In this document: positions 1 through 36,551 of the stretch, piece after piece | Position numbering within the stretch: the first letter of the stretch is position 1 | Layout of the letters: each line of letters begins with the position of its first letter | Source: a bacterium | GTDB lineage: Bacteria > Cyanobacteriota > Vampirovibrionia > Gastranaerophilales > Gastranaerophilaceae | Direction: 5' to 3' | Assembly (NCBI GenBank): GCA_017544545.1 | Contig: JAFYDY010000007.1 | Coordinates: 1 to 36,551 of the forward strand | Length of the DNA stretch: 36,551 bases | Notes under the pieces: model-generated | The model's input: only the letters and a program-made list of their open reading frames with translations | The model's database searches: none | What the model was told of the DNA's origin: nothing | Position numbers and translations under genes: made by a program

Positions 1-141
1 ATAGCGTCTTGAAACTATTTGCTGCATGCTAGATTGCAAAAGTTCAACATAAAAACAAGGGGGATTGAGAAATTGCTCGACGTTTTCAGTGTAGATTTTA
101 TAATCTAGCCCAAACGTCTCAAAAAGTTTTTGGCTGATGCC
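1..141. repeat. Terminal overlap of a circular contig (left copy)
   Basis: These 141 bases are identical to 36411-36551. The tail-terminator reading frame continues without interruption when the two ends are joined at this overlap, so the molecule is best read as a circle of about 36,410 bp. The overlap could be an assembly artefact of a circular (plasmid-like or concatemeric or permuted) genome. It is unlikely to be a true virion terminal repeat, because it lies inside a coding sequence. The duplicate bases should be counted once. Confidence 0.93.
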
Positions 142-162
142 TGTAATTATTTTATTTTCCAA
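1..162 (-). CDS. Tail terminator-like protein, 5' part (gene spans the circular join)
   Basis: First 54 codons of a 140-residue protein whose remainder lies at 36150-36410. The start is TTG at 162-160, 8 nt after a GGAGGT ribosome binding site at 171-176; an in-frame TGA at 168-166 excludes an earlier start. The N-terminus reads MENKIITGISQKLFE. It overlaps the end of the HK97 gp10-like gene by 11 nt, indicating translational coupling. Position between the gp10-like gene and the sheath gene, and the size, match the tail-terminator/completion protein of Xkd-type myophages that caps the tail tube. The family assignment rests on gene order and general sequence character, not a catalytic motif. 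Confidence 0.75.
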   Translation of the reverse strand, partial: MENKIITGISQKLFETFGLDYKIYTENVEQFLNPPCFYVELLQSSMQQIVSRRY

Positions 163-604
163 ATCTCAATACCTCCTTAATTGTTTCTTCTGCTTTTTGT
201 TTGGCATAACTATCAGCAATTCTTTTTATTTCGTTTACTGATTTTTCAAGCATATGATGACCTTGCACAAAGCCGATGGTTTGTTCATTTCTTACAATGC
301 GGTGTCCGTATTCTACATAAGTTGTGTATTCTATATCGTTATAAACAACTCTTTCGTAGCCACGCGGAATTTTAAAGCCTTTGCTTTTCCAGCCGCGGCG
401 CAATACGCCACCTCTTTTTTTCTTGCCGTCTTTATCTTTAGCGTTTTTAGGATAATGACCAACCGGCGTTCTTTGTTTTGTGGCTTCAACTAATTTACTA
501 GCCAAGCCGTCTGCAATACTTTTGCAAGTTTTCTCTTGAATTTTCTTATCCAGCTGTTTCAATCTTTTTTGAAAGGCTACTAGCTGCGAAAAATTAAAGC
601 TCAT
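152..604 (-). CDS. HK97 gp10-like head-tail/tail protein
   Basis: A 150-residue protein with the features of the HK97-gp10/PF04883 family: a basic N-terminal helix, a central Lys/Gly-rich loop (KDGKKKRGG), then the hallmark YVEYGHR around residues 95-101 and a C-terminal amphipathic helix. In related phages this protein sits at the head-tail junction or acts in tail completion. It lies directly after the head-closure gene and overlaps the tail-terminator gene by 11 nt. Start is ATG at 604, preceded by GGCGG. Family call is strong; the precise structural position in the virion is by analogy. Confidence 0.85.
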   Translation of the reverse strand: MSFNFSQLVAFQKRLKQLDKKIQEKTCKSIADGLASKLVEATKQRTPVGHYPKNAKDKDGKKKRGGVLRRGWKSKGFKIPRGYERVVYNDIEYTTYVEYGHRIVRNEQTIGFVQGHHMLEKSVNEIKRIADSYAKQKAEETIKEVLRFGK

Positions 605-616
605 AAAATCACCGCC

Positions 617-973
617 TTAAGCCCATTTTTGGAATAACTCAAGCGATATTTCTTGATGGTGTGTGTGAACTGCAGGTTCTCCGCTTTGCTTATACGCTGT
701 GGTTTTGCCGTTTTGCGTAACTGTTATTTTGCAGCCCGCCGGTATATTTATTTCCGGCGCCAAAAACAATTTTATTGACTGAGTAACACCAGCAGCTACG
801 TTTTCATCTGTTGGCCTTGATGATGAAAAAGACAGTCTACAAGGCACATCGGACAATATATCTACGTCTTCAAAATGTGTTTGTTTTGAGAGTGAATCGA
901 TATATTGCCTGTGCTCTGTTACAGTGCAGCGGCCTATATATAAACTCTCTATAGCATTTTTGACGTTTACCAT
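617..973 (-). CDS. Head closure (stopper)-like protein
   Basis: A 118-residue protein in the position of the head-closure protein (SPP1 gp16 / YqbH type). The start of a beta-rich fold is visible: an early segment GRCTVTEHRQYID and a cysteine-containing strand DVPCRLSFSS, followed by Gly/Pro-punctuated strands. The start ATG (973) overlaps the stop of the preceding connector gene by 7 nt, so translation is probably coupled. Expected role: a ring under the connector that keeps packaged DNA in place and offers the tail docking surface. The assignment rests mainly on gene order and size. Confidence 0.65.
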   Translation of the reverse strand: MVNVKNAIESLYIGRCTVTEHRQYIDSLSKQTHFEDVDILSDVPCRLSFSSSRPTDENVAAGVTQSIKLFLAPEINIPAGCKITVTQNGKTTAYKQSGEPAVHTHHQEISLELFQKWA

Positions 974-1359
974 GCGAGCCTCCGGAATTTGTATAAATTA
1001 TTTTTGCTAGCAAGCAATGAATTTATCAAAACATCCGCTTTTTGCGCTGCGTTTTGGCTGTTGCTGTCAAAGCTTACGCTTGTGTCGCCTTCAGAAATAG
1101 ATTTGACATCCGCGGTGTTTATATCAATACCGTTTAAAATCAAGTTGCCCGCAGATTTTTTGTCTTGCAAAAATTCACCACAAACCATATCAATAGCAAT
1201 ATAAACCGCTGCGTCTGGTAAGGCGTTTATATTGCAAAAATTCAAGATGTCGCTTTCAACTTTTCCAATCAAAAAGCCCAGTGTTAAATTATCACCGGGC
1301 TTTAATACATAACCTAATCCTGCGAGCCGATTTATTACTTGTGTTTCGTTAAATTGCAT
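967..1359 (-). CDS. Head-tail connector (gp6/gp15-like adaptor)
   Basis: I place the start at ATG 1359 (MQFNETQV), which has GAGGCGA upstream. A longer open frame reaching 1434 begins with a highly basic stretch that overlaps the neighbouring gene and is unlikely to be translated. The 130-residue product is mostly alpha-helical, with a conserved-looking central region (AAVYIAIDMVCGEFLQDKK) and a Ser/Asp loop, as in head-tail connector proteins of the YqbG/gp15 class. It would bind the portal from below. Next gene overlaps by 7 nt. Confidence 0.65.
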   Translation of the reverse strand: MQFNETQVINRLAGLGYVLKPGDNLTLGFLIGKVESDILNFCNINALPDAAVYIAIDMVCGEFLQDKKSAGNLILNGIDINTADVKSISEGDTSVSFDSNSQNAAQKADVLINSLLASKNNLYKFRRLAW

Positions 1360-1369
1360 AAAAATCGCC

Positions 1370-1564
1370 TCATTTCGTTTCTTTTTTCTTTGCTTTTGGC
1401 TTCTCTTCCATTGGTTTCTCCGTTTCTTTTTCAACTGGTTTTACAGTTTCCTTTTTAGGTGTTGCTACAACTGATTCATAGAGATTGCTTTTTTCAAGCT
1501 CAACTATTCTATCTGGGTTTGTTACTTCCCATTGGACACCTGTCTCAAGGTTTTTAAATATCAT
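1370..1564 (-). CDS. Small structural-operon protein with basic tail (DUF7302-like)
   Basis: A 64-residue protein starting MIFKNLETGVQWEV, a pattern (NxETG then a Trp/Val strand, then a short helix) seen in tiny proteins found between capsid and connector genes of Bacillota phages. The C-terminal third is almost entirely Lys, Glu, Pro and Thr (PVEKETEKPMEEKPKAKKK), so probably disordered. The start has GAGGATG 8 nt upstream and lies at the stop of the previous gene. Role unknown; perhaps a head-assembly accessory. Confidence 0.6.
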   Translation of the reverse strand: MIFKNLETGVQWEVTNPDRIVELEKSNLYESVVATPKKETVKPVEKETEKPMEEKPKAKKKETK

Positions 1565-1900
1565 TTAAATCACATCCTCAATGGCAAAGATTGTACCCGT
1601 TGCAGCAGATGGATTAACAAATAATTTTTCGCCTTCCTGCTTGAAATAAGCGCTTTCAAGGTTTCCTATTACATGAGTTTCGCTTTTTGGAATAGAGATT
1701 GCTAAATCACTAAAGCCCGGCGCACCTTTGATTGTAATTGTTATTGGATCCGATGCATCGGAGTTTGCAACTACTAAGCAAACGTTGTCATTTTTGTAGT
1801 CCAAATACATATCATTTGTTGCGTCCAAAGATGTTGCTGTTACTTTTTTGTTTGTTTTAAACGCATCCAAAGTTACTTTCCCAATTTCAGTTCTTGCCAT
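1565..1900 (-). CDS. Probable head decoration / capsid-stabilising protein
   Basis: A 111-residue, cysteine-poor, beta-strand-rich protein encoded immediately downstream of the major capsid gene, 20 nt apart, the usual place for a decoration protein. Visible strands include DNVCLVVANSD and DPITITIKGAP; there is no signal peptide or membrane segment. Many phages add such a protein to the capsid surface to reinforce it after expansion. No family motif is recognisable to me, so the role is inferred from position, size and fold character. Confidence 0.5.
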   Translation of the reverse strand: MARTEIGKVTLDAFKTNKKVTATSLDATNDMYLDYKNDNVCLVVANSDASDPITITIKGAPGFSDLAISIPKSETHVIGNLESAYFKQEGEKLFVNPSAATGTIFAIEDVI

Positions 1901-1920
1901 CTTACATCACACTCCTTTGA

Positions 1921-2790
1921 TTATATTAAGCTTGTAGGTCTAGAAACTGTTAAAACGGCTAATGCGTCCGGTCTAACTACTTTTGCACCGTAAACGTGCA
2001 AACCTTTAACTGCGTCTGCAAAACGTAATTCAGGTCTGTAAGCTTGAACTTCAACAATTTGCTCTGCATAAGAAATAGTTTGATCATAACCAGCCATAAC
2101 TTTAAATTTCTCACTGCCTGTTGAACCAGTATAAGCTACGTTGTTAGAAACGATAACCGAAAATCCTGTTGCTTTACCTACTTCACCGTTTCTCAAAACA
2201 TTGTCTGCCGCACTTGTACCAGCTTGTACAAAACGATTATCAAGCAACAATAAAGCGTGATACCATGCAGGCACTACAACCCAGCGACTAGCTTTTGGCA
2301 CGTTTGCCTCATCAAGTTTTACACCTAATTTTACAAGTGTATTATAAGCATCTGTTGCAGCGCTAAATGTAGTTGGTGAACCGTCTGAACCAATTAAATT
2401 TGCTGATACTGCTTCAGTGTATAAACTAGCAATATATTGATCTGTTACATCTGCTAATCCGTAAGCAGCTTCACGCATTGCCCCTTCCATTACTTTCGGA
2501 TTTTGTTGTGCTTTATCTACATCATCAATTTGGAAATTAAAATACTTAGCTTGATTTATGAGTAAAATTCTTTGTGCGTCTGTTAAAGTTTCAGCTGCAC
2601 TGATGTTTGTATTTTTAGTGTATGAACCAATGGTTACTTGACCGATTGAATTAATTTTTACTTGATCACCATAACCTTTGATTGTACCTTCATAACTACG
2701 ATTACAAACCCCTACAAACACATGATTTTTTTGCAAGTTTTCTAAGAGTCTTGCACTCCATACCTCTGGAATAAAATTGTTTAATGACAT
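1921..2790 (-). CDS. Major capsid protein (P22-coat-like branch of the HK97 fold)
   Basis: A 289-residue capsid subunit. The N-terminus MSLNNFIPEVWSARLLENLQ and the later YGDQVKINSIG, QIDDVDKAQ and ASRWVVVPAWYHALLL segments are typical of the short P22-gp5/coat-like major capsid proteins of Bacillota phages. The C-terminal VQAYRPELRFADAVKGLHVYG pattern completes the A-domain. It follows the scaffold gene and precedes the putative decoration gene. The short N-terminus fits use of a separate scaffold rather than a fused delta domain. Start ATG with AGGAGG-like site upstream. Confidence 0.9.
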   Translation of the reverse strand: MSLNNFIPEVWSARLLENLQKNHVFVGVCNRSYEGTIKGYGDQVKINSIGQVTIGSYTKNTNISAAETLTDAQRILLINQAKYFNFQIDDVDKAQQNPKVMEGAMREAAYGLADVTDQYIASLYTEAVSANLIGSDGSPTTFSAATDAYNTLVKLGVKLDEANVPKASRWVVVPAWYHALLLLDNRFVQAGTSAADNVLRNGEVGKATGFSVIVSNNVAYTGSTGSEKFKVMAGYDQTISYAEQIVEVQAYRPELRFADAVKGLHVYGAKVVRPDALAVLTVSRPTSLI

Positions 2791-2818
2791 ATTTTTGTCC
2801 TCCTTAGTTTTTAAAAAG

Positions 2819-3442
2819 TTATTTTTTTATCGTTCCCTCTTTGAGGGCAACCGAAATAACATCCCAATTTTTATTTATCCAATCAGGATTGTTTTTGTTG
2901 GCATCGAACGCAGCTTGATCGACAAATCCAAACGTCTTTGAATTTTGAGTAGCCGGCGTGATCCCTTGCAATTTATTTTGAGTTTCTGAAGCTTCAAACA
3001 AGAATTTTGTATCATCCGCTTCAGTTAGTTTTTTGATTTCATCCGACAAACCAATTACGTTGCCTTGTTCGTCGATTTTCGCAGTCTCCAAAAACTTTGA
3101 CAAAAGCGGCATGATCACTTTGTTATTGCGTGATTTTGCATTTGACAATGCTTTTTCAACGGCATTATTGATTTGAATCTGCTTAATTTCTTTTTGGTAT
3201 TTATCCGCAGATTCTTTATTTGCTGCTTGCAAGCTTTCAATTTGTTTTTTCAAGCCATCAACATCTTGACTTGAATTTTTAAGCTCTTCTAATTGCTTAT
3301 CTCTTTCTTTGATGTCGTTTTTAAGCGTTTCTATCTCTGATATTTGCGCTTTGTATTTCTCAATATCTTCGCCATACTGAGCCATGATTTGATCAATAAC
3401 ATCACTTTCAAGATTTAAGCTTTTAAGAAATTCTCTTTTCAT
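2819..3442 (-). CDS. Scaffolding protein (phage GP20-like minor structural)
   Basis: A 207-residue, highly charged protein predicted to be coiled coil from about residue 25 to 110 (heptads of Lys/Glu/Leu such as LKNDIKERDKQLEEL). A more ordered C-terminal region contains KTFGFVDQAAFDANKNNP. This is the pattern of PF06810 GP20 / DUF4355-type scaffolds, which template procapsid assembly and are then lost or cleaved. It lies just upstream of the capsid gene. Start is ATG with GGGGG upstream. An intrinsic terminator sits 75 nt before the gene, so capsid-scaffold transcription may be separately tuned. Confidence 0.85.
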   Translation of the reverse strand: MKREFLKSLNLESDVIDQIMAQYGEDIEKYKAQISEIETLKNDIKERDKQLEELKNSSQDVDGLKKQIESLQAANKESADKYQKEIKQIQINNAVEKALSNAKSRNNKVIMPLLSKFLETAKIDEQGNVIGLSDEIKKLTEADDTKFLFEASETQNKLQGITPATQNSKTFGFVDQAAFDANKNNPDWINKNWDVISVALKEGTIKK

Positions 3443-3516
3443 TTTGTAACCCCCATTACGATTTTTTACGTCTTTTCTTGACTATGGTAAACAGTTTTAC
3501 GCCTTGTTTAGGGCAT

Positions 3517-3542
3517 AAAAAAACGCTTTAAAAATTAAAGCG
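3517..3542 (-). terminator. Intrinsic terminator between minor-head block and scaffold/capsid block
   Basis: On the minus strand, CGCTTTA and TAAAGCG form a stem with a short loop followed by seven T. The 5' arm is the end of the small upstream gene (its last codons and stop). Readthrough would be needed to reach the scaffold and capsid genes unless a weak promoter (TTTACC, 17 nt, TAAAAA just downstream) acts. Confidence 0.75.
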
Positions 3543-3732
3543 CTTTGCCCGACCTTATCACTTTTTTTATTTGGCTAGGATAAATAAATTCGACCGAAAA
3601 CATGTCTATATCTTTTGCAGTGTCTTTATAACATATTTCCACCACATATCTTTCATGTTCACCTATGATATCTAATATCGTAGCTTTATTTCCTGTGTCA
3701 AGTATGACCTCATCATATTCATGTATTATCAT
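3535..3732 (-). CDS. Small DUF4926-like protein
   Basis: A 65-residue protein if started at the ATG at 3732, which has AAGGG six bases upstream; a second ATG two codons earlier is too close to that site. The sequence is SH3-like in pattern: YDEVILDTG, then KATILDIIG, then YVVEICY. This resembles DUF4926-type small beta-barrel proteins. It sits between the minor head protein and the scaffold, and its last codons form half of a terminator stem. Function unknown. Related small barrels occur in many phage head operons without known role. Confidence 0.55.
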   Translation of the reverse strand: MIIHEYDEVILDTGNKATILDIIGEHERYVVEICYKDTAKDIDMFSVEFIYPSQIKKVIRSGKAL

Positions 3733-3764
3733 TGGCATCCCTTGCTATCTGTTTTAATTAAATT

Positions 3765-4802
3765 TTATTTGCCATCCACGTATTCATCTTTCCATTGCCT
3801 ATAAGTCATATTTGCTGGTACGTGATAAGTTTTTCCATTCTCATCACGAGCGATTCTTTCACCTAGGCTTTCATCATCGTCTTCGGGCAAAGTAGTACAA
3901 CGGCAATTAGGATGAAACGGTGGCGCAGTAACACCGACTTCATACATACTCATCGGTATTTTTTCGCCTTCTCTATCTCCGCAATCTTCGCACGTGTCAT
4001 TATCCAACGTTGCGCAAATGCTGAAAAATTTTACACCCATCTCATCAAACGCATCTTTTTGACTAGCCTCTGAAAAGAAAGCTGCTTCAGTGTATAATAG
4101 GCGGTTAGCTTTGTATTTGGCAACGTTAAATTCTTTGGCTATCTTATCCGTCAAATCTTGTGGGTTGTCTCCGCGTATTAAAGCTTGCACTAAATCCGTA
4201 TTCAAACTTTTTATCAACGCGGGTCTATGTTCTCCCCAAACACGCTCCGAAAAATTTGTGCCATCCGAAGCCCACGGTTTCGAAATTATTTTGTTGATTT
4301 TATCCATATCCAAAATTGCAAATGAGTTGCCAACGCCGGTTCCTTTTTGCAATTCGAAAATGCTGCGATAATAGCCGTCTTCGTAAATTTGGCGTGTCAT
4401 GTTATCCAATTCATCAACTTCATGCCCCATCACATTTTCAACTTGCTGCTGCATTTGCAATTGCAACGCCTCAAGCCGGCTAATCCTATAACGCAGCGAC
4501 GCATTCTCTAGTTGATGCGCCCATTCGTTTGAATAATTCAAAGTTGAGCCTTTGTCGATGTAATCTTGCACCGTCCACTTGAATTCTTTTAGCTCTTTAG
4601 CGTTTAAAAGTTTCTTCGCCTCAAGCAAATCTAATTGATTGTTTTCAGCAAAGCGCTGGTAAAAATTATTTATTTCTTTTTGCACGTTTAAAGAGGCTAG
4701 ATTGTATTGTTTTGCGACGTTGTGATAATGTTCAATGCCTTTGTCTAAAAGCCTTTCTTTTAACTGCACATATCTATCTTGCCAATATAAATCATTACGC
4801 AA
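3765..4802 (-). CDS. Minor head protein (SPP1 gp7 / Mu F-like)
   Basis: A 345-residue protein. The N-terminal two thirds are helical (portal-binding region), and the C-terminus carries the Mu F domain (PF04233) signature: CATLDNDTCEDCGDREG followed by PPFHPNCRCTT, with the metal-binding-like Cys and His residues intact. SPP1 gp7 binds the portal and influences DNA ejection; a few copies are packaged. The start is TTG at 4802, with GGCGGG upstream. It follows the portal gene directly, the conserved SPP1 order terminase, portal, gp7, scaffold, capsid. Confidence 0.92.
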   Translation of the reverse strand: MRNDLYWQDRYVQLKERLLDKGIEHYHNVAKQYNLASLNVQKEINNFYQRFAENNQLDLLEAKKLLNAKELKEFKWTVQDYIDKGSTLNYSNEWAHQLENASLRYRISRLEALQLQMQQQVENVMGHEVDELDNMTRQIYEDGYYRSIFELQKGTGVGNSFAILDMDKINKIISKPWASDGTNFSERVWGEHRPALIKSLNTDLVQALIRGDNPQDLTDKIAKEFNVAKYKANRLLYTEAAFFSEASQKDAFDEMGVKFFSICATLDNDTCEDCGDREGEKIPMSMYEVGVTAPPFHPNCRCTTLPEDDDESLGERIARDENGKTYHVPANMTYRQWKDEYVDGK

Positions 4803-4816
4803 GTCAAATCACCCGC

Positions 4817-6250
4817 CTATTGCGAGAAATTCTCATTTGGGAAATAAGCGTCCATTTTTTCGCTCTGCTCTTCTTTCACGCGGTCAATTTCTGCTTGCAC
4901 ATCTTCAACCCAAGGATGATTTGCAATCAACGTTTCTTCAGACAAAATGCCAACAGAATTTTTGATATCTGCAATTACTTGACTCTCATTTATGATCGTG
5001 TCTTTGTTGAAGATTATCTCGACCGTCTCATTTTCAAAATTTCCTTGATTTGTGTTAGCCAAGTGCGCATTCACAAACCACAGCAAAGTTTCAAATCCAG
5101 CTTCAAATTCAATTTCCATCGCGTTTGCGTCCATGTTGATGTCATTGAAAATGGATTTGATATTCATCTCATTTGGCGTATTTCCAGAGCGTAATTCAGC
5201 AGCGTCATAGCCTTTTGCATTTGCCACTAATTCTTTTTTCATCAAGTCAACAATGGCTTTAAAATTATCCGCTTTAACTTCAATACTTAATGTCTCCACA
5301 CCGCCGTCTTCACGAACTTTTACCGCGCCATATGTTGCAAGATTTTGCCTAAACTCACCGAGATTTTCACCGTCGTAATTTTTCAAAACGAAAATCGTAT
5401 TTCTAACATCCTCTTCCATGTTGTTTTGAAAATTGCTAAGCATCGTATTAATTGAATCTTGAAGTGATTTTGTGTTGCGTATCAAAGGGATCTCCAAATA
5501 GTTATATTTGAATGGGATTAGCGGAATCCTGGACCAGTTATAATCTCTCTCCCCGATTTTCAAATAATTTTCCTTTGGCTTTTCGATATCCGGTATCAAA
5601 TTCCCATTGTTGAGCGTGTAATATTCAATGCCCTCTTCTCGGTAAACTTCAACCTTCTCAACTGTAATTTCACGCCCGTTTTTATATTCGCTAACTTCAA
5701 AAACACGCACTGCATAATCTAATTGAGTATGCTCTGAATCTTTCCAGAAAGGCAATATTTCAAACGGCGCAAAGCGTTTAAAGCAAAACTCACCGTCTTC
5801 GTTATAGTAAACGTATAACCAACCAATACCGCCATTTAAGCAGTCTGCTGTTAGCGCCTTGAATGTACGCAAAAAGTTTCGGTCAAAAATTTGATTCAAA
5901 AGCTCAAGGTATTTCTCATTGTCAGTTTTAAATGTTATCGGCTGGCCTACTAAGAAATTTACTTTTTGAGTTACAACCTTTTCGTATTGGTTATCAACAA
6001 TTTTGTTGTTGGGTAAATTGTCAATGGTTATTAGACTTCCACCTTGGCCAATTGCTGTCCTTTGCTTTTGTAAAATATCGTGATAGCCGCAATAATATCT
6101 ATCTCCAACTATTTGTTCCATTCTTTTTGGGCTTGCTTTCCACTTCAAAATTTCATTTTGCAAAAAGTCTTTGTCTGACACAATATTTTTTGCACCGTTA
6201 GTTATCATCCTGTTAAAGACATCTGTTAAATTTGGTACCTCAAAAAACAT
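4817..6250 (-). CDS. Portal protein (SPP1 gp6 family)
   Basis: About 477 residues from the ATG at 6250 (AGAGGTGG five bases upstream; an earlier in-frame GTG lacks a good site). Sequence matches the PF05133 SPP1-type portal pattern: an early VDNQYEKVVTQKVNFLVGQP segment, then FKRFAPFEILPFW, then IPLIPFKYN, and a C-terminal ANPKGYDAAEL-like helix (here ANAKGYDAAELRSG) before a charged crown. The dodecameric portal would sit at one capsid vertex, binding the terminase during packaging and the connector afterwards. It lies between terL and the gp7-like gene. Confidence 0.93.
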   Translation of the reverse strand: MFFEVPNLTDVFNRMITNGAKNIVSDKDFLQNEILKWKASPKRMEQIVGDRYYCGYHDILQKQRTAIGQGGSLITIDNLPNNKIVDNQYEKVVTQKVNFLVGQPITFKTDNEKYLELLNQIFDRNFLRTFKALTADCLNGGIGWLYVYYNEDGEFCFKRFAPFEILPFWKDSEHTQLDYAVRVFEVSEYKNGREITVEKVEVYREEGIEYYTLNNGNLIPDIEKPKENYLKIGERDYNWSRIPLIPFKYNYLEIPLIRNTKSLQDSINTMLSNFQNNMEEDVRNTIFVLKNYDGENLGEFRQNLATYGAVKVREDGGVETLSIEVKADNFKAIVDLMKKELVANAKGYDAAELRSGNTPNEMNIKSIFNDINMDANAMEIEFEAGFETLLWFVNAHLANTNQGNFENETVEIIFNKDTIINESQVIADIKNSVGILSEETLIANHPWVEDVQAEIDRVKEEQSEKMDAYFPNENFSQ

Positions 6251-6262
6251 TTTCTCCACCTC

Positions 6263-7516
6263 TCAATCAAACGAATAAGCAGCAGTTCTCATATGCTCTT
6301 CAAGCGCGTATCTCATGGCATCCATCAAGTGATTAAAATCATCAACGGGCCTGTTAATTTGTTGCCCAAACTTGTCTTTATCCCATGAGTAATTCGATAT
6401 CTCAGTTAAAAAATTTGTGCATCTAGGATGCACGATGATTTTAAAATCTTGTAAAAAATCGATGCCGGCCAAAACGCTATCTTTACCTTTGCGCGCGGCG
6501 CGAACTCTCACCAGCCCGAGTGTGCGCAATCGGTCAATACTTTTTGGTTCAGCTGCGTCTGCGATAATTCTTTCTTTGCGATAGCCGAGCTTTTCTATGC
6601 GCTCAAAAATTTGCTCGTTACTCATGCCCTTTTGATAAATCTCATCAAAAACATAAATTTCTTTTCTCTCTTTGCTTATCATCCCACAAAAAAGCGCTGT
6701 TGGATCGTTTGTGTAGCCAAAGTCCAATCCAAAAGCACTTTTTATATCCGAAATTTGCTTAATATCTTCTAAGTCGAAAAATCTCTCTTCGAAGTTGTCA
6801 TAAACTAAACCGTCAACCGCTCCCCATTCACCTAATCCAGCGACTTTATAACGGCGCGGGTTATTCTTTTTCATGTTTTCGAAAAGCTGCAAGTCCGCCT
6901 CATCCAGCCATTCATTACACATATAATTTGTTGTCATTGCCAAAATATCCGTTTTATCTTCAGCATCGAAAAATCTTTTTTTAAGCCAATGTCTATCATT
7001 CCACGGATTAAAGGTAATTGTTACGCGTTTCCATAAACCTTTTGGCAGCCGTCCACGAATACATTCATCGATGTAATCAAAATCATCTTGATTATTTAGC
7101 TCGTAAGCTTCCTCAATCCAAAGGAAGCAGATTGCACCAGTTTCAACTGATATTGATGTTAACTTTAAAGGATCATCCAATCCGCGAAATAATATCTTTT
7201 GCCCTGTCTCATAGACTAATTCCAATGGATTTGTTTTGGCTTTCCATTTTGAATCATAACCAAGCCTGTGAATTGCCCATTTTAAATCTGCAAAGCAGCT
7301 ATCTCGCAATGTCCGCTCTGTTTTTCTGATAACGAGTGCATTTGCACCGGGATGCTTCATAATTTTTACGATATGCCACAATGCCGCCGTCTTTGATTTC
7401 TTACTTGCGCGGCTACCTTTGCAAACTACATATCGTTTTTTTGTTTTCCAAAAATCACCGTAGCCGCCGCCTATTACTTCTTGCATCGAAAGTTTGCCCC
7501 TACTCTCTAACATCAT
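6263..7516 (-). CDS. terL: Terminase large subunit (PBSX XtmB-like)
   Basis: A 417-residue packaging motor. The ATPase Walker A is the GSRASKKSKT form, Walker B is CFLWIEEA, and motif III-like ITFNPWN follows. The RNase H-like nuclease domain shows FGLDFGYTNDPTAL, IIADAAEPKS and the final DDFNHLMDAMRYAL, so all expected acidic residues are present. It would cut concatemers and pump DNA through the portal. The frame overlaps the small subunit by 17 nt. An alternative start at 7486 (MQEVIGGGYG) has AGGGG ten bases upstream; I keep 7516 because relatives have a short leader before VIGGGY. Confidence 0.95.
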   Translation of the reverse strand: MMLESRGKLSMQEVIGGGYGDFWKTKKRYVVCKGSRASKKSKTAALWHIVKIMKHPGANALVIRKTERTLRDSCFADLKWAIHRLGYDSKWKAKTNPLELVYETGQKILFRGLDDPLKLTSISVETGAICFLWIEEAYELNNQDDFDYIDECIRGRLPKGLWKRVTITFNPWNDRHWLKKRFFDAEDKTDILAMTTNYMCNEWLDEADLQLFENMKKNNPRRYKVAGLGEWGAVDGLVYDNFEERFFDLEDIKQISDIKSAFGLDFGYTNDPTALFCGMISKERKEIYVFDEIYQKGMSNEQIFERIEKLGYRKERIIADAAEPKSIDRLRTLGLVRVRAARKGKDSVLAGIDFLQDFKIIVHPRCTNFLTEISNYSWDKDKFGQQINRPVDDFNHLMDAMRYALEEHMRTAAYSFD

Positions 7517-7937
7517 CTATTATCACCGGCGGTAAATTTTCATTGATTTGGACATGTTCACTGAAAATCCCAAAACGCTTTCCAGACAGCTCGGCAGCTT
7601 TCATTCTGTCTTTGTATTCTGCATTTTCATCACGCATGACGCTTGACAAAAAAGTTAATATTTCGGATGCGTCTGCAATCTTCTTCTCATCTGCCTTTTT
7701 AGCCTTTTCTACTGCCTTTTGATTTAGTTCTACAAACCTTGTGTGAACCTTGGGGTTGTCTTTATAATTTCCAGTCCCATTTATCATATTTGACGCTTCA
7801 GAATAAATATTTTCATCACTCATTTTTGTATTAGGATAAGCTTGCCTATATGCATCTGCATAACTAAGCCCATTTATAACCCCCTGCACAAACTTTTCTT
7901 GCTTTGGCGTCAACTTATCTTTTCTGTCATTTGCCAT
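7500..7937 (-). CDS. terS: Terminase small subunit (XtmA/Terminase_2-like)
   Basis: A 145-residue protein. The N-terminal KLTPKQEKFVQGVINGLSYA is the classic PF03592 opening, a helix-turn-helix that recognises the packaging site, followed by AYRQAYPN and a helical oligomerisation region. The C-terminus (residues about 100-145) would contact the large subunit. The gene begins the head operon, preceded by GGCGGTG, and is separated from the upstream unknown pair by an intrinsic terminator. No pac/cos site can be identified by reading alone. Confidence 0.93.
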   Translation of the reverse strand: MANDRKDKLTPKQEKFVQGVINGLSYADAYRQAYPNTKMSDENIYSEASNMINGTGNYKDNPKVHTRFVELNQKAVEKAKKADEKKIADASEILTFLSSVMRDENAEYKDRMKAAELSGKRFGIFSEHVQINENLPPVIIDDVRE

Positions 7938-7975
7938 GTTTTCACCGCCTTATTAAAAAATTCATGTTCAATATT

Positions 7976-8002
7976 AAAAAAGCAAAACCAAATCGGTTTT
8001 GC
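7976..8002 (-). terminator. Intrinsic terminator upstream of terS
   Basis: Minus-strand stem GCAAAACC / GGTTTTGC with a small loop and six T. It closes the two-gene unit at 8.0-8.8 kb and separates it from the terminase operon, whose late promoter must therefore lie between 7976 and 7940 or rely on readthrough. Confidence 0.8.
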
Positions 8003-8004
8003 CT

Positions 8005-8505
8005 TTAAAAAGACGTCCAAAAAGCAGTAGTCTCAAACCTTTTGTCTTGCAATGACTCTAAATCTGCAATGACTATATTTACAAATGGCAAAATAGGAAT
8101 GGAATACTTTGTTCCCCCTTGGAAAGTTAATAACCCTGGATATATTCCCCCTGCTTTTGCATCGCGATAAACACTTGCAAACCCAAATTTGCATATTCCC
8201 ACAAATGGGCGATCATACCCCGTACCAGTTGCAGACATTATGTTCCAAAATTCGCCAGTTGTATATTCACTTTTTGCATCAGTAAATTCCCAAGTTAACT
8301 GCATTGTGTAATTATACAATCCAACTCTAGCAATAAATCCACTTAAATTTTGAACACGTCCATTATTGGCAGTCAAATAATCACTAAGAGGCACATCGCT
8401 TTGTGTAGGGTCACTGCTGCAAAGATATTCAATGCCGCTTAACGCATCGATTTGATTAACTGCGCCGCCTAAATACAAATTGTTTTTGCTATTCAAAAAT
8501 TCCAT
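8005..8505 (-). CDS. Unknown beta-rich protein, possibly virion-associated
   Basis: I do not recognise this protein. About 166 residues from the second ATG (8505), which has GGAG nine bases upstream inside the end of the previous gene; the first ATG is only three bases from that site. It is rich in aromatic and glycine residues (LYNYTMQLTWEFTD, GFASVYRDAKAGG, PGLLTFQGG) with no signal peptide or membrane helix, suggesting a beta-sandwich. It is co-transcribed with the 8512-8781 gene and closed by its own terminator before terS. Candidates are a head fibre or minor decoration, or an accessory cargo gene. Confidence 0.55.
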   Translation of the reverse strand: MEFLNSKNNLYLGGAVNQIDALSGIEYLCSSDPTQSDVPLSDYLTANNGRVQNLSGFIARVGLYNYTMQLTWEFTDAKSEYTTGEFWNIMSATGTGYDRPFVGICKFGFASVYRDAKAGGIYPGLLTFQGGTKYSIPILPFVNIVIADLESLQDKRFETTAFWTSF

Positions 8506-8511
8506 CTGCAT

Positions 8512-8781
8512 CTACTCCATTTTCAATATTGCTAGCTCACTAGCTATAGAATACGCCTTTACTGTTGTATTTTCTTTGTGTTTGTATCGCACAACCGAAA
8601 AAGGGATTTGGACATTACGCTGTGCTGTACTTTCACTGCTTGAAACAATCGTGTCGTAATTAATGCTTGATAACCCCACGTTTTGTAGTTCATAAGTTGC
8701 AGCATTGTCAAAACTGCCTAATGTATTTTCTATGATAGTTTCGATATCGACTTTTGCGCTTGTAATATTTGCATTACTCAT
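8512..8781 (-). CDS. Unknown small protein upstream of the beta-rich gene
   Basis: An 89-residue protein, Ser/Thr/Asn-rich, beginning MSNANITSAKVDIETIIENT. It contains alternating polar and hydrophobic segments (NVQIPFSVVRYKH) compatible with strands. Its stop precedes the next gene's start by a few bases, so the two form a pair. It has a good GAGGAGG site. It is flanked upstream by the terminator at 8850-8873, so the pair is transcriptionally isolated from the toxin-like locus. No family is recognised; a structural role is possible only by its proximity to the head genes. Confidence 0.5.
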   Translation of the reverse strand: MSNANITSAKVDIETIIENTLGSFDNAATYELQNVGLSSINYDTIVSSSESTAQRNVQIPFSVVRYKHKENTTVKAYSIASELAILKME

Positions 8782-8808
8782 TTTTTGGCCTCCTCAAATT
8801 TTTTTTGC

Positions 8809-8838
8809 TTGCATAAATCAAATTTTCTATGCTATAAT
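8809..8838 (+). promoter_or_regulatory. Promoter for plus-strand small RNA (module at 8.9 kb)
   Basis: TTGCAT at 8809-8814, an 18-base spacer and TATAAT at 8833-8838 with an extended TGC. It fires toward the end of the peptide gene at 8941-9126. A second candidate (TTGTAA, 17, TATAAT at 8936-8941) lies too close to the terminator to make a useful RNA. Confidence 0.7.
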
Positions 8839-8844
8839 ATCCAC

Positions 8845-8979
8845 ATAACAAAAAAGAGAGCTTTCGCTCTCTTAACAGCAGTCCGCTTTAAAGGCGGCGG
8901 CTTGCAACTTAATTGTAATTATAAATGTTTTACGATATAATTACCGTTGCTTACCTCTGCGAAAGGTGCAACGGTTTTT
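8845..8979 (+). ncRNA. Candidate antitoxin RNA convergent with the 8.9-kb peptide gene
   Basis: Predicted from a strong promoter (8809-8838) and an intrinsic terminator on the plus strand (CCGTTGC 8944-8950, GCAACGG 8968-8974, then five T). The RNA, about 135 nt, overlaps the last 39 bases of the opposing peptide gene, so it can pair with the 3' end of that mRNA as RatA does with TxpA or SR4 with BsrG. It contains GCGGCGGCTTGC at 8894-8905, whose reverse complement lies at 9156-9167 in the leader of the peptide gene. No experimental support; the layout is the evidence. Confidence 0.55.
8850..8873 (-). terminator. Intrinsic terminator for minus-strand transcription
   Basis: AAGAGAGC and GCTCTCTT form a perfect 8-bp stem with a four-base loop, followed by six T on the minus strand. 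A peptide mRNA ending here would include the 3' partner (8894-8905) of its own 5' leader repeat. Confidence 0.85.
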
Positions 8980-9126
8980 GTTTGTTTTTTTCGCTTTCAA
9001 TTCACTCATTTTTTGATTGAATTTGTAATCAAAAAACCAGTTTTGAAAACTAATAAACAGACCAAAAACATTGGCCGTTAATACAATGACTTCAAGGATT
9101 TCCTTGAGGTCTTTTTGTATTACCAT
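8941..9126 (-). CDS. Small membrane peptide, candidate type I toxin
   Basis: A 61-residue peptide from ATG 9126, preceded by GGGGGC; a longer frame to 9159 would start inside the leader hairpin. Residues about 10-32 (LEVIVLTANVFGLFISFQNW) form one membrane helix, and the tail is very basic (KAKKTNKNRCTFRRGKQR), like TxpA/BsrG-class or holin-like toxins. In the mRNA leader CCCC at 9148-9151 pairs with GGGG at 9135-9139, hiding the ribosome binding site. The last 12 codons are encoded by the terminator hairpin of the opposing RNA. A TATAAT with extended TGA lies at 9196-9201. It could instead be a small phage membrane protein with no toxin role. Confidence 0.55.
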   Translation of the reverse strand: MVIQKDLKEILEVIVLTANVFGLFISFQNWFFDYKFNQKMSELKAKKTNKNRCTFRRGKQR

Positions 9127-9195
9127 ACGCTTCGCCCCCTTTCTATTGGGGTTTAGCAAGCCGCCGCTGTCCTTTATCGCAAATGCTGTAAGTTT

Positions 9196-9204
9196 ATTAT
9201 ATCA
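9196..9204 (-). promoter_or_regulatory. Extended -10 promoter of the 8.9-kb peptide gene
   Basis: Minus strand reads TGATATAAT, an extended -10 element, with no good -35. Transcription would start near 9189 and include the 12-base leader repeat at 9156-9167. Confidence 0.55.
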
Positions 9205-9215
9205 TATCTCGAGCT

Positions 9216-9359
9216 TTATTCGCTTTTTTCGCGCATCATAAGCTCGATTTTTTCATCAATTCGCTTCATAACACTTCGGTGAAATTGACTAACAATGTCA
9301 ATCACCAGAGTAAAAATTAGTGTTATGGCAATACATAATTCAAATATCTTAAAAAGCAT
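9216..9359 (-). CDS. Small single-pass membrane protein
   Basis: A 47-residue peptide: MLFKIFELCIAITLIFTLVI gives one N-terminal membrane segment, then a cytoplasmic charged helix ending IELMMREKSE. Its ribosome binding site GAGGTG lies in the last codons of the preceding gene (9362-9553), so the two are coupled. It resembles small hydrophobic peptides of phage early operons; a holin-like or anti-holin role cannot be excluded but it is far from the lysis genes. Unrecognised family. Confidence 0.6.
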   Translation of the reverse strand: MLFKIFELCIAITLIFTLVIDIVSQFHRSVMKRIDEKIELMMREKSE

Positions 9360-9361
9360 GG

Positions 9362-9553
9362 TTACACCTCTTTTTGAGACTTATTTTCTAATATCTCATA
9401 CAAAAGCTTTAATGCTTCAACTTGCACCATAAAATCGTCTGAATCCGCAGCTCTTAGAAGCACATCAGCCAATAGTATCACTATTGTTTCATCATGTTCT
9501 GCGTACAACCTGTCTATTATTTCTTTTCTTTTCTCAAAAAAATTTTCTGCCAA
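9362..9553 (-). CDS. Small helical early protein, unknown function
   Basis: A 63-residue acidic, helical protein starting with TTG (MAENFFEKRKEIIDRLYAEH), preceded by AGAGGTG seven bases upstream. It has two amphipathic helices and no cysteines. It lies downstream of an intrinsic terminator (9580-9607), so it may be made from its own promoter or by readthrough. It is translationally linked to the small membrane protein that follows. No family recognised. Confidence 0.6.
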   Translation of the reverse strand: MAENFFEKRKEIIDRLYAEHDETIVILLADVLLRAADSDDFMVQVEALKLLYEILENKSQKEV

Positions 9554-9579
9554 TTTATTACACCTCTTTTTTTTGCACC

Positions 9580-9607
9580 AAAAAACGAGCCTCCGTCAAA
9601 GCTCGTT
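9580..9607 (-). terminator. Intrinsic terminator closing the early operon
   Basis: Minus strand AACGAGC / GCTCGTT stem with a ten-base loop and a run of six T. It follows the 9681-9908 gene and probably ends most early transcription from the divergent promoter near 17.9 kb. Confidence 0.8.
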
Positions 9608-9680
9608 GTTTTTGTGTGTCAAAATATACATAATTCAAAGGAGAGTTCGCTATGAAAAACAAAATAAGTGTTTGTTTGGT

Positions 9681-9908
9681 TTAGCGTGCTACGTATTTTA
9701 CTTTTGGCTCTTGAATATTTTCTTGAGCCTTGTTTAATTCATCGGCTTTTTGTTTGTATATATCAAACATACGCGATAATTCTTTATCACGAAATATACT
9801 AGCTTTCTCTTGATCAAAACCACAGCTAACTATTTCGTTTATGTCATTTCTAACATCTTCAAAAGTACGGCCATTAATTATAACTTTGCGCTCTTCAATC
9901 TTTTCCAC
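9681..9908 (-). CDS. Small helical protein after the late regulator, unknown
   Basis: A 75-residue protein started at GTG 9908. It has a short beta opening (KVIINGRTFEDVRNDIN) followed by long charged helices (KELSRMFDIYKQKADELNKA). It is the last gene before the early-operon terminator and directly follows the ArpU-like gene, so it could be a small regulator or partner of it. No recognised family, no membrane segment, no cysteine cluster. Confidence 0.6.
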   Translation of the reverse strand: MEKIEERKVIINGRTFEDVRNDINEIVSCGFDQEKASIFRDKELSRMFDIYKQKADELNKAQENIQEPKVKYVAR

Positions 9909-10001
9909 GTAGCACTCACCTCACTAATTGTTTTGGTTATCCTTGCATTATTTATTATATGCAACATAAAGCCAACATTTCCAACAAGTTCTATTGAGAC
10001 T

Positions 10002-10400
10002 TCAACGAGACTTCAAGTATCTATAACAAGCCATTTGAACAGTTGCTTCTGTATTCCCGCCACCAACATAACACGCTATTGCTTCCCACTTTTTGCAGTC
10101 AATAAATCTCAGTTTAAATATCAATCTCAAAAAACAATCATCAATCGACTCAATAAAATGCATCAATCGTTTTTCCTCGTAAACCCTTTTTAGCTTTTTA
10201 AACTCTAGCATCTCTTCCAAGTCAACAATGGTAGCGACTTTTTCCGCCATTATGTCATGCGTCATTGATTTACTTTTAGGCATATCGCTATACCTCGAAG
10301 TAGTTTTTAACTCGACCATTTTCAAATCTTTTAACCGCCTTGAATCCCTCTGTATTTCACGATTTAAGTAATAAAGCTGTGATAATTCTTTTAATGTCAT
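10002..10400 (-). CDS. Late-gene transcription regulator, DUF1492/ArpU-like
   Basis: A 132-residue helical protein. It starts MTLKELSQLYYLNREIQRD and has a long amphipathic helix, then a C-terminal sigma-70-region-4-like helix-turn-helix (LRLIFKLRFIDCKKWEAIACYVGG followed by EATVQMACYRYLK). These are features of the ArpU/RinA/DUF1492 family that activate packaging and structural genes at the end of early transcription. Its position as nearly the last early gene, just before terminase, fits. The start overlaps the preceding stop in an ATGA arrangement. Its target promoter is not identifiable here. Confidence 0.8.
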   Translation of the reverse strand: MTLKELSQLYYLNREIQRDSRRLKDLKMVELKTTSRYSDMPKSKSMTHDIMAEKVATIVDLEEMLEFKKLKRVYEEKRLMHFIESIDDCFLRLIFKLRFIDCKKWEAIACYVGGGNTEATVQMACYRYLKSR

Positions 10401-10672
10401 TTTAGCGCCCCCCGTAAAACACTATTGATAATCCCTTGAATGCAACAAGGAATGTCAATTTCATCTGTACATGAACAAGAAAGATATTGCTTTTCGAAAC
10501 CACAAAAATCACTGCAAACGGAATAACCATTTTTTTCTTTGGTTACGTAAATGCATAAATTCTCATCCTCTAAATCCAAAAATCGAAATACTAATTCATC
10601 CGTTTTGTCATTAATTTGATTTTGAATTATTTCACTATCAAGCCAATCCAAATATATTTTTTTTGCGTCCAT
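10397..10672 (-). CDS. Small cysteine-rich early protein
   Basis: A 91-residue protein from ATG 10672 (AGAGGTGAGACA upstream); the longer open frame to 10714 overlaps the previous gene and is not needed. It starts MDAKKIYLDWLDSEIIQNQI. The middle carries CSDFCGFEKQYLSCSC and later CC, six cysteines in about 30 residues, suggesting metal binding. It overlaps the late-regulator gene by 4 nt. Function unknown; a small zinc-binding regulator of host or phage transcription is one possibility. Confidence 0.6.
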   Translation of the reverse strand: MDAKKIYLDWLDSEIIQNQINDKTDELVFRFLDLEDENLCIYVTKEKNGYSVCSDFCGFEKQYLSCSCTDEIDIPCCIQGIINSVLRGALK

Positions 10673-10683
10673 TGTCTCACCTC

Positions 10684-10926
10684 TTAATGATATTTTGGGA
10701 AAGTTATTCCACACTCATCTTTCAACGCTTTTTCTATGTCTTCAACCTTTAGCCAATCGTCTTTTATGTCTTCCCATAACGTATCCCAAGTTTCCCAAAA
10801 ACTATCGAGTTTCTCACGGTCAAAATCAAATTTATCATGCAAAACCCAAAGCACAGAAAAGGCTATGCTATCAAACCAATTTTGGAATTTAGCCCTTTGA
10901 ATTTCTCTATCACGTCTAGCACTCAA
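10684..10926 (-). CDS. Conserved-type small early phage protein
   Basis: An 80-residue protein with TTG start at 10926, AGGAGG eight bases upstream and located across the end of the Myb-like gene. The pattern is a basic N-terminal RxREIQRAKFQ helix, a hydrophobic DSIAFSVLWVLHDKFDF segment and an acidic Trp-rich helix (SFWETWDTLWEDIKDDW). Similar short proteins are common in early operons of Bacillota phages and have no known role. It is not a membrane protein despite the aromatic content. Confidence 0.6.
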   Translation of the reverse strand: MSARRDREIQRAKFQNWFDSIAFSVLWVLHDKFDFDREKLDSFWETWDTLWEDIKDDWLKVEDIEKALKDECGITFPKYH

Positions 10927-10927
10927 T

Positions 10928-11941
10928 TCAATTACCTCCTCCCAAACAATTAGTGCAATCGGGCATTGTGCAATTTAAGCACATATTTATTTTTTGCTTA
11001 TCATCGAAAGATTCTTTTCTACTCATTCCGTTTAAACCTAATTCTTTTCTGCTTTTCTGTCTGATTTTGTAATAGCTAGCCATTGAGCGAACTGTTGCTA
11101 ATGAGCGCTCTAATTTTTTTGCGCACTCTAGCCAACTAATTCCGTTATCCGCGCAATATCTCATATATTCTTTTTCTTTGTCTGTCCATTTTCGAAGATT
11201 ATGCCCAATAGGAAAACCCAAATAATAAGCACGCATTTTTATGGCTCCTGCAGTCCTATTTAATTTTTTCGCACACTCAGCCAATGACAACCCATTCAGC
11301 AAATATTTTTTAAGTTTTTTATCTTCGGTTTCTAGCCATCTTTTCCCTCGTGGCTTTTTAGGCAAAAACCCAAATATCTTCGCTTGCCTTTTAATCTCAT
11401 AAATATTTCTGCCCAATTTATTTGCGCATTCTTCTAAGCTCATTTTTGCTTGCAATTCTTTTTTTAGGTTTTCTTTTTCTTCCTGCGTCCATACTCTCCG
11501 TTTTTTAGTTTCCAACCCTAATTCATGTGCTTTTTTATATATCGTAGTTAAACCCTTTCCAAGCTTAGTAGCGCAAAAAGACCACTTAACATCGTTTTGA
11601 ACACAATATCTTAAATAATCTATTTCGTTCTGTTTCCACCGTTTTCTGCCTGTAATTTTCAAGCCTAATTTTTTAACTTTTTGTCTAACATTCGAAATTG
11701 ATTTTTTAAACATTTTAGCGCATTCGATTAAATCAATATTGTTTTCTAATGCCTTTTTTAGCTTGCTTTCCTCTGCTTGTGTCCATTTGCAAGAGTTCGA
11801 TAATCCTAATTTCCACTTTACATAATAGACGCTATTTACCGGCCTATTTAATTTTTTTGCGCAAGTTTCATACCGAATACCATTTTCTGCACAGTAGCGA
11901 ACATACTCAACTTCACTTTGCAACCATTTTTCACCGCTCAA
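10928..11941 (-). CDS. Six tandem Myb/SANT-like repeats, putative DNA-binding protein
   Basis: About 337 residues if begun at TTG 11941, six bases after a GGGGGGG site; ATGs at 11947 and 11956 are in frame but badly spaced, so the start is uncertain. Six repeats of about 50 residues fill most of the protein. Each has an opening Trp (KW/RW), an acidic-basic helix, then ECAKKL or similar and a third helix ending LGL or LGF. Repeats 1, 3 and 6 share YxRYC-NG, repeats 2, 4 and 5 share LKK-L. The C-terminus has CLNCTMPDCTNC, a possible zinc knuckle. Each repeat resembles a Myb/SANT or GcrA-like helix-turn-helix, so the protein may read an extended DNA site. Function unknown. Confidence 0.7.
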   Translation of the reverse strand: MSGEKWLQSEVEYVRYCAENGIRYETCAKKLNRPVNSVYYVKWKLGLSNSCKWTQAEESKLKKALENNIDLIECAKMFKKSISNVRQKVKKLGLKITGRKRWKQNEIDYLRYCVQNDVKWSFCATKLGKGLTTIYKKAHELGLETKKRRVWTQEEKENLKKELQAKMSLEECANKLGRNIYEIKRQAKIFGFLPKKPRGKRWLETEDKKLKKYLLNGLSLAECAKKLNRTAGAIKMRAYYLGFPIGHNLRKWTDKEKEYMRYCADNGISWLECAKKLERSLATVRSMASYYKIRQKSRKELGLNGMSRKESFDDKQKINMCLNCTMPDCTNCLGGGN

Positions 11942-12065
11942 AGCCATCCCCCCCATATAGCAATTTAAACCTATCAAATTTTCGTTTTATCTTTTTAGTG
12001 ATAAATAATACTACTAAGACATAAACTTTTTAACACAGATTAAATTTGCCGCCTTAGATTTGATT

Positions 12066-12386
12066 CTAAACTTCTGTGATTTGTATCCCGTGAAAATACA
12101 ACATCAATTTTCTTTTGATTTTATAAACGTCGGTCCGCATTCCTTTGACGTCTTCGACAACCATTTGCCCCGTCTCACAATCGGTATAAACAAAATCAGC
12201 GACGTAAAAACACGCTCTTTCACCTTTCTGTTTTGGTATGAGCTCAAATTTGACTTGCAGTTGCAAATCTTTTATAAGCCCTTGGGTTTGTAACAAACAA
12301 AGTTCTTTAAACCTCGTAGCCTCTTTTTTAGAATCAAACTTTTTACCGTCCACTATTGTTTTTTTACTGCGATACTTTCTGTACAA
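12066..12386 (-). CDS. DUF1064 nuclease-like recombination protein
   Basis: About 106 residues. I choose TTG 12386 (MYRKYRSKKT), eight bases after GGCGG, because family members begin at this point; an open frame continues to 12422 inside the previous gene. The PF06356 pattern is clear: FDSKKEATRFKELCLL, ERACFYVADFVYTD, VVEDVKG and YKIKRKL, with the Glu, Asp and Lys arrangement of a PD-(D/E)xK nuclease fold. It may act as a Holliday-junction or recombination nuclease alongside ERF and SSB. It overlaps the DUF1599 gene. Confidence 0.8.
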   Translation of the reverse strand: MYRKYRSKKTIVDGKKFDSKKEATRFKELCLLQTQGLIKDLQLQVKFELIPKQKGERACFYVADFVYTDCETGQMVVEDVKGMRTDVYKIKRKLMLYFHGIQITEV

Positions 12387-12652
12387 CGCTTTATCCGCCT
12401 TTCTATTCCCTCCATAATGCAATAATTTGCTAAATCAAAAAGCGTATTTTCTATGGATTCATCTTCAACTTGTCTTTCTTTGCCGCTTAAAAGTGTTTTA
12501 AGCCTACGAAATTTAATCTCTATGAAAAATAATATTGCATCCGGATATTCTTCTCTTAGTCTTGCGAATGCGTCCCCATAATCACTATTTTTGCGTTTGA
12601 AAATTTCGTTTAGCTCTTTGCAAATGTCTAAATGCATTTGGACTTTGTCCAT
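12353..12652 (-). CDS. DUF1599-like nucleotide-metabolism protein
   Basis: A 99-residue protein matching the PF07659 layout: KNSDYGDAFARL near the start, RRLKTLLSG in the middle and ESIENTLFDLANYCIM near the end. The acidic residues are arranged as in MazG-like all-alpha NTP pyrophosphatases, so a nucleotide-sanitising or nucleotide-pool role is likely but unproven for this family. It lies between the replisome organiser and the DUF1064 gene. Start ATG with AAGGAG. Confidence 0.85.
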   Translation of the reverse strand: MDKVQMHLDICKELNEIFKRKNSDYGDAFARLREEYPDAILFFIEIKFRRLKTLLSGKERQVEDESIENTLFDLANYCIMEGIERRIKRCTESIAVKKQ

Positions 12653-12680
12653 TACAAAATCAACTCCTTAAAAATTTTTA

Positions 12681-13577
12681 TTAGTCTTCCATGGCTAATC
12701 GCTCAATTTCTTCAAAGTCATATTCTCTAGGTTTAAAATTTTGAAACTTACTAGTTGATTTATTGCTGGGTTTTTTAGCAGGTTGATTTAAATATGATTC
12801 AAACTTAGTAGAAAATAGAGTTACTGGGCGTAAATATTTATACATACTCGGATCATTAACCCACTCAATAGTTTTTTTATCGATCACGTTTTTAAAATCA
12901 TCGATTGTAAATCCCTCTTTTAGTCTTGCGTTAACTAGCTCTAATGTTTTTTTATTTTCGGCTTTATAACGTGTATTTAATTTGGCATTCAAATAATCAA
13001 TTATGGTCTTGACTTTTGCTTTTAGGTTTTGTGCTTTTTTGGTTTTTAAAGGTGGTGAATTTGGTTTTTCAAGACAAGATATATCTTTAGATATATCTTT
13101 ATATATCTCTTTCTCTATCTCTATCTCTACGTTTGGTTTTTGTTTCATTTTTTCTCGTTGTTGTTGCATTGCAATTTCATTGTTGTTGCATTGCAACATT
13201 TTTTGATTGTTTTGTTTAGCCCTATATTCTCTTGAACGTTGAGCGCTAGCCGTTTCAGAGCCTATTAAATCTTGCACAGCCAATAGCATTATTGAACCAT
13301 CATCTAAAACTGATGCAAGATTAATTTTTATCAAAGCTGGGATAAGCAACTTTAATGCATTTATATCCTCACTCAATGAAAGTGATAATTCTTCTTCAAT
13401 GGTTGGAAACATATTGTCGTATTGCAACAAACCATTTGTTGTCAAACTATTTAATTGCATATGCAAATAAACATTCACCAATTTATCGCCATCTGGCAAC
13501 GAACGTAAATATTTTGTTGTCTTTAACTCGAAAAAATTTGACATCAATCTAAGCCAATAATATCTTTTGATTTCCAC
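12681..13577 (-). CDS. Phage replisome organiser (lytic replication initiator/helicase loader)
   Basis: A 298-residue protein with a GTG start after AGAGGTG. Residues 1-120 match the Phage_rep_org_N winged-helix pattern (RYYWLRLMSNFF through SLTTNGLLQYDN, and SREYRAKQ). A low-complexity Gln/Lys linker follows, then a C-terminal Phg_2220_C domain at about 185-270 (IIDYLNAKLNTRYK, LKEGFTIDDFKNVIDKK, YLRPVTLFSTKFESYLNQ). Such proteins bind the phage lytic origin and recruit the host helicase. Its presence beside a separate Rep_3 plasmid initiator implies two modes of replication: lytic and plasmid maintenance. Confidence 0.88.
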   Translation of the reverse strand: MEIKRYYWLRLMSNFFELKTTKYLRSLPDGDKLVNVYLHMQLNSLTTNGLLQYDNMFPTIEEELSLSLSEDINALKLLIPALIKINLASVLDDGSIMLLAVQDLIGSETASAQRSREYRAKQNNQKMLQCNNNEIAMQQQREKMKQKPNVEIEIEKEIYKDISKDISCLEKPNSPPLKTKKAQNLKAKVKTIIDYLNAKLNTRYKAENKKTLELVNARLKEGFTIDDFKNVIDKKTIEWVNDPSMYKYLRPVTLFSTKFESYLNQPAKKPSNKSTSKFQNFKPREYDFEEIERLAMED

Positions 13578-13627
13578 GTTATCACCTCTTTTGCTTTATC
13601 GTTTCTAAAATTTCATTGCCAAAATGT

Positions 13628-13957
13628 TTAACGCTGTAATTCTTGCCATAGCTTTTCTTCATCAAATTTAAAATATTTTTTCTCTGAAAGCCCCAAATTA
13701 CAGTAATCTATAATGCCAACGCTTTTTAATTCAAATAATTCATCTCTTAATTGCTTTTCATCAAGCCCCGTATTATCCTTAAACTTTTTTATTGTGGTAT
13801 AAAAAAAGCCATTTACTAATTCTTTTTTTTGCTGGCAACAACTTTGTTGATTTATTAATTCAATGATTATCGCAGCACGGGCCAATCCAAATCTTTTTAG
13901 CAACTTTTTATTTATAACTAATGCGTTATTTGGCTCTAAAAGCTCAACCCAATTCAT
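13628..13957 (-). CDS. Winged-helix replication-associated protein
   Basis: A 109-residue protein from ATG 13957 with AAGGGGGTG six bases upstream; an in-frame codon nine bases earlier lacks a site. The pattern is NNALVINKKLLKRFGLARAA, then GFFYTTIKKFKDNTGLDEKQ and LFELKSVGIIDYCNLG, that is, a winged helix of the kind seen in phage DnaD-like or initiator N-termini. It is encoded between SSB and the replisome organiser and probably assists primosome assembly or regulates the replication block. CCQQKK at about 43 is a cysteine pair of unknown importance. Confidence 0.65.
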   Translation of the reverse strand: MNWVELLEPNNALVINKKLLKRFGLARAAIIIELINQQSCCQQKKELVNGFFYTTIKKFKDNTGLDEKQLRDELFELKSVGIIDYCNLGLSEKKYFKFDEEKLWQELQR

Positions 13958-13972
13958 AGCAAACACCCCCTT

Positions 13973-14359
13973 TTAAAATGGCAAATAATCATCTTCGCTA
14001 TCTGCTTTTGGCTCACTATTGATATTTTCTTTAGCTTCATTTTTGCTTTGCGCAAACTCTTGATTTTCTAAAACCACATAAGCTTTATAAACCGTCTTAT
14101 CCTCTTGGTTTTTGTAACTGTCAATTTGCAACCTTCCACTCACACAAACTCGCATTCCCTTTTTGAAATATTCGTTTGCAAACTCCCCGGCTTTGCCAAA
14201 TGCAACGCAATTAATAAAATCCGTATTTTGCGCCCCCTCTTTTTTGCGCTGCCTATCAACTGCAATAGTGTATCTAACTACTGCTACCGGATTTTCAGCT
14301 TGCGAATATCTCAACTCTGGATCCCTGACTAATCTACCCATCAAAATTATTTTATTCAT
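13973..14359 (-). CDS. ssb: Single-stranded DNA-binding protein
   Basis: A 128-residue SSB. The OB-fold pattern MNKIILMGRLVRDPELRYSQ, then VVRYTIAVDR, FINCVAFGKAGEFANEYFKKG and VSGRLQIDSYK is complete. The acidic tail DSEDDYLPF matches the partner-binding tip of bacterial SSB. It would coat single strands and recruit replication and recombination proteins, working with the ERF annealing protein encoded upstream. The upstream 130 bases hold a long inverted repeat. Confidence 0.95.
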   Translation of the reverse strand: MNKIILMGRLVRDPELRYSQAENPVAVVRYTIAVDRQRKKEGAQNTDFINCVAFGKAGEFANEYFKKGMRVCVSGRLQIDSYKNQEDKTVYKAYVVLENQEFAQSKNEAKENINSEPKADSEDDYLPF

Positions 14360-14386
14360 TTGAAAAATACCCCCTATATTATTTGC

Positions 14387-14479
14387 GCTAATATAACGTA
14401 CCTAGATTTTATTTTTCGTTTTAGGCGATAAAAATTACCTATAACAATTTAAAATAAAAATTAGGCACATTATATTAGC
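14387..14479. repeat. Long imperfect inverted repeat upstream of ssb
   Basis: Arms of 30 bases at 14387-14416 and 14450-14479 match at 25 positions (outer ends GCTAATATAA and TTATATTAGC), with a 33-base AT-rich loop. The stretch between the ankyrin gene and ssb holds nothing else. It may be a cruciform or hairpin in the early mRNA, a small non-autonomous element, or part of a lytic origin. It is not a standard terminator, since no T-run follows on either strand. Confidence 0.7.
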
Positions 14480-14490
14480 GGATTTGGCTA

Positions 14491-14916
14491 TTATAAATTT
14501 GTCTTGCTAGCATCCTCTAATATTCTTTGTTTAATTTCCTGATTTTTTATTTTGCTTAGCAAGTTTATTGCTCCTGAATAGTGATGTTTCACCGCAGTCA
14601 CAATTGCGGCCCATCCATATTCATCTTTATTTTTGACATCTGTGCATTTTTCGAGTATCGTAGCCATTGCTTTTTTGTTGTAAAATTGCGCTGCATATCT
14701 AAGAGCACCCCTTCCATCTTTATCCTTAGCGCCAATATCGGCGCCGTTTTGAATTAGCATTTTGATTGCTTCTGCATTGCAGCCTGGTGCTGCATATATG
14801 AGCGCAGTACATCCTTTTTCGTCTCTAAATTCAACATCTGCGCCATTTTCTATTAGCTTTTTGATTTCGTCTGCATTGTTGAATTTTGCTGCCCATATAA
14901 GTTCGTTTTTGTCCAT
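14491..14916 (-). CDS. Ankyrin-repeat protein
   Basis: A 141-residue protein with about four ankyrin repeats: an opening ELIWAAKFNNADEIKKLIEN, then GADVEFRDEKGCTALIYAA, GADIGAKDKDGRGALRYAA and DVKNKDEYGWAAIVTA. No signal peptide or catalytic domain. Ankyrin proteins act by binding other proteins; a phage copy in the early operon between ERF and SSB could counter host defence or modify a host partner, as proposed for some 'ankyphages', but nothing here names a target. A possible cargo gene: it abuts the long inverted repeat. Confidence 0.85.
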   Translation of the reverse strand: MDKNELIWAAKFNNADEIKKLIENGADVEFRDEKGCTALIYAAPGCNAEAIKMLIQNGADIGAKDKDGRGALRYAAQFYNKKAMATILEKCTDVKNKDEYGWAAIVTAVKHHYSGAINLLSKIKNQEIKQRILEDASKTNL

Positions 14917-14943
14917 TTCTTGCTCCTTTAATAAATTAGCTTG

Positions 14944-15546
14944 TTAGCAAGTTTCCGCCTCTGCTAAAATTGCTTGCTCCTTTTTGGCAATCAAATATTC
15001 AAGTATTTTGTTATTTAATTGCCAAAGGTAGCCGACTTTATATTTTTTACATACGGCCTCTATTTGGGCTTCATTCAACAAATTTTCTAATCTGCTAACT
15101 AATTCTGAATCAGACGGTTTAAAATCGGCTTTGGGTTTGTGCTTTGGTTTTTGCTCTTGCCCCGCGATAGCGTCGGAAAAATCATCTTCGACAATCTCGT
15201 AAGCTGTGAGATACAAATATCTGCGCGAATAAGTCTCAACGCCACCCAACCCTTGAATTTTGTTGCAGCCTTTGAGCTCAAGCTCTCTCATCGGTGAAGT
15301 AAATTTTAATGTCATATCCGATTCACAATCGTAAATGATTAAGCTGGCTTCCTCGTTTGTGAACGAAATACAATTGCAAACGCCGTATTTGTCGCATAAC
15401 TTATTTAGCTCTGGTAAAAAGTCCGATAGTTCGTAATACTTGAATCCTGCATATTTGTTCATGCCGCTTTTTTTCAAATCCATTTCTTGTAGTTCAACCC
15501 TGATTTTCTGGATTTTCTGGTATAAATTTAATTTCATGTTTTCCAT
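14944..15546 (-). CDS. erf: ERF-family single-strand annealing recombinase
   Basis: A 200-residue protein with the PF04404 ERF core: KYAGFKYYELSDFLPELNKL, SLIIYDCESD and the hallmark GGVETYSRRYLYLTAYEI followed by EDD. Residues about 130-200 form a separate lysine-rich helical tail. It promotes annealing of complementary single strands for recombination and concatemer formation, with SSB and the DUF1064 nuclease encoded downstream. Start is ATG with GGAGGG seven bases before; it overlaps a 47-residue gene upstream by 13 nt. Confidence 0.92.
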   Translation of the reverse strand: MENMKLNLYQKIQKIRVELQEMDLKKSGMNKYAGFKYYELSDFLPELNKLCDKYGVCNCISFTNEEASLIIYDCESDMTLKFTSPMRELELKGCNKIQGLGGVETYSRRYLYLTAYEIVEDDFSDAIAGQEQKPKHKPKADFKPSDSELVSRLENLLNEAQIEAVCKKYKVGYLWQLNNKILEYLIAKKEQAILAEAETC

Positions 15547-15677
15547 GTTGCATCCCTCCTAATTGCTTTTAAATTAAATTTGCTGTCAATGATGTAATTT
15601 AGCCGCCTAACGGCTTTTTTTAATTGCATCTCTTTTTCTTTCAAGTCATCGACTTTTTTATCTTCGTTTGTTTGCAT
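15534..15677 (-). CDS. Small helical protein overlapping erf
   Basis: A 47-residue charged peptide beginning MQTNEDKKVDDLKEKEMQLK, with a GGCGG site 7 bases before the ATG. It is a single long amphipathic helix (coiled-coil-like), rich in Lys and Asp. It overlaps the start of erf by 13 nt, so its translation probably couples to it. The unlikely chance of such a spacing plus a good ribosome site supports it as a real gene. No function known. Confidence 0.6.
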   Translation of the reverse strand: MQTNEDKKVDDLKEKEMQLKKAVRRLNYIIDSKFNLKAIRRDATWKT

Positions 15678-15688
15678 TTTGCACCGCC

Positions 15689-16171
15689 TTATTTGATTTC
15701 CAGCCGTTCAACTTGCACTAACTGAACACCGTCTATGAAAAGTCCACTTTTTACGTCATCCTTCAAAAGTGCTTTGTCCAATATCGGCGCTTGTGCTTTG
15801 TAATACTCATCCGGTATTCGTGCATCCGGTGCGATTTGTAAGCTTGGCGGATTTTTCTTGATGGAAATGTCAAACTCCGGACGATGTATCTTTTTTGCAT
15901 CAGTCATTTTCATGCCATCAAACATAAGCTCTTTTAATCGCGCTGCGTTATTTTCAAGTCTTTTTTTCCGCTCTGATAGTCTTTTTTCTTCATCCTTGCA
16001 CACTTGTACATCGCTTAAAATTTGGCGATATACCCTCGCACAACTAACAAGTATTTCTTCTTCGGTAAACTTGAGCGTGTCATAAATTTCTTTGTCGATT
16101 CCGTCTTCACTTTCTAGCTGTTCTAAAATTTGCATTTCAATTTCGCTTAGTTTGTATAAAAGCACTTTCAC
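15689..16171 (-). CDS. Gp157-like protein (siphovirus Gp157 family)
   Basis: A 160-residue protein with GTG start after AAGGGGGG. The first half is a coiled coil (ARVYRQILSDVQVCKDEEKR and ERKKRLENNAARLKEL). The PF05565 pattern follows: FDISIKKNPPSLQI and IPDEYYKAQAPILDKALLKDDVKSG. Family members are linked to resistance to phage superinfection in Streptococcus phages and to recombination gene blocks. It precedes erf, its usual neighbour. Confidence 0.88.
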   Translation of the reverse strand: MKVLLYKLSEIEMQILEQLESEDGIDKEIYDTLKFTEEEILVSCARVYRQILSDVQVCKDEEKRLSERKKRLENNAARLKELMFDGMKMTDAKKIHRPEFDISIKKNPPSLQIAPDARIPDEYYKAQAPILDKALLKDDVKSGLFIDGVQLVQVERLEIK

Positions 16172-16183
16172 AATCCCCCCTTT

Positions 16184-16360
16184 TTACTTGCGTTTGAAAA
16201 TATCCCCCAAAACTTTTTTAGTGTATTTGTCCGCTTCTTCTTTCGTTGGCATTTCGTAATTTTTATCTTCCATGTATCTCAATAAAGCCAATCCGCCAAT
16301 GTAAGACAAAAACCAGCCAAGAGCACATATGCCAATTGCTATTAACAATAAAATTTTCAT
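16184..16360 (-). CDS. Small single-pass membrane protein of the early operon
   Basis: A 58-residue protein from ATG 16360 (MKILLLIAIGICALGWFLSY), eight bases after AAGGAAG; a GTG six codons upstream has no site. Residues 1-27 are a membrane anchor; the rest is charged and cytoplasmic (NYEMPTKEEADKYTKKVLGD). It overlaps nothing but ends shortly before the Gp157 gene. A superinfection-exclusion or signal-anchored helper is possible; no family recognised. Confidence 0.6.
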   Translation of the reverse strand: MKILLLIAIGICALGWFLSYIGGLALLRYMEDKNYEMPTKEEADKYTKKVLGDIFKRK

Positions 16361-16364
16361 GGTT

Positions 16365-17108
16365 TCAACTTCCTTCACTAGTGATTTGCATTTTGCAGTT
16401 AGATTCTGGTATAATGGCTATGTCAGTTAAAATATCTAATCTGCTTTTGCAGAGCTTATAAATGCTGTGACGGTCAAGGTTTTGTTTCATGCCTTCCGTC
16501 ACAGTTTTTACTATGCTGCTTTCTGCGATGCTTAGATACATTAACTGCTTACCACTGATTAAATCGCGCATATTTCCATGTATGCCGGCTAACTTATTAG
16601 CGAGTTTCGAAAAATGAACATAATATCTATCGGCGTTCTTGCTTCCTTGGGCTTTGGCATATTCAATAAATTTTTTTATTGCATCAGTTTCTTCGCGTCT
16701 TGCTAGCTTTCCTAGTTGGCGTGTCTGTTGCCATGCGAGATTCTGTTTTTCGGCTTGCACTTTTAAATAGCCTTTTCTCAATCCTTCCAAAAGTTCATAG
16801 ACAAAATCGTAAAAATCGTTTGCCTTGGGCTGATTGCTCCACCGGCATATTTCATAAACCCCTCTTGTGGAATATAAAAATGTCTCACGTTCTCTACCAT
16901 CAACAGTCTGCGTTTTGCGGACTGTTGAAAACTTGTCCATCCGCTCTTTATGTCTATTGTGAATATCAGAAATGGATTTTTTAGGATTCTTATATCCCAA
17001 TGCTTTTCCAATTTGTTCACGCGTCATAAAGAAATCTTCGCCGCTTTGCCAAACGTCACATTTTAACTTTCCAAATTTTTTATCTTTCACCAATATAAAT
17101 TTGCTCAT
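16365..17108 (-). CDS. Phage antirepressor with BRO-N domain
   Basis: A 247-residue protein. Residues about 12-110 are a BRO-N domain (PF02498): VWQSGEDFFMTREQIGKALG, KFSTVRKTQTVDGRERETF and the STRGVYEICRWSNQPKAN motif. The C-terminal part (about 125-247) is a helical region of the kind found in antirepressors, with a tract KKFIEYAKAQGSKNADRYYVH. It is the first large early gene downstream of the divergent promoter, so it probably opposes the XRE repressor or host regulators to switch from plasmid maintenance to lysis. Start ATG with GGAGTG. Confidence 0.85.
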   Translation of the reverse strand: MSKFILVKDKKFGKLKCDVWQSGEDFFMTREQIGKALGYKNPKKSISDIHNRHKERMDKFSTVRKTQTVDGRERETFLYSTRGVYEICRWSNQPKANDFYDFVYELLEGLRKGYLKVQAEKQNLAWQQTRQLGKLARREETDAIKKFIEYAKAQGSKNADRYYVHFSKLANKLAGIHGNMRDLISGKQLMYLSIAESSIVKTVTEGMKQNLDRHSIYKLCKSRLDILTDIAIIPESNCKMQITSEGS

Positions 17109-17136
17109 TTTTCTTCACTCCTTATTACATAAAAGC

Positions 17137-17242
17137 CCGGATTTCAAATCCGACCTTTAACATTTCCAATTGTTTAAATTGCACTTTCAGCCCCATGTGA
17201 GACTGAAAGTGTTTTAGCTTTATTTCCGGATTTCAAATCCGA
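17137..17242. promoter_or_regulatory. Two identical palindromic sites around a hairpin, before the antirepressor gene
   Basis: The 17-base sequence CCGGATTTCAAATCCGA occurs at 17137-17153 and again at 17226-17242; its inner 15 bases are a perfect palindrome. Between them CACTTTCAG (17182-17190) and CTGAAAGTG (17203-17211) make a 9-bp hairpin. The pair sits in the 150 bases upstream of the antirepressor, where operator sites or an mRNA structure controlling its synthesis would be expected. The binding protein is unknown. Confidence 0.6.
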
Positions 17243-17259
17243 AAAGTCCCACATCCCCC

Positions 17260-17331
17260 CTAATAAACTCTTGGACTAAAAATAATAGCCAATAACAAAT
17301 CAACTAAAAGCGCGTAAAACAGTGTTTTCAT
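17260..17331 (-). CDS. Short hydrophobic peptide in early operon
   Basis: A 23-residue peptide (MKTLFYALLVDLLLAIIFSP then RVY) from ATG 17331; the ATG overlaps the stop of the preceding gene by one base, with AGAGG ten bases upstream. It is one membrane helix. It could be a tiny membrane regulator or an incidental frame; the one-base overlap is what makes it credible. Confidence 0.45.
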   Translation of the reverse strand: MKTLFYALLVDLLLAIIFSPRVY

Positions 17332-17483
17332 TACTTTTCAACCTCTTTAGACATGCTTATTACTTTTCCAGATTGGCACGTTAAAACGTAATTATTTAAG
17401 CCAAATTTAACGGCATCTTTTAAAGTTAATATGCCACTGTTAAACAGTTTGCATATCGTTTGAAATCTTTCTTTCTGCTGCAT
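17331..17483 (-). CDS. Small early protein
   Basis: A 50-residue protein (MQQKERFQTICKLFNSGILT onwards) with AGGAGG eight bases before the ATG. Composition is mixed helix and strand, with two cysteines. It lies between the candidate antisense RNA locus and the antirepressor. Its motif LTLKDAVKFGL suggests a small helix-turn-helix-like fold, but this is too short to classify. Translation is linked to the 23-residue peptide that follows. Confidence 0.6.
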   Translation of the reverse strand: MQQKERFQTICKLFNSGILTLKDAVKFGLNNYVLTCQSGKVISMSKEVEK

Positions 17484-17522
17484 ATAAAACACCTCCTATT
17501 CGACATTTTTTTACACAACATA

Positions 17523-17551
17523 TTGACAAGAAATTAGTTGTGCGATAAAAT
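17523..17551 (+). promoter_or_regulatory. Strong plus-strand promoter opposing the early operon
   Basis: TTGACA at 17523-17528, a 17-base spacer and TAAAAT at 17546-17551. It points away from the early genes and against the early transcript from 17.9 kb, between its first and second genes. Confidence 0.8.
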
Positions 17552-17557
17552 TTAAGA

Positions 17558-17636
17558 AATGGTTTTTGAAAAAAATAACCTGATGCCAGTCAGGCTATTA
17601 ATCTATGAGAGCGGTTTTATTGCCGTTCTTTTTTTG
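17558..17636 (+). ncRNA. Candidate antisense RNA to the early-operon leader
   Basis: Predicted from the promoter at 17523-17551 and an intrinsic terminator on the plus strand (AGAGCGG 17608-17614 with CCGTTCT 17623-17629, then seven T). Length about 80 nt. A second hairpin, CCTGA/TCAGG, lies at 17579-17594. The RNA is fully complementary to the early mRNA between the 51-residue and 50-residue genes. It also encloses a 35-codon frame beginning MVFEKNNLMP without a ribosome site. A role like OOP or C4 RNA, limiting early expression in the lysogen, is plausible but inferred. Confidence 0.55.
17564..17594 (-). terminator. Attenuator-like terminator in the early transcript
   Basis: On the minus strand CCTGA-(6)-TCAGG is followed by TTATTTTTTT. 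It lies after the first early gene (17676-17831), so early transcription must pass it to reach the antirepressor. It uses the same hairpin as the opposing small RNA. Confidence 0.6.
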
Positions 17637-17675
17637 TACAAAAAATTATCCGCAATTCTTTTTTAGCACGTACTT

Positions 17676-17831
17676 TTATTCTGACTTTTGTTTGCTTTTG
17701 CTCATCGATTTATCCTTGTTGCTAGATATGTTTTGAGCAAACTCAAGAGATTTCAATATCCCTTCAATGTACTGTTTGTTAAAATCATTCAACTTATCAA
17801 ACCTGCAATTAAACTTCTCATGTAGACTCAT
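17676..17831 (-). CDS. First early gene: 51-residue protein resembling an XRE repressor C-terminal helix
   Basis: A 51-residue protein (MSLHEKFNCRFDKLNDFNKQ onwards) with AAGGTG six bases upstream. Its FNKQYIEGILKSLEFAQN resembles the end of the nearby repressor (FQQYVLNQIENLLELQN), a segment that in XRE repressors often mediates oligomerisation. No DNA-binding domain is present. It is the promoter-proximal gene of the early operon. I suggest a micro-protein able to pair with the repressor; this is inference from weak similarity. Confidence 0.6.
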   Translation of the reverse strand: MSLHEKFNCRFDKLNDFNKQYIEGILKSLEFAQNISSNKDKSMSKSKQKSE

Positions 17832-17875
17832 ATTTTTCACCTTTTTATTCACCTCTTTTTACTCTCATAGTGAGT

Positions 17876-17904
17876 ATACTATCACAACATAGTTATTATG
17901 TCAA
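17876..17904 (-). promoter_or_regulatory. Early (lytic) promoter
   Basis: Minus strand TTGACA (17899-17904), 17-base spacer, TAGTAT (17876-17881). The -10 side overlaps the CTCATAGTGAG partial palindrome at 17864-17874, and GTGAG recurs near the repressor promoter at 17935-17939, so these are candidate operator half-sites for the XRE repressor. Confidence 0.8.
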
Positions 17905-17927
17905 GTGTTTCCAAAATAATTTTTTAC

Positions 17928-17956
17928 TTGCAATGTGAGCAATATAATGCTAATAT
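17928..17956 (+). promoter_or_regulatory. Repressor promoter
   Basis: TTGCAA (17928-17933), 17-base spacer, TAATAT (17951-17956) with extended TGC. It diverges from the early promoter; the two -35 elements are about 23 bases apart, the layout of a lysogeny switch. The repressor could regulate both from shared operators. Confidence 0.7.
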
Positions 17957-17989
17957 ACTTTTTAATATCTAGGATAAGGTGTTTTGGCT

Positions 17990-18337
17990 ATGTCGATTAA
18001 CTATCGTATTAAAGAATTACGGGAAATATTGGGCTTGTCTCAAGCTAAATTTGCAAAGAATATATCTATATCAAATGGCTATATTGCAGAAATTGAATTA
18101 GGTAATCGAAAAATTAATGACCGAATTATCAAATTAATTTGTGCTGTATATTGTGTAAACGAATCTTGGCTAAAAACAGGCGAAGGAAATATTTTTATCT
18201 CAAGTTTTCAAGATCAGGAAACTGAACATGCCATGAGAATTTTTAAGCGTTTAAGCCCAAAATTTCAACAATATGTCCTAAATCAAATAGAGAATTTGTT
18301 AGAATTACAAAATGCACTTCTAAACGATGGGAAATAG
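17990..18337 (+). CDS. XRE-family repressor (lysogeny/maintenance switch)
   Basis: A 115-residue protein from ATG 17990, eight bases after AAGGTG; an upstream TTG two codons earlier is less well placed. Residues about 3-65 are a Cro/CI helix-turn-helix (IKELREILGLSQAKFAKNIS, NGYIAEIELGNRKI, VNESWLKTGEG). A short C-terminal helix (QQYVLNQIENLLELQN) should allow dimerisation. There is no peptidase domain, so induction is not by RecA-type self-cleavage; the BRO-N antirepressor may do it. It is the only plus-strand gene in the switch region. Confidence 0.9.
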   Translation: MSINYRIKELREILGLSQAKFAKNISISNGYIAEIELGNRKINDRIIKLICAVYCVNESWLKTGEGNIFISSFQDQETEHAMRIFKRLSPKFQQYVLNQIENLLELQNALLNDGK

Positions 18338-18362
18338 TATCTATTGGTATCGCTATAAAACA

Positions 18363-18410
18363 AAAAATATCATTTAACTGTTTGTAGTAACAGCTAAATG
18401 ATATTTTTTT
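18363..18410. terminator. Bidirectional intrinsic terminator between repressor and replicon genes
   Basis: ATATCATTTA with AACAG/CTGTT extension forms a long stem with T-runs on both strands (ATTTTTTT on plus, TATTTTTTG on minus). It ends the repressor mRNA and, from the other side, the rep-DUF536 transcript. A second small stem (AATAATGA/TCATTATT) lies at 18424-18445. Confidence 0.88.
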
Positions 18411-18439
18411 GATGCCCGCTTGAAATAATGAATAAATCA

Positions 18440-19063
18440 TTATTTCTTTTTAAATATCCAACTTAAAATTCCCTTTTTTTCTTTTTCTGTTTCTATATCC
18501 GTATTACTTTCAATAGTTTTTTGAGACTGAGTTTGAGCAAGTAAAATTTGATTGTTCCTTTGTAACTCATTTACTTGCTCAATCAAACCAACCAATTTAT
18601 CTGATTGCTTTCTTACATGCTCATTTTGTAAGTTCAATTCATCTTGTAATGATTTTAATTGACAATCCTTTTCTGTCAACTGTCTATCTTTTTCTGCCAA
18701 CTGTTGTCTGAGTATGTCTACTATTTCATTTACAGTTGACTGTAAATCATATCGACCTGCATCATTTGTTATTTTATCGCTATTGTTGTCAGTGATATTT
18801 TTTTGCCTATCGTCAACCAGTTGTCTGTCGCATGACACATCGTTGCCTGTAATTTTTTCTTTTATTTTCTGCGGTTGATTATCAACATTAGTACGGCGTA
18901 TATTGCCAAATTCACTTAATACATTAATGTGAAGCTTCTTTTCACCGTCAATTATTTTTAGGTAAGGCTTAAACTTATTATTCAACTCCTTGTAAACATA
19001 CTGTCTAGTATACCCCATTTTGTTTGCAGCATCACGTATAGATAAATAATCCTTTTTATCCAT
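18440..19063 (-). CDS. DUF536-like plasmid replication-associated protein
   Basis: A 207-residue protein from ATG 19063, with GGAGG upstream; the frame also extends to 19081 but lacks a site there. Residues 1-50 form a helix-turn-helix (YLSIRDAANKMGYTRQYVYK), a Ser/Asn/Gln-rich linker follows, then a coiled coil at about 110-180 (ILRQQLAEKDRQLTEKDCQL, LVGLIEQVNELQRN). The tail LSWIFKKK is hydrophobic then basic. This is the typical build of the DUF536/RepB-type partner encoded after Rep_3 initiators on Gram-positive theta plasmids, where it influences copy number or stability. Confidence 0.82.
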   Translation of the reverse strand: MDKKDYLSIRDAANKMGYTRQYVYKELNNKFKPYLKIIDGEKKLHINVLSEFGNIRRTNVDNQPQKIKEKITGNDVSCDRQLVDDRQKNITDNNSDKITNDAGRYDLQSTVNEIVDILRQQLAEKDRQLTEKDCQLKSLQDELNLQNEHVRKQSDKLVGLIEQVNELQRNNQILLAQTQSQKTIESNTDIETEKEKKGILSWIFKKK

Positions 19064-19100
19064 ATTGTCACCCTCCACCAATCAACTAATATGTCAAATT

Positions 19101-20159
19101 TCACATTATGTTGTCACTAAAAGCATCCACATCTAAAGAAATAATTTTCTTTACATATGCGAAGGGATATTTAACGTCTGTGGGGCTTGCTTTTAGCCTT
19201 TTATATGTTAAACGAAAATAATTCGCCATTTCCGTTACACACTCATTTTTTCCACTTATACCCTTTGCACGCATTATAGGCAAAGCTAATTGAGTTAAAA
19301 GTTCAAGTTGGCTGCGATTAAACTCACCCTCAAAAACCTCTGAATATAAATCATATTCATCATCTGTATCATTATCAGATTTAATGATTTCCGGTAGCTT
19401 TTTATTTGACATGAACTCTTTCAAACTCATTTTACACGTATAAGCCTTATTTTTGTATATATAAAATTTTATCTTGCTAACTTTGCGCCCTCTAATACAT
19501 ATAGTTTCATATGTAAATTTTATATCTGTATATTTTTCTAGAGCCGTTTTCGCACTCTCTAAAACTCTTTCACGAAAACTATTAAAGCGTGGATATTGTT
19601 TAAGGTCAATACCGAGCATTTTTTTTAACTCATCTAACTCTATAATCCTTTGCCCACGCTTTTCATATTGCTTTAAAATTTCATACATACGAATCTGATT
19701 GGTAGAACCTAAACTCAAAGCATTCCATAACTCATATTTAAAATATTGTTCCTTAAAATCAAACATGAGCGGTAATGCATCTTTATGAGCGATAATCTTA
19801 ATAAACCAATTATCAGAAATTTTATCTTTATAGACCTGACATTTTTCAAACAACTGAAAAGCAGTATAACCTCCATCGTCATTAGAAACATTAATAATCT
19901 TACTTAATAAGCGGTTAGTAGTTAGCTTTAATTTTTCAATTCTAACTCTATCGATATCCATTATCTTTAAAAAATCAGAAAGTGGGAAAACTACTTCCTT
20001 AGTAGAAATGTTTCTTGGGTTAATCTTGCTTAAATATATACTAAAAAGCCTCATTTCTTGCAATGTCATGTAACTTGATTTCATCTCATTTAAAAGATTT
20101 CTCTTCTCAATTAGATTATCAGTCTTTAAAATCATCTTGTCAGTAAAATCCTTATTCAA
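19101..20159 (-). CDS. rep: Rep_3-family plasmid replication initiator
   Basis: A 352-residue initiator. I place the start at TTG 20159, eight bases after GGGAGTG; the open frame runs on to 20279, but that part encodes the promoter and DnaA boxes. The twin winged-helix pattern of PF01051 is visible: LLNEMKSSYMTLQEMRLFSI, FPLSDFLKIMDI, then NQIRMYEILKQYEKRGQRII with LDELKKMLGI, and FRERVLESAKTALEKYTDI with FTYE. The C-terminus carries an additional helical region. It would bind the iterons 125 bases upstream and open the origin. Its presence in a tailed-phage genome lacking an integrase identifies a phage-plasmid. Confidence 0.93.
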   Translation of the reverse strand: MNKDFTDKMILKTDNLIEKRNLLNEMKSSYMTLQEMRLFSIYLSKINPRNISTKEVVFPLSDFLKIMDIDRVRIEKLKLTTNRLLSKIINVSNDDGGYTAFQLFEKCQVYKDKISDNWFIKIIAHKDALPLMFDFKEQYFKYELWNALSLGSTNQIRMYEILKQYEKRGQRIIELDELKKMLGIDLKQYPRFNSFRERVLESAKTALEKYTDIKFTYETICIRGRKVSKIKFYIYKNKAYTCKMSLKEFMSNKKLPEIIKSDNDTDDEYDLYSEVFEGEFNRSQLELLTQLALPIMRAKGISGKNECVTEMANYFRLTYKRLKASPTDVKYPFAYVKKIISLDVDAFSDNIM

Positions 20160-20185
20160 TTCACATTCACTCCCTAAAAACAGTC

Positions 20186-20254
20186 TGTGGATAACCAGCA
20201 AAAAACTGTTAATATACATGTGGATATCATAGCACATAATGTGGATTATATCAA
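20186..20254 (-). promoter_or_regulatory. rep promoter with three phased DnaA-box-like sites
   Basis: Minus-strand promoter: TTGATA (20249-20254), 17-base spacer, TATGAT (20226-20231). DnaA-type 9-mers TGTGGATAA (perfect box, 20186-20194), TGTGGATAT (20219-20227) and TGTGGATTA (20240-20248) lie 33 and 21 bases apart, close to three and two helical turns, and two of them overlap the promoter. DnaA binding could both help open the origin and restrain rep transcription. Confidence 0.75.
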
Positions 20255-20284
20255 CAACACCAATTTTTTTTGTTGTCATTACAT

Positions 20285-20394
20285 GGATTTCATGTTGTCA
20301 ATGATAGGATTTTGTGTTGTCGATTACAGGATTTCATGTTGTCGTTATAAGGATTTCGTGTTGTCATTATAAGGATTTCATGTTGTCGATTACC
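20285..20394. repeat. Five 22-bp iterons (plasmid origin)
   Basis: Five direct repeats of exactly 22 bp start at 20285, 20307, 20329, 20351 and 20373; the shared core is GGATTTcaTGTTGTC followed by a variable RWTRYM-like tail. A degenerate sixth (TGTTGTCATTACA) occupies 20271-20283. Fixed spacing of about two helical turns and location just upstream of rep identify them as Rep-binding iterons rather than CRISPR repeats (there are no spacers). Confidence 0.93.
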
Positions 20395-20446
20395 CCATTC
20401 CAATCTACTAAAATTGCCATATGAGGCGCACCGAAAACAAGTATTT

Positions 20447-20550
20447 AAAACAGGTTTAAAAACAGGTTTATAAAACAAGCTAACAAACAGGAAAAAATTT
20501 CAGCTAGCTAGTTAGCCAACAAAAAAAATAAAAATTTTACTTGACAAACA
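20447..20550. other. AT-rich origin region with tandem 12-mers
   Basis: AAAACAGGTTTA occurs twice in tandem (20447-20458, 20459-20470), followed by AT-rich DNA with AGCTAGCTAGTTAGC near 20502-20516. Next to the iterons, this is the likely duplex-unwinding element where Rep and DnaA melt the origin. Confidence 0.6.
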
Positions 20551-20570
20551 CGTGTGATACGTGTTACAAT
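20541..20570 (+). promoter_or_regulatory. hicAB promoter and operator
   Basis: TTGACA (20541-20546), 18-base spacer, TACAAT (20565-20570). Inside the spacer ACACGTGT (20548-20555) and ACGTGT (20559-20564) form repeated palindromic half-sites, positioned for autorepression by HicB or the HicAB complex. Confidence 0.8.
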
Positions 20571-20592
20571 AATAATGTAAGGAGGTAAGGAA

Positions 20593-20769
20593 ATGAAAGA
20601 CAAAGACTTACTAAAACTTCTCAAAAAAAATGGTTGGGAAGTTATAAGAATAAAAGGCAGCCATCATGTACTACAAAAAGACAATCAAATAGAAGTAGTT
20701 CCTATACATGGCCAAGATGTTCCTTCCGGCTTACTTAATAAAATTTTAAAAAGAACGGGATTAAAATAA
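20593..20769 (+). CDS. hicA: HicA toxin (mRNA interferase)
   Basis: A 58-residue protein, short for prediction but complete. It has AGGAGG seven bases before ATG. The family pattern is intact: MKDKDLLKLLKKNGWEVIRI, then KGSHHVL with the catalytic His, then VVPIHGQDVPSGLLNKILKR. HicA is a double-stranded-RNA-binding-like ribonuclease that cuts mRNA independent of ribosomes and stops growth when HicB is lost. It is followed by hicB after 28 bases. Placed next to the iteron origin on the opposite strand from almost all phage genes, it is likely a plasmid-stability or defence module. Confidence 0.93.
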   Translation: MKDKDLLKLLKKNGWEVIRIKGSHHVLQKDNQIEVVPIHGQDVPSGLLNKILKRTGLK

Positions 20770-20797
20770 CCGTTCTTTCTTTAGGGAGGTTTTTAAA

Positions 20798-21178
20798 ATG
20801 TTATTTGTATATCCAGCAATATTTCATAAAGAAAATGGTTCTTATTGGGTTGAATTCCCAGACTTACAAGGATGTCAAACGTATGGCAATACGATTAACG
20901 AGACAATAAATTATGCACAAGAGGCTTTGGAATCATATATAAGCTCGATGTTAGAGCAAAATTTAACTTTACCAGTGCCATCTGATATTACACTTATAAA
21001 AGTTGATGATGGTTTTACTTCCCTTGTTTCGTGTAATATAAATCAATATAAAGCCACAAAGGCAGTGAAAAAAACATTAACAATCCCTATGTGGCTAAAT
21101 GAACAAGCAAATGATTTAGGCTTAAATTTTTCTCAAGTTTTGCAGGATGCACTTTTAACTAAAATACAAGCCAAATAA
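20798..21178 (+). CDS. hicB: HicB antitoxin
   Basis: A 126-residue protein with AGGGAGG upstream. The N-terminal RNase H-like partial fold is clear (FHKENGSYWVEFPDLQGCQT, then TINETINYAQEALESYI), and the C-terminus, LTIPMWLNEQANDLGLNFSQ, is a ribbon-helix-helix-type DNA-binding domain. It neutralises HicA and represses the promoter at 20541-20570. It ends one base before the stop of the convergent amidase gene, so no terminator separates the two; antisense readthrough between lysis and addiction genes is possible. Confidence 0.92.
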   Translation: MLFVYPAIFHKENGSYWVEFPDLQGCQTYGNTINETINYAQEALESYISSMLEQNLTLPVPSDITLIKVDDGFTSLVSCNINQYKATKAVKKTLTIPMWLNEQANDLGLNFSQVLQDALLTKIQAK

Positions 21179-21179
21179 T

Positions 21180-21326
21180 CTAGCTTATTTTGTTAGCCAT
21201 ATTTATAATAAGCGCGTCCAAATATTTAACAATGTCGACGGCTTTAACCCAATAATCCACTGAGTTAATCACGCCTTTTTCATGCAATATTTTTAATGCG
21301 TCTTGTACGTTTTCAACTTTAGCCAT
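21180..21326 (-). CDS. Internally started C-terminal domain of the endolysin
   Basis: Within the amidase frame, AAGGAGGTG at 21333-21341 sits six bases before ATG 21326. Translation there gives a 48-residue protein (MAKVENVQDALKILHEKGVI onwards) equal to the wall-binding tail. Secondary starts of this sort are documented in other clostridial phage lysins, where the free domain joins the full lysin in a complex. The perfect site and spacing are seen directly; production is inferred. Confidence 0.65.
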   Translation of the reverse strand: MAKVENVQDALKILHEKGVINSVDYWVKAVDIVKYLDALIINMANKIS

Positions 21327-21872
21327 ACCTTTCACCTCCTTTTTAAAATATTTGCAAATGCCATTAGTTATGGCCTGTGCAATTCCTTTTTGACAGGAAT
21401 TGAATAACAATAAAGTTCCTTCACTGAAATTGCTAATGAACCCAACTTCAATCAAAACCGCGGGCATTTTTGTTGAGTTCAACACAACTAATTTTTTCTG
21501 CTCTTTTATTCCCCTATTTGTAGCGCCTGTGATTTTTATTAGCTCGTTTTGTATGTTAGTAGCTAATTGATTATTTACTCCTTTATTTTCGTATACCAGC
21601 GTCTCTATCCCGTTTGCTGAACTATTTCCCGCAGAATTTAGGTGTATCGACACAAAGAAATCAGCGCCAAATTTATTGGCTTTTTTGGCTCTCTCTGCGA
21701 GGGGGATGAATACATCCGTTGACCTTGACATTGAAGTTTCAAAGCCATTATTTTTAAGTGCATTGTTTAGCTTTAAAGCTATTTGCAACGCAATATCTTT
21801 CTCGTATATGTCCCCATTGACGGCGCCGGGGTCTTTGCCACCGTGCCCAGCATCTATAAATATTTTTGGCAT
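21180..21872 (-). CDS. N-acetylmuramoyl-L-alanine amidase endolysin (Amidase_3)
   Basis: A 230-residue endolysin. The Amidase_3 catalytic domain spans about 1-175: IFIDAGHGGKDPGAVNG (first zinc His), an acidic YEKDIAL, SIHLNSA (second His) and VLIEVGFISN (catalytic Glu). The C-terminal 48 residues (VQDALKILHEKGVINSVDYW onward, ending DALIINMANKIS) match the small cell-wall-binding tail found on clostridial phage lysins. No signal peptide, so release depends on the holin at 25.1 kb. It has its own upstream region after a terminator (21955-21993). An internal ribosome site can produce the tail alone. Confidence 0.93.
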   Translation of the reverse strand: MPKIFIDAGHGGKDPGAVNGDIYEKDIALQIALKLNNALKNNGFETSMSRSTDVFIPLAERAKKANKFGADFFVSIHLNSAGNSSANGIETLVYENKGVNNQLATNIQNELIKITGATNRGIKEQKKLVVLNSTKMPAVLIEVGFISNFSEGTLLLFNSCQKGIAQAITNGICKYFKKEVKGMAKVENVQDALKILHEKGVINSVDYWVKAVDIVKYLDALIINMANKIS

Positions 21873-21954
21873 ATAATCATCTCCATTTTTCTTGATTTGC
21901 TTTGCTTAGTATGTTAAACTAACAGTTAGCATCAATCCTCTTTATTTGTAATTA

Positions 21955-21993
21955 CAAAAATAGCCACCAAGTTTTGTCTTGGTAGCTATTTTC
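21955..21993. terminator. Bidirectional terminator upstream of the endolysin
   Basis: AATAGCCACCAAG and CTTGGTAGCTATT make a 13-bp stem with one G-U pair, flanked by A- and T-runs so it can act on both strands. It separates the endolysin from the toxin-like module at 22.1 kb. Confidence 0.85.
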
Positions 21994-22006
21994 GTTTGTG
22001 TTATAC

Positions 22007-22035
22007 TTGACGTATATTTTTTTTCGTGGTAACAT
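22007..22035 (+). promoter_or_regulatory. Promoter of candidate antitoxin RNA, module at 22.1 kb
   Basis: TTGACG (22007-22012), 17-base spacer, TAACAT (22030-22035). The same arrangement with the same -35 recurs at 24838-24866, marking a duplicated module. Confidence 0.75.
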
Positions 22036-22041
22036 ATAAAT

Positions 22042-22130
22042 ATATCGGGTATTGCTAATAGACGGCTACCCTGGAAAAGTCTTAACTATATAATAGTCGC
22101 ACATTTCGAGAGTTGGGCGACTATTTTTTT
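22042..22130 (+). ncRNA. Candidate antitoxin RNA, module at 22.1 kb
   Basis: Predicted RNA of about 90 nt, from the promoter at 22007-22035 to the terminator AATAGTCGC (22092-22100) / GCGACTATT (22117-22125) plus seven T. Its 3' end overlaps the stop codon and 3' end of the opposing 32-codon gene. It includes AATAGACGGCTACC, a near-repeat of AATTAGTCGCCTACC at 22247-22260 in the leader of the opposing gene, so it could also pair with that leader imperfectly. Its start GGGTATTGCTAATA mirrors TATTACAATACCC at 22264-22276. Confidence 0.6.
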
Positions 22131-22219
22131 ATGCTCAAAAATAAAATAACAACTGCGAAAGTAAGAATGATACCTAGCAATAAAGCGAGGATAATTATTA
22201 CTGCAATTAGATATTCCAT
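22121..22219 (-). CDS. 32-residue hydrophobic peptide, candidate type I toxin
   Basis: The peptide begins MEYLIAVIIILALLLGIILT, ends FLSIKK and is a single long membrane helix with a basic end. GGGGGG lies seven bases before the ATG. In the leader CCTCCC (22240-22245) pairs with that GGGGGG (22227-22232) across a seven-base loop, hiding it, and GGCGACTA of the leader (22249-22256) is perfectly complementary to TAGTCGCC at the 3' end of the same mRNA (22116-22123). Such 5'/3' locking and hidden ribosome sites are hallmarks of type I toxin mRNAs. A paralogue lies at 24955-25023. Confidence 0.65.
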   Translation of the reverse strand: MEYLIAVIIILALLLGIILTFAVVILFLSIKK

Positions 22220-22285
22220 AAGCACGCCCCCCTTCACCAGGGAGGAATTAGTCGCCTACCATTTATTACAATACCCTTAACGTTT

Positions 22286-22294
22286 ATTATAGCA
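22286..22294 (-). promoter_or_regulatory. Extended -10 promoter of the 32-residue peptide gene
   Basis: Minus strand TGCTATAAT without a clear -35. The same extended -10 occurs before the paralogue near 25120. Upstream lie two copies of AGGTATACAATTTT (see 22309-22344). Confidence 0.6.
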
Positions 22295-22308
22295 TCTTTA
22301 CTTGCTCA

Positions 22309-22344
22309 AGGTATACAATTTTAACGTGTCAGGTATACAATTTT
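22309..22344. repeat. 14-bp direct repeats 22 bp apart upstream of the peptide promoter
   Basis: AGGTATACAATTTT at 22309-22322 and 22331-22344, in phase with two helical turns, located between the RibB-like gene and the peptide promoter. They look like tandem protein-binding sites; each contains the palindrome GTATAC. Confidence 0.6.
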
Positions 22345-22352
22345 TTCACCGA

Positions 22353-22970
22353 TTAAAACGGAATCCCAGTGCTATCAATAACATATTTTTTGAGTTCATC
22401 AATGCTAAATAGCTTATAATTTTTATCTTTATTCCATGCTTGCCATTCTTTCACGGTAAGCATTTTATTTTCATCAAGTAAAATTTCACATATAACGGAC
22501 ACTTTTTTTAGATTAGCAAGGCGGCAAAGTTCAATGCTTGCCTCTGTATGTCCATATCTTTCTAGCAATCCACCATCTTTAGCAATTAAGCCAAAACAAT
22601 GTCCGGGGCGTGTAAAATCTGTTGCCAAAGCATTTTCATCGCAAACTTTTAAAATTGTTTCGCTGCGTTCCTTTGATGAGATACCAGTATTGCACCATTT
22701 ACCGTCAAAGCTAACTGTAAAATTTGTGAGCCGTTTGTCTTCATTATGTTCAACCATATAGCCCAAATTTAATTTCTGCGCGTATTCACTGGACATTGGC
22801 GTACATATTAGCCCAGAGCCCAAACGAGCCATGTCGTAAATCTTTTTAGGTGTGATAAATTGCGCAGCAGTGCAAAAATCAATTTCGTTTTCTTGCTTTT
22901 CATTGTCTGCAAGGCAAATAACTTCACCGTTTGCCATTGCTTTTATTGCCTCTTCAATTTTGCCAAACAT
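22353..22970 (-). CDS. ribB: RibB-like 3,4-dihydroxy-2-butanone-4-phosphate synthase
   Basis: A 205-residue enzyme from ATG 22970 (AAAGGATG six bases upstream). It aligns along its whole length with RibB, which converts ribulose 5-phosphate to formate and DHBP, the four-carbon precursor of riboflavin. Kept: QENEID, GSGLIC, RPGH, YGHTEA with the metal-binding His, and CEILL with the later Glu. Changed: the Arg before ENE in the usual RENEGD is Gln, the Gly is Ile, and GTGFTV is LTNFTV. It lies in the late operon between a tail fibre and a toxin-like locus, so it is cargo. It may be an active auxiliary enzyme or one with altered chemistry. Confidence 0.88.
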   Translation of the reverse strand: MFGKIEEAIKAMANGEVICLADNEKQENEIDFCTAAQFITPKKIYDMARLGSGLICTPMSSEYAQKLNLGYMVEHNEDKRLTNFTVSFDGKWCNTGISSKERSETILKVCDENALATDFTRPGHCFGLIAKDGGLLERYGHTEASIELCRLANLKKVSVICEILLDENKMLTVKEWQAWNKDKNYKLFSIDELKKYVIDSTGIPF

Positions 22971-22997
22971 AATTTTCATCCTTTCAAAATTAAAATT

Positions 22998-24305
22998 TTA
23001 AATGCTAAATGGCTCGGTTGGTGGAGTGAATGAATCTGTTGTATAGCGAGCACAATTTGAAAGTCGTAAATTACTAATATAGCCTTTTACATATTGTCCA
23101 CGATTACCGTTTACCCATTGAAAAAAGAAAATGGTTAAAGGTGATAAGACGGTTTGTGGATTGTAAAGTTGATAATAATAATCGCTACCATATGGGTTAG
23201 TATACCAACCAACTTTAATTCCATTTAAGTAAAATCTAAAAGAATCCTGTCTTAAGCTGAACTCAGCGTTTTTGACAAAAGCAAGATGATTCCATTCGTT
23301 TAATTTTAATCCCCAAGCATATGGAGCAAATGCCAATGTATTTGCGGTTCTTCCATTGCTAAGGTTATCGTAGCAAAAGCTAATCTCTGCTCTATCATTG
23401 CGAATACAATAATGTTGCCAATATTCTTTGTAATTACTCGGAGATGAATATTGACTATTAGCATCTTGACCTAAAAAACTATATGCTTGAGTCCTGCTAT
23501 AATCTATTGGATACCACCAAAATTCAAAAGTAAAATTACCCATAAATATTTGGAAATTGCTATCGTTTAAAATCAAAGCGCTTGAGCCATCCAGATATAA
23601 AGTAGGTTTATTAAATAGCATTTGATTAGATGATATAACAGGATTACCGACTGTTTGCAAAACGTATCCAAAAGGACCAATATCTTTAGTAGGGCTTTCA
23701 TCGAAAGGGCATAAAAGTAAAGTATTTTTATCAGTGATATTTCTGGTTTGAGGTATTTGATTAATTTTAGTTGCATAGCTTCTAAAAGTATCCGATGAAT
23801 CGACAGAAACGCCTTTGTCGATTATCGCATTTTTAATCTGAGTTTTTGTTTCTGCTAGATATCCAGTTTTATCTTGTACAACTTCACCGTTAATTGAATC
23901 CAAATCACCTTGCAGAGTACTTATTTGACTTTGCAAATCTGATATTTGAGACTGTAAATTGGATATTTGACTTTCTAATGATGAAATTTGACTAGTTAAA
24001 GTTGAAACTTGATTTTCAAGCGATGCTTTTTGACTTTCAAGAGTTGAAACTTCGCTTTGTAATTGCGCAATCTGTTCTTGAAGTTGTAATTTTTCACCTT
24101 GCAGCGTTTCAATTTGCGTATTCAAAGCTTGAATTTGCACATTCAATAAATCAATTTGCGCATTAGCACTTGCTAAATTTTGTTCAAGTTGTGCTTTTTC
24201 TTGAGTAAGTGTTTCTATGGTTTGTTGCAGTTGATTGATTTTATCAACTAATGCTTGCTTATCAATTACAACATCAATTTGCGCCGTCAACGGTTGTATT
24301 TCCAT
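22998..24305 (-). CDS. Tail fibre with long coiled coil and LamG-like receptor domain
   Basis: About 435 residues from ATG 24305 (GGAGGTG seven bases upstream). Residues 15-145 are a continuous trimeric coiled coil with regular heptads (SQISSLESQISNLQSQISDL). A short collar follows (SYATKINQIPQ), then a C-terminal concanavalin/LamG-like sandwich from about 200 (NFTFEFWWYPID, LNEWNHLAFVK, RFYLNGIKVGW, GYISNLRLSNCARYT). This is a receptor-binding fibre likely to recognise host surface glycans. It overlaps the preceding baseplate-like gene by 32 nt. Confidence 0.85.
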   Translation of the reverse strand: MEIQPLTAQIDVVIDKQALVDKINQLQQTIETLTQEKAQLEQNLASANAQIDLLNVQIQALNTQIETLQGEKLQLQEQIAQLQSEVSTLESQKASLENQVSTLTSQISSLESQISNLQSQISDLQSQISTLQGDLDSINGEVVQDKTGYLAETKTQIKNAIIDKGVSVDSSDTFRSYATKINQIPQTRNITDKNTLLLCPFDESPTKDIGPFGYVLQTVGNPVISSNQMLFNKPTLYLDGSSALILNDSNFQIFMGNFTFEFWWYPIDYSRTQAYSFLGQDANSQYSSPSNYKEYWQHYCIRNDRAEISFCYDNLSNGRTANTLAFAPYAWGLKLNEWNHLAFVKNAEFSLRQDSFRFYLNGIKVGWYTNPYGSDYYYQLYNPQTVLSPLTIFFFQWVNGNRGQYVKGYISNLRLSNCARYTTDSFTPPTEPFSI

Positions 24306-24642
24306 CACCAATCACCTCCAAAATTTCAAAATTAGCTTTTAGCATTGGCGTGTTAATTTTGTCATCTGAATCGATAACGCGGATATCGTAAAAATAAGAG
24401 CCAAAAGTTAAATCTTGCGTATCTGATTTTTCTAATACAACAGTTACATAACTTTCGCCGTCATTAGTTAAAACCTTTGATATTAATTTGTTCGTATTAT
24501 TAGGATTAATTTTGACAGCGAATTGAACTTTTTCACCTTCTGATAAAATGTAGGGTGTGTTATCTGGATTTTTGAGATTAAAGCAGATTTCGGCATAATC
24601 ACCCCTGCTTAATTTAATATTTTTTTCATTAACAATTAACAT
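24274..24642 (-). CDS. Baseplate-upper-protein-like fibre adaptor
   Basis: About 122 residues from ATG 24642, preceded by GGGAGGTGG; an open frame to 24708 is unnecessary. The pattern LSRGDYAEICFNLKNPDNTP, GEKVQFAVKINPN, YVTVVLEKSDTQDLTFGSYF and YDIRVIDSDD matches beta-sandwich N-terminal domains like BppU that link baseplates to fibres. It is immediately followed by the LamG fibre, its likely partner. Directly upstream is an intrinsic terminator and then a toxin-like module, so it must be read by readthrough or a local promoter. Confidence 0.65.
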   Translation of the reverse strand: MLIVNEKNIKLSRGDYAEICFNLKNPDNTPYILSEGEKVQFAVKINPNNTNKLISKVLTNDGESYVTVVLEKSDTQDLTFGSYFYDIRVIDSDDKINTPMLKANFEILEVIGDGNTTVDGAN

Positions 24643-24725
24643 AAAACCACCTCCCAAAATGTCAAACAAACCAGACAAAAAACACGAAATGTCAAAGAAT
24701 CTTGACACTGTATTTAAACAATATT

Positions 24726-24771
24726 AAAAAAAATACTCATCAAACCCGCAATATAATTGGGTTTCATGAGT
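24726..24771 (-). terminator. Intrinsic terminator after the 24.9-kb module
   Basis: Minus strand ACTCATGAAACCC / GGGTTTGATGAGT with an 11-base loop and eight T. It stands between the holin and the fibre genes. TTTGACATTT occurs twice just downstream, possible -35 elements without clear -10 partners. Confidence 0.88.
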
Positions 24772-24837
24772 AAAAAATAGGGCAATAATCTATTCGTCAA
24801 AGAGTGGATTAAAGAATAATTATTTGAATTTTTCCCC

Positions 24838-24866
24838 TTGACGTATTTTTTTTTATGTGTTAGCAT
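24838..24866 (+). promoter_or_regulatory. Promoter of candidate antitoxin RNA, module at 24.9 kb
   Basis: TTGACG (24838-24843), 17-base spacer, TAGCAT (24861-24866), then ATAAATATAT exactly as in the 22.0-kb copy. Confidence 0.7.
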
Positions 24867-24872
24867 ATAAAT

Positions 24873-24964
24873 ATATGACAGGTATCGTTAATAGACGGTT
24901 GCCAAAAGGTTAAGTTAAATGTTTATTATAACCGCACTCTTTAGGCTGGGGCGGTTATTTTTTT
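24873..24964 (+). ncRNA. Candidate antitoxin RNA, module at 24.9 kb
   Basis: About 90 nt, from the promoter at 24838-24866 to the terminator TAACCGC (24929-24935) / GCGGTTA (24951-24957) plus a T-run. It is convergent with and overlaps the 3' end of the 22-codon gene. Its start, CAGGTATCGTTAATA, mirrors the opposing leader (TATTAAATGTCGATACCTG at 25066-25084), as in the 22.1-kb copy. The stem sequences differ from that copy but keep pairing, which supports a functional hairpin. Confidence 0.6.
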
Positions 24965-25023
24965 ATGCTTACAATGATAAAAAGAATCAGCATTAACAAG
25001 CTAATGATGAAATCCTTATCCAT
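24955..25023 (-). CDS. 22-residue hydrophobic peptide, candidate type I toxin
   Basis: The peptide begins MDKDFIISLLMLILFIIVSI and ends with KK; like its 22.1-kb paralogue it ends SIKK. AGAGG lies eight bases upstream of the ATG. The leader hairpin CACTCTCT/AGAGGGTG (25042-25049 with 25029-25036, one G-U) hides the ribosome site, and leader GGCGGTT (25051-25057) is perfectly complementary to AACCGCC near the mRNA 3' end (24950-24956). The stop codon lies in the shared terminator. Promoter TGCTATAAT is at the end of the holin gene, about 25121-25129. Confidence 0.62.
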   Translation of the reverse strand: MDKDFIISLLMLILFIIVSIKK

Positions 25024-25134
25024 AGCATCACCCTCTTTCACAGAGAGTGCAACCGCCTAACCATTTATTAAATGTCGATACCTGCCATAAGGGTTTGAGA
25101 AATTTCTCTACCCCGAAAAATTATAGCACAAAAA

Positions 25135-25404
25135 TTAATTAGGAACTACATATTCAAGCGCGCGCTTGCTATCTGATACACCTTTTGTTGTTGGGTCATT
25201 GATTGTATTAATCACATTTACAACTATTAGCCCTAAAACATAAGGATTTTTTAGCGCACTACCTATTAAACTAAAAACTGAATCCCACGTAGTAAAATCT
25301 TTAAAATTCATGCCATAGTAAGCCAAAATCGGGCTTACTATGGCAAGGAATACTTGCGCCCACCAAATGGGATTGTTGATTCTAACTTGCCAGTTAATAT
25401 CCAT
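25135..25404 (-). CDS. Holin, phi LC3 family
   Basis: An 89-residue protein from ATG 25404, with GGAGG upstream; the longer frame to 25428 lacks support. The PF04531 pattern is plain: MDINWQVRINNPIWWAQVFL, two membrane segments (about 13-32 and 53-75), then INTINDPTTKGVSDSKRALEY. It would oligomerise in the inner membrane at a set time and release the endolysin encoded 3 kb downstream. Holin and lysin are unusually far apart, separated by two toxin-like modules, fibre genes and ribB. Confidence 0.92.
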   Translation of the reverse strand: MDINWQVRINNPIWWAQVFLAIVSPILAYYGMNFKDFTTWDSVFSLIGSALKNPYVLGLIVVNVINTINDPTTKGVSDSKRALEYVVPN

Positions 25405-25408
25405 AATA

Positions 25409-25747
25409 TCAAGCCTCCAGTTTTTCAATCCTTTTTAACAGCTCGTTATATTTGATTTCTTGTTCAGTTAGTTGAGCGATAGTCAATACAAACTCATCGT
25501 TTTCATACTTGATAGAGTGGAAAATCTCGTAGTTTGGATAGAGATATTCGTTATCCCCGTCCAAAACGAAAATATCGCCCAAATTTGATGGATTTGAAGC
25601 AAGTTGATATAAATCATCAAAGCTGTTATTTTCATTGCTTAGATGCGCTTCTAGAGCATCTCTGCTTTGCCCCTTGCTAAAAATATTGATTTTGTTTATT
25701 AGTTTTGTTTCCAATATTGCCTCGTTGGCAAATTTTATATTACTCAT
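25409..25747 (-). CDS. Fibre-associated protein, possibly an assembly chaperone
   Basis: A 112-residue protein (MSNIKFANEAILETKLINKI onwards) with GGAGG upstream. It has a mixed fold and ends in a coiled-coil-like helix (IKYNELLKRIEKLEA) reminiscent of tail-fibre assembly or XkdW-like proteins placed between fibre and holin genes in Xkd-type operons. No catalytic or membrane features. The role is inferred from position. Confidence 0.5.
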   Translation of the reverse strand: MSNIKFANEAILETKLINKINIFSKGQSRDALEAHLSNENNSFDDLYQLASNPSNLGDIFVLDGDNEYLYPNYEIFHSIKYENDEFVLTIAQLTEQEIKYNELLKRIEKLEA

Positions 25748-25760
25748 TTATAAAACCTCC

Positions 25761-26384
25761 CTAATTTCTAATTGCTACAGTGTCATAATTTATTCTTGCA
25801 CCGTTAAGATAAATATTTAAAAATTTTACTGTGGAGTCAACCGGGCCATATGAAGTCCCAACGCTATCAGCTTGTATATATATATATACGCCTACATTAT
25901 TATAACTTTGGCTAAAAGTATAATTAAAAGTTCCTGAATTGATAGTATGATCCCAAGGATAAGCATTATCATTGAAAATACTTTGTAAGCTATTTCCTTG
26001 TCCTGAAGAATTTATATTGTAAAGGATATTTGCATATGCATTTGAGCTACCGGTGGCATGTGGATATAAATCATATGAATAATCAATTGAAAGCGTATCG
26101 CCTGCAACAGCATTAAATTTTCCAAGTGTAACAGTAACAGTACAATCATTACCATATACAATATAGTTTTTTACTTCTATAGCGCCATCAGTGGTTGTAT
26201 TTATTACGCCGGTGCATCCACTATCCATTGAATATCTGAGTATATTAAACCAGTTAAAAAATATATCAACCCATGAACCGTTAGTTTTTCTTTTTAAGCT
26301 AGTAATATAACTCCAGCTTCCACTAACTTTTTTTTTGAGAGTTGATATATTACTCCAAGAACCATTATTTTTTTTCTTTAACAT
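25761..26384 (-). CDS. Short tail-fibre protein with three N-terminal GSW repeats
   Basis: A 207-residue protein from ATG 26384, GGTG upstream, overlapping no other gene once this start is used. The N-terminus has three tandem repeats of about 14 residues: KKKNNGSWSNISTL, KKKVSGSWSYITSL and KRKTNGSWVDIFFN. The remainder is a Tyr/Asn/Ser-rich beta domain (VTVTLGKFNAVAGDTLSIDY, YTFSQSYNNVGVYIYI). It follows the main fibre and probably sits at the fibre tip or baseplate edge. Such lysine/GSW repeats are seen in other phage fibre-region proteins. Confidence 0.65.
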   Translation of the reverse strand: MLKKKNNGSWSNISTLKKKVSGSWSYITSLKRKTNGSWVDIFFNWFNILRYSMDSGCTGVINTTTDGAIEVKNYIVYGNDCTVTVTLGKFNAVAGDTLSIDYSYDLYPHATGSSNAYANILYNINSSGQGNSLQSIFNDNAYPWDHTINSGTFNYTFSQSYNNVGVYIYIQADSVGTSYGPVDSTVKFLNIYLNGARINYDTVAIRN

Positions 26385-26388
26385 ACAA

Positions 26389-27144
26389 TCACCATGCCCA
26401 TAAATCACCGTTTTGCGCCTTTGATGGCTCACTTGAGGCAACAAAACAATTGCCCGAATCTGAAGCACTTATTTTTTGCCAACCGCCATTCCAAGAACTG
26501 CCCCATCGATGAATAGAATAACAATATCCACCTGCACTGGCTAAAGCAAAAATTTCCGATCCAGAATTATAAATAACTGAAACAAGCCACCAATTGGTGG
26601 AGTTTGGCGTGTTTGTGCAATCCGTAGCCATGAACCATCCAGTTTTTCCATATCCTAAATTTAATATATAGTCTAACAAGTCAACACTTGAGGCGTTTGA
26701 TAATGGTTTGAATAAATTATTGTGGTTGAAATCAGAGCTATTATAAACATGTTGATTATTTATTTTTAATTCAACGTTTCCGCTGTATGCGTTTATATTT
26801 AAGGTATTGTTTGCATCGTTGATTATTCTTACGTTATAATCATCGCTTGTATTGTTGTAATGAAAATCGATCAGTGGAAATTCTGATATTAGTTCAAATG
26901 CAGCAAAAGTTGGTACGGTGTTCATTCCTAAACCCAAATTATCTCTTGCACCGCTTGCAGTTGTAGCCCCTGTTCCACCGTTGGCAACAGGAACAGCGCC
27001 GCCGGAGATATTACTCAAATCTTTTTCCAGCTTTGAATTCAAAGCCGTGTCAATAATGTCGGCGTTACCGTTAAAATCTGCAACATTATAAAAATCGGTG
27101 CTAGCCGGTTTTTTTAAGTTGTAATTGGTTGTATAATCAGCCAT
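26389..27144 (-). CDS. Tail fibre
   Basis: A 251-residue protein. The start MADYTTNYNLKKPASTDFYN is the typical baseplate-attachment opening of Xkd-type fibres. The segment GGTGATTASGARDNLGL at about 55-75 is a widespread fibre motif, and a C-terminal Trp/Gly-rich domain (HRWGSSWNGGWQKIS) ends in GDLWAW. It would link to the baseplate through its N-terminus. It overlaps the DUF2313 gene by 8 nt. Confidence 0.88.
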   Translation of the reverse strand: MADYTTNYNLKKPASTDFYNVADFNGNADIIDTALNSKLEKDLSNISGGAVPVANGGTGATTASGARDNLGLGMNTVPTFAAFELISEFPLIDFHYNNTSDDYNVRIINDANNTLNINAYSGNVELKINNQHVYNSSDFNHNNLFKPLSNASSVDLLDYILNLGYGKTGWFMATDCTNTPNSTNWWLVSVIYNSGSEIFALASAGGYCYSIHRWGSSWNGGWQKISASDSGNCFVASSEPSKAQNGDLWAW

Positions 27145-27688
27145 TTGAAATCACCTCACTTCTTAATTGTTCATGTGTATATGCATTCAGTTGCGCATGC
27201 GTTTTTGATGTTAGTGCTTGATATTGGTTATAGAGCAAGCTCAAATCAAGTACTAGATTTGCAGGCAAAACACGTTTCAAAAGTTTTTCGACCTCTGAAT
27301 ATTGTCTTTGTGCGCTCAAAGCAACACGCACGATCAATTTGTAATCTTCATTTTGCAATTCCATCGTGTAATCATCATTGCACAAGCTAGCAAGCATATT
27401 TTGAAGCTGTTTGTAGGTGTAAGGAATATCTGCGTTAATACGTGCAGCGATTCTAAAACGCCTATCTTCAAGCGTATCAGTACCCATTGGCGTTATCTCT
27501 AAGATTTTCTCCCAACGCTCACATCCGTTTTCATCTAGTGTGGCTATGAATTGGTTGTTATAGACATTTTTATGCGCTGTCCATAAATTATTTACTTGCT
27601 CATTTTCAGCCGCGCCAATCGCTGCAAATTCATCAGTTTGCGCAATTAACGGCAATAGATAATCCAAAAGATTAACTTCACGTTGCAC
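27137..27688 (-). CDS. Baseplate protein DUF2313 (YmfQ/Mu gp48-like)
   Basis: A 183-residue protein with GTG start, after GAGGTGACAAACA. The family pattern: EQVNNLWTAHKNVYNNQFIA, GCERWEKILEI, TLEDRRFRIAARINADIPYT and YKQLQNML. It joins the wedge proteins to the fibres in contractile tails. It overlaps the baseplate J gene at its start. Confidence 0.88.
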   Translation of the reverse strand: MQREVNLLDYLLPLIAQTDEFAAIGAAENEQVNNLWTAHKNVYNNQFIATLDENGCERWEKILEITPMGTDTLEDRRFRIAARINADIPYTYKQLQNMLASLCNDDYTMELQNEDYKLIVRVALSAQRQYSEVEKLLKRVLPANLVLDLSLLYNQYQALTSKTHAQLNAYTHEQLRSEVISNG

Positions 27689-28751
27689 TGTTTGTCACCT
27701 CTCCTAAATTTGCAATAGCATTTTCACCGAGTGTGTAATTTTGCGCTGCATCTTCAATTTTTGTATTTGCAATATCGATAATGCCCTCGACATTTAAAAG
27801 CCGCGTTTCGATTTGCGATATTCTCACAATCAAATTTGTGTTTGCATCCCAAGTTTTATTTAGCTCTAGAAAATAATTTTCAATAGCCGCTTCGACATTA
27901 GGTTTTACATCAAGCCACGTATAACCGTCTTGAAGTGTGAATTCTGAATCAATATCCAATGTGGTAGCTGTTACGCCGGCAACGGTTACGACGTGTCCAA
28001 TGGGTGCAATTCCTATCCCTTCGCCTTGATTTTGAGTGGGATCTATAGCCGTTTGAACGCTGGAAATCAAAGCACTTGAAGGAACGCCAAATTCAGAATT
28101 CATAATGACTAATTTAACAGTACCGCCGCCGTTCCACGTTGGATAAACCTTTACACCGCCGACACCGGATAAGGCATTGACTTTTCGTTTGTAATCAGTG
28201 ATATTTCCGCCAAAAGCTTGATTGTCAAAGCTTGCAAAATATCTATTTCTAAAATCTTCAGTGCTTTCTTCGTCTTCTCCGGGTATCAAAACATCTGTAA
28301 TTTCTGCGTATTGCAATCCCTCAATGTAGTTTATAGGGATGAGTTGTCCAAAGTTGTAATTTGCATCGCTGCCCGCCTCTTCGCATTGCAATTTATATTG
28401 TCCGTCTGTGATTTTTTCAGTAACAACATAATTCAAATTTTCAAGCGAGAAACGTTCACCGATAGTAATTTCTAAGTTAGACGGTGTGAAAACACCTTTT
28501 ACAATTGCTTTAGTTGCTGGATAAGGTGTCAAACCACGCTCTGAAGCTCTTTTTGTTAAATTTTCGCGGTTTGCTGTGTCTGCAAAAGTTTCATCCATAA
28601 TCACATCTAAATTTATATACATGTTTTGCAGTTCGACCGCCGCCGGTGCGAGTGCGTTATAAATTATTGAGCCTTGGCGTTTGTCTAAGTTATCAGGGAT
28701 GCGGTCCAGCGTATCATTCAAAATTTTTTCATACGTATAATTTTCAAACAT
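27678..28751 (-). CDS. Baseplate J-like wedge protein (XkdT)
   Basis: About 357 residues from ATG 28751, eight bases after GGCGGTG. The PF04865 pattern is present: RQGSIIYNALAPAAVELQNM, NRENLTKRASERGL, and in the centre DVLIPGEDEESTEDFRNRYF, then GGNITDYKRKVNALSGVGGV and VKVYPTWNGGG. It forms the wedge of the contractile-tail baseplate. Confidence 0.93.
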   Translation of the reverse strand: MFENYTYEKILNDTLDRIPDNLDKRQGSIIYNALAPAAVELQNMYINLDVIMDETFADTANRENLTKRASERGLTPYPATKAIVKGVFTPSNLEITIGERFSLENLNYVVTEKITDGQYKLQCEEAGSDANYNFGQLIPINYIEGLQYAEITDVLIPGEDEESTEDFRNRYFASFDNQAFGGNITDYKRKVNALSGVGGVKVYPTWNGGGTVKLVIMNSEFGVPSSALISSVQTAIDPTQNQGEGIGIAPIGHVVTVAGVTATTLDIDSEFTLQDGYTWLDVKPNVEAAIENYFLELNKTWDANTNLIVRISQIETRLLNVEGIIDIANTKIEDAAQNYTLGENAIANLGEVTNSAT

Positions 28752-29152
28752 CAAATATTCACCGCCTTTTGCTCTTCAACGTCTCCGAAAATAGTTTTAA
28801 CTACAAAATAAGCCGTAATAGATTTTTTGTTTGACTCAAACTCAAAATCTACTACAGCTTCGATTCTGTCATCTTGCAATAATGCGTCTGTTATTCTGCT
28901 TTGAATTTGCACTATCGCATAATTTTTTTCACAGCCAATTAAATCGTCAAACTCAACACCATAATCCCAGTCATAAATAAGATATTGGTATCTTTGCGTA
29001 TTTAAAATCAAATATATAGCTTGTTTTACAGCTTGCAAATCATCTACAAAGCCTTTGATATTGTCATCTAGAGTATTCAATCTGAATGTATAGCTAGGCT
29101 GATTTTGTATTTGGAAGTCAGAAGTTAACTCAAAATTTGTTTGTGGCAACAT
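28751..29152 (-). CDS. Baseplate protein DUF2634 (XkdS/gp25-like)
   Basis: A 133-residue protein. The pattern SYTFRLNTLDDNIKGFVDDL, LNTQRYQYLIYDWDYGVEFD and ITDALLQDDRIEAVVDFEFE fits the gp25-like/DUF2634 family that binds the sheath initiator region of the baseplate. Start and stop overlap neighbours by one to four bases, showing a compact operon. Confidence 0.9.
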   Translation of the reverse strand: MLPQTNFELTSDFQIQNQPSYTFRLNTLDDNIKGFVDDLQAVKQAIYLILNTQRYQYLIYDWDYGVEFDDLIGCEKNYAIVQIQSRITDALLQDDRIEAVVDFEFESNKKSITAYFVVKTIFGDVEEQKAVNI

Positions 29153-29469
29153 TATTCATCCACCTCCGTCAATCTCGATAAAACTAAATATTTTTGTCCA
29201 CCTTGTACTCTAGCAAGTATTAGTTTGTCATCAACTTTAAGTGCGCTTTTGATTTCAATTTCCTTTTCCTCATCATCAATCACAATATTAATTTTTCTGT
29301 CGGTAAATTCTTCAGGGACAATCAAAAACGATTCAGAGAGCGTCAATTTTTGCTCTAAATCAATTTTCAGAGGCTCGATAGATAAAACTATGCCATAAAC
29401 TATTTCAACTGGTTTAGATGCATTTATGGCGTCAATAGAAGCGGTCTTAATTGATTCAAGTAAATTCAT
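29152..29469 (-). CDS. Baseplate protein DUF2577 (XkdR-like)
   Basis: A 105-residue protein from ATG 29469 (AAGGAGG upstream). An open frame to 29517 lies inside the previous gene. It begins MNLLESIKTASIDAINASKP and has the family pattern VEIVYGIVLSIEPLKI, then a beta region SFLIVPEEFTD and DDKLILARVQGGQKYLVLSR. OB-fold-like hub/spike-associated protein. Confidence 0.85.
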   Translation of the reverse strand: MNLLESIKTASIDAINASKPVEIVYGIVLSIEPLKIDLEQKLTLSESFLIVPEEFTDRKINIVIDDEEKEIEIKSALKVDDKLILARVQGGQKYLVLSRLTEVDE

Positions 29470-29479
29470 GTTTGCCTCC

Positions 29480-30463
29480 TTAATTTGTCGCGCCAAAATC
29501 AGAGCGGTATAAATCAAGCGTCATTGTATATTCGTTATTACTAAATTCGTGCTTGGCTTTTTCAATAAGCATGTAGCCATTTAAAATAATATCGCCCAAA
29601 TTTAATTGAGTATAAACAGAGCTTCCAGCCCGCGCGCGTATATCACCAAAAATATCTTTTACGGATAGAGTACGGGATGGCTGATTATACAGAGAAAGCA
29701 TTGCTTGAGCTTTTGCTTTAGCGTTTTCGTTCGTATTTAGCTTTTCTGTAAGCTGCAAAATTCCCCATTTGCTAATTGCGCTAACATCTTGTTCAATGGT
29801 GAATTGGCGCTTGTTTGTGTCTTTGTCATCAATATAAAGTTGGATTCTGTTATAGGTTTTGTCGTCGATTGATGTTTTGTAATCAAAGTTTTGAGCTGAG
29901 ATATCGCTTATTATAAAGCTTTTGTCGATTAACATTTCGTTAATGTTTTTTAACGTTAAAGAGCCGAAGTCATCATACAAAACATAAAGCTTATTTGTGT
30001 TCAAAAGCGTGTCGTTAAGCGCGTTTTGGATTATGTCAAAGAGCGTTGAATTGTCTTCGATTTTGGCGGGTATTTTATAACTTGTATTTTGCAGTTGCCC
30101 CGTTTTCAATAAAAAATCGCTGGCAATCATGCCAACGACTTCATTCGCTGTTTTATTTTCATATGTGTAAGTGTGTTTGTTTTTGAGATATCGCAACTGA
30201 TCATACGCAGTAACTTGTATATGATGCTCTTTATCTCTCGATTTTGAAAATACATAGCCAAAGAAAACGTTTTGGTTATCGTATTTAAAAATAACGCTGC
30301 TGCCCTCGTTAAAGTCTATTTGCGAATCCTTAACGATTGTAAAAGTTAGCTTTCCGGCAACACCTTTTCTTTCTGTTTGCCAAACGATTTCATCTTTGAT
30401 TATTGGCGCGTATGTCTTTTTGTTGACATTGTTGTAAATATATAACTCGATTTTATTTCCCAT
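29480..30463 (-). CDS. Baseplate hub protein (XkdQ/YqbQ-like)
   Basis: About 327 residues from ATG 30463 (GGCGG upstream). It has a beta-rich N-terminus (KDEIVWQTERKGVAGKLTFT), YGYVF-like VFFGYVFSKSRD, then IIQNALNDTLLNTNKLYVLY and a C-terminal LGDIILNGYMLIEKAKHEFS. This matches the PF24032/XkdQ hub that sits at the tail tip like T4 gp27. Upstream is the par-like module. Confidence 0.88.
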   Translation of the reverse strand: MGNKIELYIYNNVNKKTYAPIIKDEIVWQTERKGVAGKLTFTIVKDSQIDFNEGSSVIFKYDNQNVFFGYVFSKSRDKEHHIQVTAYDQLRYLKNKHTYTYENKTANEVVGMIASDFLLKTGQLQNTSYKIPAKIEDNSTLFDIIQNALNDTLLNTNKLYVLYDDFGSLTLKNINEMLIDKSFIISDISAQNFDYKTSIDDKTYNRIQLYIDDKDTNKRQFTIEQDVSAISKWGILQLTEKLNTNENAKAKAQAMLSLYNQPSRTLSVKDIFGDIRARAGSSVYTQLNLGDIILNGYMLIEKAKHEFSNNEYTMTLDLYRSDFGATN

Positions 30464-30483
30464 CGTTTGCACCGCCTTTTTTG

Positions 30484-30512
30484 TTGGTTTATAAGCGATT
30501 TTGTGTTAAAAT
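30484..30512 (+). promoter_or_regulatory. Promoter of the par-like toxin mRNA
   Basis: TTGGTT (30484-30489), 17-base spacer, TAAAAT (30507-30512). The mRNA would start near 30518, immediately at GTTGTCAC, which pairs with its own 3' region. Confidence 0.55.
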
Positions 30513-30564
30513 GGTTGGGTTGTCACACTCCATACTCTGGACAACAGAGAGGAGGTGTATCGCT

Positions 30565-30645
30565 TTGAAGGAACTCTCAACATTTTTATTGTCTATCGCA
30601 GCAAATGTGCTTTCTTACTACATTTGCAAGTGGCTTGATAGATAA
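30565..30645 (+). CDS. 26-residue membrane peptide, candidate Fst-like toxin
   Basis: The peptide runs KELSTFLLSIAANVLSYYIC then KWLDR after a TTG start, with AGGAGGTG seven bases upstream. It is one membrane helix with a charged end, of the short 'YYICKWLDR' class seen on Bacillota plasmids and phages. The 5' end GTTGTCAC (30519-30526) is perfectly complementary to GTGACAAC just after the stop (30649-30656), so the mRNA can close on itself. Direct repeats shared with the opposing RNA cover its first codons (30571-30587) and codons 16-19 (30611-30620). It is on the opposite strand to the late operon. Confidence 0.68.
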   Translation: MKELSTFLLSIAANVLSYYICKWLDR

Positions 30646-30666
30646 TTAGTGACAACAAGCACAATA

Positions 30667-30698
30667 GAAAACCTGCAGTTAGCGGCTGCAGGTTTTTT
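30667..30698. terminator. Bidirectional terminator of the par-like module
   Basis: AACCTGCAG / CTGCAGGTT with a 7-base loop; T-run on the plus strand and weaker T-run on the minus strand. Both convergent RNAs end here. Confidence 0.9.
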
Positions 30699-30732
30699 GT
30701 GTATCACTTGAACTTTCAACATTTTTCTTACT
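30667..30732 (-). ncRNA. Candidate RNA II-type antitoxin of the par-like module
   Basis: About 66 nt, from the strong promoter at 30739-30768 to the shared terminator. It begins with the complement of TTTCTTACTA (30724-30733, identical to 30611-30620) and then of GAACTTTCAACATTTTT (30710-30726, 16 of 17 identical to 30571-30587). Because these repeats are direct in the DNA and the RNAs are convergent, the small RNA is complementary to the translation start of the toxin mRNA at two sites. This is the arrangement of DRa and DRb in par of pAD1, whose RNA II has about the same length. Confidence 0.72.
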
Positions 30733-30738
30733 AACCTC

Positions 30739-30768
30739 ATTATAAACTCAAGATTAGCTCAAAGTCAA
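30739..30768 (-). promoter_or_regulatory. Promoter of the par-like antitoxin RNA
   Basis: Minus strand TTGACT (30763-30768), 18-base spacer, TATAAT (30739-30744). It is the strongest promoter in this part of the window and should act without phage factors. Confidence 0.85.
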
Positions 30769-30778
30769 GTATACCCAT

Positions 30779-31426
30779 TCAAGAAAGTTTTAAAACCTGT
30801 CCAACCGATAAAAAATTTGGGTTTGAAATATTGTTCAAATTAGCCAAATCTTTATATTTAGAGCCGTCTCCAAGTTGCTTTTTTGCGATATTCCATAATG
30901 TATCTCCGGCTTTAACAGTATAAGTTTTGGCTGGAGTTTTTGTGGTTTGACGCGGTGTTTGTTTTGTAGATGTTAAAGCACCATCTGAATTTTGCTTAAC
31001 TTCAACTGTTTGCGTCGAATACTCGCGATATTGCTTAAGATTAATTTTAAAAGTAACATCAAAGCCATTATCGGCATCTTCAACTATTTCGTAATCTTCA
31101 AGTGTAACCATCATGTTGGTGGCAAATTCGCTTTTGTTTGCTGATATTTGGCGCAAAACAGTAAACTTAAACGGCTTAAGTTGCGTTTTCAAATTTTCAA
31201 GCACAGAAAAATAATATTCTGGGCTTTGCAACTCACGCGCAAATGGATATTTGCCGACAATAGGGACTGAAAAATCAAAACTAATTTCAGATAGCCCCGG
31301 TGTTTTTAAAATATTAACTTGGCCAAAATTAATTAGCTCAATCGTTTTGTTTTGGTTTTTAATTTTGATTTGCAACTGCTTTGGTGTAATAGGCAACAAA
31401 ACATTATCAAGGTAAAAAGAATACAT
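30779..31426 (-). CDS. LysM-containing tail/baseplate protein (XkdP)
   Basis: A 215-residue protein. The N-terminal region (FYLDNVLLPITPKQLQIKI) is typical of XkdP/YqbP. A Gln/Thr-rich linker at about 140-165 leads to a C-terminal LysM domain (YTVKAGDTLWNIAKKQLGDG with LANLNNISNPNFLSVGQVLK), which binds peptidoglycan. It sits between the tape measure and the hub and probably contacts the cell wall during tube penetration. Its start abuts the tape-measure stop. Confidence 0.92.
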   Translation of the reverse strand: MYSFYLDNVLLPITPKQLQIKIKNQNKTIELINFGQVNILKTPGLSEISFDFSVPIVGKYPFARELQSPEYYFSVLENLKTQLKPFKFTVLRQISANKSEFATNMMVTLEDYEIVEDADNGFDVTFKINLKQYREYSTQTVEVKQNSDGALTSTKQTPRQTTKTPAKTYTVKAGDTLWNIAKKQLGDGSKYKDLANLNNISNPNFLSVGQVLKLS

Positions 31427-33537
31427 TAGGCATACACTCCCTCCACCTGCGTTGCTAATTGTTCATTAAGTTTTTGAGTTAAGACATTTACAACGCCATC
31501 GATGTCCATATCTGAAGCAATCGAGTTATTGTTTGTCATCTCAACTTTAATTTGCGCAGTAGTAAATTTATTTATCGCGTCACGCTCAGCAAGCGAACGT
31601 AAATATTTCAAATCTTCATCGGTTGCAGATAAAGCATTATTCAATGCGCCGGTGTTAGCTGCAGTGCTACCTGTATTGTTTGCGATATCATCTAAAATAC
31701 TAGATTCATCTGAGACATTGGGGAAGAAATCTTGAATAGTTTTTTCAATGTTTTTACCAAGAGAAGAACCCCAGTTGTAGCCGCTTTTGTAGAAATCGGA
31801 TAAATTAGCAGTTGATAACTTTATTTTGTCTGGAAATTGAGCTGGTTTAACTTTTTCAGCATTAGCGCGCGCGGCATTTGCCCAATCATGAAAATTAACT
31901 GCTCCGTTTGAAAGTTCAAAATTAAATTTAGTACCTTTTTTCAATTCAAACCCAAAAACTTTTGATGAAATGCCACCGAAAATATCAACAAATCCATTCC
32001 ACGCATCAATAACTTTGTTAAAAGCTTTAATCATGAAATTTGTAAATTTGGTAGCTGCTTCACCAGAGTGATCAACAAAATCTGCTAAACCGTCAAATAT
32101 AAACGCCATTAATACGGAAAAAAGATATTGGATAGTATTAAATGGGTCGGTAATAAATCCAACCAACAATTGAAGATATCCGACAATAAAATTCCAAGTA
32201 TAAGCAACAATGTTCCAAATAAAACCTGCAAGCCATGAAACACCACCGGCAATAATACCAATAGTGCTTAAACTTTGACCTGTTACTTTGTTTAGCGATT
32301 TCACATATGAATTAATTGCAATCCCTAACGCGGCAAAACCAATTATAAAATTGCCACTGAGCAAGGCAACAGTAGCAACTGCAGCTGATGTTAATCCAAT
32401 AAAACCTCTAAGACCATCCCAATCTATTTTGCCTAATAAATCTATTAAGCTTGCTGTTAAATCAACAACAACGCTTAGCGCTTTTGAAATGCCCAGTATA
32501 ACCTTTTGAATCAATGGTAAATTCCTTATTAACGTATCAAAAAATCTCGTTATACTAGAGCCTAAAATTTTACCGGCTTGTTCATACGTATCGCCTAAAA
32601 GATTATTGAATTGTGTCATTCGACCGACAGGGGTATTACTCAAAGCTTCATACATACCATGAGTTTTGCTTTCAATGACTGCGCTTACAACAGCTGCCTT
32701 TTGCATCTCCCGCGTCATTTCTTTGTAGCCTTGCCCTAAAGCTTCAACATATTGAGTTTGTGTCGCTGTCCCTTGTATAACAGCTTTTTGTGCCTCTGTA
32801 AATTTAAAGTTTTTGCGCTCTAACCCTGTAAAAGTTCCGTTCATTGCTTTAGTTAAATCTGCAGCATAACTTGCCATTCCTGAAGCGTCTACACTTTTGC
32901 CTTGAGACATGCTGATTGCATAATTAGCCAAAGCATCCATCATTTTTGTTAAGGATTGCTTGTTATTTATTACTTTAGCCATTTCACTAGCCCCAGAAAT
33001 CATTGCTTCATCTCCAAACATACCGCGAGATTGAATTTCAGCCGCCTTTTTTAAAACCTCTTCAAAGACGTTTTTGCTCCCACCGGTATTGGCTAAAGTA
33101 ACTTGTAATTTTATCTCAGCGTTTGCTTGTATTTGCTCGGCTTCAATACTTTTTTTGATGAAGTCAATCGCTTTTTTAACAGCAATGATGGCTGCTAAAA
33201 CACCAGCTATAATTGGCCCAGTCATAGCCGCAGCCGCTGCTTTTATTTTTTCGAACAAATTAGTTACTAATACACTCGCTGCGTTTATGCTTGCGATAAA
33301 TTTATTTTGTAAGCTAGCAGCTGCTAACTTGATGTTTGAAGCAATTTGTACAAATTTATTTGACGTCTGATTTAGCTTAGAATTTGTTTTATCAATAGCT
33401 TTAGTGTCAAACACTTTGTTGCTTGCAGTGTTTAATTTTTCGCAATGAGAAGTTGCTTTATCAAGAGCAGTAGTAATTTTATTTATAACCGGGCTTGCTT
33501 TATCGGTCATTTTTATGCTTGTTTCAATCGTAGCCAC
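31426..33537 (-). CDS. Tape measure protein
   Basis: A 703-residue protein with GTG start at 33537 after AGGAGG. An N-terminal helical part ([20 protein letters not shown]) is typical of Xkd-type tape measures. Several hydrophobic stretches occur at about 100-130 ([20 protein letters not shown]), 375-410 ([20 protein letters not shown]) and 425-470, as expected for a protein that spans the tube and inserts in the membrane. The length suggests a fairly short contractile tail, of the order of 100 nm. Its ribosome site overlaps the end of the frameshifted chaperone frame. Confidence 0.93.
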
Positions 33538-33541
33538 GCTT

Positions 33542-34149
33542 TCACCTCCTACGATTTTTTTTAACCTTTTGAAGCTCTTTCTTATCGTTTTCGATTTTCA
33601 CATCTATGCAAGCGATAACAAAAGCTTTTTCGTATCGGTCTAATTGTAAAAATTGAGAGGGCAACATTTTGAGTTTATGCAAACAGTAAAATGCATAATT
33701 ACTCTCAACATCACCCTCTTTAATTAGTTTTTTGCTTCTTCGACTAAGTCTTGCATGGACTTATCAAATCCGCAAATCTCTTGAACTTTTATAAGATAGT
33801 CTGCAAATTCACCGGGCAAAAGCATTGCTTTTAATAATTCATCATTACTCATTACGCCATATGAATCTTGCAAATTTGCGTCATTGAGATTTGGAAAAGC
33901 TGTACACGCAGCCGCCAATAATCCCATGTATTTATTTGTGTCTATTTCTTGCGTGAATTGATTGCGTTTGCCTACAATTGGGACTTTGTGCATTGAGTTT
34001 TTGCGCAAATCTTCATCTTCTTTTGATGTGATAGCCCTAATTTCCCACTCAATCGGTTTATTGTTTGCATCCACAAATCTTTCTGAAGCAACAAATTTTA
34101 TATTTTCTGCTTGAACTGCGTTTTGCTTTAAAAATCCGTTTAAGTCCAT
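33542..34149 (-). CDS. Tail assembly chaperone, -1 frameshift product (gpGT-like)
   Basis: The 141-residue frame at 33724-34149 ends in codons GCA AAA AAC TAA. The heptamer AAAAAAC at 33727-33733 is the canonical A AAA AAC slippery site. A -1 shift there enters a frame that is open for 61 further residues ([20 protein letters not shown] onward, ending KKNRRR) and stops at 33542-33544, inside the tape-measure ribosome site. The fusion would be about 202 residues. Such G/GT pairs are conserved immediately upstream of tape measures and help wrap the tape during tail assembly. The site and frame are seen; the ratio of products is not. Confidence 0.85.
33724..34149 (-). CDS. Tail assembly chaperone, unshifted product (XkdN-like)
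   Basis: A 141-residue protein: [60 protein letters not shown] and [18 protein letters not shown]. This is the pattern of XkdN-type chaperones (phage tail assembly chaperone, Gp14-like). It is encoded between the tube and tape-measure genes and shares its N-terminus with the frameshift product. Confidence 0.9.
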   Translation of the reverse strand: MDLNGFLKQNAVQAENIKFVASERFVDANNKPIEWEIRAITSKEDEDLRKNSMHKVPIVGKRNQFTQEIDTNKYMGLLAAACTAFPNLNDANLQDSYGVMSNDELLKAMLLPGEFADYLIKVQEICGFDKSMQDLVEEAKN

Positions 34150-34186
34150 GTTTACGCTCCTTAATCAATAAAAAAATTATATGCCT

Positions 34187-34657
34187 CTAAATCATGCCAT
34201 TAAGATTGGTAAATTTCTCAGGCATCTCCCAAGAATCGAATGTGCCTGAAATGTCTTCAGTTAAAAGTTCTTCATCAGCGTTAAATTTGGTTAATGTACC
34301 GCCGTCCATTAAGCAATTCTTAAGAATAATAGTCTGTCGACCTGCGTCTGACGTTGGGTCTGAAGTTGTTACTTGTATATCAAAATAAACCATTTCGCCG
34401 TTTACTTGATAGCGATAAAGCAATTCGCGCAAAATCGATTGATTAAAATAAGCTGTACCAGACCAAGTACCATTGCTTCCAGCTGATTTATGCCCTTTAG
34501 ACGTTCTGCCTAAAATAGCAACATCGATAATATTATTTTCTACTTTCGCTTCGAACTCGCGAATCTGCATGAAATTATAGCGGTTGCCCTCAATTATTAC
34601 ATAACATTCTGCTAAAGCTCCGCTTATTGCGTCTCTTGCATTCATTGTATTAGCCAT
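34187..34657 (-). CDS. Tail tube protein (XkdM-like)
   Basis: A 156-residue protein. Pattern: NARDAISGALAECYVIIEGN, the YNFMQIREFEAKVE segment, DVAILGRTSKGHKSAGSNGT and a C-terminal EDISGTFDSWEMPEKFTNLN, as in PF09393 (DUF2001) tube proteins of PBSX-type tails. Hexameric rings stack to form the inner tube. It follows the sheath gene. Confidence 0.93.
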   Translation of the reverse strand: MANTMNARDAISGALAECYVIIEGNRYNFMQIREFEAKVENNIIDVAILGRTSKGHKSAGSNGTWSGTAYFNQSILRELLYRYQVNGEMVYFDIQVTTSDPTSDAGRQTIILKNCLMDGGTLTKFNADEELLTEDISGTFDSWEMPEKFTNLNGMI

Positions 34658-34672
34658 TTATAATTCCCTCCC

Positions 34673-35977
34673 TTACGCTACAACACATTGCATATAAAGT
34701 TGCGCCATGCAATTTGTCGGTGTGATTTTGTCAAAAACAACAACAGATTTTTTAGTTTCTCCGGCTTCAACAGTTACATCGCTACTTTCAAAATTTTCGA
34801 TAGCGTGTATTGATTCAAGCTGTTTGTGATGAGTGATAATGTCATTCCAAAGAGAAATACGTCCACTTTCATCATTTGGGATAATGCCCAGATATCTAGT
34901 ATTGAAAATAAAAGCGATGTCATTTGCAACTTGATCCAAAACTCTTATTGTCTGGTTAGATTTGAAATCATCACCTTTTTCAATTGTGGTAGTTGTAAGC
35001 GTGTTAATGTCTTCTAACACGCGTGCATTACCGTCTACATTGTGAAAAATGAATTTACCAGCTGTTAAAGCAGCTTCGAGCTCAGATTGTGTGTAATCAG
35101 TATTGACAGTGTATTCACCATCGTAAAGTCTGTTTGTATTAGATTTATTTATTTCACAACCAGCGCTTGCACCGGTTACCCAGTAAACCAAATCAGCAGC
35201 CGTATTATTTTCAACTGAAATAACGCCCTCAAAATCAGCCGTTGTGTATTTGTGAAGTACGCACTGAAATTTAACACCTTGCTCATCACGCATACGCTTT
35301 GTAAAGGCTGTCATTAATGCTTTTACATCGCTTGAAGTGCTAACGGCTCCGATTGTATTGAATGAATAAGCTTCGATCTTGTCCAAAAAGTCACTGTAAC
35401 TTTGAGTTGTTACTGTTGCGTTTGCGCCGCCTGAAAGCGATACTGTCTCAGCCTCCAAAGAAACAGACGCAATCCAATCAACAAAATCATTGTTTGTTAA
35501 TGCGCTGCTTGTAGCGCTTGCACCGGTTACATTTTGCGAATCCATTACAACGTTATCAAGTAATGTTTTTACGTTGTAGCCGGTTGTATTTGCGCCATCT
35601 GTAATAGCTGTCACAACAACTTTTAAATTATTTCCGCGTGTGCCTGCATATTTAGCTGTTGCATATTTACAAGTTGCTTTTGTGCCGGTACCTAAACGAT
35701 AAGCGTACAATGTTTTTGCATTTAAAAATAAATCTCTTAAGCCTTTCATGTTGGCATGTGTGTAATCATAGCCAAAAAGAGTTAAAGAATTATTTTTAAA
35801 ATCTTCAGCCGTAACCGTAAATACTTTGCCCTCAACACCCCAATTTAAATCTAAAGGCATTGCAGCATAACCGCGCTCTCCTAAAGTTGAGCTTGCACGT
35901 TTAGCAGAAACAAAATTTATATAACTACCGGGTAAAATTTTATTTTGAGTTACCCAGGTTCCTCCGCCTAATGCCAT
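34673..35977 (-). CDS. Contractile tail sheath protein (XkdK-like)
   Basis: A 434-residue sheath subunit. It begins MALGGGTWVTQNKILPGSYI NFVSA-type, a sheath N-terminus shared by Xkd phages. It has GVEGKVFTVTAEDF, YRLGTGTKATCKYATAKYAG TRGNN-type handshake region and a C-terminal FNTRYLGIIPNDESG and TVEAGETKKSVVVFDKITPT. Its presence establishes a contractile (myovirus) tail. AAGGAG lies ten bases before the ATG. Confidence 0.94.
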   Translation of the reverse strand: MALGGGTWVTQNKILPGSYINFVSAKRASSTLGERGYAAMPLDLNWGVEGKVFTVTAEDFKNNSLTLFGYDYTHANMKGLRDLFLNAKTLYAYRLGTGTKATCKYATAKYAGTRGNNLKVVVTAITDGANTTGYNVKTLLDNVVMDSQNVTGASATSSALTNNDFVDWIASVSLEAETVSLSGGANATVTTQSYSDFLDKIEAYSFNTIGAVSTSSDVKALMTAFTKRMRDEQGVKFQCVLHKYTTADFEGVISVENNTAADLVYWVTGASAGCEINKSNTNRLYDGEYTVNTDYTQSELEAALTAGKFIFHNVDGNARVLEDINTLTTTTIEKGDDFKSNQTIRVLDQVANDIAFIFNTRYLGIIPNDESGRISLWNDIITHHKQLESIHAIENFESSDVTVEAGETKKSVVVFDKITPTNCMAQLYMQCVVA

Positions 35978-35982
35978 TTACA

Positions 35983-36153
35983 TCATTCTCCTTTCAACTT
36001 TTTTTCAATAATTTTTTTCGCGTCTGCGATAGTATAAGTTTTGTCCTTTTCTAAAAAAGCATTGGCAATGTCTGCTTTCCAAAGTCTGCAGTTTGCCAAT
36101 GCTTCAGTAGTGTATTTAGTTTCTTTCTTTGTTTCGTGTTTTTCATCGCTCAT
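35983..36153 (-). CDS. Small protein between tail terminator and sheath
   Basis: A 56-residue protein (MSDEKHETKKETKYTTEALA onwards, ending IIEKKLKGE), with GAGGTG before the ATG and an ATGA overlap with the tail terminator stop. It has a charged N-terminus followed by two helices with TYTIADAKKIIEKKL, resembling the small XkdJ-type genes that precede the sheath gene. Too short for the usual length cut-off but clearly in the operon. Role unknown. Confidence 0.72.
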   Translation of the reverse strand: MSDEKHETKKETKYTTEALANCRLWKADIANAFLEKDKTYTIADAKKIIEKKLKGE

Positions 36154-36551
36154 TTTATTTCACCTCTTGTTTTCAAGGTTTCCATTTTGTCTTCTGGTTC
36201 AAGTGTTTTTATCAAAATCAGATTATAACTCACAAAAAAATGCAGCACATCATCGACAATTTCATAATGCATTCCTAATCCACGTACTAAATCATTGTCT
36301 ACGCTGATATATTCGAGTGCGTCATATAAAATATCAGCTACACGCCTAAAATCATTTTTAGGCTCATTTTCGTTGGTGAAAAAGTGGATATCAAATAAAT
36401 TTTCTAGCCGATAGCGTCTTGAAACTATTTGCTGCATGCTAGATTGCAAAAGTTCAACATAAAAACAAGGGGGATTGAGAAATTGCTCGACGTTTTCAGT
36501 GTAGATTTTATAATCTAGCCCAAACGTCTCAAAAAGTTTTTGGCTGATGCC
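36150..36551 (-). CDS. Tail terminator-like protein (window-truncated at its 5' end; full gene continues into 1-162)
   Basis: This copy runs off the right edge and lacks only the first few codons, which are present at 142-162. The complete product is 140 residues. The C-terminal half includes YDALEYIS and a run of alternating hydrophobic residues typical of the small alpha/beta tail-completion proteins. The stop overlaps the start of the next small gene (36153) in an ATGA arrangement. The role, joining head connector to tail tube, is inferred from its place in the structural operon: gp10-like, this gene, small protein, sheath, tube. Confidence 0.75.
   Translation of the reverse strand, partial: GISQKLFETFGLDYKIYTENVEQFLNPPCFYVELLQSSMQQIVSRRYRLENLFDIHFFTNENEPKNDFRRVADILYDALEYISVDNDLVRGLGMHYEIVDDVLHFFVSYNLILIKTLEPEDKMETLKTRGEIK
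36411..36551. repeat. Terminal overlap of a circular contig (right copy)
   Basis: Second copy of bases 1-141, identical throughout. It contains the 5' half of the tail-terminator gene. It carries no repeat structure of its own. Confidence 0.93.

Follow-up and report, generated by a model that had tools for sequence, protein, structure and literature searches.

The window (the whole stretch of DNA that was analysed, 36,551 nucleotides in length) carries on its minus strand, at 10928-11941, a gene for a protein with six tandem helix-turn-helix (HTH) repeats, 337 amino acids long when read from TTG 11941 (hereafter the array gene and the array protein). The first-pass annotation had placed an open frame here and named no strand; the frame is present and remains open up to TTG 11977, with other in-frame starts at ATG 11947 and ATG 11956. 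A run of seven G residues (11948-11954), six bases before TTG 11941, is a candidate ribosome-binding site. The array protein has a net charge of +38 and a pI of 9.75. The gene, its parts and its immediate neighbours are the following:

10002..10400, minus strand: PHROG 36 transcriptional regulator, common to the window and to the related phage fragment L039
10684..10926, minus strand: small protein, PHROG 17690, downstream neighbour, TTG start
10928..11941, minus strand: array gene, matching PHROG 323 with five stretches (E 2.2e-49)
10946..10981, minus strand: Cys tail C-x2-C-x4-C-x2-C (CLNCTMPDCTNC), a sequence motif and putative metal site
11057..11197, minus strand: repeat 6, aligning with the second L039 repeat
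11207..11347, minus strand: repeat 5, aligning with the first L039 repeat; above the gathering cut-offs of two Pfam models, Sigma70_r4_2 and GcrA (HTH part only)
11360..11500, minus strand: repeat 4, contributing to the alignment with 5yiu, the DNA-binding domain of GcrA (model residues 145-192)
11507..11647, minus strand: repeat 3, seen in pairwise scores, model, profile and tree (paired with repeat 1)
11654..11794, minus strand: repeat 2, seen in pairwise scores, model and foreign-repeat profile
11795..11935, minus strand: repeat 1, seen with the foreign-repeat profile; helices 8-19, 24-31 and 35-45 of the AlphaFold2 model
11955..12065, minus strand: leader between the resolvase gene and the array gene, resembling the L039 leader; possible promoter or operator
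12066..12422, minus strand: DUF1064 / PHROG 190 Holliday-junction-resolvase-like protein (profile match), upstream neighbour

Gene order and genome context

Most genes of the window lie on the minus strand. In the direction of transcription, the array gene is preceded by genes for a Mu Gam-like protein, an Erf-like annealing protein, an ankyrin protein, SSB, a replisome organiser and the DUF1064 resolvase-like protein, and followed by two small genes, the PHROG 36 regulator (which we take to be ArpU-like), the small and large terminase subunits, portal, scaffold and major head protein. It thereby falls into the final part of the early block, shortly ahead of the packaging genes. A GGAGG within the final codons of the array gene directly precedes the TTG start of the small gene at 10684..10926. 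Within the early block, the ankyrin-repeat protein (14491-14916, minus strand; Ank_2, E 7e-20) is encoded between the SSB and Erf-like genes, and further downstream a GP20-b cis-regulatory RNA of Rfam (3457-3515, minus strand; 41.3 bits, gathering score 36.2) lies just upstream of the scaffold gene.

The contig has 141 identical bases at both ends and therefore represents a phage genome that is circular and about 36.4 kb in size. It encodes a Rep3-family initiator (19101-20279; Rep3_N 6.9e-18, Rep3_C 3.3e-16) accompanied by 22-bp iterons over 20244-20397, as well as a CI-like repressor on the plus strand (17984-18337), and no integrase was found among the window proteins scanned. Taken together, these sequence features make a phage-plasmid likely. 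Near the repressor gene, two identical 17-nt palindrome-like elements (17137-17153 and 17226-17242, 89 bp apart) are possible operators. On the plus strand, opposite to most genes, there is also a HicB-like antitoxin (20798-21178; PF15919, E 9.9e-14), for which no HicA partner was identified. Two putative small-RNA genes that are paralogues of each other (22006-22135 and 24837-24970, plus strand) oppose the late genes; they gave no match in Rfam or in the phages collection. Both have a conserved promoter-like TTGACG-N17-TAnCAT, a hairpin conserved at the 5' end and, before a U run, a stem resembling a terminator, in which paired changes occur (GUC/GAC vs ACC/GGU). Both stretches align with a related phage contig (L130, 5193-5277 and 7856-7990).

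A contig near-identical to the window (JAFXSD010000051.1, 17189 bp; L034) is binned in a metagenome-assembled genome (MAG) of sheep rumen, Elusimicrobia bacterium RGIG6696, and differs from window positions 2931-17189 by 1 mismatch in 14259, with the same coordinate numbering. With the terminase of the window as query, 4 of 147 related genomes, its own included, give matches at E <= 1e-60. Because of this result and the near-identical contig in the Elusimicrobia MAG, no host is assigned, and the host binning of this sheep-rumen phage should not be trusted.

Repeats, predicted fold and Cys4 tail

The six repeats are about 47 amino acids long, follow each other at a pitch of 47-51 residues, and begin in the 337-residue form at W6, W53, W102, W151, W202 and W252, the one invariant tryptophan of each repeat. 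Their number, as given in the first-pass annotation, is borne out in two ways: all 15 pairs of repeats score 32-108 (BLOSUM62, ungapped), against a maximum of 32 for any pair across 2000 shuffled sets, and all six are detected (total E 8.7e-31) by a profile of 14 repeats that come from other proteins only, with no window repeat included.

The proposed division into two alternating subtypes (1, 3, 6 and 2, 4, 5) fared less well. It is the top split among the 10 possible ways to divide the repeats three and three, but it is not significant: its identity sum was matched by 243 of 2000 within-column permutations and its count of fully split columns by 547 of 2000. Nor is the order alternating, as the subtypes run ABABBA. 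In the repeat tree, which rests on 43 columns and has one starred branch among 19 inner branches, repeats 1 and 3 form the sole supported pair inside the array (90/85). A pairwise or two-step expansion read from alternating subtypes was dropped, the split not being significant. Repeats within the array share 23-40% of their protein positions (11-19 of 47) and 42-54% of their DNA; the expansion is therefore old. Recent tandem duplication was rejected on the grounds of this 42-54% DNA identity and of the Tandem Repeats Finder output, in which a 16-base array is the sole entry for the gene.

AlphaFold2, run on the single sequence, predicts six three-helix modules with block pLDDT values mostly in the 80s within the repeats, while the linkers, predicted to be flexible, and the tail are poor (pLDDT < 50 for the tail) and the pTM of 0.24 for the whole protein leaves the relative arrangement of the modules undefined. 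The top structural match is the DNA-binding domain of GcrA (5yiu; Z 8.6, rmsd 1.3 Å over 48 residues), followed by its complex with methylated DNA (5yiv; Z 8.1, rmsd 1.2-1.3 for both) and then by Tc3 transposase and Myb-type repeats; this ranking by VIA-align covers Foldseek's own PDB candidates, and Z values near 8 are common for helical models. Foldseek itself gave no match at E <= 0.001 against the PDB, the top rows including Reb1, Cbp1 and c-Myb, and 20 matches at that threshold against BFVD, among them one D5 protein and two annotated endonucleases. The predicted modules are thus HTH units nearest to the GcrA DNA-binding domain, and not a non-DNA-binding fold. Basic recognition helices, the second feature on which the first-pass annotation had made DNA binding depend, are present as well, helix 3 being net positive in 6/6 repeats (+1 to +4). 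On the strength of the model, the array protein very likely binds DNA.

Binding is also probably sequence-specific. Compared pairwise, the repeats have mean identities of 0.31 in helix 1, 0.56 in helix 2 and 0.17 in helix 3, and this pattern of a most variable helix 3 on a retained scaffold fits modules that would read different bases. It is plausible, by analogy, that the six modules read one long composite DNA site.

The repeats are followed by the Cys4 tail, for which metal binding is somewhat more probable than not. The C-terminal tail of the L039 relative reads CFNCPLKDCINC, and the four cysteines are common to both proteins. The predicted models of the two proteins contain no metal ion and are unreliable in this part. 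Retroviral zinc knuckles have the CCHC spacing C-x2-C-x4-H-x4-C; the array tail, C-x2-C-x4-C-x2-C without histidine, departs from it, and the earlier label “zinc-knuckle-like” is therefore not adopted in the strict sense. A strict pattern of the tail was found in 0 stretches of the viral_contigs collection and a looser one in 8, although both patterns fix the asparagine positions and therefore miss diverged tails. One of the 8 is L039 again (as L122); the other 7 were rejected, their frame being either a Cys-rich protein of a different kind or short and spurious. With the tail alone as query, one weak phage match (E 1) and one weak PHROG (5288, E 0.0099) were obtained. After these pattern and tail-only searches, the idea of the tail as a widespread module was dropped.

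Known tandem arrays and a two-repeat relative

The first-pass annotation had called such an array unusual in phage. This view has to be abandoned: arrays of this type are already known in phages, as the family PHROG 323 with T5 D5-like proteins and the BFVD matches illustrate, and sequence libraries contain many phage multi-HTH arrays. Under the wide definition of a phage multi-HTH (Myb/GcrA-like) array, i.e., at least two tandem three-helix repeats each led by a tryptophan, the array protein belongs to this group. Profiles of foreign repeats, built with a protein's own kin left out, detect 7, 5, 4 and 6 repeats in L002, L011, L036 and L037, the latter two being phage records from human faeces. 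In a jumbo-phage survey, Myb-type HTH factors are described as expanded in phages resembling Bacillus phage G (PMC7824862). The array protein is a real, well-formed member of an already known kind and not categorically new. What long phage multi-HTH arrays bind was not reported in any paper found in a limited literature search.

The nearest family label is PHROG 323, “transcriptional regulator, D5-like”. The best of the five matching stretches places protein residues 208-317 on profile positions 91-199 of 319, and it is mainly on this repeat part of the profile that the protein matches locally several times over. T5 D5 itself matches the profile collinearly over its full length (1-253 on 3-270), whereas the array protein shows no such collinear whole-profile match; it is therefore not filed as a D5 orthologue, although the two share the repeat type. 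T5 D5, which a GenBank note annotates as DNA-binding and required for replication and late transcription, has the same type of tandem repeat, but with four weak repeats and no Cys4 tail instead of six clear repeats and a tail. A further relative by fold is the D5 protein of Vibrio phage vB_ValS_X1 in BFVD.

Among cellular proteins, the DNA-binding domain of Caulobacter GcrA resembles one array module (5yiu, 5yiv), although GcrA has one such module and the array six. The Pfam GcrA model scores 29.7 bits on repeat 5 (cut-off 26.9), which identifies a DNA-binding domain of the type at the N-terminus of GcrA, the match spanning profile positions 2-33 of 155 only. GcrA joins its single DNA-binding domain to a sigma-binding domain, as stated in PMC7403470, and a GcrA homologue is described in phiCbK-like phages (PMC3556154). 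The array protein gives no sign of the C-terminal sigma-interacting domain; its repeats are followed by a short linker and the Cys tail.

Eukaryotic Myb/SANT proteins (c-Myb, Reb1, Cdc5; 1h88, 5eyb) also consist of tandem three-helix modules with a leading tryptophan, like the array. Myb repeats have three spaced tryptophans; these are absent from the array repeats, which have one invariant tryptophan each. The Pfam Myb model (PF00249) stays below its gathering cut-off of 24.4 on the array protein (10.8 bits, E 0.55), so that the protein is not counted as Myb. A profile of the eight repeats of the window and L039 has as its top PDB chain 2lvs, a CRISPR-repeat-binding protein (E 5.1e-4), which is also a Foldseek match of the array model (prob 0.98). 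The archaeal proteins Cbp1 and Cbp2 carry tandem HTHs that arose by domain duplication, three and two in number, and the three HTHs of Cbp1 are arranged in series on the CRISPR repeat (PMC10883916). They are like the array protein in having tandem HTHs whose number differs between related proteins, but are archaeal host proteins with a known target, lack a Cys tail and have no tryptophan at the repeat starts in the aligned part.

A direct comparison is provided by the phage fragment L039, whose terminase is 78% identical to that of the window and which carries a related array protein with two repeats only. Its genes are ordered DnaD-like, array, PHROG 36 regulator, small terminase and large terminase. 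The two repeats, predicted as two three-helix modules, correspond in the alignment to repeats 5 and 6 of the window and are followed by the Cys4 tail. The protein is not truncated, since the DnaD-like frame ends ahead of it and a leader and a TTG start precede its first repeat. Judged by sequence and gene order, the two-repeat form is a syntenic relative with an array shorter by four modules, which is a new point; array length has therefore changed between relatives. Duplication as the origin of the repeats, suggested early on, gains support from this relative and from the tree, in which window and L039 repeats cluster (88/86) separately from those of L002 (85/91). This lineage-specific grouping suggests that four modules were gained rather than lost. 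As the two genes share the same tail and a similar leader, the pair offers a natural experiment on module number versus site length, and such a comparison would bear on the reading of one module per site segment outside Cbp1 and Myb.

Other relatives are few. With the window terminase as query, 153 related loci were confirmed in viral_contigs, and among the best 80 of these 153, many of them too short, L039 is the 1 locus with a related array; none was seen in the open reading frames of the other 79. The PHROG 36 regulator occurs in 17 of the best 80. Four loci (L041, L047, L070 and L086) include over 6.8 kb of sequence upstream of the terminase, with a PHROG 36 regulator, yet no array; the gene is therefore accessory, which speaks against a role as core late activator. 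The array protein as query found no close relative in viral_contigs and only an identical copy in genome_contigs; overall, its search returned 2 distant phage records and, among 194 genomes, 2 distant ones besides its own. PHROG 323 was dropped as too unspecific a query for counting relatives, with matches in 139/188 genomes and 11/14 control genomes.

Proposed function and competing explanations

Most probably, the array protein is an accessory regulator that recognises specific sequences and is encoded in the last part of the early operon. To the reading that the array gene encodes a sequence-specific DNA-binding regulator built of six tandem GcrA/Myb-like three-helix modules we assign a probability of roughly 0.55; a role in transcription, for which the PHROG 323 label argues, is likewise held to be slightly better than an even bet. 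Such a regulator would be expressed late in the early operon, its gene lying close to those for the PHROG 36 regulator and for packaging. Each module would insert helix 3 into the major groove, and the modules might lie in series on a composite site that is several tens of base pairs long, comparable to Cbp1 on the CRISPR repeat. The Cys4 tail could bind zinc and touch a partner, be it RNA polymerase, a second copy or the neighbouring regulator; a partner-binding end is a guess by analogy to GcrA. Duplication or loss of modules would alter the length of the array.

The regulator might also act on its own conserved leader. The leaders of the window and L039 align locally with a score of 74, compared with a mean of 52.2 (sd 5.8) for shuffles, of which 1 in 1000 scored as high. 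Further copies of the best conserved leader word are not above chance in the window (5 seen, 3.05 expected), so that this search gave no binding site, a point against the regulator reading; promoter-like sites are no more numerous there than chance predicts (53 found, 56 expected). A more elaborate version is speculative and rather unlikely to hold as a whole: the protein would be a length-variable modular DNA reader, in which the C-terminal two modules and the Cys4 tail are kept, N-terminal modules are added or lost, and the target lengthens with each module, the leader being a core autoregulatory site for the last two modules.

Alternatively, the array protein could serve recombination or replication, as a DNA-binding partner that guides the DUF1064/RusA-type resolvase to chosen sites or structures. 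The resolvase gene directly adjoins the array gene upstream, and T5 D5 is annotated as needed for replication, too. Moreover, the array repeats of L036 and L037 match PHROG 190 at positions 7-100 and 14-70, outside the part matched by the resolvase of the window (169-281), and such repeats are seemingly fused into some PHROG 190 members. However, the L039 array comes after a DnaD-like gene, and no resolvase was found in between; moreover, the nearest family label refers to transcription regulation. This explanation is considered doubtful.

Still less probably, the protein coats or maintains DNA without much preference for sequence, and might, e.g., organise or partition the circular phage-plasmid genome. 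The high positive charge (+38) and the many modules would suit this role, as would a phage-plasmid-like genome in which no partition gene was identified. On the other hand, the third helices vary on a conserved scaffold, as expected of base-specific reading, and apart from the Rep3 iterons no multi-copy centromere-like array was seen in the window. Finally, same-fold arrays annotated as endonucleases in large phages (BFVD A0A482MMZ3 and A0A172Q0C1) and the HNH family PHROG 1891, which matches such repeats, would allow for an orphaned DNA-recognition array of a selfish endonuclease that has lost its nuclease, but this origin is very improbable, as the L039 relative, also without a nuclease, retains gene position, leader and Cys tail, which suggests selection on the protein in its present form.

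Follow-up and report, generated by a model that had tools for sequence, protein, structure and literature searches.

Two putative type I toxin-antitoxin modules with a BsrG/SR4-like RNA plan on a phage-plasmid

Two places in one genome carry short sequences that can pair across a small open reading frame (ORF), and the bases that pair differ between them. What keeps such pairing in place, and does each copy act apart from the other? Both questions arise from a first-pass annotation of the window (the whole stretch of DNA analysed here, 36,551 nucleotides of contig JAFYDY010000007.1, from a Gastranaerophilaceae assembly), which described a paralogous pair of modules, read the maintained pairing as selection on RNA structure and suggested that the two copies do not neutralise each other. 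Here, we analysed both copies together with their homologues, and we consider it very probable that both loci are type I toxin-antitoxin modules which follow the RNA plan of BsrG/SR4, reside on a phage-plasmid and would serve as independent addiction locks.

Known best from Bacillus, the BsrG-type RNA plan would in this case occur beyond that genus, on phages and phage-plasmids and with peptides down to 22 aa. Such modules are invisible to protein family libraries and lie under the Rfam cut-off. The seven natural variants with covarying helices suffice to test which helix governs translation and which antitoxin specificity, and they allow asking whether duplicated type I modules diverge through selection against cross-neutralisation.

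Both copies are located in the late region of a phage-plasmid

The window is a single circular element, with 141 identical bases at both ends. It carries a Rep3 replication initiator gene beside 22-bp iterons, together with myovirus genes (terminase, portal, major head, tail sheath, tape measure, holin and amidase), and its tail sheath shows 54% identity to that of C. difficile phage phiC2. Its sequence identifies it as a phage-plasmid. The element sits within a 1.09-Mb assembly of 66% completeness, and its presumed host is the one given by binning alone. Copies 1 and 2 both lie in the late region, on the strand shared with the lysis genes; copy 2 is flanked by the holin gene and a gene of the tail-fibre region, copy 1 by a DHBP-synthase gene and the amidase gene. 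The holin belongs to Pfam Phage_holin_1 (E 1.5e-23) and is separate from the module peptides.

Several other features of the window were recorded. Through the DHBP-synthase (RibB-like) gene (22353-22979), the lysis region of the phage includes an enzyme of the riboflavin pathway, and the position of this gene just upstream of the amidase region is kept in three related phages (the window, L003 and L061). A HicB-like antitoxin ORF (20798-21178, plus strand) lies near the Rep3 gene, a GP20-b cis-regulatory RNA (RF03003; 3457-3515, minus strand; above the gathering score at 41.3 bits) in the cluster of head genes, and a gene for an ankyrin-repeat protein (14491-14916, minus strand) in the early region.

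Layout of the two copies

Copy 2 (24726-25129) is a complete type I toxin-antitoxin-like module, and the design of copy 1 (21956-22293) is the same, but its peptide differs (Table 1). The elements listed in the first-pass annotation were recovered: TTGACG (24838-24843), the extended -10 TGCTATAAT, the motif ATAAATATAT (24867-24876), the leader hairpin, the SIKK ending of the 22-codon ORF, and the stem GGCGGTT (25057-25051) opposite AACCGCC, for which copy 1 has the differing pair GGCGACTA opposite TAGTCGCC. We refine this description by assigning the minus strand to the peptide gene and the plus strand to the antisense RNA. The 5'/3' pairing was also present, but had been understated: in addition to the stem already described (inner helix H2) there is an outer helix, H1, formed by AGGTATCG and CGATACCT, and an alternative inner helix, H3, formed by AGGCGGTTG and CAACCGTCT. 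The motif ATAAATATAT belongs to the antisense promoter region; it is altered in one homologous module (C9a) and absent from another (G424), and thus is not universal. The antisense terminator U-tract, read as its reverse complement, gives the codons of the SIKK ending and stop (ATA AAA AAA TAA), so this ending is dual-coded and its conservation is common to two functions.

Table 1. Positions of the features of copies 1 and 2 in the window.
Feature	Position	Strand	Remark
Copy 2 toxin-like peptide ORF, MDKDFIISLLMLILFIIVSIKK, 22 aa, hydrophobic	24955-25023	-	third-codon-position bias among homologues; 13/22 residues invariant over 5 modules
Copy 2 toxin promoter, extended -10 TGCTATAAT	25120-25128	-	kept in L003; inferred promoter
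Copy 2 H1 5' arm AGGTATCG in toxin leader	25076-25083	-	partner 24880-24887 in 7/7 modules; compensatory changes in 5/8 pairs
Copy 2 H1 3' arm CGATACCT, reverse complement of antisense RNA 5' end	24880-24887	-	
Copy 2 leader segment AGGCGGTTG, 5' arm of H2 and of alternative H3	25050-25058	-	predicted partner either 24950-24956 or 24893-24901
Copy 2 H2 3' arm AACCGCC, overlaps stop codon; also antisense terminator arm	24950-24956	-	
Copy 2 H3 3' arm CAACCGTCT	24893-24901	-	
Copy 2 leader hairpin CACTCTCTGTGAAAGAGGGTG, sequesters Shine-Dalgarno	25029-25049	-	predicted fold
Copy 2 antisense (antitoxin) RNA promoter TTGACG-17-TAGCAT	24838-24866	+	varying but kept in 6/7 modules; different promoter in G424
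Copy 2 antisense RNA, ~90 nt	24873-24964	+	start inferred 7 nt past -10; end = terminator
Copy 2 antisense terminator AACCGC...GCGGTT-ATTTTTTT	24930-24964	+	
Copy 2 distal intrinsic terminator, beyond antisense promoter; inferred 3' end of long toxin mRNA	24726-24771	-	-15.8 kcal/mol
Copy 1 toxin-like peptide ORF, MEYLIAVIIILALLLGIILTFAVVILFLSIKK, 32 aa	22121-22219	-	relative MEYLLAIIAALALILGIFVCIALAVALVIFCIKK in Clostridia MAG
Copy 1 H1 5' arm GGGTATTG	22269-22276	-	partner CAATACCC at 22047-22054
Copy 1 H2 5' arm GGCGACTA	22249-22256	-	partner TAGTCGCC at 22116-22123
Copy 1 antisense promoter (TTGACG-17-TAACAT) and RNA	22007-22130	+	terminator 22094-22130
Copy 1 distal toxin-strand terminator	21956-21988	-	-14.6 kcal/mol

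On the minus strand, positions 8831-9203 of the window hold a third module which shares the design of copies 1 and 2 and is unrelated to them in sequence. Its ORF (61 aa) begins MVIQKDLKEILEVIVLTANVFGLFISFQNWFFDYKFNQ; its leader AGCGGCGGCTTGC (9168-9156) shows 12-nt complementarity to 8894-8905, with an outer ACAGCA/TGCTGT. A Shine-Dalgarno (SD) hairpin is present, a terminator (8850-8871) follows immediately after the 3' arm, and the antisense promoter and terminator lie at 8831-8838 and 8944-8980, respectively. The peptide has no family match, and a search for its relatives returned none.

Homologous modules and conservation of the peptide ORF

Seven intact modules were found across four elements, five of them beyond the window: two are in the window, two in the related viral contig L003, one in G424 (a second viral contig, 36 kb) and two in a contig of an uncultured Clostridia MAG (CAMTJU010000009.1). 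The relatives in G424 and in the MAG were found by a pattern combining the leader and stop-codon blocks, which also returned chance matches. In the MAG, the two modules lie on either side of an antisense-only remnant and are bracketed by a holin and an amidase gene, both with homologues in the window, and a decayed module copy occurs at another site, among chromosomal-type genes. Antisense-RNA-only remnants devoid of a toxin ORF adjoin intact modules in L084 (G423:C9, ~56202-56345) and L087 (G424:C1, ~30350-30480); they are possibly decayed copies, or RNAs neutralising the toxin of a relative.

Patterns made of the promoter block and a short antisense part, run against viral and genome contigs, matched L003 only; a leader pattern gave, besides L003, 15 matches inside coding genes, by chance, and a mismatch search across 46 same-genus genomes gave chance matches only. 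A generic scan detected no module in the relatives of the holin (apparently streptococcal phages) and in the phage-like contigs L058-L060, blastn of the modules against phages and plasmids gave no convincing match, and among 295 relatives of the Clostridia MAG there were zero additional copies.

When the toxin ORFs of the homologues were compared, nucleotide differences were found mainly at third codon positions. Together with the 13 invariant residues of the 22-aa peptides (Table 1), this bias indicates that the ORF is real; at the level of sequence, it shows a short hydrophobic ORF under purifying selection. No family of Pfam, PHROGs or NCBIfam matches the module peptides, and 22 aa is too short a length to exclude homology to BsrG/TxpA or BsrE/BsrH.

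Predicted long-range pairing in the toxin messenger shows covariation

The covariation test proposed in the first-pass annotation was run on the seven intact modules and not on the two copies only. Some of these modules are orthologous, so independent changes are few, with about five independent versions of H1. All cells of H1 were paired (100%, 8/8 pairs in 7/7 modules), and two-sided changes, including G-C/A-U and U-A/C-G, were seen in 5/8 pairs. The inner helix H2, that is the GGCGGTT/AACCGCC stem, was also 100% paired, with two-sided changes in 2/7 pairs, and the alternative helix H3 reached 98.4%. The leader hairpin was 78.6% paired and aligned less well, hence it provides weaker evidence. 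The covariation score was matched by none of 500 shuffles, and control structures slid along the alignment were only 35-55% paired. Cognate arms of the five distinct H1 versions form 39 of 40 Watson-Crick pairs, which is the top result among 120 arm permutations (mean 29.8). We also compared the complementarity between the leader and the distal 3' segment with that of dinucleotide-shuffled leaders, and in each of the seven modules 0 of 300 shuffles were as good.

Paired positions that vary independently, which would have contradicted the idea of RNA selection, did not occur, as H1 and H2 are unbroken in every intact homologue. The covariation of these helices, with its shuffle and slide controls, thus supports the reading of the kept pairing as selection on RNA structure; at the level of aligned sequences, the evidence for H1 is solid, that for H2 supportive. 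The two-copy stem on which this reading was originally built does keep its pairing, but taken alone it is partly weak evidence, because AACCGCC is also one side of the antisense terminator stem, whose self-complementarity is required regardless. Inside the leader arm, the unpaired insertions ACAU and AAUGGUU are conserved while the neighbouring helices covary.

Predicted transcript ends would allow a closed messenger

The 3' arm of H1 is located where the antisense gene starts, past the inner terminator; the toxin mRNA therefore contains this arm only if it is transcribed through the antisense gene. In 7/7 modules a strong toxin-strand intrinsic terminator is located just beyond the antisense promoter and the 3' arm. 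On the toxin strand of the window, where terminators occur at a density of 0.85 per kb, that of copy 2 (24735) is the strongest of 31 and that of copy 1 (21962) is among the strongest. In predicted folds of the long transcripts H1 forms with a probability of ~1.0 in 7/7 modules, with H2 or H3 within it. An inner hairpin with a toxin-strand U-run is present in three modules (L3_c1, C9a and G424), whose sequence suggests that they may also make a short messenger devoid of the H1 3' arm; two forms are plausible there. The number of promoter-like sites is not above expectation (17 observed, 15.7 in shuffles), and these sites count as evidence because they are conserved among the modules. The predicted antisense RNA has its own promoter and terminator and overlaps the toxin mRNA.

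The two copies are predicted not to cross-neutralise

The gain from binding of antisense RNA to the full-length mRNA was calculated with RNAcofold. In the window it amounted to -98 and -91 kcal/mol for the cognate pairs, as compared to -4.1 and -6.7 kcal/mol for the non-cognate ones. This contrast repeats in the two other two-module elements; over all modules, the gain ranged from -84 to -110 kcal/mol for cognate pairs and from -2 to -7 kcal/mol between two modules of one element. Predicted thermodynamics thus supports the suggestion that the copies are not cross-neutralising. Cross-binding of the copy 2 orthologues from the two phages would reach only about -35 kcal/mol.

The copy 2 modules of the window and L003 are 96-100% identical in the leader and antisense 5' end, and 68% over the U-tract, terminator and linker. 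The diverged region matches the recognition loops of BsrG/SR4, in which binding begins at the terminator loop (PMC6562991); it is equally possible that its divergence is due to relaxed constraint. Copy 1 (21956-22310) shares its locus with L003 5208-5500: the chassis, including the leader and antisense promoter, is 84-93% identical, the hairpin and ORF 34%, and the peptides are of EYL type in the window and of NENF type in L003. Dissimilar peptides on a shared chassis look like toxin exchange, which has been reported at the BsrG/BsrE-H loci (PMC6562991). We may tentatively suppose that one RNA chassis (leader, antisense 5' end and promoters) is reused while the toxin and recognition segment are swapped or diverge fast, that phage-plasmids stack orthogonal locks in this way and escape curing by the antitoxin of a relative, and that the antisense RNA, which starts with a copy of the leader, displaces the leader from the 3' arm. 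Hints toward such reuse are the contrasts in identity given above and the antisense-only remnants beside intact modules.

Proposed mechanism and alternative explanations

Besides the ORF under purifying selection and the predicted orthogonality of the two copies, sequence and computation show that the promoters are convergent and conserved, that the antisense RNA ends inside the last codons of the ORF, and that the messenger can be closed via covarying 5'/3' helices around the Shine-Dalgarno hairpin. We propose that the messenger, when it runs its full length of ~325-390 nt to the terminator past the antisense promoter, would be closed to translation. The antisense RNA would begin with ~30 nt that are a same-sense repeat of the toxin leader; it would pair with the 3' half of the messenger and compete with the leader for the 3' arm, and the duplex would be sent to decay, probably by RNase III, a fate to which a BsrG/SR4-type antitoxin directs its toxin mRNA (PMC6562991). 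Once the phage-plasmid is lost, the short-lived antisense RNA would be gone, the leftover messenger would be opened or trimmed, and the freed membrane peptide would harm the cell, so that plasmid-bearing cells would persist. Two copies with different recognition sequences would be independent locks. Toxicity of the peptide is assumed by analogy, and addiction seems the most likely function since prophage type I modules in C. difficile aid the maintenance of mobile elements (PMC7699646).

The same peptide could instead be a holin-like lysis accessory of the phage, silenced by the antisense RNA until late transcription, with no addiction module involved. Phage-borne modules do occur in the lysis/tail-fibre region, on the same strand and directly beside a holin or amidase gene in the window, L003 and the MAG prophage, and the peptide is one hydrophobic segment. 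However, the phage encodes a holin elsewhere, every module starts from a promoter of its own and is cut off from the next gene by a strong terminator, and tandem copies with antisense-only remnants, as well as a decayed copy among chromosomal-type genes, are expected of selfish modules; we therefore find a lysis role unlikely.

As to the pairing, it could reflect DNA and not RNA, as it would if the module were a small mobile element bounded by terminal inverted repeats, or if quasi-palindrome repair kept the arms alike. The arms do flank the module as an inverted repeat in the DNA, tandem modules and modules at several sites exist, and template switching can produce apparent compensatory changes. 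Yet arm-wide copying would erase the conserved unpaired ACAU and AAUGGUU of the leader arm, H2 joins the leader to a different internal site and covaries as well, and a fixed transposase is not expected to tolerate copy-specific arm sequences, all of which makes a DNA-level cause improbable. That selection acts on the antisense terminator alone, with the leader copy of the stem being coincidental, would fit the position of AACCGCC in a necessarily self-complementary hairpin; the present results disfavour this, and it is very improbable given that the leader copy tracks the same changes in every module and that H1, which covaries most, lies outside the terminator. The candidate considered first was a module of the Fst/par type, in which direct repeats pair the antisense RNA with the toxin leader, and the convergent genes and promoters, the shared bidirectional hairpin, the Shine-Dalgarno hairpin and the plasmid or phage home do resemble par of pAD1 (PMC7472228). 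It was rejected by the direct-repeat test in 7/7 modules, where complementarity between the leader and the antitoxin 5' end was no better than in shuffles (33 to 230 of 300 as good). Moreover, the repeats are inverted and not direct, and the module peptides gave no Pfam match to the Fst/Ldr toxin motif (Fst_toxin), so an Fst/par-type module can hardly be credited.

Comparison with known type I systems

As type I toxin-antitoxin modules, the two loci can be set beside several described systems. The antisense RNAs of hok/Sok and AapA/IsoA act near the 5' end of the toxin mRNA, unlike that of the modules, whose gene lies over the 3' end of the ORF and the 3' UTR and which would target the messenger in its 3' half, together with the 3' arm that the long-distance helix has there. 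A closed full-length mRNA, with 5'/3' pairing and a local hairpin sequestering the Shine-Dalgarno, is common to both (PMC6733600). Prophage modules of C. difficile (CD0977.1-RCd11 and others) are similar in that one prophage carries several type I modules with membrane peptides and a maintenance role (PMC7699646); the duplicated pair RCd11/RCd12, however, cross-reacts, whereas the window copies are predicted not to.

With BsrG/SR4 (as well as TxpA/RatA and BsrE/SR5) the modules share convergent genes overlapping at their 3' ends, a prophage home, and a short membrane peptide whose Lys-rich tail is encoded by the antisense terminator U-tract. The toxin mRNA is also alike, as it has a Shine-Dalgarno hairpin, a 5'/3' main helix, a leader that pairs with post-stop and distal 3' segments, and a distal terminator. 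In bsrG of SPbeta, which served as a yardstick, parts of the leader are complementary to ACTCAAGGGA after the stop codon and also to CTTGCTC and CTGTACA in a distal segment, after which the terminator follows. The modules differ in their peptides (22 or 32-34 aa, with no family match), in the presence of 2 or 3 orthogonal copies per phage, and in the antisense RNA, which is ~90 nt long and begins at the mimic of the toxin leader; SR4 has a length of 180 nt.

The Rfam BsrG family (RF01412), whose consensus includes leader-to-stop-codon pairing, a Shine-Dalgarno hairpin and an A-tract like those of the modules, matches 4/4 DKDF-type modules at the correct position (29.7, 27.1, 23.8 and 23.7 bits; E 0.0016 to 0.073) and scores 15.6 bits on copy 1 (E 1.3). 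Even the best of these values is below the gathering score of 55 bits, and for this reason we do not file the modules as formal members of the family. They probably work like BsrG/SR4 and share ancestry with it at the RNA level. In our view, their peptide families are new and their RNA plan, of the BsrG/SR4 type, is a known one, used in a stack of orthogonal copies.
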